Shown here: positions 1 to 64,000 of the stretch, piece by piece
How the letters are laid out: each line of letters opens with the position of its first letter
How positions within the stretch are numbered: the stretch's first letter is position 1
Source of the DNA: an uncultured Anaerolineae bacterium
GTDB lineage: Bacteria > Chloroflexota > Anaerolineae > Anaerolineales > Villigracilaceae
Length of the DNA stretch: 64,000 nucleotides
NCBI GenBank assembly: GCA_903875215.1
Contig: CAIQVH010000036.1
Span: 1-64,000, forward strand
Direction of reading: 5' to 3'
The notes under the pieces: model-generated
Database searches by the model: none
The model's input: the letters and a program-made list of their open reading frames with translations, nothing else
What the model was told of the DNA's origin: nothing
Made by a program: the position numbers and the translations under genes

Positions 1-131
1 AAGAAAAAGGCCAAGGCATGGTTGAGTACGCTCTGATCCTCGTCCTGGTCGCAGTTGTCGTGATCGCCGCCCTCACCATCATGGGCCCGCTGGTTCGCAA
101 CGTCTTCAGCACCATCAACGCCAGCCTGTAA
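1..131 (+). CDS. Flp-type pilin, 5'-truncated by the window edge
   Basis: This is the C-terminal part of a Flp/Fap-type pilin, the small subunit of type IVb (Tad) pili. The readable part carries the prepilin cleavage context KGQGMVEY, with G(x)4EY spacing, followed by one hydrophobic helix (ALILVLVAVVVIAALTIMG) and a short tail ending NASL. It is nearly identical to the complete gene 70 bp downstream; in the shared stretch I see one synonymous-type change, gtt versus gtc. The start codon lies outside the window. Family assignment is good; the pilus assembly genes are not visible here. Confidence 0.8.
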   Translation, partial: EKGQGMVEYALILVLVAVVVIAALTIMGPLVRNVFSTINASL

Positions 132-202
132 TCCGCACCATCTATCCACTTTTTTTTTGCAAGATATCTCTTCTTTTTCATCTACCGAAAGGATAAACCA
201 CT

Positions 203-349
203 ATGATGTTCTCACTCAAAGAAAAAGGCCAAGGCATGGTCGAGTACGCTCTGATCCTCGTCCTGGTCGCAGTTGTCGTGATCGCCGCCCTCACCATCAT
301 GGGCCCGCTGGTTCGCAACGTCTTCAGCACCATCAACGCCAGCCTGTAA
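203..349 (+). CDS. Flp-type pilin, complete, 48 aa
   Basis: Small pilin subunit of the Flp/Tad type IVb pilus. It is processed by a prepilin peptidase and assembled in the cell envelope. The short leader MMFSLKEKG ends at Gly9, and Glu14-Tyr15 give the G(x)4EY cleavage signature. A single transmembrane helix spans roughly residues 16-38. The 48-residue length is normal for Flp pilins. An AAAGGA ribosome site sits 9 bases before the first of two ATG codons. It is the second of two tandem, almost identical genes and is followed by a strong terminator. Two copies may raise dosage or permit gene conversion; that is inference. Confidence 0.85.
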   Translation: MMFSLKEKGQGMVEYALILVLVAVVVIAALTIMGPLVRNVFSTINASL

Positions 350-370
350 TCTGACAAGCTCAACAGCAAA

Positions 371-405
371 GGGGCGGCCCGCCAAGGCCGCCCCTTTCTA
401 TTTTT
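371..405 (+). terminator. Rho-independent terminator after the pilin genes
   Basis: A perfect 9-bp stem GGGGCGGCC/GGCCGCCCC with a six-base loop is followed by tttctattttt. It closes the pilin transcription unit. It also lies just beyond the stop codon of the convergent ilvE gene and may act in both directions, although the T-run on the other strand is weaker. Confidence 0.85.
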
Positions 406-436
406 CACGCGGGCGCCCGGCAGGAGCCCAATGTGT

Positions 437-1348
437 TTATACAGCCACATTCCAATGGGCGTATTTTGGCAGCCTCCCGTGCACGGCGTCGCTGAACAGG
501 GAGCGCAGTTGGGCTGTGATTGGACCCATTTTCCCATCCCCAACCGGGCGGTGATCGACCCTGGTCACCACCGTCACCTGGGCAGCGGTGCCGGTCAGGA
601 ACATTTCGTCGCAGATCATGGCCTCCGTGCGGTCAATGGAACGCTCCATCACCTTCAGCCCCAGCTCATTCTGCGCCAGCTCGATGACCGAGCGACGGGT
701 GATGCCCTCCAAAATATTATCCCAGACCGGCGGTGTAATCAGTACCCCGTCACGCACCATGAAGACATTCATCGCCGTGCCCTCGGAAATGTGCCCGTTC
801 TGATCGAGCACCAGCGCTTCATCAAACCCGGCGCGGATGGCGTCGGTCTTGATTAGAGCCGAGTTGGCGTAGGCGCCGCTGATTTTTCCCCGCGCCGGGA
901 TAATGTTATCGTCGATGCGGCGCCAGGAGGAAATGGTGACATGCGCGCCATCCTCGTTTTTTCCGTAAGCGCCAAACGCCACCGCAAAGATCGAAACTTC
1001 ATCACGCAAATCGTGCAGGCGCACCCCAATGCCAGCATCCGCCTTGTAACACAACGGGCGGACGTAAACATCCTGCTCCCAGCCATCCGCCCTGAGCAGG
1101 TCAATGGTGATCTGCTTCAGGCTTTCGGGTGTGTGGGGCAGTTCCATCGCCAGGATTTTGGATGAATTCAGAAAACGGCGATAATGCTCCAGCGGGCGGA
1201 AGATAAAAAGCTTCTTCTGGTCCGCGTTCCAATAGGCGCGTAATCCGCCAAAAGCGGCAGTGCCATAATTTAATCCGTGGGTGGCGATGCTGATTTTGGC
1301 CTCACCAAACGGGACGATTTTCCCCTCAAAAAAAGCGTGTTGTTCCAT
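437..1348 (-). CDS. ilvE: branched-chain amino acid aminotransferase
   Basis: PLP-dependent fold-type IV aminotransferase that interconverts Leu, Ile and Val with their 2-oxo acids in the cytoplasm. The N-terminus MEQHAFFEGKIVPF, the lysine in SALIKTDA (about K167, the PLP Schiff-base residue) and the phosphate-binding stretch HISEGTAMNVF are typical. Length 303 aa matches E. coli IlvE (309). I start at the ATG at 1348 because GGAGGAA lies 6-7 bases upstream; a longer reading frame to 1435 has no such site and runs into the divergent regulator's promoter. It is convergent with the pilin genes and divergent from the ArsR gene. Confidence 0.92.
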   Translation of the reverse strand: MEQHAFFEGKIVPFGEAKISIATHGLNYGTAAFGGLRAYWNADQKKLFIFRPLEHYRRFLNSSKILAMELPHTPESLKQITIDLLRADGWEQDVYVRPLCYKADAGIGVRLHDLRDEVSIFAVAFGAYGKNEDGAHVTISSWRRIDDNIIPARGKISGAYANSALIKTDAIRAGFDEALVLDQNGHISEGTAMNVFMVRDGVLITPPVWDNILEGITRRSVIELAQNELGLKVMERSIDRTEAMICDEMFLTGTAAQVTVVTRVDHRPVGDGKMGPITAQLRSLFSDAVHGRLPKYAHWNVAV

Positions 1349-1385
1349 AGCGTTCCTCCGCAAATCTGGTCTTTCCTCGGGGTGG

Positions 1386-1391
1386 ATTATA
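1386..1391 (-). promoter_or_regulatory. ilvE: possible -10 box for ilvE
   Basis: The - strand reads GGTTATAATCC, a perfect TATAAT, 38 bases before the ilvE start. No good -35 box stands 16-18 bases upstream, so this is only a weak candidate. Confidence 0.3.
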
Positions 1392-1428
1392 ACCGAGAGC
1401 CTGCGCTGCGTCATAACCATCTGCGGAC

Positions 1429-1456
1429 TTGACAAACGCGCAAATTTGCGTAGAAT
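1429..1456 (+). promoter_or_regulatory. promoter of the ArsR-family gene
   Basis: TTGACA (1429-1434), a 16-base spacer and TAGAAT (1451-1456) form a near-consensus sigma-70 type promoter about 80 bases before the regulator's ATG. The -10 box lies inside the first palindromic operator, so a bound repressor would block it directly. Confidence 0.75.
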
Positions 1457-1485
1457 TAATTCTATACATATGAAATTAATTCTAC
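1450..1485 (+). promoter_or_regulatory. double palindromic operator, probable autoregulatory site
   Basis: TAGAATTAATTCTA (1451-1464) is a perfect 14-bp palindrome. A second copy starting exactly 20 bp later (1471-1484) differs at two bases. The outer ends also form a perfect 12-bp inverted repeat, GTAGAATTAATT with its complement at 1474-1485. A spacing of two helical turns, overlap with the -10 box and the adjacent HTH gene point to an ArsR-type operator; the protein that binds it is inferred from position. Confidence 0.7.
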
Positions 1486-1534
1486 AAAACCTGATCCCCG
1501 AGGATCATTTCCTGTTTTTGAAAAAGGAGCCTGA

Positions 1535-2098
1535 ATGACCGACAACCCGGAACTTGTGGCCGTTTTTAAAGCCTTGGCTGACCCGATTCGCTTGAAGATC
1601 GTCGGGCTGTTGGCCCGGCAACCTTACAGTGTTGAGCAGCTGGCTGCCCTGGTTGAACGCAAGCCCTCGACGATTTCGCACCACCTGGCAAAACTGAACG
1701 AAGTGGGCCTGGTGAGCGCCCGCGCTGAGAGTTATTACAACATTTACCAGCTCGAACCAGCCGCGCTGGAGGAGACCACCCGTAGAATTTTCTCCAAAGA
1801 ACAAATGTCTGCCGCCACAGCGGAGGTTGACCTGGATGCCTACGACCGTAAAGTGGTCAACGATTTCAGCCTGCCGGATGGCCGCCTGAAAACCATTCCG
1901 GCTCAGCGTAAAAAACTGCTGGCGGTCCTGCGGCACCTGGTTCAGGCCTTCGAGCCGGATGTGCGCTACAGCGAGAAACAGGTCAACGACATCCTGGCGC
2001 GCTATCATGCCGATACCGCCTCCCTGCGCCGGGAACTGGTCGGCAGTCAGCTGATGCAGCGCGAGGGCGGCGGGGGCGACTACTGGCGCATTAAATAG
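1535..2098 (+). CDS. ArsR-family winged-helix regulator with C-terminal DUF2087
   Basis: Transcriptional regulator of 187 aa. Residues about 5-85 form an ArsR-type winged helix: FKALADPIRLKIVGLL, then the recognition helix KPSTISHHLAKLNEVGLV. Residues about 105-187 match DUF2087 (PF09860) as I recall it, with FSLPDGRLKTIPAQRKK, YSEKQVNDILARYHAD and LRRELVG followed by a C-terminal YWRIK. I see no paired-cysteine metal site, so the effector is unknown. A strong promoter overlapped by a double palindrome lies upstream, suggesting self-repression. Divergent ilvE may or may not be a target. Confidence 0.88.
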   Translation: MTDNPELVAVFKALADPIRLKIVGLLARQPYSVEQLAALVERKPSTISHHLAKLNEVGLVSARAESYYNIYQLEPAALEETTRRIFSKEQMSAATAEVDLDAYDRKVVNDFSLPDGRLKTIPAQRKKLLAVLRHLVQAFEPDVRYSEKQVNDILARYHADTASLRRELVGSQLMQREGGGGDYWRIK

Positions 2099-2131
2099 CG
2101 CAGGGGCGGACATCTTGTCCTCCCCTGTAAT

Positions 2132-3352
2132 TTATTTTTGCCTGGGATGAATAGAGAATGTTTCGTTGGCCGCAAACAGCCTGCCGAGCGGCTCGGCTTC
2201 CAGCGCCATGATGCGGCTGTTGGAAAAAAAGTCGAAGTTGAAATCGGTGGCATCGCCAGCTTTTTTGCCGGGAACCGGCATCAGCCGGGCGGTGAGCGGT
2301 TTGTGCAGCCGCAAGGCCTGGGCGGCAAGATCCAGCAACAGCGCGCTGACCTGTTCGACGGTCACATCACCGGGCAGGGGAACAGTATCCAGCCCGGTGC
2401 CGCAGACTGCCGCGTACATCAGCAGGTCTTTGACGGTCAGCGTCTTTTCTGCGGCGCGCCGGGCCAGGAGGGCATCTTCGAGCACGGGCAGCATCAAGCC
2501 GCAGAAGCCGGCGCGGGGAAAATCGGCCCGGTCGAGCGCATCGGCCAGGATGGCGGCCGCCGCCAGCGAACCTGGCAGACCAATCCTGGGCACGCCCATC
2601 CTTTCAAAAGCCGCGCCAAGCGAATGGGTTTCGTTGGGAAAGGGCGCCAGTGAAAAATCAATCCCGCCGAAGCGCACACTGAATTGAAACTTGAGCGGCT
2701 CAGCCGCATAGGCCATCTTGCGGCCATGGTTTTCCAATTCGGTGATGAGCAGTTTGCGGCCTTCTTCGATGGTTTTGGCATTGGCAAAGGCCTCCACAGC
2801 CAGATCAGCCGATTCAATGGCCAGGGCAAAGGTGGGCTGTTCCGAATCGTGGTAGGCGGCCGGGAAGAACGGGCCGCCAGGCGGCACGTTGGCCAGGGCG
2901 GTAAAGCGCAAGTTGGAAAAACCATCTGGGGAAAGGGTGGCGTTGCGGATGATGACCTCGGCGCACGAGCGCACCGCGGGCAAATACAAGCCGTGCTCTG
3001 CGTTGGCCATTACCCCCGAGAAGAAGACATTTTTGGAGGCGCTAATGGCGTCGGGGATCATCTCGTAGCTTTCGGGCACTTCCGGCAGGGCCGGGCCAAG
3101 GGCGGCATAATCTATGCCATTGGCGGCGATGGCAGCGCTCAGACGCTGCGCAAAACGCGGTGTCAGCCCAATCGAATCAGCACCCAGCAGGCGGGTAAAA
3201 GGCACGCTGGCGATGCGCGTGGTTTGCACGGTATAACCAGCGGCTTCAAATGCCTTTCTGGCGGTTGAAAGGAAAATACCCGCAGTCTGGATACGCTCTT
3301 CCTTGAGCGGCCAACCTACATTCATAAAATAGGTGATCGAACGGATTTTCAT
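2132..3352 (-). CDS. DUF711 family protein
   Basis: A 406-aa protein that I place in the DUF711/UPF0210 family from its N-terminus MKIRSITYFMNVGWPLKEE and overall composition; biochemical function is not established. It is soluble, with Ala/Gly-rich stretches and no signal peptide. It is the last gene of a three-gene operon: its ATG overlaps the stop of the TrmH-family gene by ATGA (3349-3352), implying translational coupling. Family assignment is from memory of the family's opening motif, so moderate. Confidence 0.7.
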   Translation of the reverse strand: MKIRSITYFMNVGWPLKEERIQTAGIFLSTARKAFEAAGYTVQTTRIASVPFTRLLGADSIGLTPRFAQRLSAAIAANGIDYAALGPALPEVPESYEMIPDAISASKNVFFSGVMANAEHGLYLPAVRSCAEVIIRNATLSPDGFSNLRFTALANVPPGGPFFPAAYHDSEQPTFALAIESADLAVEAFANAKTIEEGRKLLITELENHGRKMAYAAEPLKFQFSVRFGGIDFSLAPFPNETHSLGAAFERMGVPRIGLPGSLAAAAILADALDRADFPRAGFCGLMLPVLEDALLARRAAEKTLTVKDLLMYAAVCGTGLDTVPLPGDVTVEQVSALLLDLAAQALRLHKPLTARLMPVPGKKAGDATDFNFDFFSNSRIMALEAEPLGRLFAANETFSIHPRQK

Positions 3353-4125
3353 ACGGCCTCATTTCTCTGCCTGACAACCTCGAACATCAGTACCGCGCCG
3401 GCAACGCCTGCATTTAACGACTCTATTTTACCCGGCATTGGAATATTCACAAAAACATTCGCTAGCGCGCGGGCGGGCTGGCTGGCTCCAGCCGCCTCGC
3501 CGCCAACGATCAACGCCGTCCTGGATTTGAAATCTGCGCCCCAACAGGAGACGGCTCCCTGCGCCTCGGCCAGGAAAACGGTGCAGCCTGTGGTCTGGGC
3601 TCGGATGGTTTCCCAGCTGGCGCCGGCCACCGCTAAACGGAAATGCGCCCCCATTCCGGCGCGCACCACCTTGGGGGCAAATGGATCGGTCGTCTCGGGC
3701 GGAATCAGCACCGCCTGCACACCGGCAGCGGCGGCTGTGCGCAGCAGCGTCCCCAGGTTCCCGGGGTCGCGGATTTGATCGGGGATGAGGACAAAATCGA
3801 GTGCGGGGGGCAGGGGCAGGTCACGCAGCTTCAGCACCGCAATCAGACCCTGGCTGGCTTCCGTTTCGGAGGCTGTTTTCAGCAGCTCGGGCGCCACCGG
3901 CTCGACTTCCACGCCTGCCGCCTGCAGTTGTTCAACCAGCGCCTGGCCACGCGCGCCCAGCTCCGGGCTGAAGAGCACAAATTCGAACGGCCAACCCGCC
4001 GCGTGAGCCTCCTCCACCAGGCGCACCCCCTCGGCCAGGAATGCCCCTGCCGAGCGGCGCTCGCGCGGCCGCCCCGCCAGGGCGCGGATCAGCTTGAGAC
4101 GGGCATTTTGCGTGGAGGTGATCAT
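3349..4125 (-). CDS. TrmH/SpoU-family RNA 2'-O-ribose methyltransferase
   Basis: SAM-dependent methyltransferase of the SPOUT class that methylates a ribose 2'-OH in rRNA or tRNA. The N-terminal part (about 1-95) is the substrate-binding domain seen in 23S rRNA methylases (SAGAFLAEGVRLVEEA). The catalytic trefoil-knot domain follows, with motif 1 DQIRDPGNLGTLLRTA, then KVVRAGMGAHFRL, and the closing NIPMPGKIESLNAGVAGAV. Length 258 aa is normal. I chose the ATG at 4125 because it overlaps the upstream TGA as ATGA; a GTG three codons earlier is the alternative. The exact target nucleotide cannot be told. Confidence 0.85.
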   Translation of the reverse strand: MITSTQNARLKLIRALAGRPRERRSAGAFLAEGVRLVEEAHAAGWPFEFVLFSPELGARGQALVEQLQAAGVEVEPVAPELLKTASETEASQGLIAVLKLRDLPLPPALDFVLIPDQIRDPGNLGTLLRTAAAAGVQAVLIPPETTDPFAPKVVRAGMGAHFRLAVAGASWETIRAQTTGCTVFLAEAQGAVSCWGADFKSRTALIVGGEAAGASQPARALANVFVNIPMPGKIESLNAGVAGAVLMFEVVRQRNEAV

Positions 4126-4676
4126 GCCGGGCACGCTTTCAAAAAAGCCTGCACGGTCGGCTCGTCGAACAGAGTCAGGCGCACCAGCTTCAGGCTGGAG
4201 CTGGGCTGACGGGTGAAATAGGCTTGCAGTGCGGCAACCATCACTCCGGCGGCTAATTCCGCCGGGAAGCCGAAGATGCCGGTCGAAATGGCCGGAAAGG
4301 CGATGGAGACCAGCCGCAATTCATCGGCGCAGGCCAGCGCGGCCTGTACAGCACTGGCCAATTTTCGTTCTTCGTCACCTGAACCCCACACCGGCCCGAC
4401 AACGTGGATGACATAACGGCAGGCCAGCGCGCCGGCGCTGGTGTAAGCAGCCTGATCATGCCTCAGCGGGCCATGTTGGCGCACCCAATCCCGGCTCTCA
4501 CGTTGAATTTGCTCGCCGCCGCGCCGGCAGATCGCCCAGGCCACCCCGCCGCCATGCTGGAGCAGAGCATTTGCGGCGTTGACAATCGCCTCGAGCGGCT
4601 CGAGAGTCAGATCGCCCCGGGTAATTTCCAGGGCGCGGTCGCCGGGCAAAGGCCTGGTGCGCAGCAGGGTATTCAT
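4122..4676 (-). CDS. macro domain protein (ADP-ribose binding or hydrolysing)
   Basis: A single macro domain of 184 aa that would bind ADP-ribose or its derivatives and may remove ADP-ribose from proteins or nucleic acids. Visible signatures are ITRGDLTLEPLEAIVNAAN, the loop HGGGVAWAI, YVIHVVGPVW and the phosphate-binding loop AFPAISTGIFGFP. I start at the ATG at 4676 (MNTLLRTRPL); an in-frame start at 4727 would add 17 residues unlike the family. It heads an operon with an RNA methylase and DUF711, each joined by ATGA. Confidence 0.85.
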   Translation of the reverse strand: MNTLLRTRPLPGDRALEITRGDLTLEPLEAIVNAANALLQHGGGVAWAICRRGGEQIQRESRDWVRQHGPLRHDQAAYTSAGALACRYVIHVVGPVWGSGDEERKLASAVQAALACADELRLVSIAFPAISTGIFGFPAELAAGVMVAALQAYFTRQPSSSLKLVRLTLFDEPTVQAFLKACPA

Positions 4677-4763
4677 GTCTTCTATTTTACTTCCCCTTGT
4701 GTAGAAATCCGGCCCAACAGTCTTCAAGTTTGTAATAATCCGATAAAAGGGGTGGAATTAACG

Positions 4764-4769
4764 TATAAT
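4764..4769 (+). promoter_or_regulatory. candidate -10 box upstream of the sensor kinase
   Basis: A perfect TATAAT lies 53 bases before the kinase start in the gap between divergent genes. The -35 region (cgataa at 17-base spacing) is poor, so only the -10 is supported. Confidence 0.4.
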
Positions 4770-4821
4770 CGCGACTCATTATTTGACTGGTAACTTTTCT
4801 CAGCGTGTTCGAGGTGCAAAG

Positions 4822-7800
4822 ATGGCCAAACATTCCACGCCCAATACCCAATTTCGCAAAAGTTTCAAAACTGCGCCAGCCCGCGAAGCCCTTTTACAGG
4901 CGCTGGTTAACCAGTCTGCCGATGTGCTGGCGCTGGTGGACGGGCAGAGCAAGATCCTTTATGTCAACCCGGCCGTGACAAACGTCCTGGGCTACCAGCC
5001 TGCCGAACTGATCGGCTCCAGCTACCTGGAAAATGTCCACCCGGCCGACCTGCCGGCCTTTGCCGGAGAAGCGCAGGCGGAATTGGAAATGCGCGTCCGC
5101 CATGCTGATGGCAGCTGGCGCTGGATGATGGGCACTGCCAGTATAGTCAACGCCGGCGCTGAGACGTTGATCGTGATCGCGCTGCAGGATATCACGCAGC
5201 GCAAACAGACCCAGGCCGCCCTGCAGGAAACCGCAGACCTGTACAGCACGTTGATCCGGACTTCGCCGGACGCGATTATCGTCTCGAACCCGCGTGGACA
5301 GATCACCTACATTTCCCCGCGCGCAATGAGCCTGTTCGGCTACGAAGAAGCCAGAGAAATCCTCGGACAGGAAATGCTGGCCTGGATTGATGCGGCCGAT
5401 CGCGACCGGGCCTTTGCCAACCTGCAAAAGCTGGCCAACGATAACCTGCTTTCCGGAAACACGTATGCCTTCATTCGCAAAGATGAAACGCGCTTCATCG
5501 GCGAGGTGGTTTCGGCCATGCTGCACAATGAAGCCGGGCAGGTGACCGGAATCATGGCAGTGGTGCGCGACGTCACCGCGCGCAAACAGGCTGAAGATGC
5601 TCTGAATATCAGCCTGGCCAAATACAAAACCCTGTTTGAATTGATGCCAGTGGGCATTACCGTCTCGGATGTAGCCGGGAACATCCTGGAAAGCAACGCC
5701 GAGGCGGAGCGCATCCTGGGACTGGCCCGCGAAGAACAGGCCCAGCGCCAGATCGACGGCGAAGAGTGGAAGATCATCCGGCCGGACGGGCAGTTGATGC
5801 AGCCCGACGAATTTGCCAGTGTGCGCGCCCTGAAGGAAAACCGGCTGGTGCCCAACGTCGAAATGGGCCTGCTGAAAGGCAGCGGACAGGTGACCTGGAT
5901 CAATGTCACCGCCGCGCCTGTGCCGCTGAAAGAGCACGGCGTGGTGATCGTCTACAACGACATCACCTCCCGCCGGCAGATGGAAGAAGCCCTGCAAAAA
6001 CGCGTGGACGAACTGGCCGCGCTGCAAGCCACCGCGCTCGAGCTGACCACCCAACTGGATTTAATGCCGCTGCTCGACAGCATCGTCGAGCGCGCCAAGA
6101 GCCTGCTGAATGCGCCCAACGGTTTTATCTATCTCTACCACCCGCCCAGCGCTTCGCTCGAACTGGCCGTCGACCGTGGATTCGTCTCGGAAATCGGCAA
6201 ACATGTCCTAATCGGGGAAGGCCTGGCCGGGCGGGTGGCGCAATCGCGCCAGCCGCTGATCGTGGACGATTACCGCACCTGGAGCGGCCGGTCGCAGATC
6301 TACGAGGCCAGCCCCGTGGCGGCCGTGGTGGAAGTGCCGATGATCTTTGGCGGGGAATTAATCGGGGTGCTGGGCGCCAACGAAGCCACGCCTTCCACGC
6401 GCACCTTCACCGAGGCCGATGCGCGCACGCTGACCATCTTCGCCGGACAGGCAGCCAGCGCCGTGCATAACACACGTCTCTTCCAGGGCTTGCAGGATGA
6501 ACTGAACGAACGTAAAAAGGTGGAGACAGCCCTGCGCGCCAGCGAGGAACGCTTCCGCGGTGTTTACGAAAACGCCACAGTGGGCATGTACCGCACCACC
6601 CCGGCCGGGAAAGTCCTGCACAGCAACCCCACCCTGCTGCGCATGCTGGGCTACGATTCCGAGGCGGAACTGGCCGAACGCGACCTGGCCGCCACAGGCT
6701 ATGGACAGATCAGCGAACGCGAACGCTTCCGAAGCCAGATAGAAAGCTCCGGCGAGGTGCGCGGCTTCGAATCCACCTGGACGCGCAAAGACGGCTCGGT
6801 CATGTTTGTGCGTGAAAGCGCGCGCACCTTCCACGATGCCAGCGGGCAGGTCAGCTACTACGAAGGCACCGTCGAAGATATCAGCGCCCATAAAAAAGCG
6901 GAAAAGGTGCAGGCGGCGCTCTACCGGATCTCCGAAGCCGCCCAGACCGCCCCCAGCCTCGAGCAGCTTTTCCCGCTCATGCATGCCGTCATCCGCGAGC
7001 TGATGCCCGCCGATAACTTTTACATCGCCCTGCTGAATAATTCCGGCGACCGGATCGAATTTCCCTACTTCGTTGACCAGTTTGACAACCTGCCTTCCTT
7101 CAAAGAGATGGGCAAAGGAATGACGGAATATGTGCTGCGCACCGGCAAACCCCTGCTGGCGCTGCCTTCCACCTACAAAGAGCTGGAAAAAGCCGGCCAG
7201 GTGAATCCCGCCGGCACCCCGGCCGTTGACTGGCTGGGCGTGCCGCTCAAAACCCCGCGCGACGAAACCATCGGCATGATGGCCGTGCAAACCTACAGCC
7301 AGAAGGCCCGGCTCAGCGAAACCGACAAGGAATTGCTCGTCTTCGTCTCCACCCAGGTGGCCATGGCCATTGAACGCAAGCGCGCCGAGGAAGCCCTGAA
7401 AACCGCCAACGAGAACCTGGCCGCCACCCTGAATGCCCTGCCCGACCTGTTGTTTGAACTGGATTCCGAAGGACGCTTCTACAGCTTCCGCGCCCCCCAC
7501 CCCGAGAAACTCTACGCCCCGCCCGAAACCTTCCTGGGAAAAACCATCCACGAGATCATGCCTCCCGAGTCGGCCCAGATTATTCAGCAGGCCATCGCCG
7601 AAGCCTGCCAGACCGGGGTACACCACGGCTCAATCTACCCGCTGGAGATGCCCTCCGGGTCATCCTGGTATGAGATTTCGATGGCCGCCAAGGGCGCGCT
7701 CGGCGCGCCAGACCTGCGCGTAATTGCCCTGGCGCGCGACATCACCGAGCGCCGGCAAGCCGAGGAACAGGTTCGCAGACTGAACGAAGAACTGGAACAG

Positions 7801-8505
7801 CGCGTGCATGAGCGCACCGCCCAACTACAGGCGGCCGTCAAGGAACTGGAAGCCTTCAGCTATTCCATCTCGCATGACCTGCGCGCCCCGCTGCGCGTCA
7901 TCAACGGCTACTCACTCATCATCGAGGAGGAATATGCCACCCTGCTGCCCGCAGATGGGTTGCGCCTGTTCGGCTCCATCCGCGCCAGCGTCCAAAAAAT
8001 GAACCTGCTGATCGACGACCTGCTCAAATTCTCACGGCTCAGCCGCCAGCCGCTGCGCAGGCTGCGGGTGGAAATGAGCGCCCTCGTACAGCAAGCCCTC
8101 ACCACCCTGCAACAGGAACAGACCGGCCGGCAAATCGACCTGCAGATCGGCACCCTGCCAGCCTGCCAGGGCGATGCCGGGCTGCTGCAGCAGGTCTGGG
8201 TCAACCTGCTTTCCAACGCCTTCAAGTTCACGCGCCAGCGCGCCAGCGCGGAAATTGAAATCGGCAGCCTGCGCAACGAAAACGGCCAGACAGTCTACTT
8301 CGTGCGCGACAACGGCGCCGGCTTCGACATGAAATATGCCGATAAATTGTTCGGCGTCTTCCAACGCCTGCACAGCGCCAAGCAGTTCGACGGCACCGGC
8401 GTGGGCCTGGCGCTCGTCCAGCGCATCATCAAAGGCCACGGCGGGAACATCTGGGCCGAATCCCGGCCGGATGCCGGGGCGACCTTCTTCTTCACCCTGA
8501 GCTGA
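4822..8505 (+). CDS. multi-PAS/GAF sensor histidine kinase
   Basis: A 1227-aa soluble-looking sensor kinase. From the N-terminus I read three PAS domains (about 25-125, 135-255, 265-385), a GAF (405-555), a PAS (570-690), a second GAF (700-850), a PAS (865-975), a coiled coil ending [12 protein letters not shown], then HisKA with the phospho-acceptor His about 1018 in [16 protein letters not shown], and HATPase with [18 protein letters not shown] and [20 protein letters not shown] is the phytochrome-like HisKA flavour. There is no receiver domain or transmembrane helix. I start at 4822, where GAGGTG lies 5 bases upstream, rather than at 4783. The signal and partner regulator are unknown. Confidence 0.88.
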
Positions 8506-8520
8506 CAAAGGAAACACCGC

Positions 8521-9084
8521 ATGAACCCCGCCACCGACGAAATCCGCAGCCTGCTGCAACACTTTCAAGACGGCTACACCCGCCGCGACATAAACACCCT
8601 GGACGCCTTCATGGAATTATTCAGCCCCGAGGCCGAAATCATCGGCACCAACGGCATCCGGCCCAACTCGGACGAATGGTACACCAGCCGCGCCGCCGCC
8701 CGCGAACTGGTGCAGGGCGATTGGGAAACCTGGGGCGACCTGCGCCTCGAACTGCAGAGCGCCTCCATCCACGCCCACGGCGCCACCGGCTGGATTGCCG
8801 CCGCGGCCACCGTCACCCAGACCATCGGGGAAGAGAACTACGCCGCCTATCTCAACTTCGCCAAAAACTTCATCGAAACTTCGCCGCTGCCCGCCGACCA
8901 AAAACTGCACTTCCTGCTGCGCGGCGGCACCAACACCCTCTACGAACTGCGCCGCGGAGAAAAATTCATCTGGCCGCTGCGCTTCACCGCCGTCGTCGAG
9001 CACGCGCCCACCGGCTGGAAATTCGCGCAAATCCACTTCTCCTTCCCCACCATTTACTTCCCCGATGTACGCATCCTGGAATGA
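8521..9084 (+). CDS. SnoaL-like / NTF2-fold protein
   Basis: A 187-aa protein with the alpha-plus-beta cone fold of the SnoaL/NTF2 superfamily: an N-terminal helix (EIRSLLQHFQDGYTRRDI) leading to LDAFMELFSPEAEIIGTNG, then strands ending RFTAVVEHAPTGWKFAQIHFS. Such domains bind small molecules or act as isomerases; nothing here fixes a substrate. It sits 15 bases after the first histidine kinase and 93 bases before the second, so it is probably co-transcribed and might bind a ligand relevant to the sensors; that link is inference. Confidence 0.7.
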   Translation: MNPATDEIRSLLQHFQDGYTRRDINTLDAFMELFSPEAEIIGTNGIRPNSDEWYTSRAAARELVQGDWETWGDLRLELQSASIHAHGATGWIAAAATVTQTIGEENYAAYLNFAKNFIETSPLPADQKLHFLLRGGTNTLYELRRGEKFIWPLRFTAVVEHAPTGWKFAQIHFSFPTIYFPDVRILE

Positions 9085-9177
9085 GACAGAAGACCGGGAA
9101 TCTCCCCGCGTAAAGCCGCCGGGAAAGATGATAAAATCCCCAACCATCAGAAACGCCTGAAAAAAGAGAAGCACCCG

Positions 9178-12100
9178 ATGAAGAAAAAACCGCCCGCGCC
9201 AACCCAATCTCCCCATCCCCAGCCGCCCAATGAAGCCCAGCGGCTGGAGAGTTTGCGCCGCGCCTGCATTCTCGATACCCAGCCCGAGCCCATCTTCGAC
9301 GACCTGACCCGCCTGGCCGCGCAAATCTGCGAAACCCCGATCGCCGCGATTTCACTCATTGATGACAAACGGCAATGGCTCCTGACCCGCGTCGGCCTGG
9401 ATGTCCGTGAATTGCCTCGTGAAGACTCCTTCTGTTCCCATGCCATCCTCCAGCCAGATCAACTCATGGAGGTAAACGATGCCAGCGCGGATGTGCGCTT
9501 CACCGCCAGCCCGCTGGTCAGCGGCCCGGCGCAGATCCGCTTTTATGCCAGCGCTCCGCTGCTGACCGCCAGCGGCCTGGCGCTCGGCACGCTGTGCGTG
9601 ATGGACACCCGCCCGCGCGAATTGACCGGACTGCAGCGCGCCACCCTGCAAACCCTGGCGCGCAACCTGATGAACAGCCTGGAAATCCGCCAGACCAACC
9701 AGGAAAACCTGGCCCGCCAGGCCGTATTATCAAAAGTGTTACACTCGCTGCCCGGCCTTGTCGACCAGGATGAGATCCTGCAAACCGTCCTGCAGGCCCT
9801 GCTGGCCCTGGGACGCTGGCAGGATATCGGCCTCTCGATCCTGGTCAACCCGGAGCAGCAATTCTGGCAGACTCGCGCCGAAACCTTCATGGCCCCGGGC
9901 GAGGTGGGCCTTCTGCGCCCCATCCACTCCGGCATCATCGGGCGCGCCTACCGCACCGGGCAGACCCAGCTCGTGCCGGATGTGCGCCTCGACCCGGATT
10001 TTTTTGAAGGCCAGCGGGAGAACCCCACCGGCAGCGAACTGGTCGTGCCGATCCATGTCAACGGAGTAATGAGCGGCGCGCTCAACCTGGAAAGCCCGCA
10101 CCCGGCCGCTTTCAATAGCGCCGATGTCACCTTTGCCCAGTCCATCTGCGAAGCGATCGGCAGCGCGCTGCACGGCGCCCAACAATTCACCGAACTGCGC
10201 TCCCGCGAAGCCCAATTTTCCACCATTTTTAACATGGCCCCCATCGGCATCGGCATCGTCTCGCCCCAGGGAAAATGGTTGAAAGTCAACCAGGCCATGT
10301 GCAATCTGCTCGGGTATAGCGAGCAGGACTTCCAGGCGCTGGAGTCTAATGCAAAAATCACCCATCCCGACGATCAGAACCTGGACATGCCCCACATTGA
10401 CCTTCTGATCGCCGGCAAAATTCCAAGCTACCAGCTTCAAAAACGGTACATCGCTAAAGACGGCCGGGTGATCTGGGGGTTGCGCGATGTGACGCTGATC
10501 CGCGACCAGGCCGGCGAGGTGCAATATTTCATCACGCAAGTGCAGGATATTACTGGCCGCATACAGCATGAGCAGGCGCTGATCGAAAGCGAAACCCGCT
10601 ACCGGCAGGCCATCCGCGCCGCGCAGGCCATCCCTTACAGCATGAATTATGCCGAAGGCCGGTACTCCTTCATCGACGAAGGCATCCAGCAATTAACCGG
10701 CTACACCAGCGCAGAATTCACCCCAACCCTCATGAATAGTTTGATCGTCGAAACAAAAATGCAGGCTGGCTATGCAGATCTGGATATCAGCCAGGCCATG
10801 GAAAAAGCTCGCGCTGGAGGGAAAGGGCAGCCCTGGGTCTGCGACGCACTGCTGCGCACCCGCAACGGCGAACTGCGCTGGTTTATTGACAGCTCCGTCC
10901 AGGTGCTCGACGCCAACGGCATACCGACCGGATCCATCGGCATCCTGCAAGACATCACCGACCGCAAACGCATCGAACTGGAATTGCAGGAATCCCGCGA
11001 CCAGCTGGAAGAGCGTGTACGCGTGCGCACCGCCGAAGTGCAGGATCTGTATGACAACGCCCCCTGCGGATACCTCTCCACCGACCAGCACGGACGCATC
11101 ACCAACATCAACAACACCCTCCTGAACTGGCTGGGCAGCACCCGCGAGGAACTGCTCGGGAACCTGTACATCAACCTGTTGGCGCGTGAAGAAGCCGAAG
11201 CCATGCTCCTACCCGCGATCCAGAAGATCATCCGTGAGACCGACACTGTTCCCAGCATCGAATCGACCCTGCTGCGAAAAGACGGCTCGCGCCTGCCCAT
11301 CCTCGCCAATATCAACATGATCCGCACCGAGGCTGGCAAATACAGCGGCGCCCGCGTCACAATCTTCGACAACACCGAGCGCCAACAGGCCGCCGAAGCC
11401 CTGCGCCAGCGCGAGGCCCAGTACCACTACCTGTTTGAGAACAACCCGCTCCCCATGTTCGCCTATGACCTGGAATCCCTGCAAATCCTGGAAGTCAACG
11501 CGGTCATGCAGGCCAATTACGGTTACACCCGCGCAGAATTCCTGGCACTGACACTGCCAGACCTGCACCCCTCCGAAGAATGGGAAACCCTGCAAGCCTT
11601 GCTGCGTGAAGACCGGCCAACCCTGCAGCATTCCGGTGAATGGCGGCACCAGCGCAAAGATGGCCGCCTGATCGACGTGGAAATCACCTCGCACACTCTC
11701 ACGCTGGGACTTCGCCCCGCCGCCCTGGTAGCCGCGCAAGACATCACCACGCGCAAACAGGCCGAAGCCGGGCGCCTCGCCGCCCAGCGCGAACTGCAAA
11801 ACTTCCTCGATAACGCGCGCGACATGATCCAGAGCCTGGACGCCGAAGGCAATTACCTGTACGTCAACAAAGCCTGGTGCGAAACCCTCGGCTACAGCCT
11901 CGAAGAAGCCCGCGAAATGACCTTTACCCAGGTGGTGGACCCGGTTTACCAGGATCACTGCCAGGCCGTGATGCGCGCCCTGGTAACCACCCAGCAGCCC
12001 CAGCAAATTGAAACCATCTTTCGCACCCGGCAGGGCCAGCTGGTCATCGTGGAAGGCAGCCTGGGCAGCCACATCAGCCAGGAAGGCCAGTTCATCACCA

Positions 12101-14088
12101 ACTCCATCTTCCGCAATATCACCGCGCGCAAACAAGCCGAAGAAATCCTGCGCGACAGTGAAGCCCAGAATCGCCTGCTGTTTGAAGAATCACCCGACAC
12201 CATCGCCCTGTTCGACCAGCGCGGCAAAATCATACGCATCAACCGCGCCAGCGAAGAGCTGACCGGCCTGCCACGCGCCGAACTGCTCAGCCACAGATTG
12301 GACGAACTTAAACTGGTCACTCCCCAGGTTGTCCGTGAGATGAACACCGCCTTCCTGCAGGCCCAAACATCTCCCACAAACTACGCCGCGCTGGAATTTT
12401 GCATCCACCGGCCCGACGGCAACCAGCGCGAGGTGGAAAGCCGCATCTACGCGCTGAAACTGGGCGGCAAAAACCTCGCGCTGGTCACCTCCCGTGATAT
12501 CACTGCGCGCAAACAGGCCGAGGAAATTTCACGTGAAAGCGAACTGCAGAATCGCCTGCTCTTTGAAGAATCTCCTGTCCCGATCGCGCTCTACGACACC
12601 CAAAACCGCCTGGTCCGCGCCAACCACGCCTTTTCAGAGCTGACCCAATACCCGCTCGAAGCCCTGCTCGGACGCCACTCAACGGATATAGGGCTGATCA
12701 GCCCCGAAACCGAAGCCCGCCTGAGCAGTGTCGTCCACGAGAAGATAAGACAAAATACAGCAACCCAACCATCGGGGCTGTTAATCCCCGTCCAATATCC
12801 ATTGATTCGCGCCGACGGCGAGATCCGCGAGGTGGAAAGCCGCACATTCCTGACCCAGATCGGCGGGCAGAGATACGGCCTGGTCACCACCTACGACATC
12901 ACCCTGCAAAAGAAAAGCTCCGAAGCCTTGCAGCTGGCCAATGCTGAAATGGAACGCGCCATCCGCCTGAAGGATGATTTCCTGGCCACGATGAGCCACG
13001 AACTGCGCACCCCGCTGAACGGCATCCTCGGCCTGGCCGAAATACTGATCGACGGGCACCGCGGCCCGCTGAACGATTACCAGCTCAAATACGTAAACAG
13101 CATCTTCAGCAGCGGACGTCACCTGCTCAGCCTGATCAACGACGTGCTCGACCTTTCCAAGCTGGAAGCGGGCAAATTCGAAATCCACCCCGAAATGGTG
13201 CTGGTCAACGAAATCTGCCAGGCCAGCCTGATGTTCGTCAAAGAACAGGCCGTCAAAAAAGACCTGCAAATCAACCTGGAGATGGATCCACGCGCGCCCA
13301 CCCTGCAGGCCGATATGCGCCGCCTCAAGCAGGTGTTGGTCAACCTGCTCGGCAACGCCGTCAAATTCACCCCCGCCGGCGGAAAAGTGACCCTGATCGT
13401 GCGCGCCCGTCCCGAACAGGAAATGCTCGACTTCCAGGTGATTGACACCGGCATCGGCATCACGCCCGCAGACCAGAAACGCCTGTTCGCGCCCTTCGTG
13501 CAAATTGACAGCAGCCTTTCGCGCCAGTATGAAGGCACCGGCCTGGGGCTGGCGCTCGTCAAGCGCATGGTCGATTTACACCGCGGAACGGTTTCCGTCA
13601 CCAGCGCCCCCGGCCAGGGCAGCTGCTTCACCGTCAGCCTGCCATGGCATCCCGCAAACGCCCCGGCCCACCCAGAAACGCCCCGTCCCGAAGCGCCCTT
13701 CGTATCCCCCACCCTCCCACAGGGCACCCTGCTGCTGGTCGAAGACAACGAAGTCAATATCCTGACCATCGTCGAATATTTCGAACGCCTGAAATACACC
13801 GTCATCGTCGCCCACAACGGGATGGAAGCGCTCGAAAAAGCCCGGGAGCGCATCCCCACCGTCATCCTGATGGACATCCAATTGCCGGATATGAATGGTC
13901 TGGAAGCCATCCGCCATCTGCGCGCCGACTCGCGCTTCGCCTCCACGCCGATCATAGCCCTGACCGCCATGGCGATGAGCGGCGACCGCGAACGCGCCCT
14001 GGCCGCCGGCGCCAACGACTACGTCAGCAAACCCGCCAGCCTGAAGGAACTCTCCCAAAAAATCATTGAACTGCTGCGGCAGGTCTGA
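9178..14088 (+). CDS. hybrid sensor histidine kinase, GAF-GAF-PAS x7-HisKA-HATPase-REC
   Basis: At 1636 aa this is one of the longest proteins here. Order: GAF (about 20-165, starting RLESLRRACILDTQPEP), GAF (175-335), seven PAS units (roughly 340-460, 465-595, 620-735, 745-860, 870-980, 990-1105, 1115-1235, several ending ITARKQAEE), HisKA with His1274 in FLATMSHELRTPLNGI, HATPase (FTPAGGKVTLIV, DTGIGI, GTGLGLALVKRMV) and a C-terminal receiver with phospho-acceptor about Asp1566 in VILMDIQLPDMNG and the conserved Lys in DYVSKP. No transmembrane segment is seen, so it probably senses in the cytoplasm. A hybrid kinase normally passes phosphate on through an HPt protein; none is nearby. Confidence 0.9.
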   Translation: MKKKPPAPTQSPHPQPPNEAQRLESLRRACILDTQPEPIFDDLTRLAAQICETPIAAISLIDDKRQWLLTRVGLDVRELPREDSFCSHAILQPDQLMEVNDASADVRFTASPLVSGPAQIRFYASAPLLTASGLALGTLCVMDTRPRELTGLQRATLQTLARNLMNSLEIRQTNQENLARQAVLSKVLHSLPGLVDQDEILQTVLQALLALGRWQDIGLSILVNPEQQFWQTRAETFMAPGEVGLLRPIHSGIIGRAYRTGQTQLVPDVRLDPDFFEGQRENPTGSELVVPIHVNGVMSGALNLESPHPAAFNSADVTFAQSICEAIGSALHGAQQFTELRSREAQFSTIFNMAPIGIGIVSPQGKWLKVNQAMCNLLGYSEQDFQALESNAKITHPDDQNLDMPHIDLLIAGKIPSYQLQKRYIAKDGRVIWGLRDVTLIRDQAGEVQYFITQVQDITGRIQHEQALIESETRYRQAIRAAQAIPYSMNYAEGRYSFIDEGIQQLTGYTSAEFTPTLMNSLIVETKMQAGYADLDISQAMEKARAGGKGQPWVCDALLRTRNGELRWFIDSSVQVLDANGIPTGSIGILQDITDRKRIELELQESRDQLEERVRVRTAEVQDLYDNAPCGYLSTDQHGRITNINNTLLNWLGSTREELLGNLYINLLAREEAEAMLLPAIQKIIRETDTVPSIESTLLRKDGSRLPILANINMIRTEAGKYSGARVTIFDNTERQQAAEALRQREAQYHYLFENNPLPMFAYDLESLQILEVNAVMQANYGYTRAEFLALTLPDLHPSEEWETLQALLREDRPTLQHSGEWRHQRKDGRLIDVEITSHTLTLGLRPAALVAAQDITTRKQAEAGRLAAQRELQNFLDNARDMIQSLDAEGNYLYVNKAWCETLGYSLEEAREMTFTQVVDPVYQDHCQAVMRALVTTQQPQQIETIFRTRQGQLVIVEGSLGSHISQEGQFITNSIFRNITARKQAEEILRDSEAQNRLLFEESPDTIALFDQRGKIIRINRASEELTGLPRAELLSHRLDELKLVTPQVVREMNTAFLQAQTSPTNYAALEFCIHRPDGNQREVESRIYALKLGGKNLALVTSRDITARKQAEEISRESELQNRLLFEESPVPIALYDTQNRLVRANHAFSELTQYPLEALLGRHSTDIGLISPETEARLSSVVHEKIRQNTATQPSGLLIPVQYPLIRADGEIREVESRTFLTQIGGQRYGLVTTYDITLQKKSSEALQLANAEMERAIRLKDDFLATMSHELRTPLNGILGLAEILIDGHRGPLNDYQLKYVNSIFSSGRHLLSLINDVLDLSKLEAGKFEIHPEMVLVNEICQASLMFVKEQAVKKDLQINLEMDPRAPTLQADMRRLKQVLVNLLGNAVKFTPAGGKVTLIVRARPEQEMLDFQVIDTGIGITPADQKRLFAPFVQIDSSLSRQYEGTGLGLALVKRMVDLHRGTVSVTSAPGQGSCFTVSLPWHPANAPAHPETPRPEAPFVSPTLPQGTLLLVEDNEVNILTIVEYFERLKYTVIVAHNGMEALEKARERIPTVILMDIQLPDMNGLEAIRHLRADSRFASTPIIALTAMAMSGDRERALAAGANDYVSKPASLKELSQKIIELLRQV

Positions 14089-14115
14089 GCCGCACCCAAC
14101 CCACTGACCCCTCCC

Positions 14116-14153
14116 AGAGTTGAACCCCGATTGCCGCGGGTTCAACTCTTTTT
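14116..14153 (+). terminator. Rho-independent terminator after the hybrid kinase
   Basis: A perfect 12-bp stem AGAGTTGAACCC/GGGTTCAACTCT with a 10-base loop is followed by a short T-run. It separates the kinase unit from secA. Confidence 0.88.
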
Positions 14154-14199
14154 ACCGCCGGCAGGCAGGGTTTCTAACCTCCCTCCAACCTGCCTATGC

Positions 14200-14205
14200 T
14201 ATAAT
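14200..14205 (+). promoter_or_regulatory. secA: candidate -10 box of secA
   Basis: TATAAT preceded by TATGC stands 22 bases before the secA ATG and just after a terminator. The -35 match is poor (ctaacc region), so confidence is limited. Confidence 0.45.
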
Positions 14206-14226
14206 TTCCCGAGCGAAAGGCAAACT

Positions 14227-17200
14227 ATGCTCTCAAACTTCATCAAACTAATCGGCGGCAACCCGCACCAACGCGAAGTGGAAAAATTCGCCGCCCTGGC
14301 GCGGCAGATCAACCAGCTTGAACCCGCCTACGAAACCCTCAGCGACGAAGCCCTGCGCGCCAAAACCGGCGAATTCCGCGCCCAGCTGGCCGCCGAACTG
14401 GACGGGCTGGAACCCGGCCCGCAACGACTCGAAACCGAACAGGCCGTGCTGGCCGAAATCCTGCCCGCCGCCTTTGCCGCCGTGCGCGAAGCCTCCAAGC
14501 GCACGCTCGGCCTGCGCCATTACGACGTGCAAATGATCGGCGGCGCAGCCCTGCACCACGGCAACATCGCCGAAATGCGCACCGGCGAAGGCAAAACCCT
14601 GGTCGCAACCCTGCCGCTCTACCTGAACGCCCTCACCGGGCGCGGCGCGCACCTGATCACCGTCAACGACTACCTGGCCCGCCGCGACGCGCGCTGGATG
14701 GGCACCATCTACCACGCCCTGGGCCTGTCCGTCGGCGTGCTGCAAATGGCCGCCAGCACCGAAAACGGCAAAAAAGCCTTCCTGTACGAACCCGAAAAAG
14801 AATCCCCGCGCGAAGACCAGCACCAGCTGCGCCTGGTCGACCGCCGCCTGGCCTACGAAGCCGATATCACCTACGGCACCAACGCCGAATTCGGCTTCGA
14901 CTACCTGCGCGACAACATGGTCTACAACCTGGCCGAAAAAGTCCAGCGTGGGCACTACTTCGCCATCGTGGACGAAGTGGACAACGTCCTGATTGACGAA
15001 GCGCGCACCCCGCTGATCATCTCCGGCCCGGCCTCCGGCGAGCTGGATACCTACGTCCAGATGGCCCAGGTCGTCAAACTGCTCATCCCCGACGACTACG
15101 AACTGAACGAAAAAGACCGCTCCATCTCGCTGACCGAAATCGGCACCGCCCACGTCGAACAAATCCTCGGCCAGCCCCTGCGCGACCCCGAACGCCCCGA
15201 AGACGTCACCCCCGAACAGGCCCGCCTGCTCGGCTTCCTCGAACAGGCCCTGCGCGCCCAATATCTCTTCCACCGCAACAAAGATTACCTCGTCCAGGGC
15301 GGCAAAGTCGTCATCGTGGATGAATTCACCGGCCGCCTGATGCCCGGCCGGCGCTGGAGCGACGGCCTGCACCAGGCAGTCGAAGCCAAGGAAGGCGTCA
15401 AGGTCGAACCCGAAAACGTCACCTACGCCACCATCACCCTGCAAAACTACTTCCGCATGTACCAAAAACTGGCCGGCATGACCGGCACAGCCCTGACCGA
15501 ATCGGAAGAATTCCACAAAATCTACAATCTCGAAGTCCTGCCCATCCCCACCAACCTGGAATACAACGCCAGCCTGGCCGGAAAAGAGTCCCCGCTGGTC
15601 GAAATCAAAAGCAAGGACGAAAACAACTACGACATCGCCTACTTCGCGCGGCGCGCCGACCCACAAAAAACCCCCGCCTACTGGCGGCGCTCCGACTACC
15701 CCGACGTAATCTACCGCACCGTCGAAGCCAAACTGCGCGCCATCGTCGCCGAAATCATCCGCGACCATATCCTGGGCCGCCCGATCCTGGTCGGCACCAC
15801 CTCAGTCGAACTCTCCGAGCGCCTCTCGGGCCGCCTGCGCGCCGAACCGGTGCGCCGCCTGCTGCAGATCAAACTGCTGCGCCAGGTCTGGTTTGAACAA
15901 AACAAACGCGAAGAAGACGGCCGCCTGGCCGCCGAACTGGAACCCCTGTACAAACCGCTCGACCAGCTGGAACCAACCTTCCTGCGCCAGTTCGCCAAAC
16001 CGCTCAACCTTCCAATCAACCCCGAAGACCCCGAAAACCTCGCCCGCCTGCTCGACATCCTGCGCCTGGAAGCCAGCTACAGCGAACGCCTGAAAACCGT
16101 CATCCAGGGCGGCGTGCCGCATGAAGTGCTCAACGCCCGCAAACACACCGAAGAAAGCCAGATCATCGCCAGCGCGGGCGCCTTTGGCGCCGTCACCATC
16201 GCCACCAACATGGCCGGACGCGGCGTCGACATCAAACTCGGCGGCGACCTGGCCGAAGAAATCACCGCCGTCATCAGCCGCGTCCTGCGCCGGGCCGGCT
16301 ACGACCCGTACAACATGCGCCTCGAAGAACAGCGCCAGGCCATTCTCAAACTCGACCCGGCCGACTACGGCATCTACGAAACCGAAATCAAATTCTTCCT
16401 GCAATACTTTGAAGACATGGAACAGGTGCGCCGCCTGGGCGGCCTGCACGTCATCGGCTCGGAACGCCACGAAGCCCGCCGCATCGACAACCAGCTGCGC
16501 GGCCGCGCCGCCCGCCAGGGCGACCCCGGCTCCTCGCGCTTCTACCTCTCCCTGCAAGACGACCTGATGCGCCTGTTCGGCGGCGAACAGGTCGAAAACA
16601 TCATGACCCGCTTCCGGCTCGACGACGACTTCCCGCTCGAAAACCGCATGGTCACCGGCCTGATCGAATCCTCCCAACACCGCGTCGAAGGCGCCAACTT
16701 TGACGTGCGCAAACACCTGCTCGAATACGATGACGTGCTCAACAAACAGCGCAGCATCATCTACTCCCAGCGCGACCGCGTCATGACCAAGGACGACCTG
16801 TCCGAAGACATCGCCGCCCTGCTCAAAGACGAAATCAGCACCCGCATCCCGCCCGCCCTGGCCGACGCCGAAGGCCCCTGGAAACTGCTCGCCTGGCTCG
16901 ACCAGATCCAGCCCGCCTTTGCCCACGGCGACAACCACGTCTTCCCCTCCTTCACCCTGCGCCTGCTGCTCGACGAAATCGACGAAAGCGACCCGCGCGC
17001 CGACATCCTGACCCTGACCGAACGCGCCATCCTGTCCGAAGAAGAACACACCCGCAAAGCCCTCCAGACCATGGTGCAGCGCACTTCCGAAAGCCTGGAT
17101 GCCCAGCTCGAAGAACGCTTCGAAGCCCTCGAAGCCGTGCTCGAAGGCCTGCGCGAAAACGAAGCCCCCCCGCGCCCCGTCGAAGCGCTCGAAGAACTCA

Positions 17201-18234
17201 AAAACGTCCTGCATTACGACCCGCGCCTGAACGGCGAGCAGCTCAAACAACTGGTCAACAATCCCACCGCGCTGGCCGAACCCCTCAAAGAACAACTCGA
17301 CCTGACCCTGACCGCCGCCGCCCTCTCGCGCCTGCTCGCCAGCCTGGAATACCGCCTCGGCGAAGCGCTCGGCCAGAAAAGCGACGAACTCGCCCGCCTC
17401 GACTGGGACACCGCCGCCACCCGCATCCTGGACGCCGCCGAGAAAACCCTCGCAAAACGTCGCGAAAGACTGACCGGCGCCGAAGGCCAGATCGCCAGAG
17501 AACTGGAAACCCTGCTCGAACGTTTTCCCGCCCGAGATGAAACCAACGTCATCCGCCTGCTCAACAGCCTGGCGCGCGCCCGCCGCATGGGCATCAATCT
17601 CAAAACCCGCAAAGTCGAAGCCATTGAATACCAGCGCATCAACTACTTCCACGCCGCCGCCCAACTGCTCGCCGAACGCGACGCCGCCAACCTCGACCTG
17701 GACGTGCTCGAACACCTCCAGTCCGCCGCCGCCACCCTGGCCACCGGCTGGGGGCAGGCCGAATATGCCCGCCTCTCCCAAAACGCCACCCGCATAAGCG
17801 ACTTCGGCCCCGCCGCCACCACGCTGGAGCTGGCTCCCGAAGCCCCAGCCTCCCTGCCTGAACCCCAGCGCGCCGCCCTCACCGCCGAACTGGGCCGCCG
17901 CCGCATGACCGAAATCCACCGCAACGCCCTGCTCGGCGTCATCACCGAACTATGGGTCGATTACCTGACCCGGGTCGAATCCCTGCGCATCTCCATCGGC
18001 TTGGAAGCCTACGGCCAGCGCGACCCGCTGGTGCAATACAAGAGCAAAGCTTCGCAAATGTTCCAGGAGCTGCTGCTGGAAATCCGCTCCGGCGTGATTG
18101 ACCGGGTCTTCCGCTACCTGCCGCGCCCGGTGACACAAACCGAAGCCCCCCCCGAAAGCGCCCCCGAGCCCGCCGCCCCCGCCGAATCCGAGGCGCAGGC
18201 CCGCGCCGGGCGCAAACGCCACAAAAGACACTGA
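14227..18234 (+). CDS. secA: SecA, preprotein translocase ATPase, greatly enlarged
   Basis: The ATPase motor that pushes unfolded preproteins through SecYEG at the membrane. Walker A is TGEGKT (119-124). The DEAD-like box VDEVDNVLIDEARTPLIISG follows at about 248; NMAGRGVDIKLGG and GRAARQGDPGSSRFYLSLQD mark nucleotide-binding domain 2; LLEYDDVLNKQRS is at about 830. The final scaffold stretch (SIGLEAYGQRDPLVQYKSKA) is near 1250. At 1335 aa it far exceeds the usual 830-900: extra segments lie near 185-205, around 460-500, about 85 residues at 535-625, and some 275 residues at 880-1230. No zinc-binding C-tail; it ends in a basic run. The 14227 ATG follows GAAAGG. Confidence 0.93.
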   Translation: MLSNFIKLIGGNPHQREVEKFAALARQINQLEPAYETLSDEALRAKTGEFRAQLAAELDGLEPGPQRLETEQAVLAEILPAAFAAVREASKRTLGLRHYDVQMIGGAALHHGNIAEMRTGEGKTLVATLPLYLNALTGRGAHLITVNDYLARRDARWMGTIYHALGLSVGVLQMAASTENGKKAFLYEPEKESPREDQHQLRLVDRRLAYEADITYGTNAEFGFDYLRDNMVYNLAEKVQRGHYFAIVDEVDNVLIDEARTPLIISGPASGELDTYVQMAQVVKLLIPDDYELNEKDRSISLTEIGTAHVEQILGQPLRDPERPEDVTPEQARLLGFLEQALRAQYLFHRNKDYLVQGGKVVIVDEFTGRLMPGRRWSDGLHQAVEAKEGVKVEPENVTYATITLQNYFRMYQKLAGMTGTALTESEEFHKIYNLEVLPIPTNLEYNASLAGKESPLVEIKSKDENNYDIAYFARRADPQKTPAYWRRSDYPDVIYRTVEAKLRAIVAEIIRDHILGRPILVGTTSVELSERLSGRLRAEPVRRLLQIKLLRQVWFEQNKREEDGRLAAELEPLYKPLDQLEPTFLRQFAKPLNLPINPEDPENLARLLDILRLEASYSERLKTVIQGGVPHEVLNARKHTEESQIIASAGAFGAVTIATNMAGRGVDIKLGGDLAEEITAVISRVLRRAGYDPYNMRLEEQRQAILKLDPADYGIYETEIKFFLQYFEDMEQVRRLGGLHVIGSERHEARRIDNQLRGRAARQGDPGSSRFYLSLQDDLMRLFGGEQVENIMTRFRLDDDFPLENRMVTGLIESSQHRVEGANFDVRKHLLEYDDVLNKQRSIIYSQRDRVMTKDDLSEDIAALLKDEISTRIPPALADAEGPWKLLAWLDQIQPAFAHGDNHVFPSFTLRLLLDEIDESDPRADILTLTERAILSEEEHTRKALQTMVQRTSESLDAQLEERFEALEAVLEGLRENEAPPRPVEALEELKNVLHYDPRLNGEQLKQLVNNPTALAEPLKEQLDLTLTAAALSRLLASLEYRLGEALGQKSDELARLDWDTAATRILDAAEKTLAKRRERLTGAEGQIARELETLLERFPARDETNVIRLLNSLARARRMGINLKTRKVEAIEYQRINYFHAAAQLLAERDAANLDLDVLEHLQSAAATLATGWGQAEYARLSQNATRISDFGPAATTLELAPEAPASLPEPQRAALTAELGRRRMTEIHRNALLGVITELWVDYLTRVESLRISIGLEAYGQRDPLVQYKSKASQMFQELLLEIRSGVIDRVFRYLPRPVTQTEAPPESAPEPAAPAESEAQARAGRKRHKRH

Positions 18235-18253
18235 TTCTTCTACCGCCCGCGCC

Positions 18254-19294
18254 ATGTCGAATTTCTTTGCCCCGGCTTCAGACGAATACCGCCAACTGCC
18301 CAAAGTGGAACTGCACCGCCACCTGGAAGGTTCTCTGCGCCTGGCCACCATGCTCGATGTAGCCCGCAAACACGGCCTGACCATGCCCGCCAATGTGGTC
18401 CGTCTTTCGCGGCTGGTGCAGGTGCAGGATGAAGACAGCTTCACCTTTAATAATTTCCTCTCCAAATTCAACACCCTGCGCATGTTCTACCGCTCCCCCG
18501 AGGTCATTCACCGCATCACCCAGGAAGCGGTGGAAGATGCCGCCCGCGACAATATCCGCTACCTGGAATTGCGCTTCACACCGGTCGCGCTCAGCCGCGC
18601 CGGGCATTTCCCTTTCGAAGACGTCACCGACTGGGTCTGTGAATCCGCCAAACACGCCGCCCAAAAATTCGGAATCATGGTGCGCCTGATCGTCTCGGTC
18701 AACCGCCATGAGCCGATCGAACTGGCCGAACAGGTCGCCTGGCTGGCCGCCTCCCGCCTGGAGAGGGGCATCGTCGGCCTCGACCTGGCCGGAAACGAAG
18801 CCGATTATCCGGCCCGGCCATTCCTACCGCTCTTCAACGAAGCGCGCCAATCAGGCCTGGCCATCACCCTGCATGCCGGAGAATGGGGCGGCCCGGAAAA
18901 CATCCGCGAGGCAATTGAGTCTTTTTCCGCCGACCGGATTGGGCACGGCGTCCATGTCCTGGATGATCCCTTCACCACGGCGCTGGCGCACGAGCACCAC
19001 ACGCCCTTTGAAGTCTGCCTGACGAGCAACTACCAGACCGGCGCAGTCAACACGCTGACCAGTCACCCCGCGCCGAAGATGATCGCCGCCGGGTTGAACG
19101 TCACCCTCAACACCGACGACCCGTCGATTTCACAGATCACGCTCACCAACGAGTACCGCGTGGCGGTGGAAGAGTTGAAAATTCCGCGCGAAGTACTCAA
19201 AGAGCGGGTGCTGGCCGCCGCCCAGGCCGCCTTCCTGCCGGAGGGCGAAAAGAAAAAGTTGGTGGATGCGCTCAAAAAAGAGCTGAGCAAGTAG
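18254..19294 (+). CDS. add: adenosine deaminase
   Basis: Zinc hydrolase of the amidohydrolase superfamily that converts adenosine or deoxyadenosine to inosine in purine salvage. The metal and substrate motifs are present: VELHRHLEGSLR near the N-terminus, LHAGEWGGPENI with the catalytic Glu, DRIGHGV and NTDDPSIS with the zinc-binding Asp. Length 346 aa fits the family. It begins 19 bases after secA, so probably shares its transcript. Adenine deaminase-like members share these motifs, so the exact base specificity is not proven. Confidence 0.88.
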   Translation: MSNFFAPASDEYRQLPKVELHRHLEGSLRLATMLDVARKHGLTMPANVVRLSRLVQVQDEDSFTFNNFLSKFNTLRMFYRSPEVIHRITQEAVEDAARDNIRYLELRFTPVALSRAGHFPFEDVTDWVCESAKHAAQKFGIMVRLIVSVNRHEPIELAEQVAWLAASRLERGIVGLDLAGNEADYPARPFLPLFNEARQSGLAITLHAGEWGGPENIREAIESFSADRIGHGVHVLDDPFTTALAHEHHTPFEVCLTSNYQTGAVNTLTSHPAPKMIAAGLNVTLNTDDPSISQITLTNEYRVAVEELKIPREVLKERVLAAAQAAFLPEGEKKKLVDALKKELSK

Positions 19295-19384
19295 GCTTTT
19301 TGCTCGAAAACGTGGTCGTTGCCGTTGTAATCAATCCTCCAGGCCTTTGCAAATTGGGCAGCCAGACGAATTGAAATGCGGTAA

Positions 19385-19508
19385 AATACGTCGTATTAAA
19401 TAAAGGGTCTGTTGGACAGACGAAGGACAGCAAAGGCGCACCTTTGGGTTCTTTGTGACAAGGAAGTGCTATTTAATTCTTCCACTCCGTCACAAAGCAC
19501 CAAGGGTG
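19385..19508 (+). promoter_or_regulatory. structured acnA leader: palindrome plus alternative hairpins
   Basis: The 276-bp gap before acnA holds AATACG-T-CGTATT (19385-19397). Next comes a short hairpin CAAAGG-cgca-CCTTTG (19431-19446). An imperfect inverted repeat of about 21 bp per arm follows (19439-19459 with 19489-19508), enclosing GGAAG/CTTCC (19462-19483). The short and long hairpins share bases 19439-19446 and exclude each other, as in an attenuator, and a T-rich stretch follows. This could also be a mobile palindrome; I recognise no riboswitch class. Confidence 0.45.
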
Positions 19509-19570
19509 TTTTGTTGTAGGAATGGTTTCGCAATGCTAGATTTTTGACCAAACGCCAAAGAGGAGTTCAC

Positions 19571-22297
<2,727 letters not shown>

Positions 22298-22421
22298 CCC
22301 CCCTCCGGCGCTAACCCCCTTCGGGGGCAAGTGGCCACCTTCGCCAAGAACATGCGAAGCGCGTCCCCCAATGCGACTGAATTTCGTCGCATTGGGGGGA
22401 GGACGGGTGGGGGCAGAAAAA

Positions 22422-22456
22422 AACGAGACCGGCTCAGCACCGGTCTCGTTTTTTTT
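22422..22456. terminator. bidirectional terminator between acnA and the permease gene
   Basis: Stem AACGAGACCGG/CCGGTCTCGTT with loop ctcagca, an A-run on the left and a T-run on the right, so it works for acnA (+) and for the convergent permease (-), whose stop codon lies at the edge of the T-run. Confidence 0.9.
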
Positions 22457-23492
22457 ACTTCTCCGTCCCTGTCACCACGATGCCCTGCATAAAATAACGC
22501 TGGGAAATGAACAAAAGCAGCACCGGGATAGCCAGAATCACCATGCTGCTGGCTTCGATGATGTTCTGGATGGGAACGCGCGACTCGTATACCTGCACAC
22601 CAATCGAGATGGGCATCAGCGCCGGGTTGGCTGAACTCAGGTAGAGCGAGGCGGTTCGGGTTTCATTCCACATGTAGAAAAAGTGCAGCACCGAAACCGT
22701 GATCACCACCGGCCAGGACTGCGGCAAAATCACATAAAACAGACGCTGCAAAGGGCCGGCGCCATCCAGCATGGCGGCTTCTTCCAGGTCAATCGGGATG
22801 CTGCGGAAGTTCTGGCGCAGCAGGAAAATGTACATGGCGCTGCCGAAAAACCAGGGCAGCAAAATCGGATAAATCGTCCCGCGCCAGTGCAGCAGGTTGA
22901 CATAGACAAAATAAGTCGGGATGGTGGTAACTTTATCGGGGATCAGGATGGTGGCAATCAGGATGTAGAAAATCAGGTCGCCGCCGGGCAGTTTAAAGCG
23001 GGCAAAGCCATAGGCGGTCACAATCGACGAGGCCAGCACACCGATTTCAGCCAGGAAAAGGATCAGCAGGCTGTTTCGCAGCATATCGGCCAGCGGCAGG
23101 TTCTTTGCCATGACGGTGAAGTTGTCCCAACTGATGTGGAATTCGTACAGGCCCTGGAGCGAACGCCAGCCGCCCACCCAGCGGATCGGAGCGGCCCCGG
23201 GGTTCTGGGGATCGATAAACAGGCTGGATTTTGCCCCGGGCTGGAACAACGCCATTGGGCGGATTCCGCTCCCGGTCGGGACGTTGTAGAGGGGGTAATC
23301 CTTGCCCTGGTAATTGAACGTCAACTGCCGGGCCGGGTACAGCGGGGAGCGGGGATCCATCAACTGCTCGGTGGACATCATCGCAGTGAACACCATCGAG
23401 ATAATCGGGAGCAGGTACAGGGCCAGGATGATCCACACCAGCAGGTTGAACGGCAGGATTTTCTGCCATTTTTTGAGATTCAGCCGGTTCAT
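22455..23492 (-). CDS. carbohydrate ABC transporter permease, MalG type
   Basis: Inner-membrane subunit of a CUT1-type sugar importer. Six helices are readable, beginning LLVWIILALYLLPIISMVF. The ABC-interaction EAA loop is LEEAAMLDGAGPLQRLFYVI followed by LPQSWP. Between helices 1 and 2 there is a long extracytoplasmic insert of roughly 90 residues, more than in a typical MalG (280-300 aa total; this is 345). It overlaps the other permease by ATGA (23489-23492). No solute-binding protein or ATPase gene accompanies the pair. Substrate unknown. Confidence 0.88.
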   Translation of the reverse strand: MNRLNLKKWQKILPFNLLVWIILALYLLPIISMVFTAMMSTEQLMDPRSPLYPARQLTFNYQGKDYPLYNVPTGSGIRPMALFQPGAKSSLFIDPQNPGAAPIRWVGGWRSLQGLYEFHISWDNFTVMAKNLPLADMLRNSLLILFLAEIGVLASSIVTAYGFARFKLPGGDLIFYILIATILIPDKVTTIPTYFVYVNLLHWRGTIYPILLPWFFGSAMYIFLLRQNFRSIPIDLEEAAMLDGAGPLQRLFYVILPQSWPVVITVSVLHFFYMWNETRTASLYLSSANPALMPISIGVQVYESRVPIQNIIEASSMVILAIPVLLLFISQRYFMQGIVVTGTEK

Positions 23493-24409
23493 GCGCGTTT
23501 CTCCGGGTCGGGATAGTAAACCCAGTATTTCGAGGTGATAAATAGCGTGATCACAATCGCCATGGTGAAGATGAGGAAAATCCAGGCCAGGCTGGTGGCT
23601 GCGCCCAATTTGAAGACGCGGAACAGGTAAAAATAGATATAACTGTCATACGAAGACAGGTTGCTGTCGAAGTTGTAGCCGCGATCCATCATCACCGCGC
23701 CTCCAAAAACGGCGGTCAGGTTCAGGATCAGGGTGAAAAAGATGGCAGGCGTGATCAGCGGCAGGGTGATGGAGAAAAAACGCCGGAAGCGGCCCGCCCC
23801 ATCCACCTGGGCGGCCTCGTAAAGTTCCGGGGCGATGCCCTGCATGGAGCCCATCAGAATCAACATGCCGGGGCCAATCGTCCAGAGCGAAGTCAGGATA
23901 AAGAGCGAATTTCCCGCGCCCCGCCCGGAAAGATGGTTCAGGCCCGCCAACCCAAGCGGATTGAGGAAAAGCCGGTTGAGCCACCCGCTGGCAGGGTTAA
24001 AAAAGCCCTGCCACATGAAAATAAACGCCGCGCTGGGGATGACGCTGGGCAGGAAGAACAGGGTGCGCATGGTGTTTTTCGCCAGCAATCGCCTGTTGCT
24101 CAACAGGGCGGCAATGCAGACCGAGGAAACCAGTTGCACCGGGATGATCGCCAGCGCCAGCATGATGGTGCGGTTGAGGACGGTGTACATATCCGGGTCA
24201 TGCAGAAACTGGATGTAGTATTGCAGGCCAACAAACTCGGTCTTTTGGGGTTCGAGCAGGTAAAAATTGGTTAGCGAAAGCGCCAGCGATGCCAGGATGG
24301 GGAAAAATTTGAGCAGGAAAAATCCGGCCAGCCAGGGCGAAATGAGCAGCAGCCCCCAGTGTCGCCATTCGCCGAAATACTGGCGCGCGTTTTTCTTCGA
24401 TTTTTGCAT
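23489..24409 (-). CDS. carbohydrate ABC transporter permease, MalF type
   Basis: Partner permease of the CUT1 sugar importer, 306 aa. Six helices, from HWGLLLISPWLAGFFLLKFF to a last helix near the C-terminus; the EAA loop is LYEAAQVDGAGRFRRFFSIT followed by LPLITP. In CUT1 operons a binding-protein gene usually precedes this gene; here the sequence upstream instead runs within 100 bp into the truncated acnA copy at 24506. A -10-like TATAAT lies on the - strand at 24445-24450, but the -35 is poor. The transporter may have lost its upstream partner through rearrangement. Confidence 0.88.
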   Translation of the reverse strand: MQKSKKNARQYFGEWRHWGLLLISPWLAGFFLLKFFPILASLALSLTNFYLLEPQKTEFVGLQYYIQFLHDPDMYTVLNRTIMLALAIIPVQLVSSVCIAALLSNRRLLAKNTMRTLFFLPSVIPSAAFIFMWQGFFNPASGWLNRLFLNPLGLAGLNHLSGRGAGNSLFILTSLWTIGPGMLILMGSMQGIAPELYEAAQVDGAGRFRRFFSITLPLITPAIFFTLILNLTAVFGGAVMMDRGYNFDSNLSSYDSYIYFYLFRVFKLGAATSLAWIFLIFTMAIVITLFITSKYWVYYPDPEKRA

Positions 24410-24505
24410 ATCTGCCTCAGTGTTGAACAGGGATGATGCCTGGGATTATACTCCTGCGGTTGCGGGGCAACGAAAAGCATCCCCCTGCCCGGCTACGCCA
24501 AAGAA

Positions 24506-24863
24506 CAAAGGCCCGATGCTGCAAGGCGTGCGGGCGGTGATCGCCGAGTCGTTCGAGCGCATCCACCGCTCCAACCTGGTGGGCATGGGCGTGCTGCCCC
24601 TGCGCTTTATGGACGGCCAGAACCCCGAATCGCTCGGCCTGGACGGCTCCGAAACCTTCGACATCGCAGGTTTGAGCGATGACATGGCTCCGCAGAGCGT
24701 GGTGGCGGTCAAGGCGACCAAGGCTGACCCTTCGACAGGCTCAGGGCAGATGGCAAAAGTGGTCGAGTTCCAGGCGAAGGCGCTGCTGAATACGTCTGTG
24801 GAAGTGAATTACTATCGCAACGGCGGGATTTTGCATACGGTGTTGCGGAATCTGGTGAAGTAG
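24506..24863 (+). pseudogene. 5'-truncated copy of acnA (C-terminal 110 or so codons)
   Basis: The reading frame matches the last part of aconitase, from [15 protein letters not shown] to HTVLRNLVK, with no start codon or ribosome site of its own. About ten base differences from acnA are mostly synonymous, and one Glu is Asp, so the copy was probably once part of a full, selected gene or another allele rather than a fresh duplicate. It also carries an extra in-frame element encoding DPSTGSGQ. It should make no functional enzyme. Confidence 0.88.
24725..24750 (+). repeat. short palindromic element encoding DPSTGSGQ
   Basis: An imperfect palindrome, CCCTTCGACA with GGCTCAGGGC, is inserted in frame in the truncated acnA copy and absent from acnA itself. 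I recognise this type as a widespread REP-like element in environmental bacterial genomes. Confidence 0.75.
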
Positions 24864-24990
24864 CCCGCCCCCTCCGGCGCTAACCCCCTTCGGGGGCAAG
24901 CGGCCACCTTCGCCAAGAACATGCGAAGCGCGTCCCCCAATGCGACTGAATTTCGTCGCATTGGGGGGAGGACGGGTGGGGGCAGAAAAA

Positions 24991-25018
24991 AACGAGACCG
25001 GTGATGAGCCGGCCTCGT
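24991..25018. terminator. terminator-like hairpin ending repeat copy 2
   Basis: ACGAGACCGG pairs with CCGGCCTCGT around loop tgatgag with one mismatch. It is the counterpart of the terminator at 22422 but has diverged beyond the repeat and lacks the long T-run on the + strand; on the - strand it would serve the neighbouring DUF362 gene. Confidence 0.6.
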
Positions 25019-25044
25019 CTGCTATTTGGAAGGTCTTTCAGGCT

Positions 25045-26208
25045 TCATTTTGCCGCGATATACGGCATGGAGGCGCGCGCGGGGAACTCCAGCGGCAGCA
25101 CATCCACCAGCTCGTAGTCGCGGGAGCCAAGGCCGAGTTTTTCGCCAAACTCGGTGACTTTATAGGGGTCCTTCAGCGGCCCGTGCAGCCACTGGAAGGG
25201 GTGTCCCTCGCGGGTGTGGACTTCCATCGTTGTGGGGATATTGTCCTCGAGCAGGCGGGTTTTGGCGATGACGTCCAGCGTGGCTTTATCCAGCGCGACG
25301 ATGTCATCCGAGCCGAAAACGCCCGCATCCGGCAAAATCGGCATAGATGTGAAGCCGAAGCAGTCACAAACCGGGGTCATATGCGTAGCCAGGTTGAGAT
25401 GCACCACTTTCTCGGGCGCAAACGTTGAAAGGACAATATCCACCGCAACCGCGCAGGCTTCCTGGAAGGTCTGGAAGTTGACCGCCTGGATTTTTAAGCT
25501 GCCTTCCGGTGCGACTTTGAGACAGCGCCCGCACTGGTTGCATTCTTCGAAGTGCATGTGCAGGCTCTCCGGGTTATCCTTATCCACGACAACACCATTA
25601 TGGGGACAGGCGGCCACAATCTGCGGCAGGATGCTTTTATCGGGGCAATTTTCGGGGAACCAGTACTGGTCATAGTGCATGGCGTCATGCATCGCACCGC
25701 GCGAATTGCCAGCCAGGCAACCGAGCGCCAGGTTTTTGAAGGCCGCGCCAAATCCGCAGCTGGGGTGACCCTTGACGTGGGCAAAATTGACCATGAAACT
25801 GGAATCCTGAATCAGCCCGGAGATTTTCCACTTCTGGATGCTTTTGTAGGGCCGCTCGTGTTCATAGAAATACTTCTCATCCGGCCCGGCGGCGGGGTAG
25901 ATTGGGCAGCCGATCACTTCCGAAGCGTAGCCGCGCTTTTCGGCGCCTTCGGTATCCCAATTCACATCCACCACAAAGGGCTTTCCACCGCCCTCCTTGA
26001 TAGCCTGAACGACACGCCGCACAAAAACCGGATGGATGGTGGAGTAGACCATATTATTGCCGGTGTGCATTTTGATGACGACGGTTTCCTTGTTAACACG
26101 GTCGCGCAGGTGCAGCTGGTCAAGGATCAAATCGAGCTTGGCGGGCAGGGTTTCTTTGGCTTCAAGACGGGCCTGGCGCGCCGTACCAAAATAGACTTTG
26201 GAAGACAT
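25045..26208 (-). CDS. DUF362 domain Fe-S protein
   Basis: A 387-aa cytoplasmic protein. Residues 1 to about 200 match DUF362 (VVIKMHTGNNMVYSTIHPVF, FMVNFAHVKGHPSCGFGAAF). A single ferredoxin-like cluster motif follows: CNQCGRCLKVAPEGSLKI has CxxCxxC, with a more distant Cys upstream (CPHNGVVVD) and others downstream (CDCFGF). Roles in the family are poorly defined; several members are annotated as uncharacterised iron-sulfur proteins. I start at 26208, where AAGGAA precedes the ATG, not at 26265. It is divergent from the acyltransferase. Confidence 0.8.
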   Translation of the reverse strand: MSSKVYFGTARQARLEAKETLPAKLDLILDQLHLRDRVNKETVVIKMHTGNNMVYSTIHPVFVRRVVQAIKEGGGKPFVVDVNWDTEGAEKRGYASEVIGCPIYPAAGPDEKYFYEHERPYKSIQKWKISGLIQDSSFMVNFAHVKGHPSCGFGAAFKNLALGCLAGNSRGAMHDAMHYDQYWFPENCPDKSILPQIVAACPHNGVVVDKDNPESLHMHFEECNQCGRCLKVAPEGSLKIQAVNFQTFQEACAVAVDIVLSTFAPEKVVHLNLATHMTPVCDCFGFTSMPILPDAGVFGSDDIVALDKATLDVIAKTRLLEDNIPTTMEVHTREGHPFQWLHGPLKDPYKVTEFGEKLGLGSRDYELVDVLPLEFPARASMPYIAAK

Positions 26209-26365
26209 GGCATGATTTCCTTTCTGCGAGCAGATTGGGTAGAGTCTATCACGAATGGGGGCCAAAATTAAACACCTCGGGTTTGTTCAGCAAAAACAAA
26301 GCAGGAACCATCTCTCCAGCGTGTCGGGCACCCCAAAAAGACAATCTCTGAGTAAAATAAACTCC

Positions 26366-27502
26366 ATGTCTACGCCTGTTGCCTCCGACCGTATCGCTGA
26401 GCTGGATGGAATTCGCGGCCTTGCCATATTGATGGTGCTTTCTTTACATATCTGCAAGCGGGCCGAATATTTCACCGACAATGAGCTTTTCCTGCGTCTT
26501 TCGAGCCTGACACGCCTAGGCTGGGCGGGTGTGGATATCTTCTTTGTGCTTTCCGGCTTCCTGATCACCGGCATCCTGCTGCGGACACTGCACCGCCCCA
26601 ATTACTTCAAAAATTTTTATGCGCGCCGCATTCTGCGGATTTTTCCGCTATACTACCTGCTGGTTGGCGGCTTGCTGATATTTTTACCCGTGCTGGATCC
26701 CAAATCTGGGCCGGATGCTCCCCAAACCTGGCCGTATTTCCTGCTCTACCAGCAAAACTGGCTCAGCGTCTTCGATAAAATCCCCTCCACATTCTTGATT
26801 CCAACCTGGTCGTTGGCCATCGAAGAACAGTTTTACCTGCTCTGGCCAGCAGTCGTCTTTTTTCTAAAACGGCGCGCACTGGCCATCACCAGCGCCGGGA
26901 TTGTGATTTTTTCGCTCCTGTTTCGCATCGTACTGATCCAGTTTCGCACTCCACTCCTGGGCATTATTTCGCTGCCAAATTTATTCTATTACGGGTCAGT
27001 GACCCGGTTTGAAGGCCTGGCGCTGGGCGCTCTGCTGGCCATAGCATTTGAAAGCTCCGACGATTGGAAAAAACGCCTGGCACCCTGGGCCTGGCCGGTG
27101 TTACTGATCAGTTTCGGACTGTTCCTGGCCAGCGCGCAGGCCGGAATGTCCACTCCCGTCTCAACCAACTTCCCATTAAGCATATTCGGGTACACCCTGC
27201 TGGCCTTGATTGCGGGCGCCCTGATCGTCCTGGTCGCCACAGGCCCGGCAGAATCCTGGCCGCGACGCATATTCCGCCACCCCATCCTGGCCTTTTTCGG
27301 CAACTACAGCTACGCCATGTACCTGATCCATATGCCGCTGGTTTCCATTCTGCTGGAGATGATGTGGCGTACCGGCCGCCGGAATTTGCTCATGGCGCTG
27401 GCTTTTCTGGCGCTTTCCTTCACCGGCACAGTTCTGCTCTCTGTGCTTTCATGGCACTTGTTTGAAAAACACCTGCTGAAACTTAAACACTACTTTGAAT
27501 AA
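26366..27502 (+). CDS. acyltransferase 3 family membrane protein (OafA/YrhL-like)
   Basis: Integral membrane O-acyltransferase of 378 aa that would transfer an acetyl or other acyl group to a surface sugar. Motifs: ELDGIRGLAILMVLSLHI (with the conserved His), RRILRIFPLYYLL (the R-x10-H type region) and TWSLAIEEQFYLLWP. About ten hydrophobic helices follow. There is no SGNH extension. I start at 26366 (MSTPVASD) because upstream codons are not family-like. The acceptor is unknown. Confidence 0.88.
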   Translation: MSTPVASDRIAELDGIRGLAILMVLSLHICKRAEYFTDNELFLRLSSLTRLGWAGVDIFFVLSGFLITGILLRTLHRPNYFKNFYARRILRIFPLYYLLVGGLLIFLPVLDPKSGPDAPQTWPYFLLYQQNWLSVFDKIPSTFLIPTWSLAIEEQFYLLWPAVVFFLKRRALAITSAGIVIFSLLFRIVLIQFRTPLLGIISLPNLFYYGSVTRFEGLALGALLAIAFESSDDWKKRLAPWAWPVLLISFGLFLASAQAGMSTPVSTNFPLSIFGYTLLALIAGALIVLVATGPAESWPRRIFRHPILAFFGNYSYAMYLIHMPLVSILLEMMWRTGRRNLLMALAFLALSFTGTVLLSVLSWHLFEKHLLKLKHYFE

Positions 27503-27521
27503 CCATCACCCCAAGGACACC

Positions 27522-28913
27522 ATGTCATTCGCCGCTTTTCTCCAACAATACCCCACCTACACCACCACCCAAAAATTGGATACGCTGCGCGCCAGCGACT
27601 ACAGCCGCCTCGACGCCACCGGCCAGATTTACCTCGATTACACCGGCGGCGGTCTGTACGCCGATTCGCAGGTGCGCCGCCACCAGGAAATCCTGCTCAA
27701 AGGCGTGTTCGGCAACCCGCATTCCTCCAACCCCACTTCGATGGCCGCCACCCGGCTGGTCGAAGGCGCGCGCGAACACGTCCTGCGCTTCTTCAACGCC
27801 GACCCGGCTGAATACGAGGTCATCTTTACCCCCAATGCCAGTGGCGCGCTCAAAATCGTCGGCGAAGCCTACCCATTTGCCCCCGGCGGCCACTACCTGC
27901 TGACCTTTGACAATCACAATTCCGTCAACGGCATTCGCGAATTTGCCCACGCGCGCGGAGCCGCAGTAACCTACGTACCGCTGGCCCTGCCCGACCTGCG
28001 CATCATCGAAACCCAGCTGGACGGATTCCTCGACCGCGCCCGACCCGGCCACAACAACCTGTTCGCCTACCCGGCCCAATCCAACTTCTCTTCCGTCAAG
28101 CACCCGCTGGAATGGATCGCAAAAGCGCAGCAACAGGGCTGGGATGTGCTGCTCGACGCTGCCGCCTTTGCCCCGACCAATCAGCTGGATCTCACCCGCT
28201 ACAAACCAGACTTTGTCCCGCTCTCGTTTTACAAGATTTTCGGCTACCCAACCGGGCTGGGAGCGCTGCTCGCCAAACGCACGGCACTCCACAAACTACA
28301 CAAGCCCTGGTTTGCGGGCGGCACCATCACTGTCGCCTCGGTGCAGGGCGATAAATATTACCTGGCCGAAGGGCACGCCGCCTTTGAAGATGGCACTGTG
28401 GATTATCTCAACATCCCGGCGGTGGAGATCGGGCTGCAACACATGGAATCGATCGGTATGGAAATCATCAGCGAGCGGGTGCGCTGCCTGACCGGCTGGC
28501 TGATTGAACACTTAACGGAGCTCACTCACAGCACGGGGGTAAAACTCGTCCGCTTGTATGGCCCCGCGTCAACGGAAGCACGCGGCGGCGCGGTCACTGC
28601 CAACTTTTTCGATAAAAACGGCCGCCCGATCGATCATCGCTCGATCGAAGAACAGGCCAACAAGGTCAACATTTCCCTGCGCACGGGCTGTTTCTGCAAC
28701 CCCGGCGCCGGCGAGGTCGCCCTGGGCATCTCGCGCGTCGAACTGGATGTTTGTTTCAACGGCCCCGGCCACGAGGAACGCCTGACGATTGACGATTTCC
28801 GCCTGTGCATCGATGGCAAATCGAGCGGCGCGGTACGCATTTCGGTCGGCATGGTCAGCAATTTCCAGGATATTGAAACCTTCCTGAACTTTTGCCGGGG
28901 CCTGCTGCAATAA
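27522..28913 (+). CDS. class V aminotransferase, MoCo sulfurase/cysteine desulfurase-like
   Basis: A 463-aa PLP enzyme of fold type I. The probable Schiff-base Lys238 is in SFYKIFGYPTGLGALL and the Asp binding the pyridine ring is in VLLDAAAFAPTN. A C-terminal Cys pair in LRTGCFCNPGAGE resembles the sulfur-carrying loop of molybdenum-cofactor sulfurases (N-terminal domain). There is no MOSC domain, so it is either a stand-alone sulfurase or a related lyase. I start at 27522 with AAGGA 4 bases upstream; the frame opens earlier at a TTG inside the acyltransferase. The stop overlaps the next ATG as TAATG. Confidence 0.82.
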   Translation: MSFAAFLQQYPTYTTTQKLDTLRASDYSRLDATGQIYLDYTGGGLYADSQVRRHQEILLKGVFGNPHSSNPTSMAATRLVEGAREHVLRFFNADPAEYEVIFTPNASGALKIVGEAYPFAPGGHYLLTFDNHNSVNGIREFAHARGAAVTYVPLALPDLRIIETQLDGFLDRARPGHNNLFAYPAQSNFSSVKHPLEWIAKAQQQGWDVLLDAAAFAPTNQLDLTRYKPDFVPLSFYKIFGYPTGLGALLAKRTALHKLHKPWFAGGTITVASVQGDKYYLAEGHAAFEDGTVDYLNIPAVEIGLQHMESIGMEIISERVRCLTGWLIEHLTELTHSTGVKLVRLYGPASTEARGGAVTANFFDKNGRPIDHRSIEEQANKVNISLRTGCFCNPGAGEVALGISRVELDVCFNGPGHEERLTIDDFRLCIDGKSSGAVRISVGMVSNFQDIETFLNFCRGLLQ

Positions 28914-29122
28914 TGGACGGCACGCGGCGCGCCAACATCCAGCCCGGCCAGACGGTGCTGATCGTGCAAAAACAGGATCAGCTGACCGGAAAATTAACGC
29001 AGGGCATGGTGCGCGAGATTTTGACGCGCTCGGCCACGCATCCGCACGGCATCAAAGTCCGGCTAACCAACGGCCTGGTGGGGCGGGTAAAAACCGTGGT
29101 CGCGCAGGAAGACCATGCATAG
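28913..29122 (+). CDS. YwbE family protein
   Basis: A 69-aa protein matching the YwbE family (DUF2196): RANIQPGQTVLIVQKQDQ, LTQGMVREILTRSATHPHG and IKVRLTNGLVGRVK, a small beta-rich fold of unknown role. It starts at the ATG that overlaps the previous stop (TAATG) and in turn overlaps the next gene by 8 bases, so the three are translationally linked. Length is typical for the family. Confidence 0.85.
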   Translation: MDGTRRANIQPGQTVLIVQKQDQLTGKLTQGMVREILTRSATHPHGIKVRLTNGLVGRVKTVVAQEDHA

Positions 29123-30614
29123 ACAATTTTCATCTGCCAGGCCCCGCCTTTTTACGGTTTCCATCGCCGCCAGCCTGCTGCTGGTGCTGGTTTGTTACGC
29201 CTGGTTTATCAGCTATGGCCGCTGGACGAACTGGCCTACCCGGACAACCTATTACGACCAACTTGCAACGGCTTTTCAACACCACCACCTGGCGCTTGAA
29301 CTCCAACCCGATCCCCTTTTGCTGGCGCTGACCAACCCATACAACCCGGCCAAACGCGGCGACAGCAAATATCTGCTGGATGTTTCGCTGTATGCCGGCA
29401 AATATTACCTCTACTTTGGGCCGGTGCCAGCGCTGATGCTGATTCCACTGAAAATGGCGGGCGCCGGGGTACTGGGAGACGAACTGCTCGTCTTTGCCAT
29501 GACCGTGGGAGTATTCCTCGCCCAATCGGCGCTGATCGTCAGCCTGTGGAAGCACTTTTTCAGGGCTGTACCCGCCTGGCTGGTGCCGCTCTGCCTGTTG
29601 TGCGCCGGGCTAGTCTCTCCCTGGGCCTGGATGCTGACCGGTGCGCGGGTCTATGAAGCCGCCGGGGCCGGGGCGCAGTTTTTCTTCCTGCTGGGCTTGT
29701 GGATGATTCTCACCGCGCTGGTCACCTCACCTCGCAGCCTGGGGTGGTTTGCCGGAGCCGGGCTGGCCTGGGCGCTGGCGCTGGGTTCCCGGCTGACACA
29801 AATCTTCCCGGTGGCTTCATTTTGCCTGCTGATTGCAATTTTCTTTTTGATGGAGTATCGACGCACCCGCGAATTCGCCTCCTGTGCGCTGCCCGTCATC
29901 TCGCTGGCGCTCCCGCTCATGCTGGGAGTCGGTTTGCTGGGCTGGTATAACCAGGCGCGCTTTGGCTCGCCCTTTGAAACCGGCTTTTCATACCAGTTAA
30001 CGCTCGGGTATATGCAAAAACACCTGCACGAGCTGTTCTCGCCCGTGTATATTCTGCCCAACCTCTACGATTACCTGCTGGCCACCCCCGGACGACAGCC
30101 CGGCTTTCCCTTTCTACGCATACTCCAGGGAAGCGGCCTGACCCTGTTCCCGTTTTTAAGACTGCCGGAAATCTACAATACCGGTTCCCTGCTGGGGCTG
30201 CTCTGCTCCACCCCCTTTATCCTGTTCGCAGGACTGCCGGTCGCGGCGTTGGGATTCAAGAAAACAGCCCCACAAACGGAGGCTGCTAGAGAACTGAACT
30301 GGTTTACAGTCGGCTTGCTGGCAGCCAGCCTGGCCGGGCTGGCCTCCCTGGTTGCGTTCTTCTTTTCGGCGATGCGGTACACTGCGGATATCCTCCCGCC
30401 GTTAATGCTGCTCGCCATCCTGGGATTCTGGCAGGGAGAGCGCTTGCTGGCTCCCCAGCCCGGATTTCGACGCCTGTACCTGGCCGCCGGCATCGGGCTG
30501 ATGCTGTTCTCGATCACGGTCAGCACACTGGCCGTTTTCTCCATCCGCACCGAAGATTTTCAGGCGCTCAACCCCACGCTGTGGGCTCAGCTGACGCAGA
30601 TCTTCCCCTGGTAA
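29115..30614 (+). CDS. polytopic membrane protein, GT-C glycosyltransferase-like
   Basis: A 499-aa protein with about eleven hydrophobic helices. After the first helix there is a polar stretch with YYDQLATAFQHHHLALEL and NPYNPAKRGDSKYLLDVSLY, leading into YYLYFGPVPALML, an arrangement I associate with uncharacterised GT-C type (PMT/ArnT-like) membrane proteins using lipid-linked sugars. I cannot name a substrate, and no clear catalytic acidic pair stands out. It overlaps ywbE by 8 bases and ends one base before the convergent recR stop, with no terminator between. Confidence 0.6.
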   Translation: MHRQFSSARPRLFTVSIAASLLLVLVCYAWFISYGRWTNWPTRTTYYDQLATAFQHHHLALELQPDPLLLALTNPYNPAKRGDSKYLLDVSLYAGKYYLYFGPVPALMLIPLKMAGAGVLGDELLVFAMTVGVFLAQSALIVSLWKHFFRAVPAWLVPLCLLCAGLVSPWAWMLTGARVYEAAGAGAQFFFLLGLWMILTALVTSPRSLGWFAGAGLAWALALGSRLTQIFPVASFCLLIAIFFLMEYRRTREFASCALPVISLALPLMLGVGLLGWYNQARFGSPFETGFSYQLTLGYMQKHLHELFSPVYILPNLYDYLLATPGRQPGFPFLRILQGSGLTLFPFLRLPEIYNTGSLLGLLCSTPFILFAGLPVAALGFKKTAPQTEAARELNWFTVGLLAASLAGLASLVAFFFSAMRYTADILPPLMLLAILGFWQGERLLAPQPGFRRLYLAAGIGLMLFSITVSTLAVFSIRTEDFQALNPTLWAQLTQIFPW

Positions 30615-30615
30615 G

Positions 30616-31221
30616 TCAACTCATCGTCTGACGGCCGGAGAGAGCGCGCAGCAGCGTGTTCTGATCGGCATATTCCAGATCACCGCCGACAGGCAGGCCG
30701 CGCGCGAGACGGGTGACCTGCACCGGGTAAGCGGCCAGTTGCTGACGGAGGTACAACGCAGTCGCATCCCCTTCCATGCTGGGGTTGGTCGCCAGGATAA
30801 TTTCCCTGGCCTGGCCCTGCGCCACCCGCGCCAACAACGGGCGGATTTTCAAATCGTCCGGCCCAATCCCCTCAATCGGCGAGAGCACCCCGTGCAGGAC
30901 GTGGTATTTGCCCTGGTAAGCCCCCACCCGCTCCAAAGCCAGCACATCCAGCGGCTCTTCCACGACGCAGATCAGGGCCTCGTCGCGGGCGCGGCTCTCG
31001 CAAATCTCGCAACGGTCGCGCCCATTCAGCATGATATTAAAACAATCGGGGCAAAGGGCCGTATTCTGCTTGAGCGCACTCAACGCCTCGGCCAGCTGAC
31101 GTGAAACGTCCTCGGGCGCCCGCAACAGAAAAAAAGCCAGCCGCGAAGCCGATTTTGGCCCAATGCCGGGCAGCCGCTCGAAGGCGGTGATCAGATTCTG
31201 GAGGGGTTCGGGGAGAAGCAT
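30616..31221 (-). CDS. recR: recombination mediator protein RecR
   Basis: DNA-gap recombinational repair protein that works with RecO and RecF to load RecA. The N-terminal HhH motif is LITAFERLPGIGPKSASRLA. The zinc finger is CPDCFNIMLNGRDRCEIC, and the Toprim domain includes ICVVEEPLDVLALERVGAY and LATNPSMEGDATALYL. Length 201 aa is standard. It is third in the conserved dnaX-ybaB-recR cluster. Confidence 0.97.
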   Translation of the reverse strand: MLLPEPLQNLITAFERLPGIGPKSASRLAFFLLRAPEDVSRQLAEALSALKQNTALCPDCFNIMLNGRDRCEICESRARDEALICVVEEPLDVLALERVGAYQGKYHVLHGVLSPIEGIGPDDLKIRPLLARVAQGQAREIILATNPSMEGDATALYLRQQLAAYPVQVTRLARGLPVGGDLEYADQNTLLRALSGRQTMS

Positions 31222-31252
31222 AGGTTTTTGGAGTTGGGGCGCGCTGCCAGCC

Positions 31253-31579
31253 CTAGAACGGCAGCCCGCCGGCCAACGGCCCCATCATCTTTTCTTGCAA
31301 TTCGCGCGATTTATCGAGCGCCAGGTTGACGGCTGTCAGCAACATATCCTGCAACATCTCGGCGTCAGTTTCCTTCAAAAAATCGGGGTCAATTTCAACG
31401 CCGGTACATTTCTGATCACCCGTCATGGTGACCTTGATTGCTCCGCCACCCGCAGTAGCGCTAACCGTTTCTTGGGCGAGTTTTTCCTGCGCCTCAGCCA
31501 TCTGGCGCTGAAGCTTTTGCAGCTGCGCCATCATCGGGTTGCCGCCCATCGCCGGGCCGCGATTAAATCCTTTTGCCAT
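31253..31579 (-). CDS. YbaB/EbfC family nucleoid-associated protein
   Basis: Small DNA-binding protein of 108 aa that forms dimers and coats the nucleoid. The N-terminal helical region (MMAQLQKLQRQMAEAQEKLA) and the strand region GGGAIKVTMTGDQKCTGVEI with DPDFLKETDAEMLQDML are typical. I start at 31579 (MAKGFNRG), preceded by GAGGAG, rather than five codons upstream. It lies between dnaX and recR as in most bacteria. Confidence 0.92.
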   Translation of the reverse strand: MAKGFNRGPAMGGNPMMAQLQKLQRQMAEAQEKLAQETVSATAGGGAIKVTMTGDQKCTGVEIDPDFLKETDAEMLQDMLLTAVNLALDKSRELQEKMMGPLAGGLPF

Positions 31580-31636
31580 AAATCTGCTCCTCAATAACCT
31601 GGGGAATGTATTGGAAAAATCGATTTTACCTGCTGT

Positions 31637-33175
31637 TTACTGCGTATCCACAATCTCGCCGCCGTTTTGCAGAGCGGTGGCGACCATGCCGTCGGGTTTG
31701 ACGTGCGCGGGCAGGGTATTTTTCCCGCCCATGTCAAACCCTTGCACCGGGATGGAAACTCCCAGCAGTTCTTTCATGGCTTTTTCAACTGGCTGGGTAA
31801 TTTCTGGGCGATTAAATTTTTCGGGAAGAAGATTACCTACAAAACCAACCTGCAAAACGCCGTTTTGGATTTCGAGCGGCTTCCCGGAATTCACCAACCC
31901 GCTGGCCGCAGACTTGGGATCCTGTTGTTTGACCAGATTGGAAATCTGTTTCCAGACCCTGGTGATGTTCTCGAGGGAAATACCCGGCTCTTCCGGTGCG
32001 GATTCGGCTGCTTTGGCGGGACTCTGGCGGGTGACAGGTTGAGTCGGCGCGGGTCGGGGTACCGGTCTGGGCGCTGATCCGGTTTCGATGGGCAGTTGCG
32101 GCTGTTCGATCAGTTCGGCAACAGCCAGTTCAAGCCCCAGCGAAGGCGCCCAGCCGCCGCGCGCATCGATGGCGGCAGCGTTGAAGGCGCGCATCATGCG
32201 CACCAGCTCATGGGTTGGCAGGACCTGGGCATGCGCCACGATCTGCGTGCGTACATCCGGGGTGGCTTCCAGCTGGTCGCCATTGCCCAGTTGGACAAGC
32301 AGCACCTGGCGCAGATATTCGATGACCTGGCGGGCCAGGGTACGCACATCGGCGCCGGCATCCAGCGCCTGGTGGATTTCGTTCATGGCCGAGGCGGGCT
32401 GACGGGCGGCAATCGCTTCGATCAGGTTGATGACCGCCTGGCTGGTGGTGGTGCCGAGCACGCTCTGAGCGGTTGCCAGCGTGACCTGGCCGCCGGTGGA
32501 GGCCAGCTGGTCGAGCAAGGAAATGGCGTCGCGCATGCCGCCGGAGGATTGGCGCGCAATCAGGCTCAGGGCTTCGGCATCGGCGAGAATGTTCTCGGTC
32601 TTGCAGATCTCCTCGAGCCGCCGGATGATCTCTCCGAGCGGAAAGCGCCGGAATTCGTGACGCTGGCAGCGCGAGAGTACAGTGGCCGGAATATTGTGGC
32701 TTTCGGTGGTAGCCAGGATGAAAATAGCGTGCGGCGGGGGTTCCTCCAGCGTCTTCAACAGGGCGTTGAAGGCCGGTTTGGAGAGCATATGGACTTCATC
32801 AACAATATAGACTTTATAGCGGCCCTGCGAGGGCGAGAAGTTGATCTTTTCGCGCAGTTCGCGCACGTCATCGACGCCATTGTTGGAGGCGGCGTCAATT
32901 TCAATCACGTCCATGAAGCGGCTTTCGTTGACGGCCACACAGTGGGCGCACTCATTGCACGGACGCCGGGATTTATCCTCGGCCAGGCAGTTGACGGCCT
33001 TGGCCAGCAGGCGCGCGGCGGTGGTCTTGCCGGTGCCGCGCGGGCCGCTGAACAGGTAGGCATGCGCCACGTGATCCCCGGCAACGGCATTTTTCAACGT
33101 CTGAATGACGTGTTCCTGCGAGACGACCTCATCCCAGGCGAGCGGGCGCCATTTGCGATACAGAGCTTGAGTCAT
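31637..33175 (-). CDS. dnaX: DNA polymerase III subunits gamma/tau
   Basis: Clamp-loader ATPase of the replisome, 512 aa from MTQALYRKWRP. Walker A is GPRGTGKT (44-51), the zinc module is CLAEDKSRRPCNECAHC, Walker B is VYIVDEVHMLS, and sensor residues lie in ATTESHNIPATVLSRCQRHEF. A Pro-rich linker follows at about 385-420, then a tau-like C-terminal domain. The in-frame extension to 33295 is not homologous and I omit it. I saw no obvious slippery A-run that would program a short gamma form. Confidence 0.96.
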   Translation of the reverse strand: MTQALYRKWRPLAWDEVVSQEHVIQTLKNAVAGDHVAHAYLFSGPRGTGKTTAARLLAKAVNCLAEDKSRRPCNECAHCVAVNESRFMDVIEIDAASNNGVDDVRELREKINFSPSQGRYKVYIVDEVHMLSKPAFNALLKTLEEPPPHAIFILATTESHNIPATVLSRCQRHEFRRFPLGEIIRRLEEICKTENILADAEALSLIARQSSGGMRDAISLLDQLASTGGQVTLATAQSVLGTTTSQAVINLIEAIAARQPASAMNEIHQALDAGADVRTLARQVIEYLRQVLLVQLGNGDQLEATPDVRTQIVAHAQVLPTHELVRMMRAFNAAAIDARGGWAPSLGLELAVAELIEQPQLPIETGSAPRPVPRPAPTQPVTRQSPAKAAESAPEEPGISLENITRVWKQISNLVKQQDPKSAASGLVNSGKPLEIQNGVLQVGFVGNLLPEKFNRPEITQPVEKAMKELLGVSIPVQGFDMGGKNTLPAHVKPDGMVATALQNGGEIVDTQ

Positions 33176-33261
33176 ATCCGGTTCCCGTTTTCCATCAGGT
33201 TCATCATAGGCCGAATCATAGCATGGTTTTTCAGGAATGGCGAAGTTTCGCACCCCAAATA

Positions 33262-33290
33262 AAAACTGCCGGAGCCAGGCTTCCGGCAGT
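33262..33290 (-). terminator. Rho-independent terminator after prmA
   Basis: On the - strand, ACTGCCGG...CCGGCAGT with loop around AAGCCTGGCT is followed by TTTTTATTT. It ends the hrcA-grpE-dnaJ-prmA operon, 16 bases past the prmA stop. Confidence 0.88.
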
Positions 33291-33305
33291 GGCAAATGCG
33301 GCAGA

Positions 33306-34217
33306 CTATTTCCGGCAGAGCAGCGCCACCCAGTCGTTGATCTGGCGCTGATCCACCAGGCGCAGGCCGCATTTTTGCGCGGCGGCTATCACATCGGCGG
33401 CCTGATGCTCCAAAATACCAGACAGGATGATCGCCCCGCCCGGCTCCACCAGTTCCGCCATACCGGCCTCGAACAGGCGAATCAACACCGGGGCCAGGAT
33501 ATTGGCCAGCACGAACGGCGCGGAAACGAGCGAGAAATTCCCGGCGCGGACTGATTCCACCGAACCAACGCCCAGCTCGAACGCCTCGCTGGTGATGCCG
33601 TTGTTTTCGGCATTTTCCCGGCTGTTGAGAATAGCGGCCTGGTCAATGTCCACGCCGAGGGCCAGTTTCGCGCCCAACTTCAGCGCCGCCACCGAAAGAA
33701 TCCCCGAACCGCAGCCCACATCAATCACCGCGGCATTTTCCAGCGCCAGGCCTTCGAGCAGCTCCAGGCACAATTGGGTGGTCGGGTGAGTGCCGGTACC
33801 AAACGCCATTCCCGGATCAATCTTGATGACAATCCGCTCGGGGGCGGGCGATTGCATCCAAACGGGAACAATGATCAGGCGTGCCCCGATCGGAATCGGC
33901 TGGTAGCGAGTTTTCCAGGCTTCCATCCAGTTTTGGTCGGCGATGGCGGCAAAAGCCGGGGCCGGCAGGGGCTGGATCATGCCAAGGTAGAAGAGGGCTT
34001 CTTCCAACCGGCGGCGGGTTTCGTCGATGGCTTCATCCACCGGCAGGTAGGCGCGCACGGTGATATCGCCGGTGGGCGTGCCTTCATCCTCGTCGTTGAG
34101 AAAATCCACCGCCTGCTCGGTCATCACACCATTGGGGGCAAACCGCCCGAGCACATCCGCCACGGCCTCGGCCAATTCTCCATTTACAGTGAGCGATACT
34201 TCCAGCCAGTTTGTCAT
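33306..34217 (-). CDS. prmA: ribosomal protein L11 methyltransferase
   Basis: SAM-dependent enzyme that trimethylates ribosomal protein L11. The N-terminal substrate domain begins WLEVSLTVNGELAEAVADVL. The catalytic domain has DPGMAFGTGTHPTTQLCLEL, motif I VIDVGCGSGILSVAALKLG and post-motif NILAPVLIRL, equivalent to the NPPY-like loop. Length 303 aa is normal. Its ATG follows the dnaJ TAA directly, so it belongs to the heat-shock operon, a frequent arrangement. Confidence 0.93.
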   Translation of the reverse strand: MTNWLEVSLTVNGELAEAVADVLGRFAPNGVMTEQAVDFLNDEDEGTPTGDITVRAYLPVDEAIDETRRRLEEALFYLGMIQPLPAPAFAAIADQNWMEAWKTRYQPIPIGARLIIVPVWMQSPAPERIVIKIDPGMAFGTGTHPTTQLCLELLEGLALENAAVIDVGCGSGILSVAALKLGAKLALGVDIDQAAILNSRENAENNGITSEAFELGVGSVESVRAGNFSLVSAPFVLANILAPVLIRLFEAGMAELVEPGGAIILSGILEHQAADVIAAAQKCGLRLVDQRQINDWVALLCRK

Positions 34218-35330
34218 TTATCCGCCAAAGATTTCGTTTAATTTATCAAAAAAGCCCTTTTCCTGCGGTTTGGGCGTGGTGCCGAGCGTGAGAGCCAGCT
34301 TCTCAAACAGTTCGCGCTGTTCGGGGCTCAGCCTGGTGGGAATATCCACATTGACGATGATTTTCTGGTCGCCGCGCCCGGTCATGCGCAGACGCGGAAC
34401 GCCGCGGGCGCGCAGGGTAAACACCCTGCCGGGCTGGGTGCCAGACGGAATGGTGAGCTTTTCCTTGCCGTCCACCGTCGGGACTTCGATCTCGGCGCCG
34501 AGGGTGGCCTGGGCGATGTTGATGTCGAGATCGAGCAAGACGTCCTCGCCTTTGCGTTTGAAATATTCGTGCGGCAGCACATCCACCACCAGGAACAGGT
34601 TGCCATTCGGGCCGCCGTTGGTGCCTGGCTGGCCCTCGCCGGGCAGGCGGATCTGCATGCCGTTATCCACCCCGGCCGGCACCGTGACTTTTTTGGTCAC
34701 CTTTTTGCGCTCCAGCCCGCGCCCGGCACAGGTATGACACAACTTTTCGATCATCTGTCCGCGCCCCTGGCAGTTGGGACAAGGCACGGTTTCGACCATC
34801 TGGACGATGAAGGTTTGCCGCACCTGGCGCACTTCACCGCGCCCGCCACAGGTGCCGCAGGTGGAAATATTGCTGCCCGGCTCGGCACCCTTGCCCCGGC
34901 AGATGGAGCAGGTTTCATCGCGCTCGAAGGTGATTTCCTTTTCCACCCCAAAGACCGCTTCTTCAAACTTGAGCTGAATCGAGATCTGCAAATCACGCCC
35001 GCGCTTGGGCGTATTGCGGCGTGCGCTGCGGCCCGATCCAAACCCGAACAATTCTTCAAAGATATCTTCAAAATGGACACTGTAATCGGGCGAACCGCCC
35101 ATATCGCCCAGCCCGGCGCGGCCAAAACGGTCATACCGGGCGCGCTTGTCGGCATCCGACAGCACGCCATAGGCTTCATTGATTTCCTTGAACTTTTCCT
35201 CGGCATCCGGTTCCTTGCTGACATCCGGGTGGTACTGGCGCGCCAGCTTGCGGAAGGCCGACTTGATTTCATCAGCCGAGGCGGTGCGGGGCACGCCCAG
35301 AATTTCATAATAATCGCGGTTGGTTGTCAT
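34218..35330 (-). CDS. dnaJ: chaperone DnaJ (Hsp40)
   Basis: Co-chaperone that delivers unfolded clients to DnaK and triggers its ATPase. The J domain includes the HPD motif (34-36) in [17 protein letters not shown]. It is followed by a Gly-rich segment with [14 protein letters not shown], four zinc-binding repeats ([32 protein letters not shown]) and the C-terminal client-binding domains. Length 370 aa is standard. dnaK itself is not in this operon or window. Confidence 0.97.
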
Positions 35331-35381
35331 AATTTCATCTTCGGATGCAAAAGAATGCCCGGCCCTGAACAGCCGGGAGAA

Positions 35382-35900
35382 TTATTGCGCCACCTTGACG
35401 AGCGCAGGGCGTAAAACCCGCTCTCCGTGCATGTAGCCCTGCTGCAGCACGGCAATCACCAGTCCGGAAGCGTGCGTCTCACTCGGTTCCTGCATGATGG
35501 CCTCGTGCAGGTTGGGGTCAAAGGGTTTGCCCTCGGCTTCCATGCGCGTCACGCCTTCTTTATCAAGGATGGACTGGAATTTACGATAAACCAGTTCCAC
35601 GCCATCGGCCCAGGGCGCGTTGGCCGGGCGATTGGCCAGGGCGCGCTCCAGGTCATCGAAGACGGGCAACAAGCGCTTGATGGTTTCGCCGGAAGTCCAG
35701 CGCCCAACCTGTTCCTTTTCCTGCTCCATGCGGCGGCGGTAATTGACAAAGTCGGCGCGTTCGCGCTGCAGAGCATCGAGATATTCCTGGGCCCTGGCCT
35801 GTGATTCGGCCAGCTGAGTTTTCAGGGCTTCCAGCTCTACCTCCTCAACCGGGGTCTGGTCTTCGGCATCGGAGCCTTGATTCTGTTTACGCTTGGTCAT
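35382..35900 (-). CDS. grpE: nucleotide exchange factor GrpE
   Basis: Releases ADP from DnaK during the chaperone cycle. 172 aa: an acidic N-terminus (QTPVEEVELEALKTQLAE), a long coiled coil, then RERADFVNYRRRMEQEKE and the C-terminal beta domain with the signature GKPFDPNLHEAIMQEPS. I start at 35900, where GGAGAA lies 7-8 bases upstream; this overlaps the end of hrcA by 14 bases. It is followed by dnaJ in the CIRCE-controlled operon. Confidence 0.95.
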   Translation of the reverse strand: MTKRKQNQGSDAEDQTPVEEVELEALKTQLAESQARAQEYLDALQRERADFVNYRRRMEQEKEQVGRWTSGETIKRLLPVFDDLERALANRPANAPWADGVELVYRKFQSILDKEGVTRMEAEGKPFDPNLHEAIMQEPSETHASGLVIAVLQQGYMHGERVLRPALVKVAQ

Positions 35901-36951
35901 CCGTCTGTTCTCCTGCAAAAGTATCATTAACGAGGTCGCTCAACAGGCCGGCGACATAGCGCACGGCCGGAATGGTACGATTATAAGACATGCGCATCGG
36001 CCCGAGCACGCCCAGCGTGCCCGTCACAACGCCGGGAACCCCGTAGCGAGCCAGCACCATCGAACATTGGCGCAGTTCCTCCCAGGCGCCCTCGCCGCCG
36101 ATGATCACCTGCACGCCGCCGATGCCGCTGTCCATCATCGTCCGCGAGAGCAGTTCCTGGATCTGGCTGCGCTCTTCCAGCAGGCGCAGCGCACGGCGCG
36201 CTTCTTCGGATGCGTTGAATTCCGGCTCGGCCAGCACATTGGTCAGGCCGTCGTAGTACAGCTCTCCTGAGACGAGGTCACCACTGCGGCGCATGTCACG
36301 CGTGACCAGCAGTGTGATATCCTGCTCGAGGGCATCCGCCCGCGCGGAAAGCGTGTTGATTTCATCTGCGGTGCGGCTCTGATAGGCCTGGTTGAGACGG
36401 TTCGCAGTGGCAGAGAGCCGTTCCTGGGTCACCGGTTCGGCCAGGGTTAGAATCTGCTGGTTGACTTCGCCGCCAGCCATGACCAGCACCATCAAAACCT
36501 GCCGCCCCTGCGTTGAGATTAATTCGACGTGCTTGAAGCGCGATTTTTCAGCATGCGGCGCGGTGACAAGCGAAACCGCCTGCGATTGCTGCGCCAGCAC
36601 TGCCGCGGTCAGCGTCATCCACTGGTCTATTTCGGGGCGCGCCTGGTGAAACTGGTGACTGATGGTGTTCTGAACGTTTTCGGGCAGCTCCGGGTGGATC
36701 ATGTGCCCGACAAAATAACGGTAGCCTTCTTCCGTCGGGACACGCCCGGCGGAGGTGTGCGGCTGCCGCAGGTGGCCGGTCTCTGTCAGCGCCAGCATTT
36801 CATTTCGAATGGTGGCCGAGCTCAGATCGAGATGGTAGCGTTCCACCAGGCGCTGCGAACCCACCGGCTGCGCGAACTCGATATAGTCGCGCACCACCAG
36901 CATCAGGATGGTTTTTTGTCTTTCGGTCAGATCAGCCATGCGTTTCATCAT
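35887..36951 (-). CDS. hrcA: heat-inducible transcription repressor HrcA
   Basis: Winged-helix repressor of class I heat-shock genes that binds CIRCE; GroE assists its folding. DNA-binding part: TERQKTILMLVVRDYIEFAQ, QPVGSQRLVERYHLDLSSAT, IRNEMLALTETGHLRQPHTS, AGRVPTEEGYRYFV. The C-terminal GAF-like dimer part ends MRMSYNRTIPAVRYVAGLLS. It is 354 aa from the first ATG; ATGs at codons 2 and 5 are possible, and no clear ribosome site separates them. A CIRCE element begins 8 bases upstream, so it represses its own operon. Confidence 0.96.
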   Translation of the reverse strand: MMKRMADLTERQKTILMLVVRDYIEFAQPVGSQRLVERYHLDLSSATIRNEMLALTETGHLRQPHTSAGRVPTEEGYRYFVGHMIHPELPENVQNTISHQFHQARPEIDQWMTLTAAVLAQQSQAVSLVTAPHAEKSRFKHVELISTQGRQVLMVLVMAGGEVNQQILTLAEPVTQERLSATANRLNQAYQSRTADEINTLSARADALEQDITLLVTRDMRRSGDLVSGELYYDGLTNVLAEPEFNASEEARRALRLLEERSQIQELLSRTMMDSGIGGVQVIIGGEGAWEELRQCSMVLARYGVPGVVTGTLGVLGPMRMSYNRTIPAVRYVAGLLSDLVNDTFAGEQTDDQA

Positions 36952-36958
36952 GAAAAAA

Positions 36959-36985
36959 ATAGCACTCCGGGCGCATGAGTGCTAA
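36959..36985 (-). promoter_or_regulatory. CIRCE operator
   Basis: On the - strand TTAGCACTC, nine bases, GAGTGCTAT: the standard CIRCE inverted repeat TTAGCACTC-N9-GAGTGCTAA with one mismatch. It stands between the hrcA promoter and its start codon and is the binding site for HrcA. Confidence 0.96.
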
Positions 36986-36997
36986 ACGACGAACTTA

Positions 36998-37026
36998 ATC
37001 ATAACATGCGGGCATAAGCGCGTCAA
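36998..37026 (-). promoter_or_regulatory. promoter of the hrcA-grpE-dnaJ-prmA operon
   Basis: On the - strand TTGACG, a 17-base spacer and TATGAT, about 12 bases before CIRCE: a housekeeping sigma-70 type promoter that CIRCE-bound HrcA would block. Confidence 0.85.
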
Positions 37027-37070
37027 TAAGAGGAGTATTAGAAGGAGCCCGGGATTATTACATTTCTCAC

Positions 37071-37099
37071 TTGCCCCGCAGACTAATCAGGTCTACAAT
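37071..37099 (+). promoter_or_regulatory. candidate promoter of the glyA-gcvT fusion
   Basis: TTGCCC, a 17-base spacer and TACAAT, 64 bases before the ATG. Both boxes are near consensus. The short leader shows no glycine-riboswitch core. Confidence 0.55.
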
Positions 37100-37163
37100 T
37101 AATAATATTTGTCTGACAAAGTTGAGCATCTTCAGATTCTGATTCCTCTTCACAGGAGTAAAA

Positions 37164-40100
37164 ATGACCGATTTTCTTTTCCGCGGCAGCCTGGCCGACC
37201 TCGACCCCGAAGTCTACAAACTGACCCAGCTCGAAGCCGAGCGCCAGGCCCGCAAATTGATCCTGATCCCGTCCGAGAGCCAGGCGCCGCTCGCGGTGCG
37301 CGAAGCGATGGGCTCCGCCTTCCAGAACATTTACGCCGAAGGCTACCCGGAAGATTCCTGGCGCAAGATGGACGACGATGACCTGCTCAACTACGGCGAA
37401 CGCCTGAACGAGTACCGCCGCTACGGCGATCCGCGCTACTACAAGGGCGTGGAATACGCCGACATCGTCGAGTCGCTGGCCATCAGCCGCGCGCGGCACG
37501 CTTTCGCTGCCAACGGCGTGAGGCCCGAGCAGATTTTCGTCAACGTGCAGGCGCTTTCGGGCGGCCCCGCCAACAATGCCGTTTACCAAGCGCTCGTTAA
37601 CCTGGGCGATACCATCATGGGCATGAACCTGCTGCACGGCGGGCATCTCAGCCACGGTTCGTCCGTCAACCGCAGCGGCAAGTGGTTCAAGGCCGTGCAT
37701 TATGCCGTTGACCCCGAAACCCAGAAAATCAACTATGACGCCGTCCGCGAGCTGGCGCTGGCGAACAAACCCAAACTGCTCATCGCCGGGGCGTCGTCCT
37801 ACTCGTGGGTGCCCGACTGGAAAAGGTTCCGCGAAATTGCCGATGAAGTCGGCGCGTACTTCCTGGCCGACATCTCCCACCTGGGCGGTCTCGTCGCGGC
37901 GGGCGTCGTCCCGTCGCCCATCGGCTATGCCCATGTCGTCATGTCCACCACCCACAAGTCGCTCGATGGCCCGCGCGGGGCAGTCCTGCTAACCACCGAC
38001 GCCGCCATCGCCAAGAAAATTGACCGGGCGGTGTTCCCCGGCGAGCAGGGCGGCCCGCACGTCCACATTTTTGCCGCGCTGGCGCTGACCTTCAAGCTGG
38101 CCCAGACCGAGCAATTCAAGAAACTCCAGGCTGAGACCATCAAAAACGCCATCGCCATGGCTGACCAGTTCGCCAAGCGCGGCCTGCGCATCCCCTTTGG
38201 CGGCACCGACACCCATCTCGTGAATGTCGATGTCACCAGCGTCCCCGGCCTGACCGGCGACATGGCAGCGCGTATTCTCGACATCGCCGGTATCGTCGTC
38301 AACCGCAACACCATCCCCGGTGACAAAGATTCGCGTGACCCGAGCGGCATCCGCCTGGGCACGCCCTGGATTACCCAGCGCGGTTTCGACGAAGCCCAAA
38401 CCCGCGCCCTGGCCGACATCATCGCCGATTTGCTGCTCGGCTGCACCGCGCACAGCGTCGAGACCGTCCGCGAAGGCAAAAAGAAGCGCGCCAAAGTCGA
38501 TTTCGCGCTACTTAATGATGCACGCTTAAAAGTCCGCAAGATGGCGGAAAGCGCAGGCGTGGACTTCGAATATTCGAAATCCGAATATCCGCATTTCTAT
38601 TATGTGGATGATGTCTCCGCAACGGGCGTTTTCGCCCTTGAAGGGAGTCGCGTCCGCCAGTTTTTGGATTACACCGTCAGCGCGGACCTTTCCACCCTGA
38701 AGCCGGGTTCCGCTATGGAAACCACCATCGCCACTCCCAAGGGAACCGTCGCTGGCACTTTGACCTGTCTCGAAGGCGGCGCGTACCAGTTGGCCGTTCC
38801 CGCCGCGGATGCCGGTACCGTTGCGACGTGGCTGCGTGACCTTTCAGATGGCTACATCTCCACTCGGCTGGATGGCAAACCAGACGCGGACCCGATGCGG
38901 CTTCCGGGACCGGTGATTGTCGCGGATGCGACGTTATCCGGTTCTCCGGTTAACCGGTTAACCGGAAAACCGTATAACGGGAAACCCTGGTTTATCGGGA
39001 TCACGGATACGGGTAGTCAAGCCCCGAAACCGGATTTCGCGTGGACAGAGTCCGAGGGAGCGCTGAAACGCACTCGCTTGTACGAATCCCACAAATCCCT
39101 GGGCGGACGATTGGTGCCGTTTGCGGGCTGGGAAATGCCAGTCCAATATACCGGCGTGAAGGAAGAGCACCTGGCAACGCGCCAAGCGGCTGGCCTGTTC
39201 GATGTTTCGCACATGGGCGTGTACGAAGTGCTCGGGCGCGATGCGGCGTCGTTCCTGGATACGGTCTGCGGCAACGACTGCGGCGGGCTGGGCGCGGGTG
39301 AGAGCCTGTATACGCACTTCCTGACCCCCGATGCCGATGTGATTGACGATACGCTGGTCTACCGGCGCGGCGCGGAGAAGTTCCTGGTGGTGGTGAACGC
39401 GTCGAACGATGACAAAGACCGCACCTGGCTCGAAAGCGTGCGCGACGGCGCCGTGAAAATTGACAATAACCGCCCCTGGGCGCGGACGTTTGGCTACGAA
39501 GCCGTCATCCGCAACCTGCGTGACCCCAAAGCGGGCGACGATATGCGCGTGGATATTGCCCTACAAGGCCCGAAGAGCCGCGATACGCTGCTGGCAATGG
39601 GCGTGGACGGGGCGACGAAGGCGCGCATCATGAAGTTGAAGCGCACCGAATTGTGCGACGCGGTAGTGGGCGGGTTTGACCTGATTGTCTCGCGCACCGG
39701 CTACACCGGCGAGAAGATGGCTTTTGAGCTGTTCGTGCATCCTGACCGCGCGGTGGATTTCTGGAACGCGGTGCTGAAGGCGGGCGAAGCGTTTGGTGTC
39801 AAGCCGATTGGCCTGGGCGCGCGCGACAGCCTGCGCACCGAAGCGGGGTTGCCGCTCTACGGTCACGAAATGGGTCTCGGCTCGGGCAAGTTCGGCGAGC
39901 GTGACCTGGGCGTGGCGGAAGGCGGGTTTGGCTCGTATGTCAAGCCGTACAAGCCGTATTTCATCGGGCGCGAAGCCTTTATGGCGCGCGAGAAGGCCCG
40001 CAAGGGCGTGGTCATCCGTTTCCGCTTCACCGAGCAGGGCATGCGCATGGCCCACAACGGCGATCCGGTGGTGGACAAGAAGGGCAAAGTCATCGGCTGG

Positions 40101-40304
40101 GTCTCGTCCTGCTCGCTGGACAGCGAAGGCTACCTGACCGGCCAGGCCTACGTCACGCTGGCCAACGCCGTCGAAGGCACGCCGATTTTCATCTACCAGG
40201 GCGCGCCGAAGGAGGCGGGCATGGCTCCCGCTGCGATGACGATGAAGGATAAGACGACGCTGCCGGGGGCGGCGGTGGTGGTGAGCAGGTTCCCGAAGTT
40301 GTAA
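37164..40304 (+). CDS. serine hydroxymethyltransferase - aminomethyltransferase (GlyA-GcvT) fusion
   Basis: A 1046-aa fusion of two one-carbon enzymes. Residues 1 to about 455 are SHMT (serine plus THF to glycine plus methylene-THF): LILIPSESQAPLAVREAMGS, YYKGVEYADIVE, ISHLGGLVAAGV and the PLP Lys265 in STTHKSLDGPRGAV. Residues about 632-1046 are glycine-cleavage T protein: LYESHKSLGGRLVPFAGWEM, FDVSHMGVYEVLG, VSRTGYTGEKMAFELF, GLGARDSLRTEAGLPLYGHE. Between them is a linker of about 180 residues I do not recognise, containing a 46-bp palindrome in the DNA. AGGAG precedes the ATG. No gcvH or gcvP is nearby. Coupling both THF-dependent steps on one chain is the likely purpose. Confidence 0.92.
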   Translation: MTDFLFRGSLADLDPEVYKLTQLEAERQARKLILIPSESQAPLAVREAMGSAFQNIYAEGYPEDSWRKMDDDDLLNYGERLNEYRRYGDPRYYKGVEYADIVESLAISRARHAFAANGVRPEQIFVNVQALSGGPANNAVYQALVNLGDTIMGMNLLHGGHLSHGSSVNRSGKWFKAVHYAVDPETQKINYDAVRELALANKPKLLIAGASSYSWVPDWKRFREIADEVGAYFLADISHLGGLVAAGVVPSPIGYAHVVMSTTHKSLDGPRGAVLLTTDAAIAKKIDRAVFPGEQGGPHVHIFAALALTFKLAQTEQFKKLQAETIKNAIAMADQFAKRGLRIPFGGTDTHLVNVDVTSVPGLTGDMAARILDIAGIVVNRNTIPGDKDSRDPSGIRLGTPWITQRGFDEAQTRALADIIADLLLGCTAHSVETVREGKKKRAKVDFALLNDARLKVRKMAESAGVDFEYSKSEYPHFYYVDDVSATGVFALEGSRVRQFLDYTVSADLSTLKPGSAMETTIATPKGTVAGTLTCLEGGAYQLAVPAADAGTVATWLRDLSDGYISTRLDGKPDADPMRLPGPVIVADATLSGSPVNRLTGKPYNGKPWFIGITDTGSQAPKPDFAWTESEGALKRTRLYESHKSLGGRLVPFAGWEMPVQYTGVKEEHLATRQAAGLFDVSHMGVYEVLGRDAASFLDTVCGNDCGGLGAGESLYTHFLTPDADVIDDTLVYRRGAEKFLVVVNASNDDKDRTWLESVRDGAVKIDNNRPWARTFGYEAVIRNLRDPKAGDDMRVDIALQGPKSRDTLLAMGVDGATKARIMKLKRTELCDAVVGGFDLIVSRTGYTGEKMAFELFVHPDRAVDFWNAVLKAGEAFGVKPIGLGARDSLRTEAGLPLYGHEMGLGSGKFGERDLGVAEGGFGSYVKPYKPYFIGREAFMAREKARKGVVIRFRFTEQGMRMAHNGDPVVDKKGKVIGWVSSCSLDSEGYLTGQAYVTLANAVEGTPIFIYQGAPKEAGMAPAAMTMKDKTTLPGAAVVVSRFPKL
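38933..38978 (+). repeat. 46-bp near-perfect palindrome in the GlyA-GcvT linker
   Basis: Two 23-base arms starting and ending GTTAT/ATAAC and meeting in GGTTAACCGGTTAACC pair at 21 of 23 positions. It encodes a Gly/Pro/Asn-rich stretch (SGSPVNRLTGKPYN) at about residues 591-605 and keeps the reading frame, like the palindrome in acnA. Confidence 0.85.
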
Positions 40305-40330
40305 TTGGTAAGTAGTAAATGGTAATTGCA

Positions 40331-40357
40331 GGCGGCAGTCCGAGGAGGGCTGCCGCC
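40331..40357 (+). repeat. GC-rich hairpin between the fusion gene and the next gene
   Basis: GGCGGCAG and CTGCCGCC form a perfect 8-bp stem around an 11-base loop, 26 bases after the glyA-gcvT stop. There is no T-run, so it could be a weak terminator, an mRNA-stabilising stem or a small repeat. Confidence 0.55.
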
Positions 40358-40386
40358 TACTGAATGCTTAGCTTTGGAGGATGAGT

Positions 40387-41898
40387 ATGACTATAGGGTT
40401 AGGAATAATAATTGGCCTTCTATTGATTGCCATAGGTGTCGCATGGGGAATTTCCATTTGGAAAAAGAGGCTTCAATTTCTTCAACTAAAGAAGTATTTT
40501 CGCGTTTTAGATATTGCTGAAAAGTTGAAAGTACGGACAAACGCAATTCTCGAAGAAAACGAGAATATTCTTGCCCCAATATTTCGTGACAGGCAATCTA
40601 TGCGCGATATTAGCAAAAGCATGAATAATCTTTTTAATATTCAAAAAAGCCGAGCAGATTTTGGAGAATGGAAATCTTTTCTTGAAACCGTAATTGAATC
40701 AGAAAAATCATCTGAAATAAATGCATTTGCAAAAGATTTGATAGATTTAATTGCCAAACTGCAAAATGCTTTGTATTCGTATGAAGAATCGAGCATTGAA
40801 CAGAGAAATAACCAGCAACACATGCAAGAAATTACCAAGAAATATTTGGTGAATAAAATTTTTACACAAGAGCAGGAAAATCAATTCAAAAAATATGGAT
40901 TGGAAGAATTAAGAGCAATTGTTACCGATTATTTGAATTACCTTCGGAGCTTAACAGAAAAAACAGGTGAAATAGTAGGGCGAATAAAAGGCATGTCTTT
41001 TGGATACTCATCGAATGATGAATATAAACCTACCACAAACAAATCAGATGAAACCAAAAATGTTATATTGCAAATAGTGACCGCCTTAATTAGCTTGTTT
41101 GGTACAGTAGTAACTGCTTATTTTGGTTTGCAAGGCATTAAGATGCAAATAGAACTACCACTTAATGCTACTAAAACAGCCGAGGCACAACTTACCAAGT
41201 CATTTATTCCCACTGCAACACCAACTTCAGTTATTAATCCAATTCTTGCTACGAATACCCCATTTCTAAAGGCAACACTCTCTCCTTCCCCGTCTCCAAC
41301 TGTTGTGACAATTACGCCAATTCCAGAGATAATTTTCCAGGATGATTTTTTAAACAATAAAAACAATTGGTTGACAAGTAATGATTCGTTCGTAACAATA
41401 AAAATCTTAAAAGGGCAATATTTACATTCTATAAATTGCCCGATATCATATCAAGCCTATTACTGTGGCTCTTATATTTATATCCCTGTTGACCCACAAG
41501 AAAATTTTACTTTAAGTTTCGATTATTTTCTTGAAGACAAAGACAGCGATACAGATGTTATGGTCAGTGTGCAATTCCGAAGGTCTGATAAACAATTCTA
41601 CTCAGCATTTTTCTCTATGAATGGTAATTACCAGTTGAAAATTACACAAAATTCAACAACTGACACTTTATTTGAAGGTAATAATCCTATTATTCATCCG
41701 GGAATCGGTGAAATAAACAGATTTGGCATTTCGGCAGATAGCTACAAATTGACATTATTTGCCAACGGAGAAAAACTCGGTGAAATTGATGATGGCAATA
41801 TTGCAGTACCTGGGCAAATGTATTTTGCGATTTTTGTTTCTAAGGGTGGCAAAGCAAGCATAGCGATTGACAATTTGATAATTGCGAAAGCACCTTGA
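40387..41898 (+). CDS. AT-rich orphan membrane protein with C-terminal beta-sandwich domain
   Basis: Not a recognised family. The 503-aa product has an N-terminal helix (GLGIIIGLLLIAIGVAWGIS), a long polar helical region with coiled-coil character (about 30-215), a second helix near 225-245 (IVTALISLFGTVVTAYFG), a Thr/Pro/Ser linker (TPTSVINP, LSPSPSPTVV), and a C-terminal domain of about 190 residues resembling LamG or laminin-like sandwiches (IIFQDDFLNNKNNWLTSND, ASIAIDNLIIAKAP). Base composition is far more AT-rich than neighbouring genes, suggesting transfer. I start at 40387 because GGAGG ends 6 bases upstream; the ATG at 40381 directly abuts it. Confidence 0.7.
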   Translation: MTIGLGIIIGLLLIAIGVAWGISIWKKRLQFLQLKKYFRVLDIAEKLKVRTNAILEENENILAPIFRDRQSMRDISKSMNNLFNIQKSRADFGEWKSFLETVIESEKSSEINAFAKDLIDLIAKLQNALYSYEESSIEQRNNQQHMQEITKKYLVNKIFTQEQENQFKKYGLEELRAIVTDYLNYLRSLTEKTGEIVGRIKGMSFGYSSNDEYKPTTNKSDETKNVILQIVTALISLFGTVVTAYFGLQGIKMQIELPLNATKTAEAQLTKSFIPTATPTSVINPILATNTPFLKATLSPSPSPTVVTITPIPEIIFQDDFLNNKNNWLTSNDSFVTIKILKGQYLHSINCPISYQAYYCGSYIYIPVDPQENFTLSFDYFLEDKDSDTDVMVSVQFRRSDKQFYSAFFSMNGNYQLKITQNSTTDTLFEGNNPIIHPGIGEINRFGISADSYKLTLFANGEKLGEIDDGNIAVPGQMYFAIFVSKGGKASIAIDNLIIAKAP

Positions 41899-41952
41899 CA
41901 TTAGCAATTGCATCTTTGGGATAGGCATTTCTCCGTGTCGTGTGGGAGTAGG

Positions 41953-42660
41953 TAATGTCAATTTATCGGGCGATATTCACGGGTTGGTGCGCCTGCGCTG
42001 GGAAAATTTGCCGTTTCGTGGGGTTTGTTGTCCCTGCGAACCCGCCTGAAGGCGGCTGGTTTGCGCGGCGGCGCTGTCACGGTTTGGGCATGTCCGCGTG
42101 AGGGTAATGTCAATTTTGGGCGATATTCACGAGTTGGTGCGCCTGCGCTGGGAAATTTTGCCGTTTGATGGGGTTTGTCGTCCCTGCGAACCTGCCTGAA
42201 GGCAGCTGGTTTGCGCGGCGGGGGCTGTCCCGGTTTGGGCGTGTCCGCGTGGGGGGTGGGGAAATGTCGATTTATCGGGCAATATTCACGGGTTGGCGTG
42301 CCTGCGCTGGGAAATTTTGCCGTTTCATGGGGATTGTTGTCCCTGCGGCGCCGCCCCGGACGTAAACGTCGGGGCTATCCATGCGAACCCGCCTGAAGGC
42401 GGCTGGTTGGCGCGGCGGGGGCTGTCCCGTTTTTGGGCGTGTCCGCATGGGGGTGGTGTAATGTCAATTTATCGGGTGATATTCACGGGTTGGTGTGCCT
42501 GCGCTGGGAAATTTTGTCCGTTTCATGGGGTTTGTTGTCCCTGCTGCGACGCCCCGGATATGAATATCGGGGCTATCCATACGAACCCGCCTGAAGGCGG
42601 CTGGTTTGTGCGGCGGCGCTGTCCAGTTTTGGGCGTGTCCGCGTGTGGGGGGGATGGGGT
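41953..42660 (+). repeat. array of four imperfect 150-200-bp tandem repeats, non-coding
   Basis: Copies begin near 41953, 42105, 42262 and 42459 with variants of aatgtcaatttatcgggcga and measure about 152, 157, 197 and 202 bp. Each includes a gcgctgggaaatttt tract and a gcctgaaggc hairpin. Copies 3 and 4 carry an extra 38-bp palindrome (gcccc...ggggc) at the same place. Stems keep pairing although their sequences differ between copies. I see no plausible coding region in this 950-bp gap. Confidence 0.9.
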
Positions 42661-42668
42661 CGGGTGAT

Positions 42669-42705
42669 AAGCGTAAGGGCGAACCGGTGGTCCGCCCTTA
42701 CGCTT
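42669..42705 (+). repeat. isolated perfect palindrome after the tandem array
   Basis: AAGCGTAAGGGCG and CGCCCTTACGCTT form a perfect 13-bp stem around an 11-base loop. It resembles the gtaagggcgaac type of interspersed palindromes seen in many bacterial genomes. It lies 145 bp beyond the stop of the PP2C gene, without a T-run. Confidence 0.8.
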
Positions 42706-42849
42706 GCAATTTCGATGAAAACCAGTTCGTGGAATGCGATGATGGCGCAAATCAAATCCAACGTGATAAAACGCCTATGGAACCGGGCAGTCTGCGGACT
42801 TACAGTGAAGTCAATCTAACCAGCCAGAAAAACCTGTTCAAGAAAACCC

Positions 42850-44844
42850 CTAACCGGAGCCGCCTCCCTGGTTTCCGCCAGTATCCGGCGGCGCATCGGG
42901 CGGCGGCACATCGGGCGGCGGCACATCGGGCGGCGGCACATCGGGCGGCGGCACATCGGGCGGCGGCACTGCAGTCGGCGGCACATCAGTCGGCGGCACA
43001 TCAGTCGGCGGCACTGCAGTCGGCGGCACTGCAGTCGGCGGCACATCAGTCGGCGGCACTGCAGTCGGCGGCACTGCAGTCGGCGGCACTGCAGTCGGCA
43101 ATGCGGTCGGCATGGGCGTAGATGTTCTGTTGGATTCCCCAGGCTGTAAGGGCCGCTCGGTGGTAGCCACCGGGCTCACCTTCGAAAAATCAAGCGTGGG
43201 CGGAATGGCTGTCGGGGGAACTTCAACCGTCGGAAACGGCGTGGCCGTAGGCTGGCGTGTCGCGGTCGGTTCATCCAGCGGAGCGGCAGTCGGGGTCGGC
43301 GCAGCCGGAAATTCTCCAAACTCATCCCAATAAGCCGCATCGACCGACGCAAATACGCCACCCGCATCCACCTGCGAATGTTCACCGGCCACCAGCTGCA
43401 GGCGCTGCTGCCCCAACTGCAACGCACAATGCCCTTCCAGGCAGTCCACGTCCAGGCGCTGATACCCGGCATCGTATCGCACGCCCATGATCGTCCCCTC
43501 CACCACCGCCCGTCCGCTGGTGGTTTCAACGATCAGCTGCATCCGTTTGTCGGCATTGGCAGAGCCGCTCACCACTACTTTCCCATACAACAGGCGCAGG
43601 ATCATCTCCGGCTGGTTATTCTCCAAATTAGCCGATTGATACAGCTCGACCTGGGTAGGCGCCTGCGCAGACCCGGCCATTTGCACATCGTAATAACCGG
43701 GCAAGCCCAAAATTACCAATCCCTGTCGGGATGTGATCAGGGAACCCTGCCCGAACAGCACCACATCACCCTGATTCCGCATCTCTCCCTTGGATTGCCC
43801 CGGCATCTGGTAATACACCTGGCCCAGTTTAATCACAGCCTCCCCCGGGACAACCGCCTTTTCAAAATACCCTCCCCCTAAAAGAAAAGCCAGTACACCT
43901 ATCAGGATCACCGCCATAGCGGCGCCCGCAATGGAGAATATGCGAATCATCTTTTTTCTTTGGATGGCTTTTTCAGAATGTTCCTGGATTTGTTGAACAG
44001 TGGACTCAAGCAAATATTGGATCGTGACCGCGGAAACATTATCATCCGGGCGGCGTCCTTCCGCCGTGCTGACCATTTTAATAGCCGCACGGTCGGGCAA
44101 ATATTCACTCTGAACGGCATCCGAAATTTCAACCGGCGTGGTATAAGGCACCCCCTCCGGGCTGTCCTTAATCAATCCATCTGAACAAAGCACAATCGAA
44201 TCACCAGGCTTCAGGGGCAGACCCTGTATCCCCATTTTATATGCCTTCTCCAAATCATCTGGTTCATCCTCGCGCTTTTTAAGGTAGAACCCCACGTCAA
44301 CGTTCACCTTGGCCTTCTTGCCAATATAATTCACCACATGATTCGCTTCCTGGCTGTACTTATCCCCTCCATAAATGTTGAAATAGCTATGATCGCGAGT
44401 TAGTTGCAAGACCCGCCCAGACTTGCCTTGCGCAGTAGGCTGCACCCAATAGGCCCGGCTGTCGCCCACGTTGCCTACGTAACACCGGTCTTTATAAATC
44501 ACCGCCATGACCAGCGTTGTCAGGCCATCCCCTTCATTCTTTTCGTTATCCATCAACACAGCAGAATTGGCAGCTTCAATCGACTCGGCAATCAAAGCCG
44601 GGATATCCTCGCCATAACTGGCTGCAAGCCGCTGAACGGCCACATCAATCGCCAGTTGGGCGCCCCGAGCGCCAGCATCTGCACTGCCCACCCCATCTGC
44701 CACAATCCCAACCACCAGTGGATTTCCGGCCCTGCGCTGAACTTCACCCACAAAAACGCGGTCCTCCCATTTTCGCCGTGGATCTCCAACGGCACTTTTA
44801 CTCCCAACCACGAACTTGTTTTGGATCGCTGAAAATTCAGGCAT
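42850..44844 (-). CDS. PP2C-type phosphatase with transmembrane helix, FecR-like outer domain and Pro-rich repeat tail
   Basis: A 664-aa membrane phosphoprotein phosphatase, the last gene of the type VII-like cluster. Residues about 10-275 form a PPM/PP2C domain with the metal ligands present: WEDR, VADGVGS, GNVGDSRAY, CSDGL and DDNVS. A transmembrane helix (about 302-325, IAGAAMAVILIGVLAFLLGG) leads to an extracytoplasmic segment like FecR (VVEGTIMGVRY, CLEGHCALQLGQQRLQLVAG; about 340-500), then a Pro/Thr tail of PPTAV, PPTDV and PPPDV pentads. AAGGAG lies 8 bases upstream of the ATG. It would reverse the adjacent kinase's phosphorylation. The tail may span the cell wall. Confidence 0.87.
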   Translation of the reverse strand: MPEFSAIQNKFVVGSKSAVGDPRRKWEDRVFVGEVQRRAGNPLVVGIVADGVGSADAGARGAQLAIDVAVQRLAASYGEDIPALIAESIEAANSAVLMDNEKNEGDGLTTLVMAVIYKDRCYVGNVGDSRAYWVQPTAQGKSGRVLQLTRDHSYFNIYGGDKYSQEANHVVNYIGKKAKVNVDVGFYLKKREDEPDDLEKAYKMGIQGLPLKPGDSIVLCSDGLIKDSPEGVPYTTPVEISDAVQSEYLPDRAAIKMVSTAEGRRPDDNVSAVTIQYLLESTVQQIQEHSEKAIQRKKMIRIFSIAGAAMAVILIGVLAFLLGGGYFEKAVVPGEAVIKLGQVYYQMPGQSKGEMRNQGDVVLFGQGSLITSRQGLVILGLPGYYDVQMAGSAQAPTQVELYQSANLENNQPEMILRLLYGKVVVSGSANADKRMQLIVETTSGRAVVEGTIMGVRYDAGYQRLDVDCLEGHCALQLGQQRLQLVAGEHSQVDAGGVFASVDAAYWDEFGEFPAAPTPTAAPLDEPTATRQPTATPFPTVEVPPTAIPPTLDFSKVSPVATTERPLQPGESNRTSTPMPTALPTAVPPTAVPPTAVPPTDVPPTAVPPTAVPPTDVPPTDVPPTAVPPPDVPPPDVPPPDVPPPDVPPPDAPPDTGGNQGGGSG
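42886..43100 (-). repeat. 15-bp minisatellite encoding Pro-rich pentads
   Basis: About 14 units of a 15-bp repeat (variants of cggcggcacatcggg and cggcggcactgcagt) encode PPTAV/PPTDV/PPPDV at the C-terminus of the phosphatase. Blocks of identical units suggest recent slippage and probable length variation between strains. Confidence 0.92.
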
Positions 44845-44856
44845 ATGATTTTCTCC

Positions 44857-45777
44857 TTATTGGATGGGGATCCTGGGCGCAAGAAAATTTCCTTCGAGTG
44901 CCTTGATGATTAAATCCACGGTGGGGCGTTTATCCATTTCCCGGTTGAGCATCCCGCTGATAAATTCCTGCAATAGCTGATAGTCACCCCCATCAGGCAA
45001 GACGGGCTTTAACCTTTCCCGAATAATGGTGGTGCGAACTTGTTCCCGGTTGCCACTGATAGGGAATCTGCCAGTCAAAATCTCATAAAAAATCAACCCC
45101 AGGCTCCATACATCCCATTGCATGAAATCGCAAGTAACCTTTACCCCTTCTGATTTAGCAATCCCCTCTGGAGGCGAATAATCAATTGTAAGGGATTTCT
45201 CGATGACATCAAAGGTTTCCTGGCCGTTTTTTGAAGCAAGCGCAAAATCAATCAGAACTGGTTTCGGTAAATGATTGGGCGAGATTGGGTCCCGGAAAAC
45301 AACATTATCGGGCTTTAAGTCACGATGACCATATCCCTTGGAATGGATAAAAGAAACAGCAACCAGGATCTGATAAAACAATTCCAATTTCCACTCCAAT
45401 GGATAGGATTGGATGGTCCGCAACTGATCACTGAGAGATTTGCCGCTGAGATATTCCATAACCATGAAGTAGGGCGAACTGGGTAAATCAACCGTCCGGA
45501 CATGGTAGCGGGGTTTACTGCCAGGCACGGGGGAAGGAAAGACCCTGACGATGCCAGGATGTCTCCAACCATCCCCTTGCAACAGTTGCGCTTCCCTCTC
45601 CAACAACAAATCTTCATGCGCTTTTGAATTCTCATCGGTCAGGGAAATCTTAAGCGCTACTTTAAGTTTTTCATCTTTATCCAGGTGAGCCAAAAAAACC
45701 TTGGCTGTGCCGCCATGATCAGAAAGCGGCTTTTCGATAATATAACGATTGATATGAGTTCCCGATTTGATATTCAT
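44857..45777 (-). CDS. Hanks-type Ser/Thr protein kinase, soluble
   Basis: A 306-aa kinase domain without a transmembrane segment. The Gly-rich loop (EKPLSDHGGTAKVFLA) is loose; the ATP lysine lies in VALKISLTDE; the catalytic loop is intact, HRDLKPDNVVF with Asp153; the metal Asp177 is in IDFALAS, so the usual DFG reads DFA; SPPEG stands for the APE region and WDVWSLGLIFYEILTG for helix F. Start at 45777, where GGAGAAGG precedes ATG. It is 12 bases upstream of the phosphatase gene, an evident kinase-phosphatase pair, and follows two FHA-domain genes that could read its phosphothreonines. Confidence 0.88.
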   Translation of the reverse strand: MNIKSGTHINRYIIEKPLSDHGGTAKVFLAHLDKDEKLKVALKISLTDENSKAHEDLLLEREAQLLQGDGWRHPGIVRVFPSPVPGSKPRYHVRTVDLPSSPYFMVMEYLSGKSLSDQLRTIQSYPLEWKLELFYQILVAVSFIHSKGYGHRDLKPDNVVFRDPISPNHLPKPVLIDFALASKNGQETFDVIEKSLTIDYSPPEGIAKSEGVKVTCDFMQWDVWSLGLIFYEILTGRFPISGNREQVRTTIIRERLKPVLPDGGDYQLLQEFISGMLNREMDKRPTVDLIIKALEGNFLAPRIPIQ

Positions 45778-45791
45778 CCTTCTCCAATCAA

Positions 45792-47831
45792 CTACCGCCA
45801 TTCATTAAAAACGGAATCGTCATTGTCAGAACTTCGGGGGGTTGCCTGAGGAGTTTTATGATTCCCAGGCCCATAAAATCCCTGCGTTTGATCTGCGTCA
45901 TCCCCTTTGTAAACATCTGTTTTACGCGGGTCATCCGCCGAAGCCACAGGCTCGACGGCTGTTTTGCGTACTTCGGATGCCTCAGTCGAAAATTCGAACA
46001 CCACTGGCTGCTGGGTGAAATAACCCAGGCGGACTTTTTGACCACTGTTTATCCGTACAGGCTCATTAAAGGGAATGGGTTGATCATCCAGAAAAGTCTC
46101 ACTACCGCTTTGAGATAGGGCAACAATGCGCCAGTAGCCACTCAATTTCTCCAATCGAGCATGCAGGCCGCTGATGGATGTGTTCACATCCGGACCATAA
46201 AAAGTCATGTCAGCCAGTTGCGGATTTCGACCCAACTTGATACTCTCTGTATAAATCTTCAATTCCTGACCTATAATCGTGGGAGGACCATCCAACACCT
46301 TGAGTGATGCCAATGGTTTTCCTTTTTTCCCGCCACCGACGAGAGTCTTTCGAATTTCGCCACCTATTTTCGCCAGGGCCGCCCCACCTTGCTTGGCCAG
46401 GACTCCGATTTTGCGCCACATGATGATAACGAGGATGATCAGTACGATGACGACAGATCCCAACACCAGCACTTCAGTGCGCTCGTACCATTTCGGAGGC
46501 TGGATAGGTTCATCATTATTAATAATCGTTACAGAAAGCGGTGCAGAATAAGCATCATTGCCAAACTCATCCACTAGTTTTATCTTCAATGAAAGATAAT
46601 GCTCCCCAGGGACATTGATGGCAGCAAAATTCCAGGTTACTTGATATGCATTATCTCCAACAGAATCCAGCGGGACATCAATCTGAGTCTCTTGACCATT
46701 TTCATTCCAGACTAAAGCAGCGCCTTTAATCTCTCGTGGATACGAATCGCCCCAGTTCACACGAAAAGTATAGGTCGAGCTATCCTGGTCGTAAAGGATA
46801 TTCCCATCCTGGGTTTGAGCAGTAGCCGCACGATTGATGACCGGTTCACCTTCCAGCAATACCGTGGGAGGCAGAATATCCACAGTATAGGAAGCCTGCC
46901 CCTTGATCGGGATGTTTGCAGTTTGATAAATTGCCGAAATCGAATGAGAACCAGCCTCGCCTGAATTGGTTCGATATTTGGCAGAATAGACTTGTTTGTA
47001 GACTTTAAAACTATCCAACAATTCCGGCTTTACATCGTCTTCTACAGATTTAATTTGCCAATAAACCCCACCCGTTTTTTGAGCTAGTGATTCGTAAATA
47101 TCCCGGGATTGATACTTGCCTGCCAAATGTAACACCATCGTCTTGGCCAGGCTGGTCTTTATACGATTGGCAAAAGAATCGACACCTCCCATGAGCAAAG
47201 CATCATCACCCATCAACATGATGATCACCCGGGTCTTTTGACAAATATCCGGGTTGGTTTCAATCTGGCTCAATACTGTATCCAAACTTGCATTCACAGA
47301 TCTGTAAGTCAAATCGCCATATAAAGGGTAACCACTGGCGGCTTCAGAGAAAGTATTCCCACTCCTTCCTCCTGGATAGTATAAATAAGCTCCATTTTCT
47401 TGATCGGTGTACACCTTAATTGTATCGGTTGCCTCATTGACATAACCTGAATTGGCAAAAGTCTGCAAAATACTCCTGACATAATCCTGGGGAGTACGGT
47501 TGCCAACATCAACAATAACATAGTAATCAATGCCAACCTCACCACCATCCTGGATACTGCCTTCCAATGGCACCGAGGTTTGCCCATTTTCAGAAATGCG
47601 CAAGTCGGTTTCTGCGGGCCGAATCGGGAGGTAATTCTGATCCAATAATCTGAAGTTCAAAGACACATAAGGGAAACTTGCCGCATTGGGTGCCGACGTA
47701 ACACATAACACTGGCCCTTGCGCTGATTGCAAAGCCTGGCCAGATAGGCGCTGAGCGTACCCGACGCCAGGCACCGCAAAAAGAACAACAAGCAAAATCA
47801 CAGCCTGGATGAAATTTGAGCGAAGTTTCAT
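45792..47831 (-). CDS. secreted-type VWA-like domain, transmembrane helix and cytoplasmic FHA domain
   Basis: A 679-aa single-span membrane protein. A signal peptide (AVILLVVLFAVPGVGYA, cut near 26) leads to an outer region with a von Willebrand A-like fold: VGIDYYVIVDVGNRTP stands where a metal site normally reads DxSxS, and TRVIIMLMGDDALLMGG follows. An Ig-like part comes next (about 310-440), then a helix at 452-475. The inner part ends in an FHA domain (about 535-605; LGRNPQLADM, SISGLHARLEKL) with the phosphothreonine-binding Arg and Ser. A polar tail follows. AGGAG precedes the ATG. It could couple an external event to kinase signalling. Confidence 0.82.
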   Translation of the reverse strand: MKLRSNFIQAVILLVVLFAVPGVGYAQRLSGQALQSAQGPVLCVTSAPNAASFPYVSLNFRLLDQNYLPIRPAETDLRISENGQTSVPLEGSIQDGGEVGIDYYVIVDVGNRTPQDYVRSILQTFANSGYVNEATDTIKVYTDQENGAYLYYPGGRSGNTFSEAASGYPLYGDLTYRSVNASLDTVLSQIETNPDICQKTRVIIMLMGDDALLMGGVDSFANRIKTSLAKTMVLHLAGKYQSRDIYESLAQKTGGVYWQIKSVEDDVKPELLDSFKVYKQVYSAKYRTNSGEAGSHSISAIYQTANIPIKGQASYTVDILPPTVLLEGEPVINRAATAQTQDGNILYDQDSSTYTFRVNWGDSYPREIKGAALVWNENGQETQIDVPLDSVGDNAYQVTWNFAAINVPGEHYLSLKIKLVDEFGNDAYSAPLSVTIINNDEPIQPPKWYERTEVLVLGSVVIVLIILVIIMWRKIGVLAKQGGAALAKIGGEIRKTLVGGGKKGKPLASLKVLDGPPTIIGQELKIYTESIKLGRNPQLADMTFYGPDVNTSISGLHARLEKLSGYWRIVALSQSGSETFLDDQPIPFNEPVRINSGQKVRLGYFTQQPVVFEFSTEASEVRKTAVEPVASADDPRKTDVYKGDDADQTQGFYGPGNHKTPQATPRSSDNDDSVFNEWR

Positions 47832-47864
47832 TTGATTCTGCTCTCCTTGAATTTGGATCAGGTT

Positions 47865-48593
47865 TTAATATCTTGAAATACGTAAAGTCATATACAACAA
47901 GGACTGCTCAGGAACACCGCCAAAACCCAAACGATATTCATCGAGAATCTCGTAATTCACTCCGGCCTGTAATTTTTGTTTGTTATTTAAAAATACCAGA
48001 GAGTTTGCCTTCTCATCTACTTTTACATACCACCGACCATTCTCTTCCAAGAGCCAGGCCTGTTTACGGGAGATCCTGGTTGCATATTCTCCCAAAAAGG
48101 GAGTCAAATCGATGTCGGGGTTAATCTGATTCTCGCGATCCGGGCGTCCGATCAGCAACCGGCGTTTATCAAACACCTCGATTTTCTGTTTATGAATCCA
48201 AATCTCTAAATGAACCTGGCCCCTTCCAGTTCTAACAAAGAAAACATGAGACCCTGGGTAAATCAAATCCCCCAAAGCGGTATTTCCATTGACATTATCT
48301 ACCTGGGCCACCCCGGTCAAAGTACTATCAACTGCTAACGGAGTAGCGACGTAAATCTGGAAGTCCTTGGGATCATATTCAGGGTGTTCTTTATTCAATA
48401 TTCTTAATACCTCACTAAACACCCCAAGAGCCGGTGCTGCTGGTTCAGCGCTGAACCCTTCAGATTTATCCACAACCATCTGAGCCCGAAATGACACCAA
48501 AGCCTGATCTACCGGCAGTGGATTATTGTCCTCCCTTGACGGCAATGGCATTGTTCGAATATCTTGTGATGCTGGCAACATCTTGTTTCCCAT
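47865..48593 (-). CDS. FHA-domain protein
   Basis: A 242-aa cytoplasmic protein. Residues about 20-130 are unrecognised (FQIYVATPLAVDSTLTGVAQ). The C-terminal half is an FHA domain: LLIGRPDRENQINPDIDLTP, TRISRKQAWLLEENGRWYVK, NSLVFLNNKQKLQAGVNYEI. The binding Arg and Ser are kept, while the usual His after them is Gln. FHA domains bind phosphothreonine; in Firmicutes type VII systems the EssC motor carries them at its N-terminus, whereas here they are separate genes. I start at 48593 because GAGG lies 7 bases upstream; the frame also opens at a TTG. Confidence 0.83.
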   Translation of the reverse strand: MGNKMLPASQDIRTMPLPSREDNNPLPVDQALVSFRAQMVVDKSEGFSAEPAAPALGVFSEVLRILNKEHPEYDPKDFQIYVATPLAVDSTLTGVAQVDNVNGNTALGDLIYPGSHVFFVRTGRGQVHLEIWIHKQKIEVFDKRRLLIGRPDRENQINPDIDLTPFLGEYATRISRKQAWLLEENGRWYVKVDEKANSLVFLNNKQKLQAGVNYEILDEYRLGFGGVPEQSLLYMTLRISRY

Positions 48594-48664
48594 GGTCAAG
48601 CCTCGACAAATACAATCACCCAGCCTTAAATTGACTTTTCGATCAACTCTGAAAATGCGTTTCC

Positions 48665-48703
48665 GGGGATACCATCATGCAATCCCCTATTGGTACTATT
48701 ATA
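48665..48703 (-). promoter_or_regulatory. possible internal promoter and hairpin before the FHA gene
   Basis: In the 224-bp gap upstream of the FHA gene the - strand has TATAAT (48703-48698) with a weak GGTGTA 17 bases before it, then a stem GGGGAT/ATCCCC. This may start a separate transcript for the FHA-kinase-phosphatase genes. Confidence 0.4.
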
Positions 48704-48817
48704 TACAAAAGCCTGATCTTTACACCCGCCGAAAATCCTTACAAAAATGCAAACTTAGTCACAGCACGTTTTTTATTCCAGCAAGCTCTTGTGCTCCCTA
48801 AATCGATGTCACCCGCT

Positions 48818-49519
48818 TTACAAAAATATGCCTTTCAACTCATCCTGGTGAAATTCCCGCAAGATAAATTCTCCCGGCCTGCCTGGTGCATAGCGCCCGG
48901 CCCAGATGGAATTTCCTTTCACTGCCAGTACAAACCTGGTTGAGCGTTGATCATCATTCACCACTGCCCATTCACCCGCCCACTCCAGGCTGGACGCCCA
49001 CTGTAAAAATTCCGGGGAAGCCATTTTTTGCGCCAGATCAGGACTCTTCCAATTTGCCCGAATGATCGTCAGCGGTTGTGGAACATCCCACACAACAAGC
49101 TCTCCGCTGCCCGATGAAAACGGCAGCCTGATCGCCAGCCTCCACTCCATCAATGCGGATGCCACATCCTGGCAGGCAACCACCCTCTTTTCATCCATAC
49201 TGGGCAAAACCAGAAGCGCAGCGCCATTTTGCATAAACAGGGGAATTTGCATGGGCCTGGTAACACCAGGACGGTATTGTTCAAAAACCCAGTAATGGCG
49301 CGCCTCGGCCATCCACTGCAAGGCCAGCGCAGCAAAGGGATCCACCTGCCAACCACCTTTTTCTGCAGGCTGAATCAAGCCTCTTTGCCGTAAAGACCTG
49401 CGACCATCATCTTCAGTAAAACTCCCCGGCAGCATAAAAGGCAGTCGCGCCATGCCAAAAGCGCCTGCCAGCCAACCCAATTCAGCAAAAGAAAGTTCAA
49501 GAGAATACGTTGTCTCCAT
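48818..49519 (-). CDS. unknown protein, possible EspG-like chaperone or immunity protein
   Basis: A 233-aa protein without signal or membrane segments that I cannot assign firmly. The run ELSFAELGWLAGAFGMARLP followed by DDGRRSLRQRGLIQPAEKGG and WQVDPFAALALQWMAEARHY resembles the opening layout of mycobacterial EspG chaperones (a helix, then RGL, then a winged-helix-like part), and RFVLAVKGNSIWAGRYAPGR may be a beta strand pair. Start at 49519 with GAGG 9 bases upstream. It begins 11 bases after the WXG100-peptidase gene, a position fitting either a dedicated chaperone or an immunity protein for it. Confidence 0.5.
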   Translation of the reverse strand: METTYSLELSFAELGWLAGAFGMARLPFMLPGSFTEDDGRRSLRQRGLIQPAEKGGWQVDPFAALALQWMAEARHYWVFEQYRPGVTRPMQIPLFMQNGAALLVLPSMDEKRVVACQDVASALMEWRLAIRLPFSSGSGELVVWDVPQPLTIIRANWKSPDLAQKMASPEFLQWASSLEWAGEWAVVNDDQRSTRFVLAVKGNSIWAGRYAPGRPGEFILREFHQDELKGIFL

Positions 49520-49530
49520 CGGTTTTTTCC

Positions 49531-50676
49531 TCACGGGCGAACTACTTGGGCCCAATGATCTCCATTGCTCCACATGCGGTCAAATTGGTCAGCTGGAATT
49601 TCCATTTCCTTTCCACTCCATGGATCGTTAATAAGTACATTTGACTCGGATACCCCTTTTACCAAAACAGAGTGATTGTAGGCATTTCCCTCCGACATGG
49701 CACGTTCTGGAAAACTGGTCAAACTAACCCTGACGTTGACCACCAGTGGACCGGATTTCAGTTCATCCTTCAATCCGGTCATGTCCGATTGGAAATTCCT
49801 GGTTTCCTTGTATCCCAGCTCGGCTAAATCGTCATTCAGTCTATCCAGACCCACGCCAGAGCCCGGAGTACCGTCCCCGCTATCCAGCATTTTGATTAAA
49901 TCACCAGGCTCTACGGCTTTATTGTCAGAATTCTGGTTATGATAATATTTAGTCAGCATGCTGAGAGATGTGGGCAGGCAGGCGGCACTTCCATAAGCAG
50001 TCCCCTGAGATTGGGGGGCAATCTCATAGAACGTATCATACCCGTCCCGAGCAGGCGCCTGGGGTACCACTGGGGCAGGCGCTTGTGGCTGGGCTGAGGG
50101 GCTGGCCGGGCTGTCATGGATCAGCTTGCCCAATGGGGTTTCCCCGGAAGGCTCAGAAGAAGGCGCGGCCGGCGGTGCATTGCCAGGCACAGGCGATACG
50201 ACCACGGGCTGCGGGGCTGGCGCAGGATCCGCGAAAAATCTCCTGCCGATTTCCTGCAGCCAGGCGGGCAAGCCAAGAATGGGGCCAATAAAAAAAATAG
50301 CCGGAACGGGAATTAATTGATACCAATACATTCCCGTCGTTTCGTCGAAGTTAGGAGAACCACCGAGATAAAGCTGCAAGCCTCCCCCACTAAACGGGGA
50401 ACCCGCTCCACCCAACGTGGCTGCACTCTGCTCCCATTCAGCGACTTCATTCTCCGCCCGCCCGGCCAGCACTTCCCCAGCCTGGATCTGGGCCTCCAAC
50501 TGCCGCAGGATGCCTTCCACTTCCATCACGAACTCATCCCGGCTGGGGCCAATCCAATCCACGGATTGGGCGGAGCCATTTAGCGCCTGAGCCTGGCTGC
50601 GCATACTCTCAGCAGCCTGCTTGATCTGGGCCGCCATTGCGCGGACGGCGTCGGTTTCCATATGGTAGGTAGTCAT
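49531..50676 (-). CDS. WXG100 domain fused to a C39-like cysteine peptidase, candidate secreted effector
   Basis: 381 aa. Residues 1 to about 90 are a WXG100 (ESAT-6-like) helical hairpin with the turn WIGPSRDEF. A hydrophobic stretch (YWYQLIPVPAIFFIGPILGL) and a Pro/Ala-rich linker (about 145-210) follow. The last 165 residues look like a Peptidase_C39_2 domain: catalytic Cys in YGSAACLPTSLSML, His in NHSVLVKGV and Asp in INDPWSGKEME. WXG100 modules target proteins to type VII secretion, so this is probably an exported peptidase acting on competitors or on its own surface. A weak AGGA precedes the ATG. Confidence 0.82.
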   Translation of the reverse strand: MTTYHMETDAVRAMAAQIKQAAESMRSQAQALNGSAQSVDWIGPSRDEFVMEVEGILRQLEAQIQAGEVLAGRAENEVAEWEQSAATLGGAGSPFSGGGLQLYLGGSPNFDETTGMYWYQLIPVPAIFFIGPILGLPAWLQEIGRRFFADPAPAPQPVVVSPVPGNAPPAAPSSEPSGETPLGKLIHDSPASPSAQPQAPAPVVPQAPARDGYDTFYEIAPQSQGTAYGSAACLPTSLSMLTKYYHNQNSDNKAVEPGDLIKMLDSGDGTPGSGVGLDRLNDDLAELGYKETRNFQSDMTGLKDELKSGPLVVNVRVSLTSFPERAMSEGNAYNHSVLVKGVSESNVLINDPWSGKEMEIPADQFDRMWSNGDHWAQVVRP

Positions 50677-51029
50677 AAGATTACAGTCCTAACAACTCAC
50701 GCTTATCTCAAGTTTGGCTGGTCCGATTTCACAAATACTCGCTCCATTCCCAGAATCCGCACTCAATAATCGTAAATATTTGAAATTAATGCCTCTCCGG
50801 GTAAAAAAACAGGCGTTTTTGGATGACTTTCTTCCAATTAACGTGAATTCTGAAGTCAGATTGGGTCACAGCTTGGAAAAATTCTCAGAAAATTGAAGGG
50901 CGCATCATCTGTGAGGCTGATACTAGTGTTAAAGTGAATGAAAATCCAAAAATTCTTATGCAGGGTCGCAAAAAGTGGGGCAATAACCTGGAATCGATTA
51001 ATTTATTTCCGAATTGCGAGTTAATCCGG
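50677..51029 (-). other. 353-bp intergenic stretch, no gene seen
   Basis: An AT-rich gap between two WXG100-headed genes. Short frames here lack ribosome sites and family features. On the - strand a TTGACC lies near 51035 without a convincing -10. It may hold a decayed gene or an unrecognised promoter. Confidence 0.4.
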
Positions 51030-51689
51030 TCAAGTGTTTAAATTATTTTTCCGAGCATGTAATTGCTCGAGCAGGCCCAATTGAGCATTATATTCTTTAA
51101 ATAATTTACTTAAGTCATCGATTCCATTTCTCAAGGTAAAAATTGTGTCCCCAGTTGGGAGCAAACCAATCGTAGAAAGATTTACTGTGTACTTAAATAT
51201 CTTAAACCACATTTCTAGTCGATCTCGACCAGCCAAATCTCCTCCTATATCTCTAATTTTTTGTTTTATTTCTTCAAGTTTTTGTTCTTCAGCTGCTATC
51301 ACTCTTATTAATTCTTCTTCGGTTAGCTGATCTATTTCTTTTTGTTCATTAGGCATGGTTACTGATATTCCTAGAACATCACCAGGTTGAACATCCGGAT
51401 TTCCAACACCACTAGCACTTCCGCTTAACTGTTGAGCTGTTTCTTCCCACTCCGCCACTTCATTCTCCACCCTACCAGCCAAGACAACCCCAGCTTCGAC
51501 CCGGCCATCTATCTGGCGAACAATTTCAGCAACTTCAGCAACAAACTCATCGCGGCTCGGTCCCATCCAGTCTACAGATTGGGCTGAGCCATTCAAAGCC
51601 TGCATCTGTGACCGCATACTTTCAGCACCCTGCTTGATCTGGGCCGCCATTGCGCGGACGGCGTCGGTTTCCATGTGAAGAGTGGTCAT
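51030..51689 (-). CDS. WXG100-headed protein with helical C-terminal extension
   Basis: 219 aa. The first 90 or so residues are a WXG100 domain (turn WMGPSRDEF) very close to that of the peptidase fusion; a DNA block of about 40 bases at the 5' end is identical in the two genes. The C-terminal part has a charged helical hairpin (EELIRVIAAEEQKLEEIKQK) and a weakly hydrophobic segment (FKIFKYTVNLSTIGLLPTGD). I recognise no catalytic motif. AGGAG lies 8 bases before ATG. It is probably another secretion substrate. Confidence 0.75.
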   Translation of the reverse strand: MTTLHMETDAVRAMAAQIKQGAESMRSQMQALNGSAQSVDWMGPSRDEFVAEVAEIVRQIDGRVEAGVVLAGRVENEVAEWEETAQQLSGSASGVGNPDVQPGDVLGISVTMPNEQKEIDQLTEEELIRVIAAEEQKLEEIKQKIRDIGGDLAGRDRLEMWFKIFKYTVNLSTIGLLPTGDTIFTLRNGIDDLSKLFKEYNAQLGLLEQLHARKNNLNT

Positions 51690-51714
51690 CTTTAACGCTC
51701 CTGATTATCGTTTT

Positions 51715-52161
51715 TCAGTCAAACTCAAAAGACTGCAGCATAGCCGTCAAGATGATATCAAAATCATCCGCATCACCAGTCCTTGTGCGAGTGGTAGTGA
51801 TGGACACAAGCATTTGCCCTGCAATAAAAATTACCTGCCGTTGCACAATATGGGCTGAATGCTGCTGGTTATACCAGCTATATAGATGCTGATGACCGAT
51901 CAAATCACCCTTCGGATACTCGCCCTGCTCCAGAATTACAAATTCCGGGTATTCTTTTTTTTGTGTTTCAAGCGTGGTTGCAACTATCGATTCAAGGGTA
52001 GCGCTGGGGTCAAGTGGGCGCAGCGTAATCATCAAATTGGCACGGGCGCCATTTTGAGTTGGCGCAACAAACATCGCCTGGACCTGTGGATTGGATGTGA
52101 TAAACCAATCTGAAGGAACTTTCATGTGAAAACCAGGTCCCTTAAAATACATTTCAGTCAT
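51715..52161 (-). CDS. DcrB/DUF1795-like protein
   Basis: 148 aa, start at 52161 with GGAGG 6 bases upstream. The pattern FHMKVPSDWFITSNPQVQAM, then LMITLRPLDPSATLESIV, then a strand pair and a final TAMLQSFEFD matches DcrB/PsbP-like small proteins of the DUF1795 type as I recall them. Such proteins occur beside contact-dependent secretion effectors and may act as adaptors or chaperones. There is no signal peptide, so it would work in the cytoplasm here. It lies between two WXG100-headed genes. Confidence 0.6.
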   Translation of the reverse strand: MTEMYFKGPGFHMKVPSDWFITSNPQVQAMFVAPTQNGARANLMITLRPLDPSATLESIVATTLETQKKEYPEFVILEQGEYPKGDLIGHQHLYSWYNQQHSAHIVQRQVIFIAGQMLVSITTTRTRTGDADDFDIILTAMLQSFEFD

Positions 52162-52198
52162 AAGAGCCTCCAAAGGTTAGATTGTTAAACTATCCACA

Positions 52199-53326
52199 TC
52201 AAAACAACCAATCAACAGCATCCGTGCCTAGTTCAGTAATTGTCTTAGCAGCCTTGTTCACATCCAAATCAACCGAAATACCACCTTCAACACCCAGGCC
52301 TAAGGTAGCACCTAATTCAAATTCCGCCCGCGCATGACCTTCCGAAAAACCGATATCACCTTTGGCTGTAGCGCCCAAACCATAACTTACCCCACCGGTA
52401 GCCTTGGCTTTGACTGCTCCCACTTCGGCGGTTGCCGTTCCTTCTGCCTTTGCTCCAACAAATTCATCGAATTGAGCTTTTGCACCGACTTCGCCTTTTT
52501 TGGGATCCCAGACTGCGTTCCCCTGCAGGTTATATTCAGCCCCGGCAAAGGCTACCGCTGCAATTCCCACGCCAGCAACACTGGCGTCATAGGTGCCCTT
52601 TGCAGCATAAAACCCTTTGCTCCATTCACCCGATGCCTGCAAAGCACCCTCTTTATATACCAGGCTGCCCTTAACAGACTCTTCAACAGAACCCAAACTT
52701 CCGCCAAAATTCCCGAGGCTCGTGGCTCTGTGTCCATCCCACACTGCAGTGTTTCTACTTCTGCCATATTCCCATAATATGGCAGAACCTTTAACATATT
52801 CTTTCTTAAATGGGTCTTTTTCAATAAATTGTTTGGCCTCGTCAAAAGTTAAGTCACCCTTCAGATAACCAGAGTAACTTCTGCTTTCTCGGCCCAATAA
52901 TAAGCTATATTCAGTGTCGGCAGGTCCATCCTTTAGCGGCCCCCACCCTCCATCACCGCCCCCCCCATTTCGTCCACCAGCACCACCTCCACCGCCACCA
53001 TTTAAAAAACTGGATAGGTTCGACACCATGCCTGCTTGTCCATTACTCCCGCCAGCAAGACTCTGGGACCTTTGTTCCCATTCAGAGACCTCGTTCTCAA
53101 CACGCTGTGCCAATACTATCCCTGCTTCGGCCTGTCCATCAATTTGACGAATCAACCCCTCAACTTCTGAGACAAATTCTTCCCGGCTGGGTCCCATCCA
53201 ATCAACAGACTGGACGGAACCATTCAGCACCTGAAGCTGGTTTTGTATCATGTCAACAGCCTGTTTAAGCTGGCCGGCCACGGCACGAACAGAATCAGTT
53301 TCCATGTGGAGAATGGTCATATCCAT
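52199..53326 (-). CDS. WXG100-headed protein with Gly/Ala-rich C-terminal domain, candidate effector
   Basis: 375 aa. Residues about 1-95 form a WXG100 domain (turn WMGPSREEF). A Gly-rich linker (NGGGGGGAGGRNGGGGDGG, about 115-135) separates it from a domain of roughly 230 residues rich in Gly, Ala and alternating polar residues (GVGIAAVAFAGAEYNLQGNA, GVSYGLGATAKGDIGF), which suggests a beta-rich or membrane-interacting fold. No catalytic motif is recognised. The start is 53326 or the ATG two codons later; neither has a strong ribosome site. Modular design like a polymorphic toxin. Confidence 0.72.
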   Translation of the reverse strand: MDMTILHMETDSVRAVAGQLKQAVDMIQNQLQVLNGSVQSVDWMGPSREEFVSEVEGLIRQIDGQAEAGIVLAQRVENEVSEWEQRSQSLAGGSNGQAGMVSNLSSFLNGGGGGGAGGRNGGGGDGGWGPLKDGPADTEYSLLLGRESRSYSGYLKGDLTFDEAKQFIEKDPFKKEYVKGSAILWEYGRSRNTAVWDGHRATSLGNFGGSLGSVEESVKGSLVYKEGALQASGEWSKGFYAAKGTYDASVAGVGIAAVAFAGAEYNLQGNAVWDPKKGEVGAKAQFDEFVGAKAEGTATAEVGAVKAKATGGVSYGLGATAKGDIGFSEGHARAEFELGATLGLGVEGGISVDLDVNKAAKTITELGTDAVDWLF

Positions 53327-53347
53327 TTACCCGTCGTACACAAAAGT

Positions 53348-53638
53348 TTAGATTTTACGAAAGTTTCGAGAATATAAAGAATCAACCGACTGCCATTGCT
53401 CAATTTCGGCTTGAACCCGTATGGCGAGCGTTTCACCATCATCAGCCAGCCGAGTCAGGGCGATAGCCAGCTGTTCTACTTCAAATTGAAAACTATCCCG
53501 CGAAGGCCCATACCATTCCATGGAACGGGCTGAAAAAACCAACCATTGGGCTTGCTGTCGCAGTCTTTCACTTTCTGCCCGAATCTGGAAAGCACAATTG
53601 AGAACCGCCTCTGTTTCCATGCGCAGAAGAAAAGACAC
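53348..53638 (-). CDS. small WXG100-like protein, GTG start
   Basis: 96 aa forming a helix-turn-helix hairpin with the turn WYGPSRDSF. It is shorter than the effector-like genes and lacks any C-terminal extension, so it may be a partner or carrier subunit of the secretion system. The start is GTG at 53638 with GAGGAG 8 bases upstream. Sequence is more divergent from the other WXG100 copies (RMETEAVLNCAFQIRAESER). Confidence 0.75.
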   Translation of the reverse strand: MSFLLRMETEAVLNCAFQIRAESERLRQQAQWLVFSARSMEWYGPSRDSFQFEVEQLAIALTRLADDGETLAIRVQAEIEQWQSVDSLYSRNFRKI

Positions 53639-53708
53639 AGGTTATACTCCTCAGGCAAAAGCAATCACCCACTGATGCAACTGCAAGCTATGAATTCTTT
53701 CAGGAAAG

Positions 53709-53746
53709 CCACAGGGTTGATCCGCCTTACACGATCAGCCCTGTGG
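53709..53746 (-). repeat. strong hairpin after the first WXG100 gene
   Basis: CCACAGGG-TTGATC pairs with GATCAG-CCCTGTGG around a 10-base loop, 17 bases past the stop of the 92-aa WXG100 gene. Without a T-run it may protect that mRNA's 3' end or attenuate read-through, allowing the small WXG100 to be made in excess. Confidence 0.65.
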
Positions 53747-53762
53747 CCGTTAGAGTTGTGAA

Positions 53763-54041
53763 CTAGGACAGTTTGGCAGCAGTTTGCTCAAATTCAGCAA
53801 TTTCAGCACTCAGGCGCTGCTGCAATGTGGCAAGTTGCTCCATCATTTGCTTCATCGCCGCCGCCCACTCCTGGTAGGCGGACTGGAACTCATTCGCAGA
53901 TGGCGCAATCCATGCGCTGCCTACTGTGCTGTTGACCACATTTCCCAGGCTGTTCACCTGCTCTTCCAGGTTACCCTTGGTGTTGGTCATTGTGGTTGCC
54001 GTGTTGCGGCATGAATCAACTTCCATGTGAATTGTTGCCAT
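53763..54041 (-). CDS. small WXG100/ESAT-6-like protein (EsxA-like)
   Basis: 92 aa, the size of canonical EsxA. Two helices flank WIAPSANEF, so the central motif is WxA rather than WxG; the C-terminus EIAEFEQTAAKLS is typical of WXG100. GGAGG lies 6 bases before the ATG at 54041; a longer open frame upstream is non-coding. It follows the EccC motor gene with its own promoter and is followed by a hairpin, fitting the abundant main substrate or carrier of a type VII system. Confidence 0.87.
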   Translation of the reverse strand: MATIHMEVDSCRNTATTMTNTKGNLEEQVNSLGNVVNSTVGSAWIAPSANEFQSAYQEWAAAMKQMMEQLATLQQRLSAEIAEFEQTAAKLS

Positions 54042-54101
54042 TTTATACCTCCATGCTTGAACAAAAGATGGGAGCAACCGCCCCCTTGACGATAACAATA
54101 T

Positions 54102-54130
54102 TGTATAGTAAGTTGCGGCCCAGCAAACAA
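54102..54130 (-). promoter_or_regulatory. candidate internal promoter for the WXG100 genes
   Basis: On the - strand TTGTTT, a 17-base spacer and TATACA, about 61 bases before the small WXG100 start. A small stem CTTAC/GTAAG (54132-54147) stands just upstream. It would let substrates be expressed above the motor. Confidence 0.5.
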
Positions 54131-54170
54131 ACTTACATATTTGTAAGGAGTAAAAAACCAGACTCATCAT

Positions 54171-57100
54171 TTAGCCCTGCTCTCTTAAGCTCTGGACCCA
54201 TTCATCTGTGGCAGGGTAGCCATAATGACAGGTTGCCAACTTCAACGGGATGTACTTTCCTCGAAAAATTGAAAATGCCATCCCTTTGGGCAAGCCCTTC
54301 AGGTTCTCACCTTGCATGAACTGAAAATTAAAATTGCTGGCTTCCCCATTAGATCCATCACCCAACCAGATTCCTCGCTGAAAACCTCGCAGAGTCTCCC
54401 CAACAGGATTCATGGTCATACCACCGCCAAATTCCGTTGGAATTCCGGTGGCGATCATATGAAAGCGAGCATTCTTGACACGCAATAGCGAAAGCAAAAA
54501 GTCCCGGTTTTTTTCTGCCAGAGATCCCGGGCCGCTGGAAATCCCTTTTTGATAGGCGCCAATCCCATCTATGGCAAAAACTACGGTGGGTTGGGTAGAA
54601 TGCTCCAACACAACCGGTTTGGGGCCAGATAAGTCCAGGTTGAGGAAATCTTGTACTTGGGCTTTGAGATCGATGGTCTTGAAATCCGCAACGTCGGTAA
54701 TGCACCCTAGGCAATGGGGCAGGCTCTTTAAAGCTTCGAAGTTTCCCCATCCAAGATCCACCAGATAAAAACGGAAAGCATCCGGGGAATAACATTCGGC
54801 CAAACCCAACATCCAGGTTTGCAGCAGGCTGGTTTTTCCAGATTGAGGCAACCCCGAAATCCAAAAATGCGGTCCGGAGGATAAAGTAATATTAAAAGCG
54901 GGGAGATCCGGCTTTGAAAGATCGAGGCCGATCGGCAATGAGAGTTCAGTGGGGGTAAGGGTTTTTTGCCTACCGGGCTTTAAAAAATCACTCAGCCCGA
55001 GAATTTCCGGCAAAATGGGAACCAGGCGGGGTTTATCTCCTTGCCAGGCCCGACCCATTTCTTCAGCCAGGTTCTTGATTTCTATCGGACTGGATGCGGG
55101 TAAGGCGGCCTGGAATTCTTTGACAGGCTGGCCCTTAAATAGACCTCGTCCGGGTGAATCTTTAGGCGGATACATGCCCCCCGTACGGCCAACAATAGAA
55201 ATATAATCCGCAGTGTCATTAAGTTCTGTACTGGCGACATCTTTAATGTTTCCGAGTAGTTTGGATGGGAATGATTTCACCTGATCCGTACTGACTATCA
55301 GATGTATTCCAAGGTTGCCACCCTGGCTGGCAATCCGCATAATATTGTCAATTTCAGTTGTGTAGGTCTGAAGCTTGAAGGATTCGGCAAAGTGGGAGTA
55401 ACCATCCAGGATAACAATTATCTCTGGCTCGGGGCTATCAGGATGATTGGCGCGATAGGCAATCATGTTTTGGTCTTGCTCAACCAACTTCTTGCGGCGC
55501 TCAATTTCTTCATTCAGCAAAGAGAAGAAACGCCTCAACCGCTCGTTCTCCCCGTTTGTAATGACCGCTCCAACATGCGGCATATGTTCGAATATGCTAA
55601 ACGTTCGCCCGGCATAATCAAGCAGGTAAATATGAACTTGTTCTGGCGTGTGATCGCGGCATAAACTTGTAACCAGGGTTTGCAAAGCTGTGGTCTTGCC
55701 ACTTCCCGGAGAACCAAACAAGGCAAAATGACCATTATTCTCGAGGTCAATTGGCATCAGTTCCTGACATTGTAAATCCGGATTGTCAAGAATTCCCAAT
55801 ATTGGCCGGGCATGAACAGAGGGGGACTTCCAACTTGAACCATTCCAGGCAGTATCTGGCAAAATTTGTTGTAATGTTCTATCAGCCTGTTCAGAAAGCG
55901 CCGGGGGCCAAATCCCGTCGAGTCGTTTGATCCCATTTTTCTGGCAAACGTCTAGAATCAGGGATGCCAATTCTTGAAGCTGTGTCTTGCCAGTCCCGGC
56001 GCTGGTGTTTTTGGGAGGCCATATAGATTCCCGCATTCCATCCGCTTTGATGCGGGAAATTCGGGGTTGTTGGCTAAAAGTATCTTCTGGCGTATAAGGA
56101 GCATCGCCCCAGGCAGCCTGAAAAAGCTCGAAAACTTCATTCATCCCGACTTGGAAATATGCGCGACCTTTTTGAGTTATTTCAGCAGCCTCAGGACGCT
56201 TGAGCATTTCACGGCTATCCTCAAGGCTGGCCACCTTCAAGCAAAGATGAAAGTGCGAGTTAGCCCAAATTTCATCACTCACCACGCCAGCCGGTTTTTG
56301 AGTAGCGAGAATCAGGTGAATTCCCAAACTTCTCCCCACTCGCGAAATACTCACCAGTTCTCGAATAAAATCCGGCTGTTCCTTTTTCAGTTCTGCAAAT
56401 TCATCGCAGACAATGACGAGATGTGGCATGGGTATGGGAGCATCTGGATCCTGGGCCCGAACCATACGTTGATAGTCATAAATATTGCCGATACCGGCTT
56501 GATTAAATTGTTTTTGGCGTTTTTTAATTTCGCCTCTTAATATTTTAATCGCTCGATCCGTTCCAGAGCCATCCAGGTTGGTCAAGGTCCCAATCATATG
56601 AGGAAGCTCTTTCAAATCTCGGATTAAGTCGCCTCCCTTAAAATCAATGCCAATGAATCCAAGCTCATGAGGGTGATAGTGCAGAGCCGCCAAAGCCAGA
56701 TAGGTGCTTAATAATGCCGTCTTTCCAGACCCTGTGGTGCCTGCGACCAAGCCGTGAGGCCCATGTGCTTTCTCGTGCAAATCAAGCACCAATCGCTTCC
56801 CCCCCCCACCTGTACCAACCGGCACAGCAAGGGTATCAAAAGGCTTGCTTTGCTTCCAGATTTCAAGGACATTAATCTCGCTGAGCTCATTTGCCCCAAT
56901 TAATTCCAATAAGGTAACTGTTCCCGGAAGGTTGGCAGCGCCGCCGCCAGCTTCTGCAAGGCGTATCGGGGCCAAGGATTGCGCAAAATCCCAAGCCTCA
57001 CCAAGGCCGATCGTGTCAGGCGAAAAATTAAGTTTCACAGGAGCTGTGCCAAGAAATTTTAGCACAGCTGGTGTTGAATGCAAATCAACAATTGCTCTAC

Positions 57101-58304
57101 AAGCTTTCGGCACCCGGGAAATTTGCCCCGCCAGAAAGAGTGGAAAAGCGCCCAGGCTGGGGCCGTTCTTCAAAATCAGATCAAGAACTGGCGCAAATTT
57201 TATGGCTTCAGTGCCTCGCCATATATTGATATCTGCAAAAATGATGATAAAAACCGGGCTGGGTAAAGCATCAGTTTCCGCCTTAGACAGCTGTTGATTG
57301 GCGCGCTGTTTCAGTATATTCTCAATATGCCCCATCACATTGGCTTGTGAGGCTTTGCTATTGGCGAAAAAACGAATCTCCCGGCCGTCACTCCAATTAT
57401 GGGGTAACCAACGCACCCAATCCCACTCCTGGGCTTCTTTTGAAGAGGACAAGATAACGATTTTTACTTCACTTGGAGCATGATGGGTGGCCAAATGAAC
57501 AATGGAAGCGCGAACAGCCTTTACAAGATTGACACTTTTTCCCACCCATCCAGCTGCTCCGACCCGGATCATTGGCAATACGACCGCAATATCATCAACC
57601 ATCTCAAAGCGAGGCGCCAAATCGCGAGCCTTCTCCTCCAAAGGATCAGGGGTGACTTGAAATTGAGAAAGCTCTGGCACCTTTACATGGAATGTTGAGT
57701 GAGTTTGCCCATTTCCCATGCAAATATCCAAAAAATCAGGATCACCATTTTCGCGGTCCCATAATTTCGTCGGAATACAATCTCTAGCAATTTGGGCGCA
57801 TTTGGACAAAACAGGATGGGCAGCCCTGCTGGCTTCTCGCTGTGCCTGCGCCAGCTCCAATAATTCGGCGGTTTTCTTTTCAAGATATATTTCGTACGTT
57901 GATTGCCTTAATTCAACCTGTTGTTTGTATTTCTTATTATCAAGGTAATATTTCGTAATGCCCCCAATAAATGAAATCAACGCCATGGGAAGGGACATAA
58001 GAGCAAAAATTGGAATCCCTGTACTGGTAGAACTGGCAGTGGCACTGGCGCTATAAATGGCAAAAACCACCATTAACATCATCCCAACGACCGGTAATAG
58101 TGTCGATAGCAGCGATAAACCTGATGGGGTGGGAGGCGCAGGTGGCATCATAAGATTGACTTCATCCTCCGGATACGGTACATACTCACGCGGAGCGCGT
58201 GGAAATTCAGGAGGATAGTGCGAAGAAGCATCTGTCTCCAGGGCAGTCTGTCCGCTGGAAAAATTGAGGGGGCGTACCCCGGTAATGATGAGTGGACGAG
58301 TCAT
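54171..58304 (-). CDS. type VII secretion motor, EccC/EssC-like FtsK/SpoIIIE ATPase
   Basis: A 1377-aa membrane ATPase that would recognise WXG100 substrates and drive export. Two helices near 50-100 (LLSTLLPVVGMMLMVVFAIY, IFALMSLPMALISFIGG) are followed by three FtsK-type ATPase domains: Walker A GTTGSGKT (about 523), GSPGSGKT (about 868) and GLPQSGKT (about 1155). Walker B of the first is VIVCDEFAEL, complete; the second (VILDGYSHF) and third (FAIDGIGAY) lack the catalytic Glu. That is EccCa-EccCb architecture on one chain, without the N-terminal FHA domains of Firmicutes EssC. I start at 58304 with GGGAGGG 6 bases upstream. Confidence 0.9.
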   Translation of the reverse strand: MTRPLIITGVRPLNFSSGQTALETDASSHYPPEFPRAPREYVPYPEDEVNLMMPPAPPTPSGLSLLSTLLPVVGMMLMVVFAIYSASATASSTSTGIPIFALMSLPMALISFIGGITKYYLDNKKYKQQVELRQSTYEIYLEKKTAELLELAQAQREASRAAHPVLSKCAQIARDCIPTKLWDRENGDPDFLDICMGNGQTHSTFHVKVPELSQFQVTPDPLEEKARDLAPRFEMVDDIAVVLPMIRVGAAGWVGKSVNLVKAVRASIVHLATHHAPSEVKIVILSSSKEAQEWDWVRWLPHNWSDGREIRFFANSKASQANVMGHIENILKQRANQQLSKAETDALPSPVFIIIFADINIWRGTEAIKFAPVLDLILKNGPSLGAFPLFLAGQISRVPKACRAIVDLHSTPAVLKFLGTAPVKLNFSPDTIGLGEAWDFAQSLAPIRLAEAGGGAANLPGTVTLLELIGANELSEINVLEIWKQSKPFDTLAVPVGTGGGGKRLVLDLHEKAHGPHGLVAGTTGSGKTALLSTYLALAALHYHPHELGFIGIDFKGGDLIRDLKELPHMIGTLTNLDGSGTDRAIKILRGEIKKRQKQFNQAGIGNIYDYQRMVRAQDPDAPIPMPHLVIVCDEFAELKKEQPDFIRELVSISRVGRSLGIHLILATQKPAGVVSDEIWANSHFHLCLKVASLEDSREMLKRPEAAEITQKGRAYFQVGMNEVFELFQAAWGDAPYTPEDTFSQQPRISRIKADGMRESIWPPKNTSAGTGKTQLQELASLILDVCQKNGIKRLDGIWPPALSEQADRTLQQILPDTAWNGSSWKSPSVHARPILGILDNPDLQCQELMPIDLENNGHFALFGSPGSGKTTALQTLVTSLCRDHTPEQVHIYLLDYAGRTFSIFEHMPHVGAVITNGENERLRRFFSLLNEEIERRKKLVEQDQNMIAYRANHPDSPEPEIIVILDGYSHFAESFKLQTYTTEIDNIMRIASQGGNLGIHLIVSTDQVKSFPSKLLGNIKDVASTELNDTADYISIVGRTGGMYPPKDSPGRGLFKGQPVKEFQAALPASSPIEIKNLAEEMGRAWQGDKPRLVPILPEILGLSDFLKPGRQKTLTPTELSLPIGLDLSKPDLPAFNITLSSGPHFWISGLPQSGKTSLLQTWMLGLAECYSPDAFRFYLVDLGWGNFEALKSLPHCLGCITDVADFKTIDLKAQVQDFLNLDLSGPKPVVLEHSTQPTVVFAIDGIGAYQKGISSGPGSLAEKNRDFLLSLLRVKNARFHMIATGIPTEFGGGMTMNPVGETLRGFQRGIWLGDGSNGEASNFNFQFMQGENLKGLPKGMAFSIFRGKYIPLKLATCHYGYPATDEWVQSLREQG

Positions 58305-58326
58305 AGGAACCCTCCCAGGGATTGGT

Positions 58327-58776
58327 TTATTCATCCTGCATAAATGAAGTCGATTTTTGGCCCGAATTTGACACGGGTGGCAAACGTATCACCATTGTTG
58401 GCTCAGATCTTTCCTCGTCTGTATCGGAAACGCTTTTTTGTTTATCCCAGGATAAATTTTCCCCACCGTATGCATGATCCTGAGAAGATGAAACCCGAAT
58501 AATTCGGTAACCGAAAGCCGTTTTTTGAGGAACTTTTAACTTTGGGGGACGATTAGACATGATCAACAAGAGTTGTGAGCCATCCCAGGCATTTACTTCG
58601 GCCAATGTCTGGCTACTATCTAAAATCTTCCCATTAATTTGGATGTCATAAACACCATCCCACCCAAATGCGGCCGCAATTGCGTCTGCCAGATCATCTG
58701 CCGGCACATCTGGCATCACCTCAATGTCCTGAACACTTTCGCGAGGACGCCCTACCATGATGATTACAGGATCCAT
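58327..58776 (-). CDS. ubiquitin-like protein of the EsaB/YukD type
   Basis: 149 aa. Residues 1 to about 75 read as a beta-grasp fold: VIIMVGRPRESVQDIEVMPD, ADDLADAIAAAFGW, YDIQINGKILDSSQTLAEVN and WDGSQLLLIMS. Type VII systems carry such a domain as free EsaB/YukD or as the EccD N-terminus. A polar tail of 70 residues is not recognised. GGAG precedes the ATG by 6 bases. It lies directly before the EccC-like gene, whose frame it overlaps slightly. Confidence 0.72.
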   Translation of the reverse strand: MDPVIIMVGRPRESVQDIEVMPDVPADDLADAIAAAFGWDGVYDIQINGKILDSSQTLAEVNAWDGSQLLLIMSNRPPKLKVPQKTAFGYRIIRVSSSQDHAYGGENLSWDKQKSVSDTDEERSEPTMVIRLPPVSNSGQKSTSFMQDE

Positions 58777-58799
58777 TGCCTTCTCCTCTCAGCCTTATG

Positions 58800-61700
58800 C
58801 TATTCGCTTGCCAGTAGACGAATATAGTCAATTTCAAATGTTGATGGTTTTTCTGCAGGATCAAGACGAATCTGCGTTATCGTACCTGCCCAACCTTTTA
58901 CTGCAGACATATTCAAAACATATGTATGGAATGAGTCATCTCCAATAATTGAAAAATGCAAGGATTTATTTTCAGAATATGTACTTTCTGACGAAGTGAT
59001 AAAAAAGAGTTGCGCATTATTTCCAGATGCAACCTTGAGACGAATTTTAATAATCGGATACTTCTTGGCATCTAATATAAACTTGGGGGATCCCAGGTAG
59101 GGATCAATGCCCGTTGATTTCGCCTGAAGCATGCCTTGGTTGATTTGGATATTGGCAATCTGACTCCAAGGTTCCCAACCTTCAGCGCCCCCAGCAGTTT
59201 CAAATTCCCAAGCCAATCCATCTGCATCCCGGGCACAACGAAAACCAACCGAGTTTTTAGCACTGGTCGCAAATTCTGCTCCCCGTAACGTAGAACCAAT
59301 ATGGATGGCAACACTATTCCAGGATCCACCGCGCACAACGTGATAGGTACCCGATTTTGGTCCCATGGGATCATTTTGGGGAGAAATATGGTAATAGTTT
59401 GCATCATAGAAATCATCTACCCATTCCCACACGTTCCCGGCCAGGTCGTACACCCCAAAAGGACTTTGCCCCAGATCATAGGTCCCCACCTCAGTGGTGT
59501 CGCCAAGCTGGCCAGCATAGTTCGCGAATTTTAAATCCGCATTTCTCCCCCATGGATAGACAATTCCACTTGCGGGACTGCTGGAAGGCCCTCGCGCCGC
59601 ATATTCCCACTCTGCCTCAGTAGGCAATCGGGCATCGCTCCAGGCACAAAAAGCATCGGCATCAACCCAGCTGACATTTATCACCGGGTAATTATCATAC
59701 AGCGAGTTCCCATAATAACTCAACCGTGTAGCAGAATCGAGCCTCGTTGGCAGGCGGCAGCCACCTGCCGTCTGACAGGCCATATAAGCCGCATTAGTCA
59801 CTTCGTACTTGTCAATATAAAAAGACAACAATACCACTTTATGCACAGGTTTTTCATCACTGGATCCATCGGAGTTACCCATCCAGAAACCACCGCCCAA
59901 AATCCTAACCATTTCATCTTCCAGTTTTGATTTCGCGAGAGGATTTTCCGAATTTTGGGTTGGTGTAGATCCGGGCATCCCTGTGGCCATTGCCACTGAC
60001 TCAGGGAGGTTATTCGAGTGCGCACAACGAAACCCAACCATACCACTCGCAGTAGATTCAATCATTCCAATTCGATTTGCAGACCGCACATCATTGGCCG
60101 GGTCATTCCAAGAACCACCCCGCACCACCCGCCCCAATCCAGTTTGAGTTTCTAATGGATTGGTCACGGGAGAGTCTTCATACAACGTATATGCATCATC
60201 CACCCACTCGGCAATATTGCCAGTCATGTCATACACCCCAAATGAAGATTTCCCCTTTTCATAAGATCCAACGGCCAGCGTATCTCCCTTATCATTCTGA
60301 TAATTGGCATTACCAGAATCGATGGTATTACCCCATGAAAACCTTCGTCCATCTACTCCACGGGAGGCATATTCCCACTCCGCTTCAGTGGATAGCCGGG
60401 CGCCACGCCATTCACAATACGCGCGTGCCATTTGCCAATTAACATAGATCACAGGAAAATTGGTATAGATTGGGTCATCATAATAACTGTCTCGCGTGCG
60501 AGAATAGCTTTGCACAGGTGGCTGACAGGTTCCACTCGCGACACACAGTTTGTATTGAGCATTGGTGACTTCAAATTTATCCAAATAAAAGGATGAAAGC
60601 GTCACTTCATGAACCGGTTGCTCGTTTGAGTCTCCGATCAGGCTGCCCATTTTGAACGTACCGCCCGGAATTAATATCATGCCTGCGGTTGGATCTGGTG
60701 TCGCAGAAGGAGTGGAAATAGGAGTCGGCGTCGAGACATTGGTTGGCAAAGTTACTGTAACCGATAATTGTTGGGAAAGCCGGGTTGAGATGGGATTCAG
60801 AACCTGCGATAGGCTGGGAAAATTCCCATTTCTACCGAAGCCACCAATTAAAACACCAATTAAAAAGAAAAACCCCGCCAGGAGAAGACCAATTTTCCCA
60901 TTCTTCTGACGGATGAGCTCTATCCAATATGTTTTCCATCTTCTTCCTCCAGCATGTTGCGTAGCATTTGTAGCTGATGTTTCTTGTGGAATATTCTCAG
61001 TACAGGCAGCGCTAAACGCCAACATTCCAGGGAATCTGTTCTTAGGATCATCGGCCAGGGCACGCAGCAATATCTCGGTTAATTTGGGAGGAATACCTTC
61101 CAACATAGGTGCCGCATCGAGCGTTCCCAGCCATGCTTCTCCTGTCAAAGACTTGACCATCAAATATGCCAAATCATATTGGTCCGTCTTTTGTGTTGCT
61201 GACTTCCCTGCCAGGATTTCTGGAGCCGCAGGCTTCATAGCATTACTATAATTCTGCAAATCCTCATAGTGACAGACTTCGGTTACCCCAAAATCAGTAA
61301 GAACGAACTCCCCTGTATCCGACAAAATGATTTTATCAGGCAGGATATATCGATGCAGAATGCCTCTCTCATGGGCATAATCCAGTGCATGGGAAATATC
61401 GTGCACCATCTGAATAGCATCCCGCAAAGGCAGATACCCTCTTTTTTGTAAATAATTGTCCACGGTCTTGCCCGGGACGTACCGCATTGAAAGATACGAG
61501 ATTCCGTCTTCCTGACCATATTCCAATAGCTGGGCAATATTCGGGTGCTGTAATTGAGCCGCAAGACGCGCCCGCCGGATGGCACGCTCAAAGGTTGCGG
61601 AATCATTGAGTGATTCAGATTTAATACGCCGGAGAAGAACATCGCGATTCAAAAGGGTATCACGAGCATGGTACACTTCAGAAGCATGATCGGTGCTCAC

Positions 61701-62825
61701 AAGCTCGAGCAAGGTATATTTCGCCAACGAAGGTTTTTGCTCGGGCTCGGGAGCCGCACTTCCCGTAGCATGGAAAGGGGATTCAGCCTTTTTTTCTTCA
61801 GGTTGCCGTTTCTTATCCAATATCAGCAGCCCACCGCCCACAGCAACCATGATCCCAGCCCCTGCCAAGAATGGGATCATGACAGAGTAGAAGAGACTCT
61901 CCCAAATCCCTCTGATGAGTTGGGCAAGCACGCCAGAGGATAAGGAAGGGAGGATCTCTTGTAACAATAAATTGATGGGATAAGTAATACCCGTTATCCA
62001 AAGGCCAGCCCCCAATAATAAACCCAGACCACCGCTCAGCAACAATGCCTTACTCAGCCGACGCAACGTGCTCGCACCAGGCACTCCGGGGAGAAATATA
62101 ACCAAAGATAAAAAGAACAACGGAATAGTGGGGCTGAATTTCACCACCCAACGCAAACGAGCCAGTAACTGAAGCTGTCCGGCGACCTGCGCCGCGGAAC
62201 CTTCACTGGACATGATATCAATTTCGTCGGGGAATGCTGCCAGCCACCGAGCCATTTCAGATTGCAATAAAGTATGTAGTTTATTTGAGACAGTTTGGGT
62301 CGGACGACAAGCAAAGGCTGTGGCTGAATCGGAGATCCAGCCCTGATGGATGGTAGTCGCAATAGCTTGCAATTGAGCAGAATGGCATGCAGGTTTCGCC
62401 TGGATAATTTGCTCCAAGACCGGCAAACCATTGATTGCGATGATTTTCTTAAGTTGTTTGGATGAAAATTTTGTCTGAGAACCATCCACTAATACCTGGG
62501 CTGAATCGATCCACTCTTCCAGCATGATTTGTGTGTCTAAGGGGGGCAATAAGACGGAAAAAGCCTGCTTTTTTTGTTCGGCAGATAAACCTTGGACGAT
62601 ATCCGCTAAAACTTGTCCATCGGCTGGCCTTCCCGGTATGGAAAGGCCAGCTTGTTCTGCCAGGATGGCCGGCAACATTTCGTAAAAATGATTGTTGATG
62701 AGCATGTTCTTGATAGTCTGCGCCGAGAAAACCTGTTGTTCTATCAGAACCAGGAACAGGGCCAGGACAGTTGTCAACACAAAGCCAGCCATAAAAAGGG
62801 CTGGAAAAACTTTTTTCGTCATCAT
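58800..62825 (-). CDS. multi-span membrane pseudokinase with two extracytoplasmic FGE-sulfatase domains
   Basis: 1341 aa, first gene of the cluster. A helix (6-28), an outer domain (about 30-235) and three helices (about 238-330) lead to a kinase fold (about 362-620) that looks dead: the catalytic HRD reads HRY (Tyr493), the ATP lysine position in VLLRRIK is Arg near 397, though TDFG remains. A fifth helix (645-665) and a Ser/Thr/Pro linker lead to two formylglycine-generating-enzyme-like domains (about 715-932 and 969-1195; MILIPGGTFKMGS, LSTEAEWEYASRG, VVRGGSWND, VGFRCA) and a C-terminal beta-sandwich. Membrane-plus-pseudokinase recalls EssB/YukC. The start ATG at 62825 follows AGGT; a TTG at 62909 is unlikely. 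Confidence 0.83.
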   Translation of the reverse strand: MMTKKVFPALFMAGFVLTTVLALFLVLIEQQVFSAQTIKNMLINNHFYEMLPAILAEQAGLSIPGRPADGQVLADIVQGLSAEQKKQAFSVLLPPLDTQIMLEEWIDSAQVLVDGSQTKFSSKQLKKIIAINGLPVLEQIIQAKPACHSAQLQAIATTIHQGWISDSATAFACRPTQTVSNKLHTLLQSEMARWLAAFPDEIDIMSSEGSAAQVAGQLQLLARLRWVVKFSPTIPLFFLSLVIFLPGVPGASTLRRLSKALLLSGGLGLLLGAGLWITGITYPINLLLQEILPSLSSGVLAQLIRGIWESLFYSVMIPFLAGAGIMVAVGGGLLILDKKRQPEEKKAESPFHATGSAAPEPEQKPSLAKYTLLELVSTDHASEVYHARDTLLNRDVLLRRIKSESLNDSATFERAIRRARLAAQLQHPNIAQLLEYGQEDGISYLSMRYVPGKTVDNYLQKRGYLPLRDAIQMVHDISHALDYAHERGILHRYILPDKIILSDTGEFVLTDFGVTEVCHYEDLQNYSNAMKPAAPEILAGKSATQKTDQYDLAYLMVKSLTGEAWLGTLDAAPMLEGIPPKLTEILLRALADDPKNRFPGMLAFSAACTENIPQETSATNATQHAGGRRWKTYWIELIRQKNGKIGLLLAGFFFLIGVLIGGFGRNGNFPSLSQVLNPISTRLSQQLSVTVTLPTNVSTPTPISTPSATPDPTAGMILIPGGTFKMGSLIGDSNEQPVHEVTLSSFYLDKFEVTNAQYKLCVASGTCQPPVQSYSRTRDSYYDDPIYTNFPVIYVNWQMARAYCEWRGARLSTEAEWEYASRGVDGRRFSWGNTIDSGNANYQNDKGDTLAVGSYEKGKSSFGVYDMTGNIAEWVDDAYTLYEDSPVTNPLETQTGLGRVVRGGSWNDPANDVRSANRIGMIESTASGMVGFRCAHSNNLPESVAMATGMPGSTPTQNSENPLAKSKLEDEMVRILGGGFWMGNSDGSSDEKPVHKVVLLSFYIDKYEVTNAAYMACQTAGGCRLPTRLDSATRLSYYGNSLYDNYPVINVSWVDADAFCAWSDARLPTEAEWEYAARGPSSSPASGIVYPWGRNADLKFANYAGQLGDTTEVGTYDLGQSPFGVYDLAGNVWEWVDDFYDANYYHISPQNDPMGPKSGTYHVVRGGSWNSVAIHIGSTLRGAEFATSAKNSVGFRCARDADGLAWEFETAGGAEGWEPWSQIANIQINQGMLQAKSTGIDPYLGSPKFILDAKKYPIIKIRLKVASGNNAQLFFITSSESTYSENKSLHFSIIGDDSFHTYVLNMSAVKGWAGTITQIRLDPAEKPSTFEIDYIRLLASE

Positions 62826-63503
62826 GTGTTTTTTTACCTGCTTCCTGGTAGAAAACTCTGCAGACCAAATTTCGCAAGCGAATTCATTTTGCACACTTAC
62901 GTTTCTCAAATGGAATAACGCAAGCCACCCGTATGTCTACCCAACCATCCACCATTGGGGTCTACCAGATCTGGCCTCGCAGCTGGAACCGGGCTTTGTT
63001 ATCCAGGATTCTGCTGACCGATCGGCGCCGAGTTTTTCAGAAATAAATCCCCCGGCAAGGCGGATTGCCATTCACCGGGAATGATGGACTGGAAAATAAT
63101 GTTCTCAATTGGGATACACTAAAATTCAGGGGTAAATCTGCACAGCAACATACCAATAAAATTCCCGCGCTGTGGGCAGAATGTGGGGGCAAATCTGCCA
63201 GAGTTGGTTAGAAATATTATAGGCAATAATGCGTTTGCAAGCAACCCTTTTTGAAATCAAATTCAAGGTCATCTTAAAATCATCAAACAAGAAAAGGCAT
63301 GTCGGCGCGTGTGGGGGGGGACACGGTGCGCCCGGCCATGTCCGGTTTCAACGGGATGAATTCAACTCAAAGGAAAGCCAACAAAGCTATAATCAACTGC
63401 ACGCCATGGTGGCTGGCGTGCCTAACCGGCGTTGGCTGATCTGCAGGCCGCGGGCCTCTTCCACCAAAAACGGACGCGACTCCCAACCATCAAGGAGATG
63501 AAT
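62826..63503. other. intergenic region between divergent genes
   Basis: About 680 bp separating the type VII-like cluster (-) from the sugar kinase (+). It holds an ATTTCGC-AA-GCGAATT stem (62869-62884), a 37-codon frame at 62932-63045 without a good ribosome site, two related taaatctgc/caaatctgc tracts near 63133 and 63188, a TATAAT at 63388-63393 with poor -35, and a perfect GCACGCCA/TGGCGTGC hairpin (63399-63421). I see no RNA gene or firm promoter; both transcription starts must lie here. Confidence 0.5.
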
Positions 63504-64000
63504 ATGAACCAAAGCGACATCCAGAAAGCGATCGAAACCGGAAAAACCGTGCTTGGCATTGAGTTGGGCTCAACGCGCATCAAGGCCGTGCTGATCGGCG
63601 TGGATCATACCCCCATCGCATCGGGCAGCCATGAGTGGGAAAATCGCTACGAACAGGGCGTTTGGACGTATAGCCTGGAATCTGCCTGGGCGGGTTTGCA
63701 GGATTGCTACCGCAGCCTGGCCGCGGATGTGCAGGCCAGATACCACCTGCCGCTCCAAAAAGTCGGCGCGCTGGGCTTCAGCGGGATGATGCACGGCTAT
63801 CTGGTTTTTGATCAGGCTGGAACCCTGCTCGCACCCTTCCGCACCTGGCGCAATACCATCACCGCGCAGGCCGCCGAAAAACTGACGGATTTGTTCCAGT
63901 TCAACATTCCCCAGCGCTGGAGCATTGCCCACCTTTATCAATCCATCCTGGATCAGGAATCTCATATCGGGCAGGTTGCCCACCTGACGACGCTGGCCGG
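63504..64000 (+). CDS. FGGY-family carbohydrate kinase, cut by the window end
   Basis: The first 165 codons of an ATP-dependent sugar kinase such as a xylulo- or ribulokinase. The phosphate-1 loop of the actin-like ATPase fold is [15 protein letters not shown] near residues 17-31; [17 protein letters not shown] and FRTWRNT are typical FGGY motifs in the sugar-binding half. AGGAG lies 6 bases before the ATG at 63504. The remainder, including the catalytic Asp region and the FGGY signature, is outside the window, so the substrate is open. Confidence 0.87.

What the first reader, a model, noticed from the sequence alone, without database searches (positions are those of the whole stretch)
58800..62825. 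Membrane pseudokinase carrying two FGE-like domains: a candidate EssB analogue
The kinase fold has HRY for HRD and Arg at the ATP-lysine position, so it probably cannot phosphorylate. EssB/YukC of Firmicutes T7SS is also a membrane protein with a cytoplasmic pseudokinase domain. Here that fold sits between five membrane helices, and the outside carries two formylglycine-generating-enzyme folds plus a beta-sandwich. It could be the membrane platform that docks the motor, with the outer domains binding wall or partner cells.
Basis: partly seen in the sequence, partly recalled or inferred. Interest (0 to 1): 0.86.

Follow-up and report, generated by a model that had tools for sequence, protein, structure and literature searches.

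The report
Dead kinase receptor in secretion operon
A bacterium of the Anaerolineae carries, as first gene of an operon for a type VII protein-secretion machine, a membrane protein whose inner kinase part has lost its catalytic residues and whose outer part carries two FGE-like domains without catalytic cysteines; it sits where other such machines carry a membrane kinase or EssB, but no sequence kinship to EssB could be found.

Summary
Window 58800-62825 (-) is an intact 1341-residue gene: a four-helix membrane domain, a PknB-type kinase domain with five catalytic positions replaced (R399, R418, Y493, L495, K498; DFG kept), a fifth helix, two FGE-like domains without the catalytic cysteines, and a C-terminal domain of unproven fold. 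It starts a tight operon: pseudokinase, YukD-like (weak hit), EssC (above NCBIfam's EssC cut-off, no FHA found), WXG100. Further on lie an intact soluble kinase, a PP2C and two FHA-type proteins.

It is not filed as EssB: no PF10140, no similarity to one fetched EssB, closest listed structures PknA/PknB, five helices, FGE-like outer part, no EssA or EsaA found in the genome. 'Works like EssB' stays open: T7SSc has a transmembrane kinase of EssB-like topology, and 13 of the 18 well-covered EssC loci (of 40 held) from this class carry a membrane kinase-fold protein within 5 kb. Best reading: a TscD-like kinase that lost catalysis and serves as scaffold or receptor, while a second operon kinase may phosphorylate. 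The exact fusion was seen only here, so it is a lineage-specific variant, not a conserved platform. The mechanism is inferred.

The parts
58800..62825 (-). whole gene, 1341 aa transmembrane pseudokinase with two FGE-like domains
61791..62825 (-). N-terminal membrane domain, residues 1-345: helix 10-28, part about 29-226 with C147 and C173 (invariant in 25 rows), helices 227-245, 260-278, 317-335
   Evidence: hydropathy; relatives; model pLDDT 84.3; no PDB fold match
60906..61757 (-). pseudokinase domain, residues 357-640
   Evidence: PF00069; residues; model pLDDT 81.5; fold matches
61347..61349 (-). codon of Y493, place of the catalytic Asp (HRY for HRD)
60837..60893 (-). fifth membrane helix, residues 645-663
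60015..60683 (-). FGE-like domain 1, residues 715-937, no Cys in the 26 residues from RGGSW
59226..59915 (-). FGE-like domain 2, residues 971-1200, 49% identical to domain 1; against FGE 6muj one of its two cysteines falls in a gap and the other faces Ala
58803..59225 (-). C-terminal domain, residues 1201-1341, fold not shown
58327..58776 (-). YukD-like (ubiquitin-like) protein, 149 aa
   Evidence: PF08817 E 0.043, below cut-off; profile grown from it joins it to L064, L117 and L122 proteins that pass the PF08817 cut-off
54171..58334 (-). EssC motor ATPase, 1387 aa, three FtsK stretches, no FHA found
   Evidence: TIGR03928 990.9 bits, cut-off 778.4
53763..54170 (-). WXG100 protein (true start probably an internal ATG near 54044, my reading)
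   Evidence: PF06013 1.4e-9; TIGR03930 45.8 bits, cut-off 44.85
49531..53326 (-). three proteins with WXG100-like N-termini and different C-termini (52199-53326, 51030-51689, 49531-50676 with a C39 peptidase), candidate substrates; DcrB-like 51715-52173 between them
   Evidence: the WXG100 matches of these three are below the Pfam cut-off
47865..48599 (-). FHA-like protein
   Evidence: PF00498 below cut-off, E 0.029; FHA profile made here 2e-7
45792..47831 (-). membrane protein with C-terminal FHA domain; N-terminal part VWA-like by layout only
   Evidence: PF00498 8.9e-6, over cut-off; VWA not confirmed
44857..45801 (-). soluble Ser/Thr kinase with Lys, alphaC-Glu and HRDLKPDN kept; DFG reads DFA, first glycine of the loop is Ser
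   Evidence: PF00069 1.3e-30
42850..44844 (-). PP2C phosphatase with membrane helix and FecR-like part (FecR just below cut-off)
   Evidence: PF13672 1e-15; helix

Best explanation
The protein is the transmembrane kinase-fold component of a type VII secretion system in a member of the Anaerolineae, in the place that the kinase TscD has in T7SSc and EssB in T7SSb. Its kinase domain has lost catalysis (shown on sequence, not by assay) and works as a docking or allosteric part inside the cell (inferred). Its two FGE-like domains lie outside (topology from hydropathy and charges, inferred) and do not work as FGE enzymes (catalytic cysteines absent), so they most likely bind a wall, partner-cell or envelope ligand (inferred). 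Ligand binding would be passed through the fifth helix to EssC, the YukD-like and the FHA proteins. Phosphorylation, if the system uses it, would come from the intact soluble kinase 44857-45801 and be removed by the PP2C (inferred from gene content).
For: Five catalytic residues lost while fold residues are kept, in an intact 1341-residue frame. Tight operon: 23 bp to the YukD-like gene, 8 bp overlap to EssC, WXG100 next. EssC passes the curated EssC cut-off. Of 18 EssC loci of the class with at least 5 kb on both sides, 14 have a kinase-fold gene within 5 kb, 13 one with a membrane helix, 11 one within two genes. The own genome shows about ten kinase places in 3.77 Mb, so about 0.04 per 14 kb; from the loose candidate counts the kinase-richest genomes would give up to about 0.2 (rough, no formal test). 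Kinase-helix-FGE proteins lie at other EssC loci: L064, L066 (two), L116, and as adjacent genes in L065. T7SSc has TscD, a transmembrane kinase of EssB-like topology (PMC11217815, section on T7SSc and passages read). The EssB pseudokinase binds the FHA domains of EssC (PMC10765036, passages).
Against: No interaction data. No ortholog with the same fusion: a pattern scan of genome contigs confirmed 0 relatives among 67 matches, and in 396 class genomes (at most 6 candidates scored in each) the best kinase hit by E-value is 37% identical; 30 of 35 domain rows from the best loci show HRD. The membrane domain was not found at other EssC loci. L067, with the order EssC-FHA-membrane FHA-kinase-PP2C, has no such gene in the 18 kb held, and 4 of 18 well-covered loci have no kinase-fold gene within 5 kb. 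No FHA was found on this EssC, the part to which EssB docks.
Confidence: 0.5

Rival explanations
1. It is a sensory pseudokinase that regulates, through the intact operon kinase, PP2C and FHA proteins, when the secretion system fires, without being part of the translocon, much as PpkA, PppA and Fha regulate T6SS.
For: Intact kinase, PP2C and two FHA-type proteins in the same gene run; the T6SS threonine phosphorylation pathway uses the same parts (PMC10482370, passages); outer FGE-like domains suit a sensor.
Against: It is contiguous with YukD-EssC-WXG100, whereas the intact kinase starts about 13 kb away, past the candidate substrate genes; L067 has the cassette without this gene in the 18 kb held.
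Confidence: 0.27
2. An ordinary kinase-helix-FGE receptor that sits in the operon by chance or is decaying; it has no role in secretion.
For: No ortholog found, long branch (1.83 and 2.1 changes per column), kinases are common in the class and the own genome holds further FGE and kinase genes.
Against: Intact frame, conserved fold residues, first gene of a tight operon, and kinase-fold genes recur at EssC loci.
Confidence: 0.13
3. The domain keeps an unusual catalytic or nucleotide-binding function (DFG is intact).
For: D511, F512, G513 and R492 kept.
Against: Lys, alphaC-Glu, catalytic Asp, catalytic Lys and Asn all replaced, glycine loop lost; no substitute Lys in the glycine loop.
Confidence: 0.06
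4. A true, very diverged EssB/YukC.
For: Pseudokinase-helix-outside order; EssC operon; degraded glycine loop and short activation segment, as described for EssB (PMC12599244, passages).
Against: No PF10140; hhalign probability 0.2%, E 0.25, and BLASTP E 0.32 against one real EssB, while the same profile finds a group-B pseudokinase at 99.1%; PknA/PknB closest of the listed structures; strong ordinary Pkinase match. The hhalign test is weak, because EssB proteins are themselves very diverse (15% identity between YukC and S. aureus EssB, PMC9600267, passage).
Confidence: 0.03

Closest known systems
TscD of T7SSc, with the kinases TsdD and TseD of T7SSd and T7SSe (Garrett, Higginson and Palmer 2024, PMC11217815)
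   Same: kinase fold and membrane helix beside an EssC-type motor and a WXG100 gene; T7SSc also has a ubiquitin-like protein, an FHA-less EssC and a PPM phosphatase
   Different: TscD has a conserved active site; here it is lost, four further helices precede it, the outer part is FGE-like, and a second, soluble kinase is present. The paper treats Bacillota and Actinomycetota; 'chloro' does not occur in its main text
EssB/YukC (PF10140) of T7SSb
   Same: transmembrane pseudokinase in an EssC operon, degraded glycine loop and short activation segment
   Different: no sequence kinship found, DFG kept, PknB-like model, five helices, FGE-like part after the last helix, no FHA found on EssC, no EssA or EsaA found in the genome
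TraF of the T4SS of pIP501 (PMC13037476, passages)
   Same: membrane pseudokinase of a secretion system
   Different: EssB-like structure in a conjugation system; not compared here by sequence
TshM of T7SSh (PMC11217815)
   Same: kinase-like protein of a T7SS cluster with a membrane helix
   Different: TshM ends in its helix and has no outer domain; this fits the 356-397-aa proteins of L075-L080, not the window protein
Receptor-like Ser/Thr kinases with an FGE-like domain (e.g. L064:5948-7849)
   Same: kinase-helix-FGE order
   Different: catalytic residues intact in L064 and no N-terminal membrane domain
PpkA-PppA-Fha pathway of T6SS (PMC10482370)
   Same: kinase, PP2C and FHA parts tied to a secretion system
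   Different: different secretion system; the membrane kinase fold here is inactive by sequence

Membership tests
EssB/YukC | matches PF10140 over the cut-off | tested here: not met
   no PF10140 hit to E 0.1; control EssB L159:7116-8291 hits at 1.2e-61; 0 of 298 class genomes over cut-off (3 weak), the search's own control rings in 3 genomes including B. subtilis, over the cut-off in 1
EssB/YukC | sequence or profile similarity to a known EssB | tested here: not met
   hhalign 0.2%, E 0.25; BLASTP E 0.32; one EssB only, as a single sequence, so a weak test
EssB/YukC | EssB-type pseudokinase structure closer than active kinases | tested here: inconclusive
   top 50 rows are PknA, PknB, PknI, Aurora and others; a family that is not listed is not excluded
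EssB/YukC | single membrane helix, then a helical outer domain | tested here: not met
   five helices by hydropathy; two FGE-like domains follow the last helix
EssB/YukC | partner EssC carries FHA domains to which the pseudokinase docks | tested here: not met
   no FHA found on the window EssC with the profile made here; only the best 25 of 34 Pfam families were shown and FHA was not among them. Docking to the separate FHA proteins could not be tested
T7SSb | EssC, EsxA-like, EsaB-like, EssA, EssB and EsaA all present | tested here: not met
   EssC and WXG100 met, YukD-like weak; EssA PF10661 and EsaA TIGR03929 none in the own genome (98.64% complete); controls ring in B. subtilis for both
T7SSc | WXG100, ubiquitin-like, FHA-less EssC, transmembrane kinase fold, PPM phosphatase | tested here: inconclusive
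   each has a counterpart, but the ubiquitin-like hit is weak and the PP2C has a membrane helix where TscF is cytoplasmic
T7SSc | active site conserved in the transmembrane kinase | tested here: not met
T7SSc | cytoplasmic vWA protein and EspG-like TscG | tested here: inconclusive
   VWA not confirmed in 45792-47831; 48818-49573 no Pfam hit, a relative L071:7566-8369 hits DUF5081 at E 0.0015, below cut-off
T7SSc | EssC groups with T7SSc EssC in a tree | not tested
   no T7SSc EssC was fetched
catalytic formylglycine-generating enzyme | two active-site cysteines after the RGGS motif (role recalled, not from a call) | tested here: not met
   domain 2 against 6muj: one Cys falls in a gap, the other faces Ala; no Cys in the 26 residues from RGGSW in either domain
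active Hanks-type kinase | Lys, alphaC-Glu, catalytic Asp, Asn | tested here: not met

The most novel reading that the evidence does not exclude
Type VII systems of the Anaerolineae place a membrane kinase-fold protein at the motor, and at least two kinds of it are catalytically dead (the window protein; the HLC proteins of L075-L080), so that 'kinase turned scaffold', in T7SS known from EssB, is a repeated step. In the window form the FGE-like domains are the outer receptor that ties firing to contact, and a second kinase has taken over phosphorylation. (The trees neither show nor reject a common origin of the two dead kinds.)
Probability: 0.3. Interest if true: 0.75.

Novelty: new variant of a known kind. 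Interest (0 to 1): 0.55.

Why it matters
How EssB came to be a pseudokinase, and why many T7SS clusters carry kinases, phosphatases and FHA proteins, is open. A locus with a dead membrane kinase and a live-looking soluble kinase lets the scaffold role and the signalling role be tested apart. It also gives an EssC-type system in a phylum for which the passages I read (PMC10765036, PMC3935865; found) say only that a small number of WXG100 sequences come from it; three further papers listed by those calls were not opened.

Tried and rejected
Diversity-generating retroelement: FGE-type folds can serve as variable proteins there (recalled), but no reverse transcriptase (PF00078) was found in the own genome, control ringing in 3 genomes, so dropped.

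Catalytic FGE role: dropped, cysteines absent.

Common origin of the window pseudokinase with the group-B (HLC) pseudokinases or with active family kinases: unresolved. In 74 rows the window row sits in a polytomy; in 35 rows it pairs with group B at 47/76 with a long-branch warning, and neither the clade with family kinases (p-AU 0.284) nor that with 44857 and its L067 relative (0.388) is rejected. I therefore claim no independent origin.

A joint alignment of residues 1-690 with membrane-domain and kinase rows misaligned; the two parts were modelled apart. EssB was not seen in the 50 rows shown by Foldseek and VIA; this does not exclude it. N-terminal membrane domain: no PDB fold (best E 0.37).

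The 'E' column of the motif table is two residues off; one search replaces it. Profiles were grown from the loci themselves, so their E-values are partly circular. The HC/GDLSxxN proteins have only weak Pfam kinase support (best E 0.0039 L116:5377, 0.0066 L115:1-513, 0.02 L086, 0.072 L116:1663; none listed for L113). EccB PF05108: no hit, but no control rang, so no statement. Activation segment length: 11 of 27 relatives gave no match to my pattern and 4 gave a false long one; these 15 were dropped.

Counts: 40 EssC loci were examined; 22 were set aside for having under 5 kb on one side. They are 20 and 20 stretches chosen from the matches listed, not all of them; four genomes or so are represented twice (G011, G081, G507).
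Full report
What is there. The gene at 58800-62825 (-) is intact, 1341 codons from an ATG at 62825. Pfam finds one kinase domain (4.8e-25; a second kinase model hits the same place) and two FGE-sulfatase stretches (2.9e-106) and no other family to E 0.1. Hydropathy gives four helices before and one after the kinase domain. With a lysine-rich N-terminus and K/R-rich loops at about 246-259 and after 335, this puts the kinase domain inside, and residues about 29-226 and from 664 on outside (inference from the positive-inside rule).

The kinase domain is a pseudokinase by sequence. In an alignment with 27 relatives, five catalytic positions are invariant in all 27 and changed here: R399, R418, Y493, L495, K498. 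The glycine loop is gone, the activation segment is short (20, against 23-28 in the 12 relatives measured), but HRD-Arg, DFG, the PE of APE, the F-helix Asp and the last Arg remain. The model (pLDDT 81.5) is closest to PknA, PknB and PknI (Z 29.1 to about 27; Foldseek). A sequence search of the PDB gives PknA, StkP, PknE and PknB first (60 of 1608 matches shown).

The outer part. FGE-like domains 1 and 2 are 49% identical over 227 columns. PDB relatives of domain 2 include formylglycine-generating enzyme, SUMF2, PvdO, EgtB and the T9SS protein PorK/GldK; NCBIfam also lists GldK first, below its cut-off. The two cysteines of the enzyme (role recalled) are missing. So these domains are more likely binding or structural than enzymatic (inference). 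The C-terminal 141 residues match no family.

The N-terminal membrane domain (1-345) has relatives in 101 of 150 genomes of the family, the window genome included. In the 29 loci looked at, 28 gave a separate ORF of 290-475 residues with a match; many neighbours look like an amidohydrolase gene from their first residues (my reading, not scanned). C147 and C173 are invariant in the 25-row alignment. A profile of it finds only the window protein among 480 proteins from EssC loci, the window operon and three own-genome loci. It is therefore most likely a fused-on domain of other origin and no core secretion part.

The operon. Downstream follow the YukD-like gene (gap 23 bp), EssC (overlap 8 bp) and WXG100. 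The motor scores 990.9 bits against the EssC cut-off of 778.4, and stays below the EccCa and EccCb cut-offs (474.1 of 509.15; 311.6 of 346.55). Among plasmid records its best-ranked matches are mainly Bacillota EssC proteins at 30-33% identity. No FHA domain was found on it. Further on come proteins with WXG100-like starts, then FHA-like, membrane-FHA, an intact-looking soluble kinase and a PP2C. EssA and EsaA were not found in the genome.

Relatives. EssC matches occur in 20 of 150 family genomes at E 1e-60 and 36 of 396 class genomes at E 1e-95, both including the window genome. I examined 40 loci (20 stretches from each list). Of the 18 with 5 kb on both sides: kinase fold 14, with helix 13, within two genes 11, FHA 13, WXG100 15, PP2C 5, FGE 4, YukD 3. 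Three kinds of membrane kinase-fold protein appear beside the window kind. (1) PknB-type kinases with intact motifs, some with FGE (L064, L066). (2) Where EssC has about 1510-1584 residues, a 356-397-residue protein with HLC for HRD and a C-terminal helix directly beside EssC in 6 of the 9 loci fetched (L075-L080; L072 and L073 are cut, L074 is well covered and has none). (3) HC/GDLSxxN proteins at several of the loci nearest by EssC sequence (L113, L116; partial in L086, L115) and at L071, one of them with FGE (L116); the nearest of all, L112, is a 6-kb contig without one.

EssB or not. Direct tests are negative for sequence kinship: PF10140 with a positive control, and BLASTP and hhalign against one EssB. 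The control for hhalign (99.1% to a group-B pseudokinase) shows that the profile works for kinases, not that it could see EssB, so this test is weak. The protein is not filed as EssB. As to function, the literature gives the nearer model: Garrett et al. 2024 (PMC11217815; T7SSc section and passages read) describe T7SSc with WXG100, ubiquitin-like, FHA-less EssC, transmembrane kinase TscD of EssB-like topology but with conserved active site, vWA, PPM phosphatase and an EspG-like protein. The window cluster has a counterpart for most of these, but the membrane kinase is dead by sequence and a soluble kinase looks live. I do not file it as T7SSc.

Mechanism (inferred). Outer FGE-like domains sense or bind; the helix and the pseudokinase pass this to EssC, YukD-like and FHA proteins by docking. 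The intact kinase and the PP2C may set the phosphorylation of the FHA partners. Whether the pseudokinase is part of the translocon (0.5) or a regulator beside it (0.27) cannot be settled by sequence.

Novelty. T7SS clusters with kinases, phosphatases and FHA proteins are published. New here, as far as four searches of the open library show (3, 2, 2 and 1 papers; passages of PMC10765036, PMC3935865 and PMC10949312 read; the others seen as listings), are the setting in Anaerolineae, the dead membrane kinase with a live-looking soluble one in the same gene run, and the FGE-like outer part.

Noticed in passing
42850-48599: Kinase, PP2C and two FHA-type proteins in one gene run beside a type VII locus; the order EssC, FHA, membrane FHA, kinase, PP2C is also in L067 (same family).
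   Followed up: partly
L075:11949-13019, L076:2767-3837, L077:11273-12343, L078:11476-12546, L079:11595-12692, L080:11410-12603: A 356-397-residue pseudokinase (HLC for HRD) with Cys-rich start and C-terminal helix directly beside EssC; by size and place a better EssB- or TshM-like candidate than the window protein.
   Followed up: partly
L113:1566-4331, L116:5377-7869, L116:1663-3825, L115:1-513, L086:3872-4573, L071:16778-18463: Very diverged kinase-like proteins with HC/GDLSxxN motif at or near EssC loci, some with membrane helix, TPR or FGE; Pfam barely sees them.
   Followed up: partly
L064:12851-13453, L065:4852-5451, L066:14888-15487, L070:3494-4093, L122:7023-7616: Small proteins with a YukD-like and an FHA domain at EssC loci (both confirmed by Pfam in L064 and L122 only); in L123 a YukD-like stretch just under the Pfam cut-off is on EssC itself.
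   Followed up: partly
48818-49573: Protein without Pfam hit, related to L064:15301-16125 and L071:7566-8369; the latter hits DUF5081 weakly, possibly a substrate chaperone.
   Followed up: no
49531-50676: WXG100-like N-terminus, helix and C39-type peptidase domain in one protein; candidate substrate or processing peptidase.
   Followed up: no
61791-62825: Family of four-helix membrane proteins with two invariant cysteines, common as stand-alone genes in this bacterial family; no Pfam hit in the window protein and no PDB fold match.
   Followed up: partly
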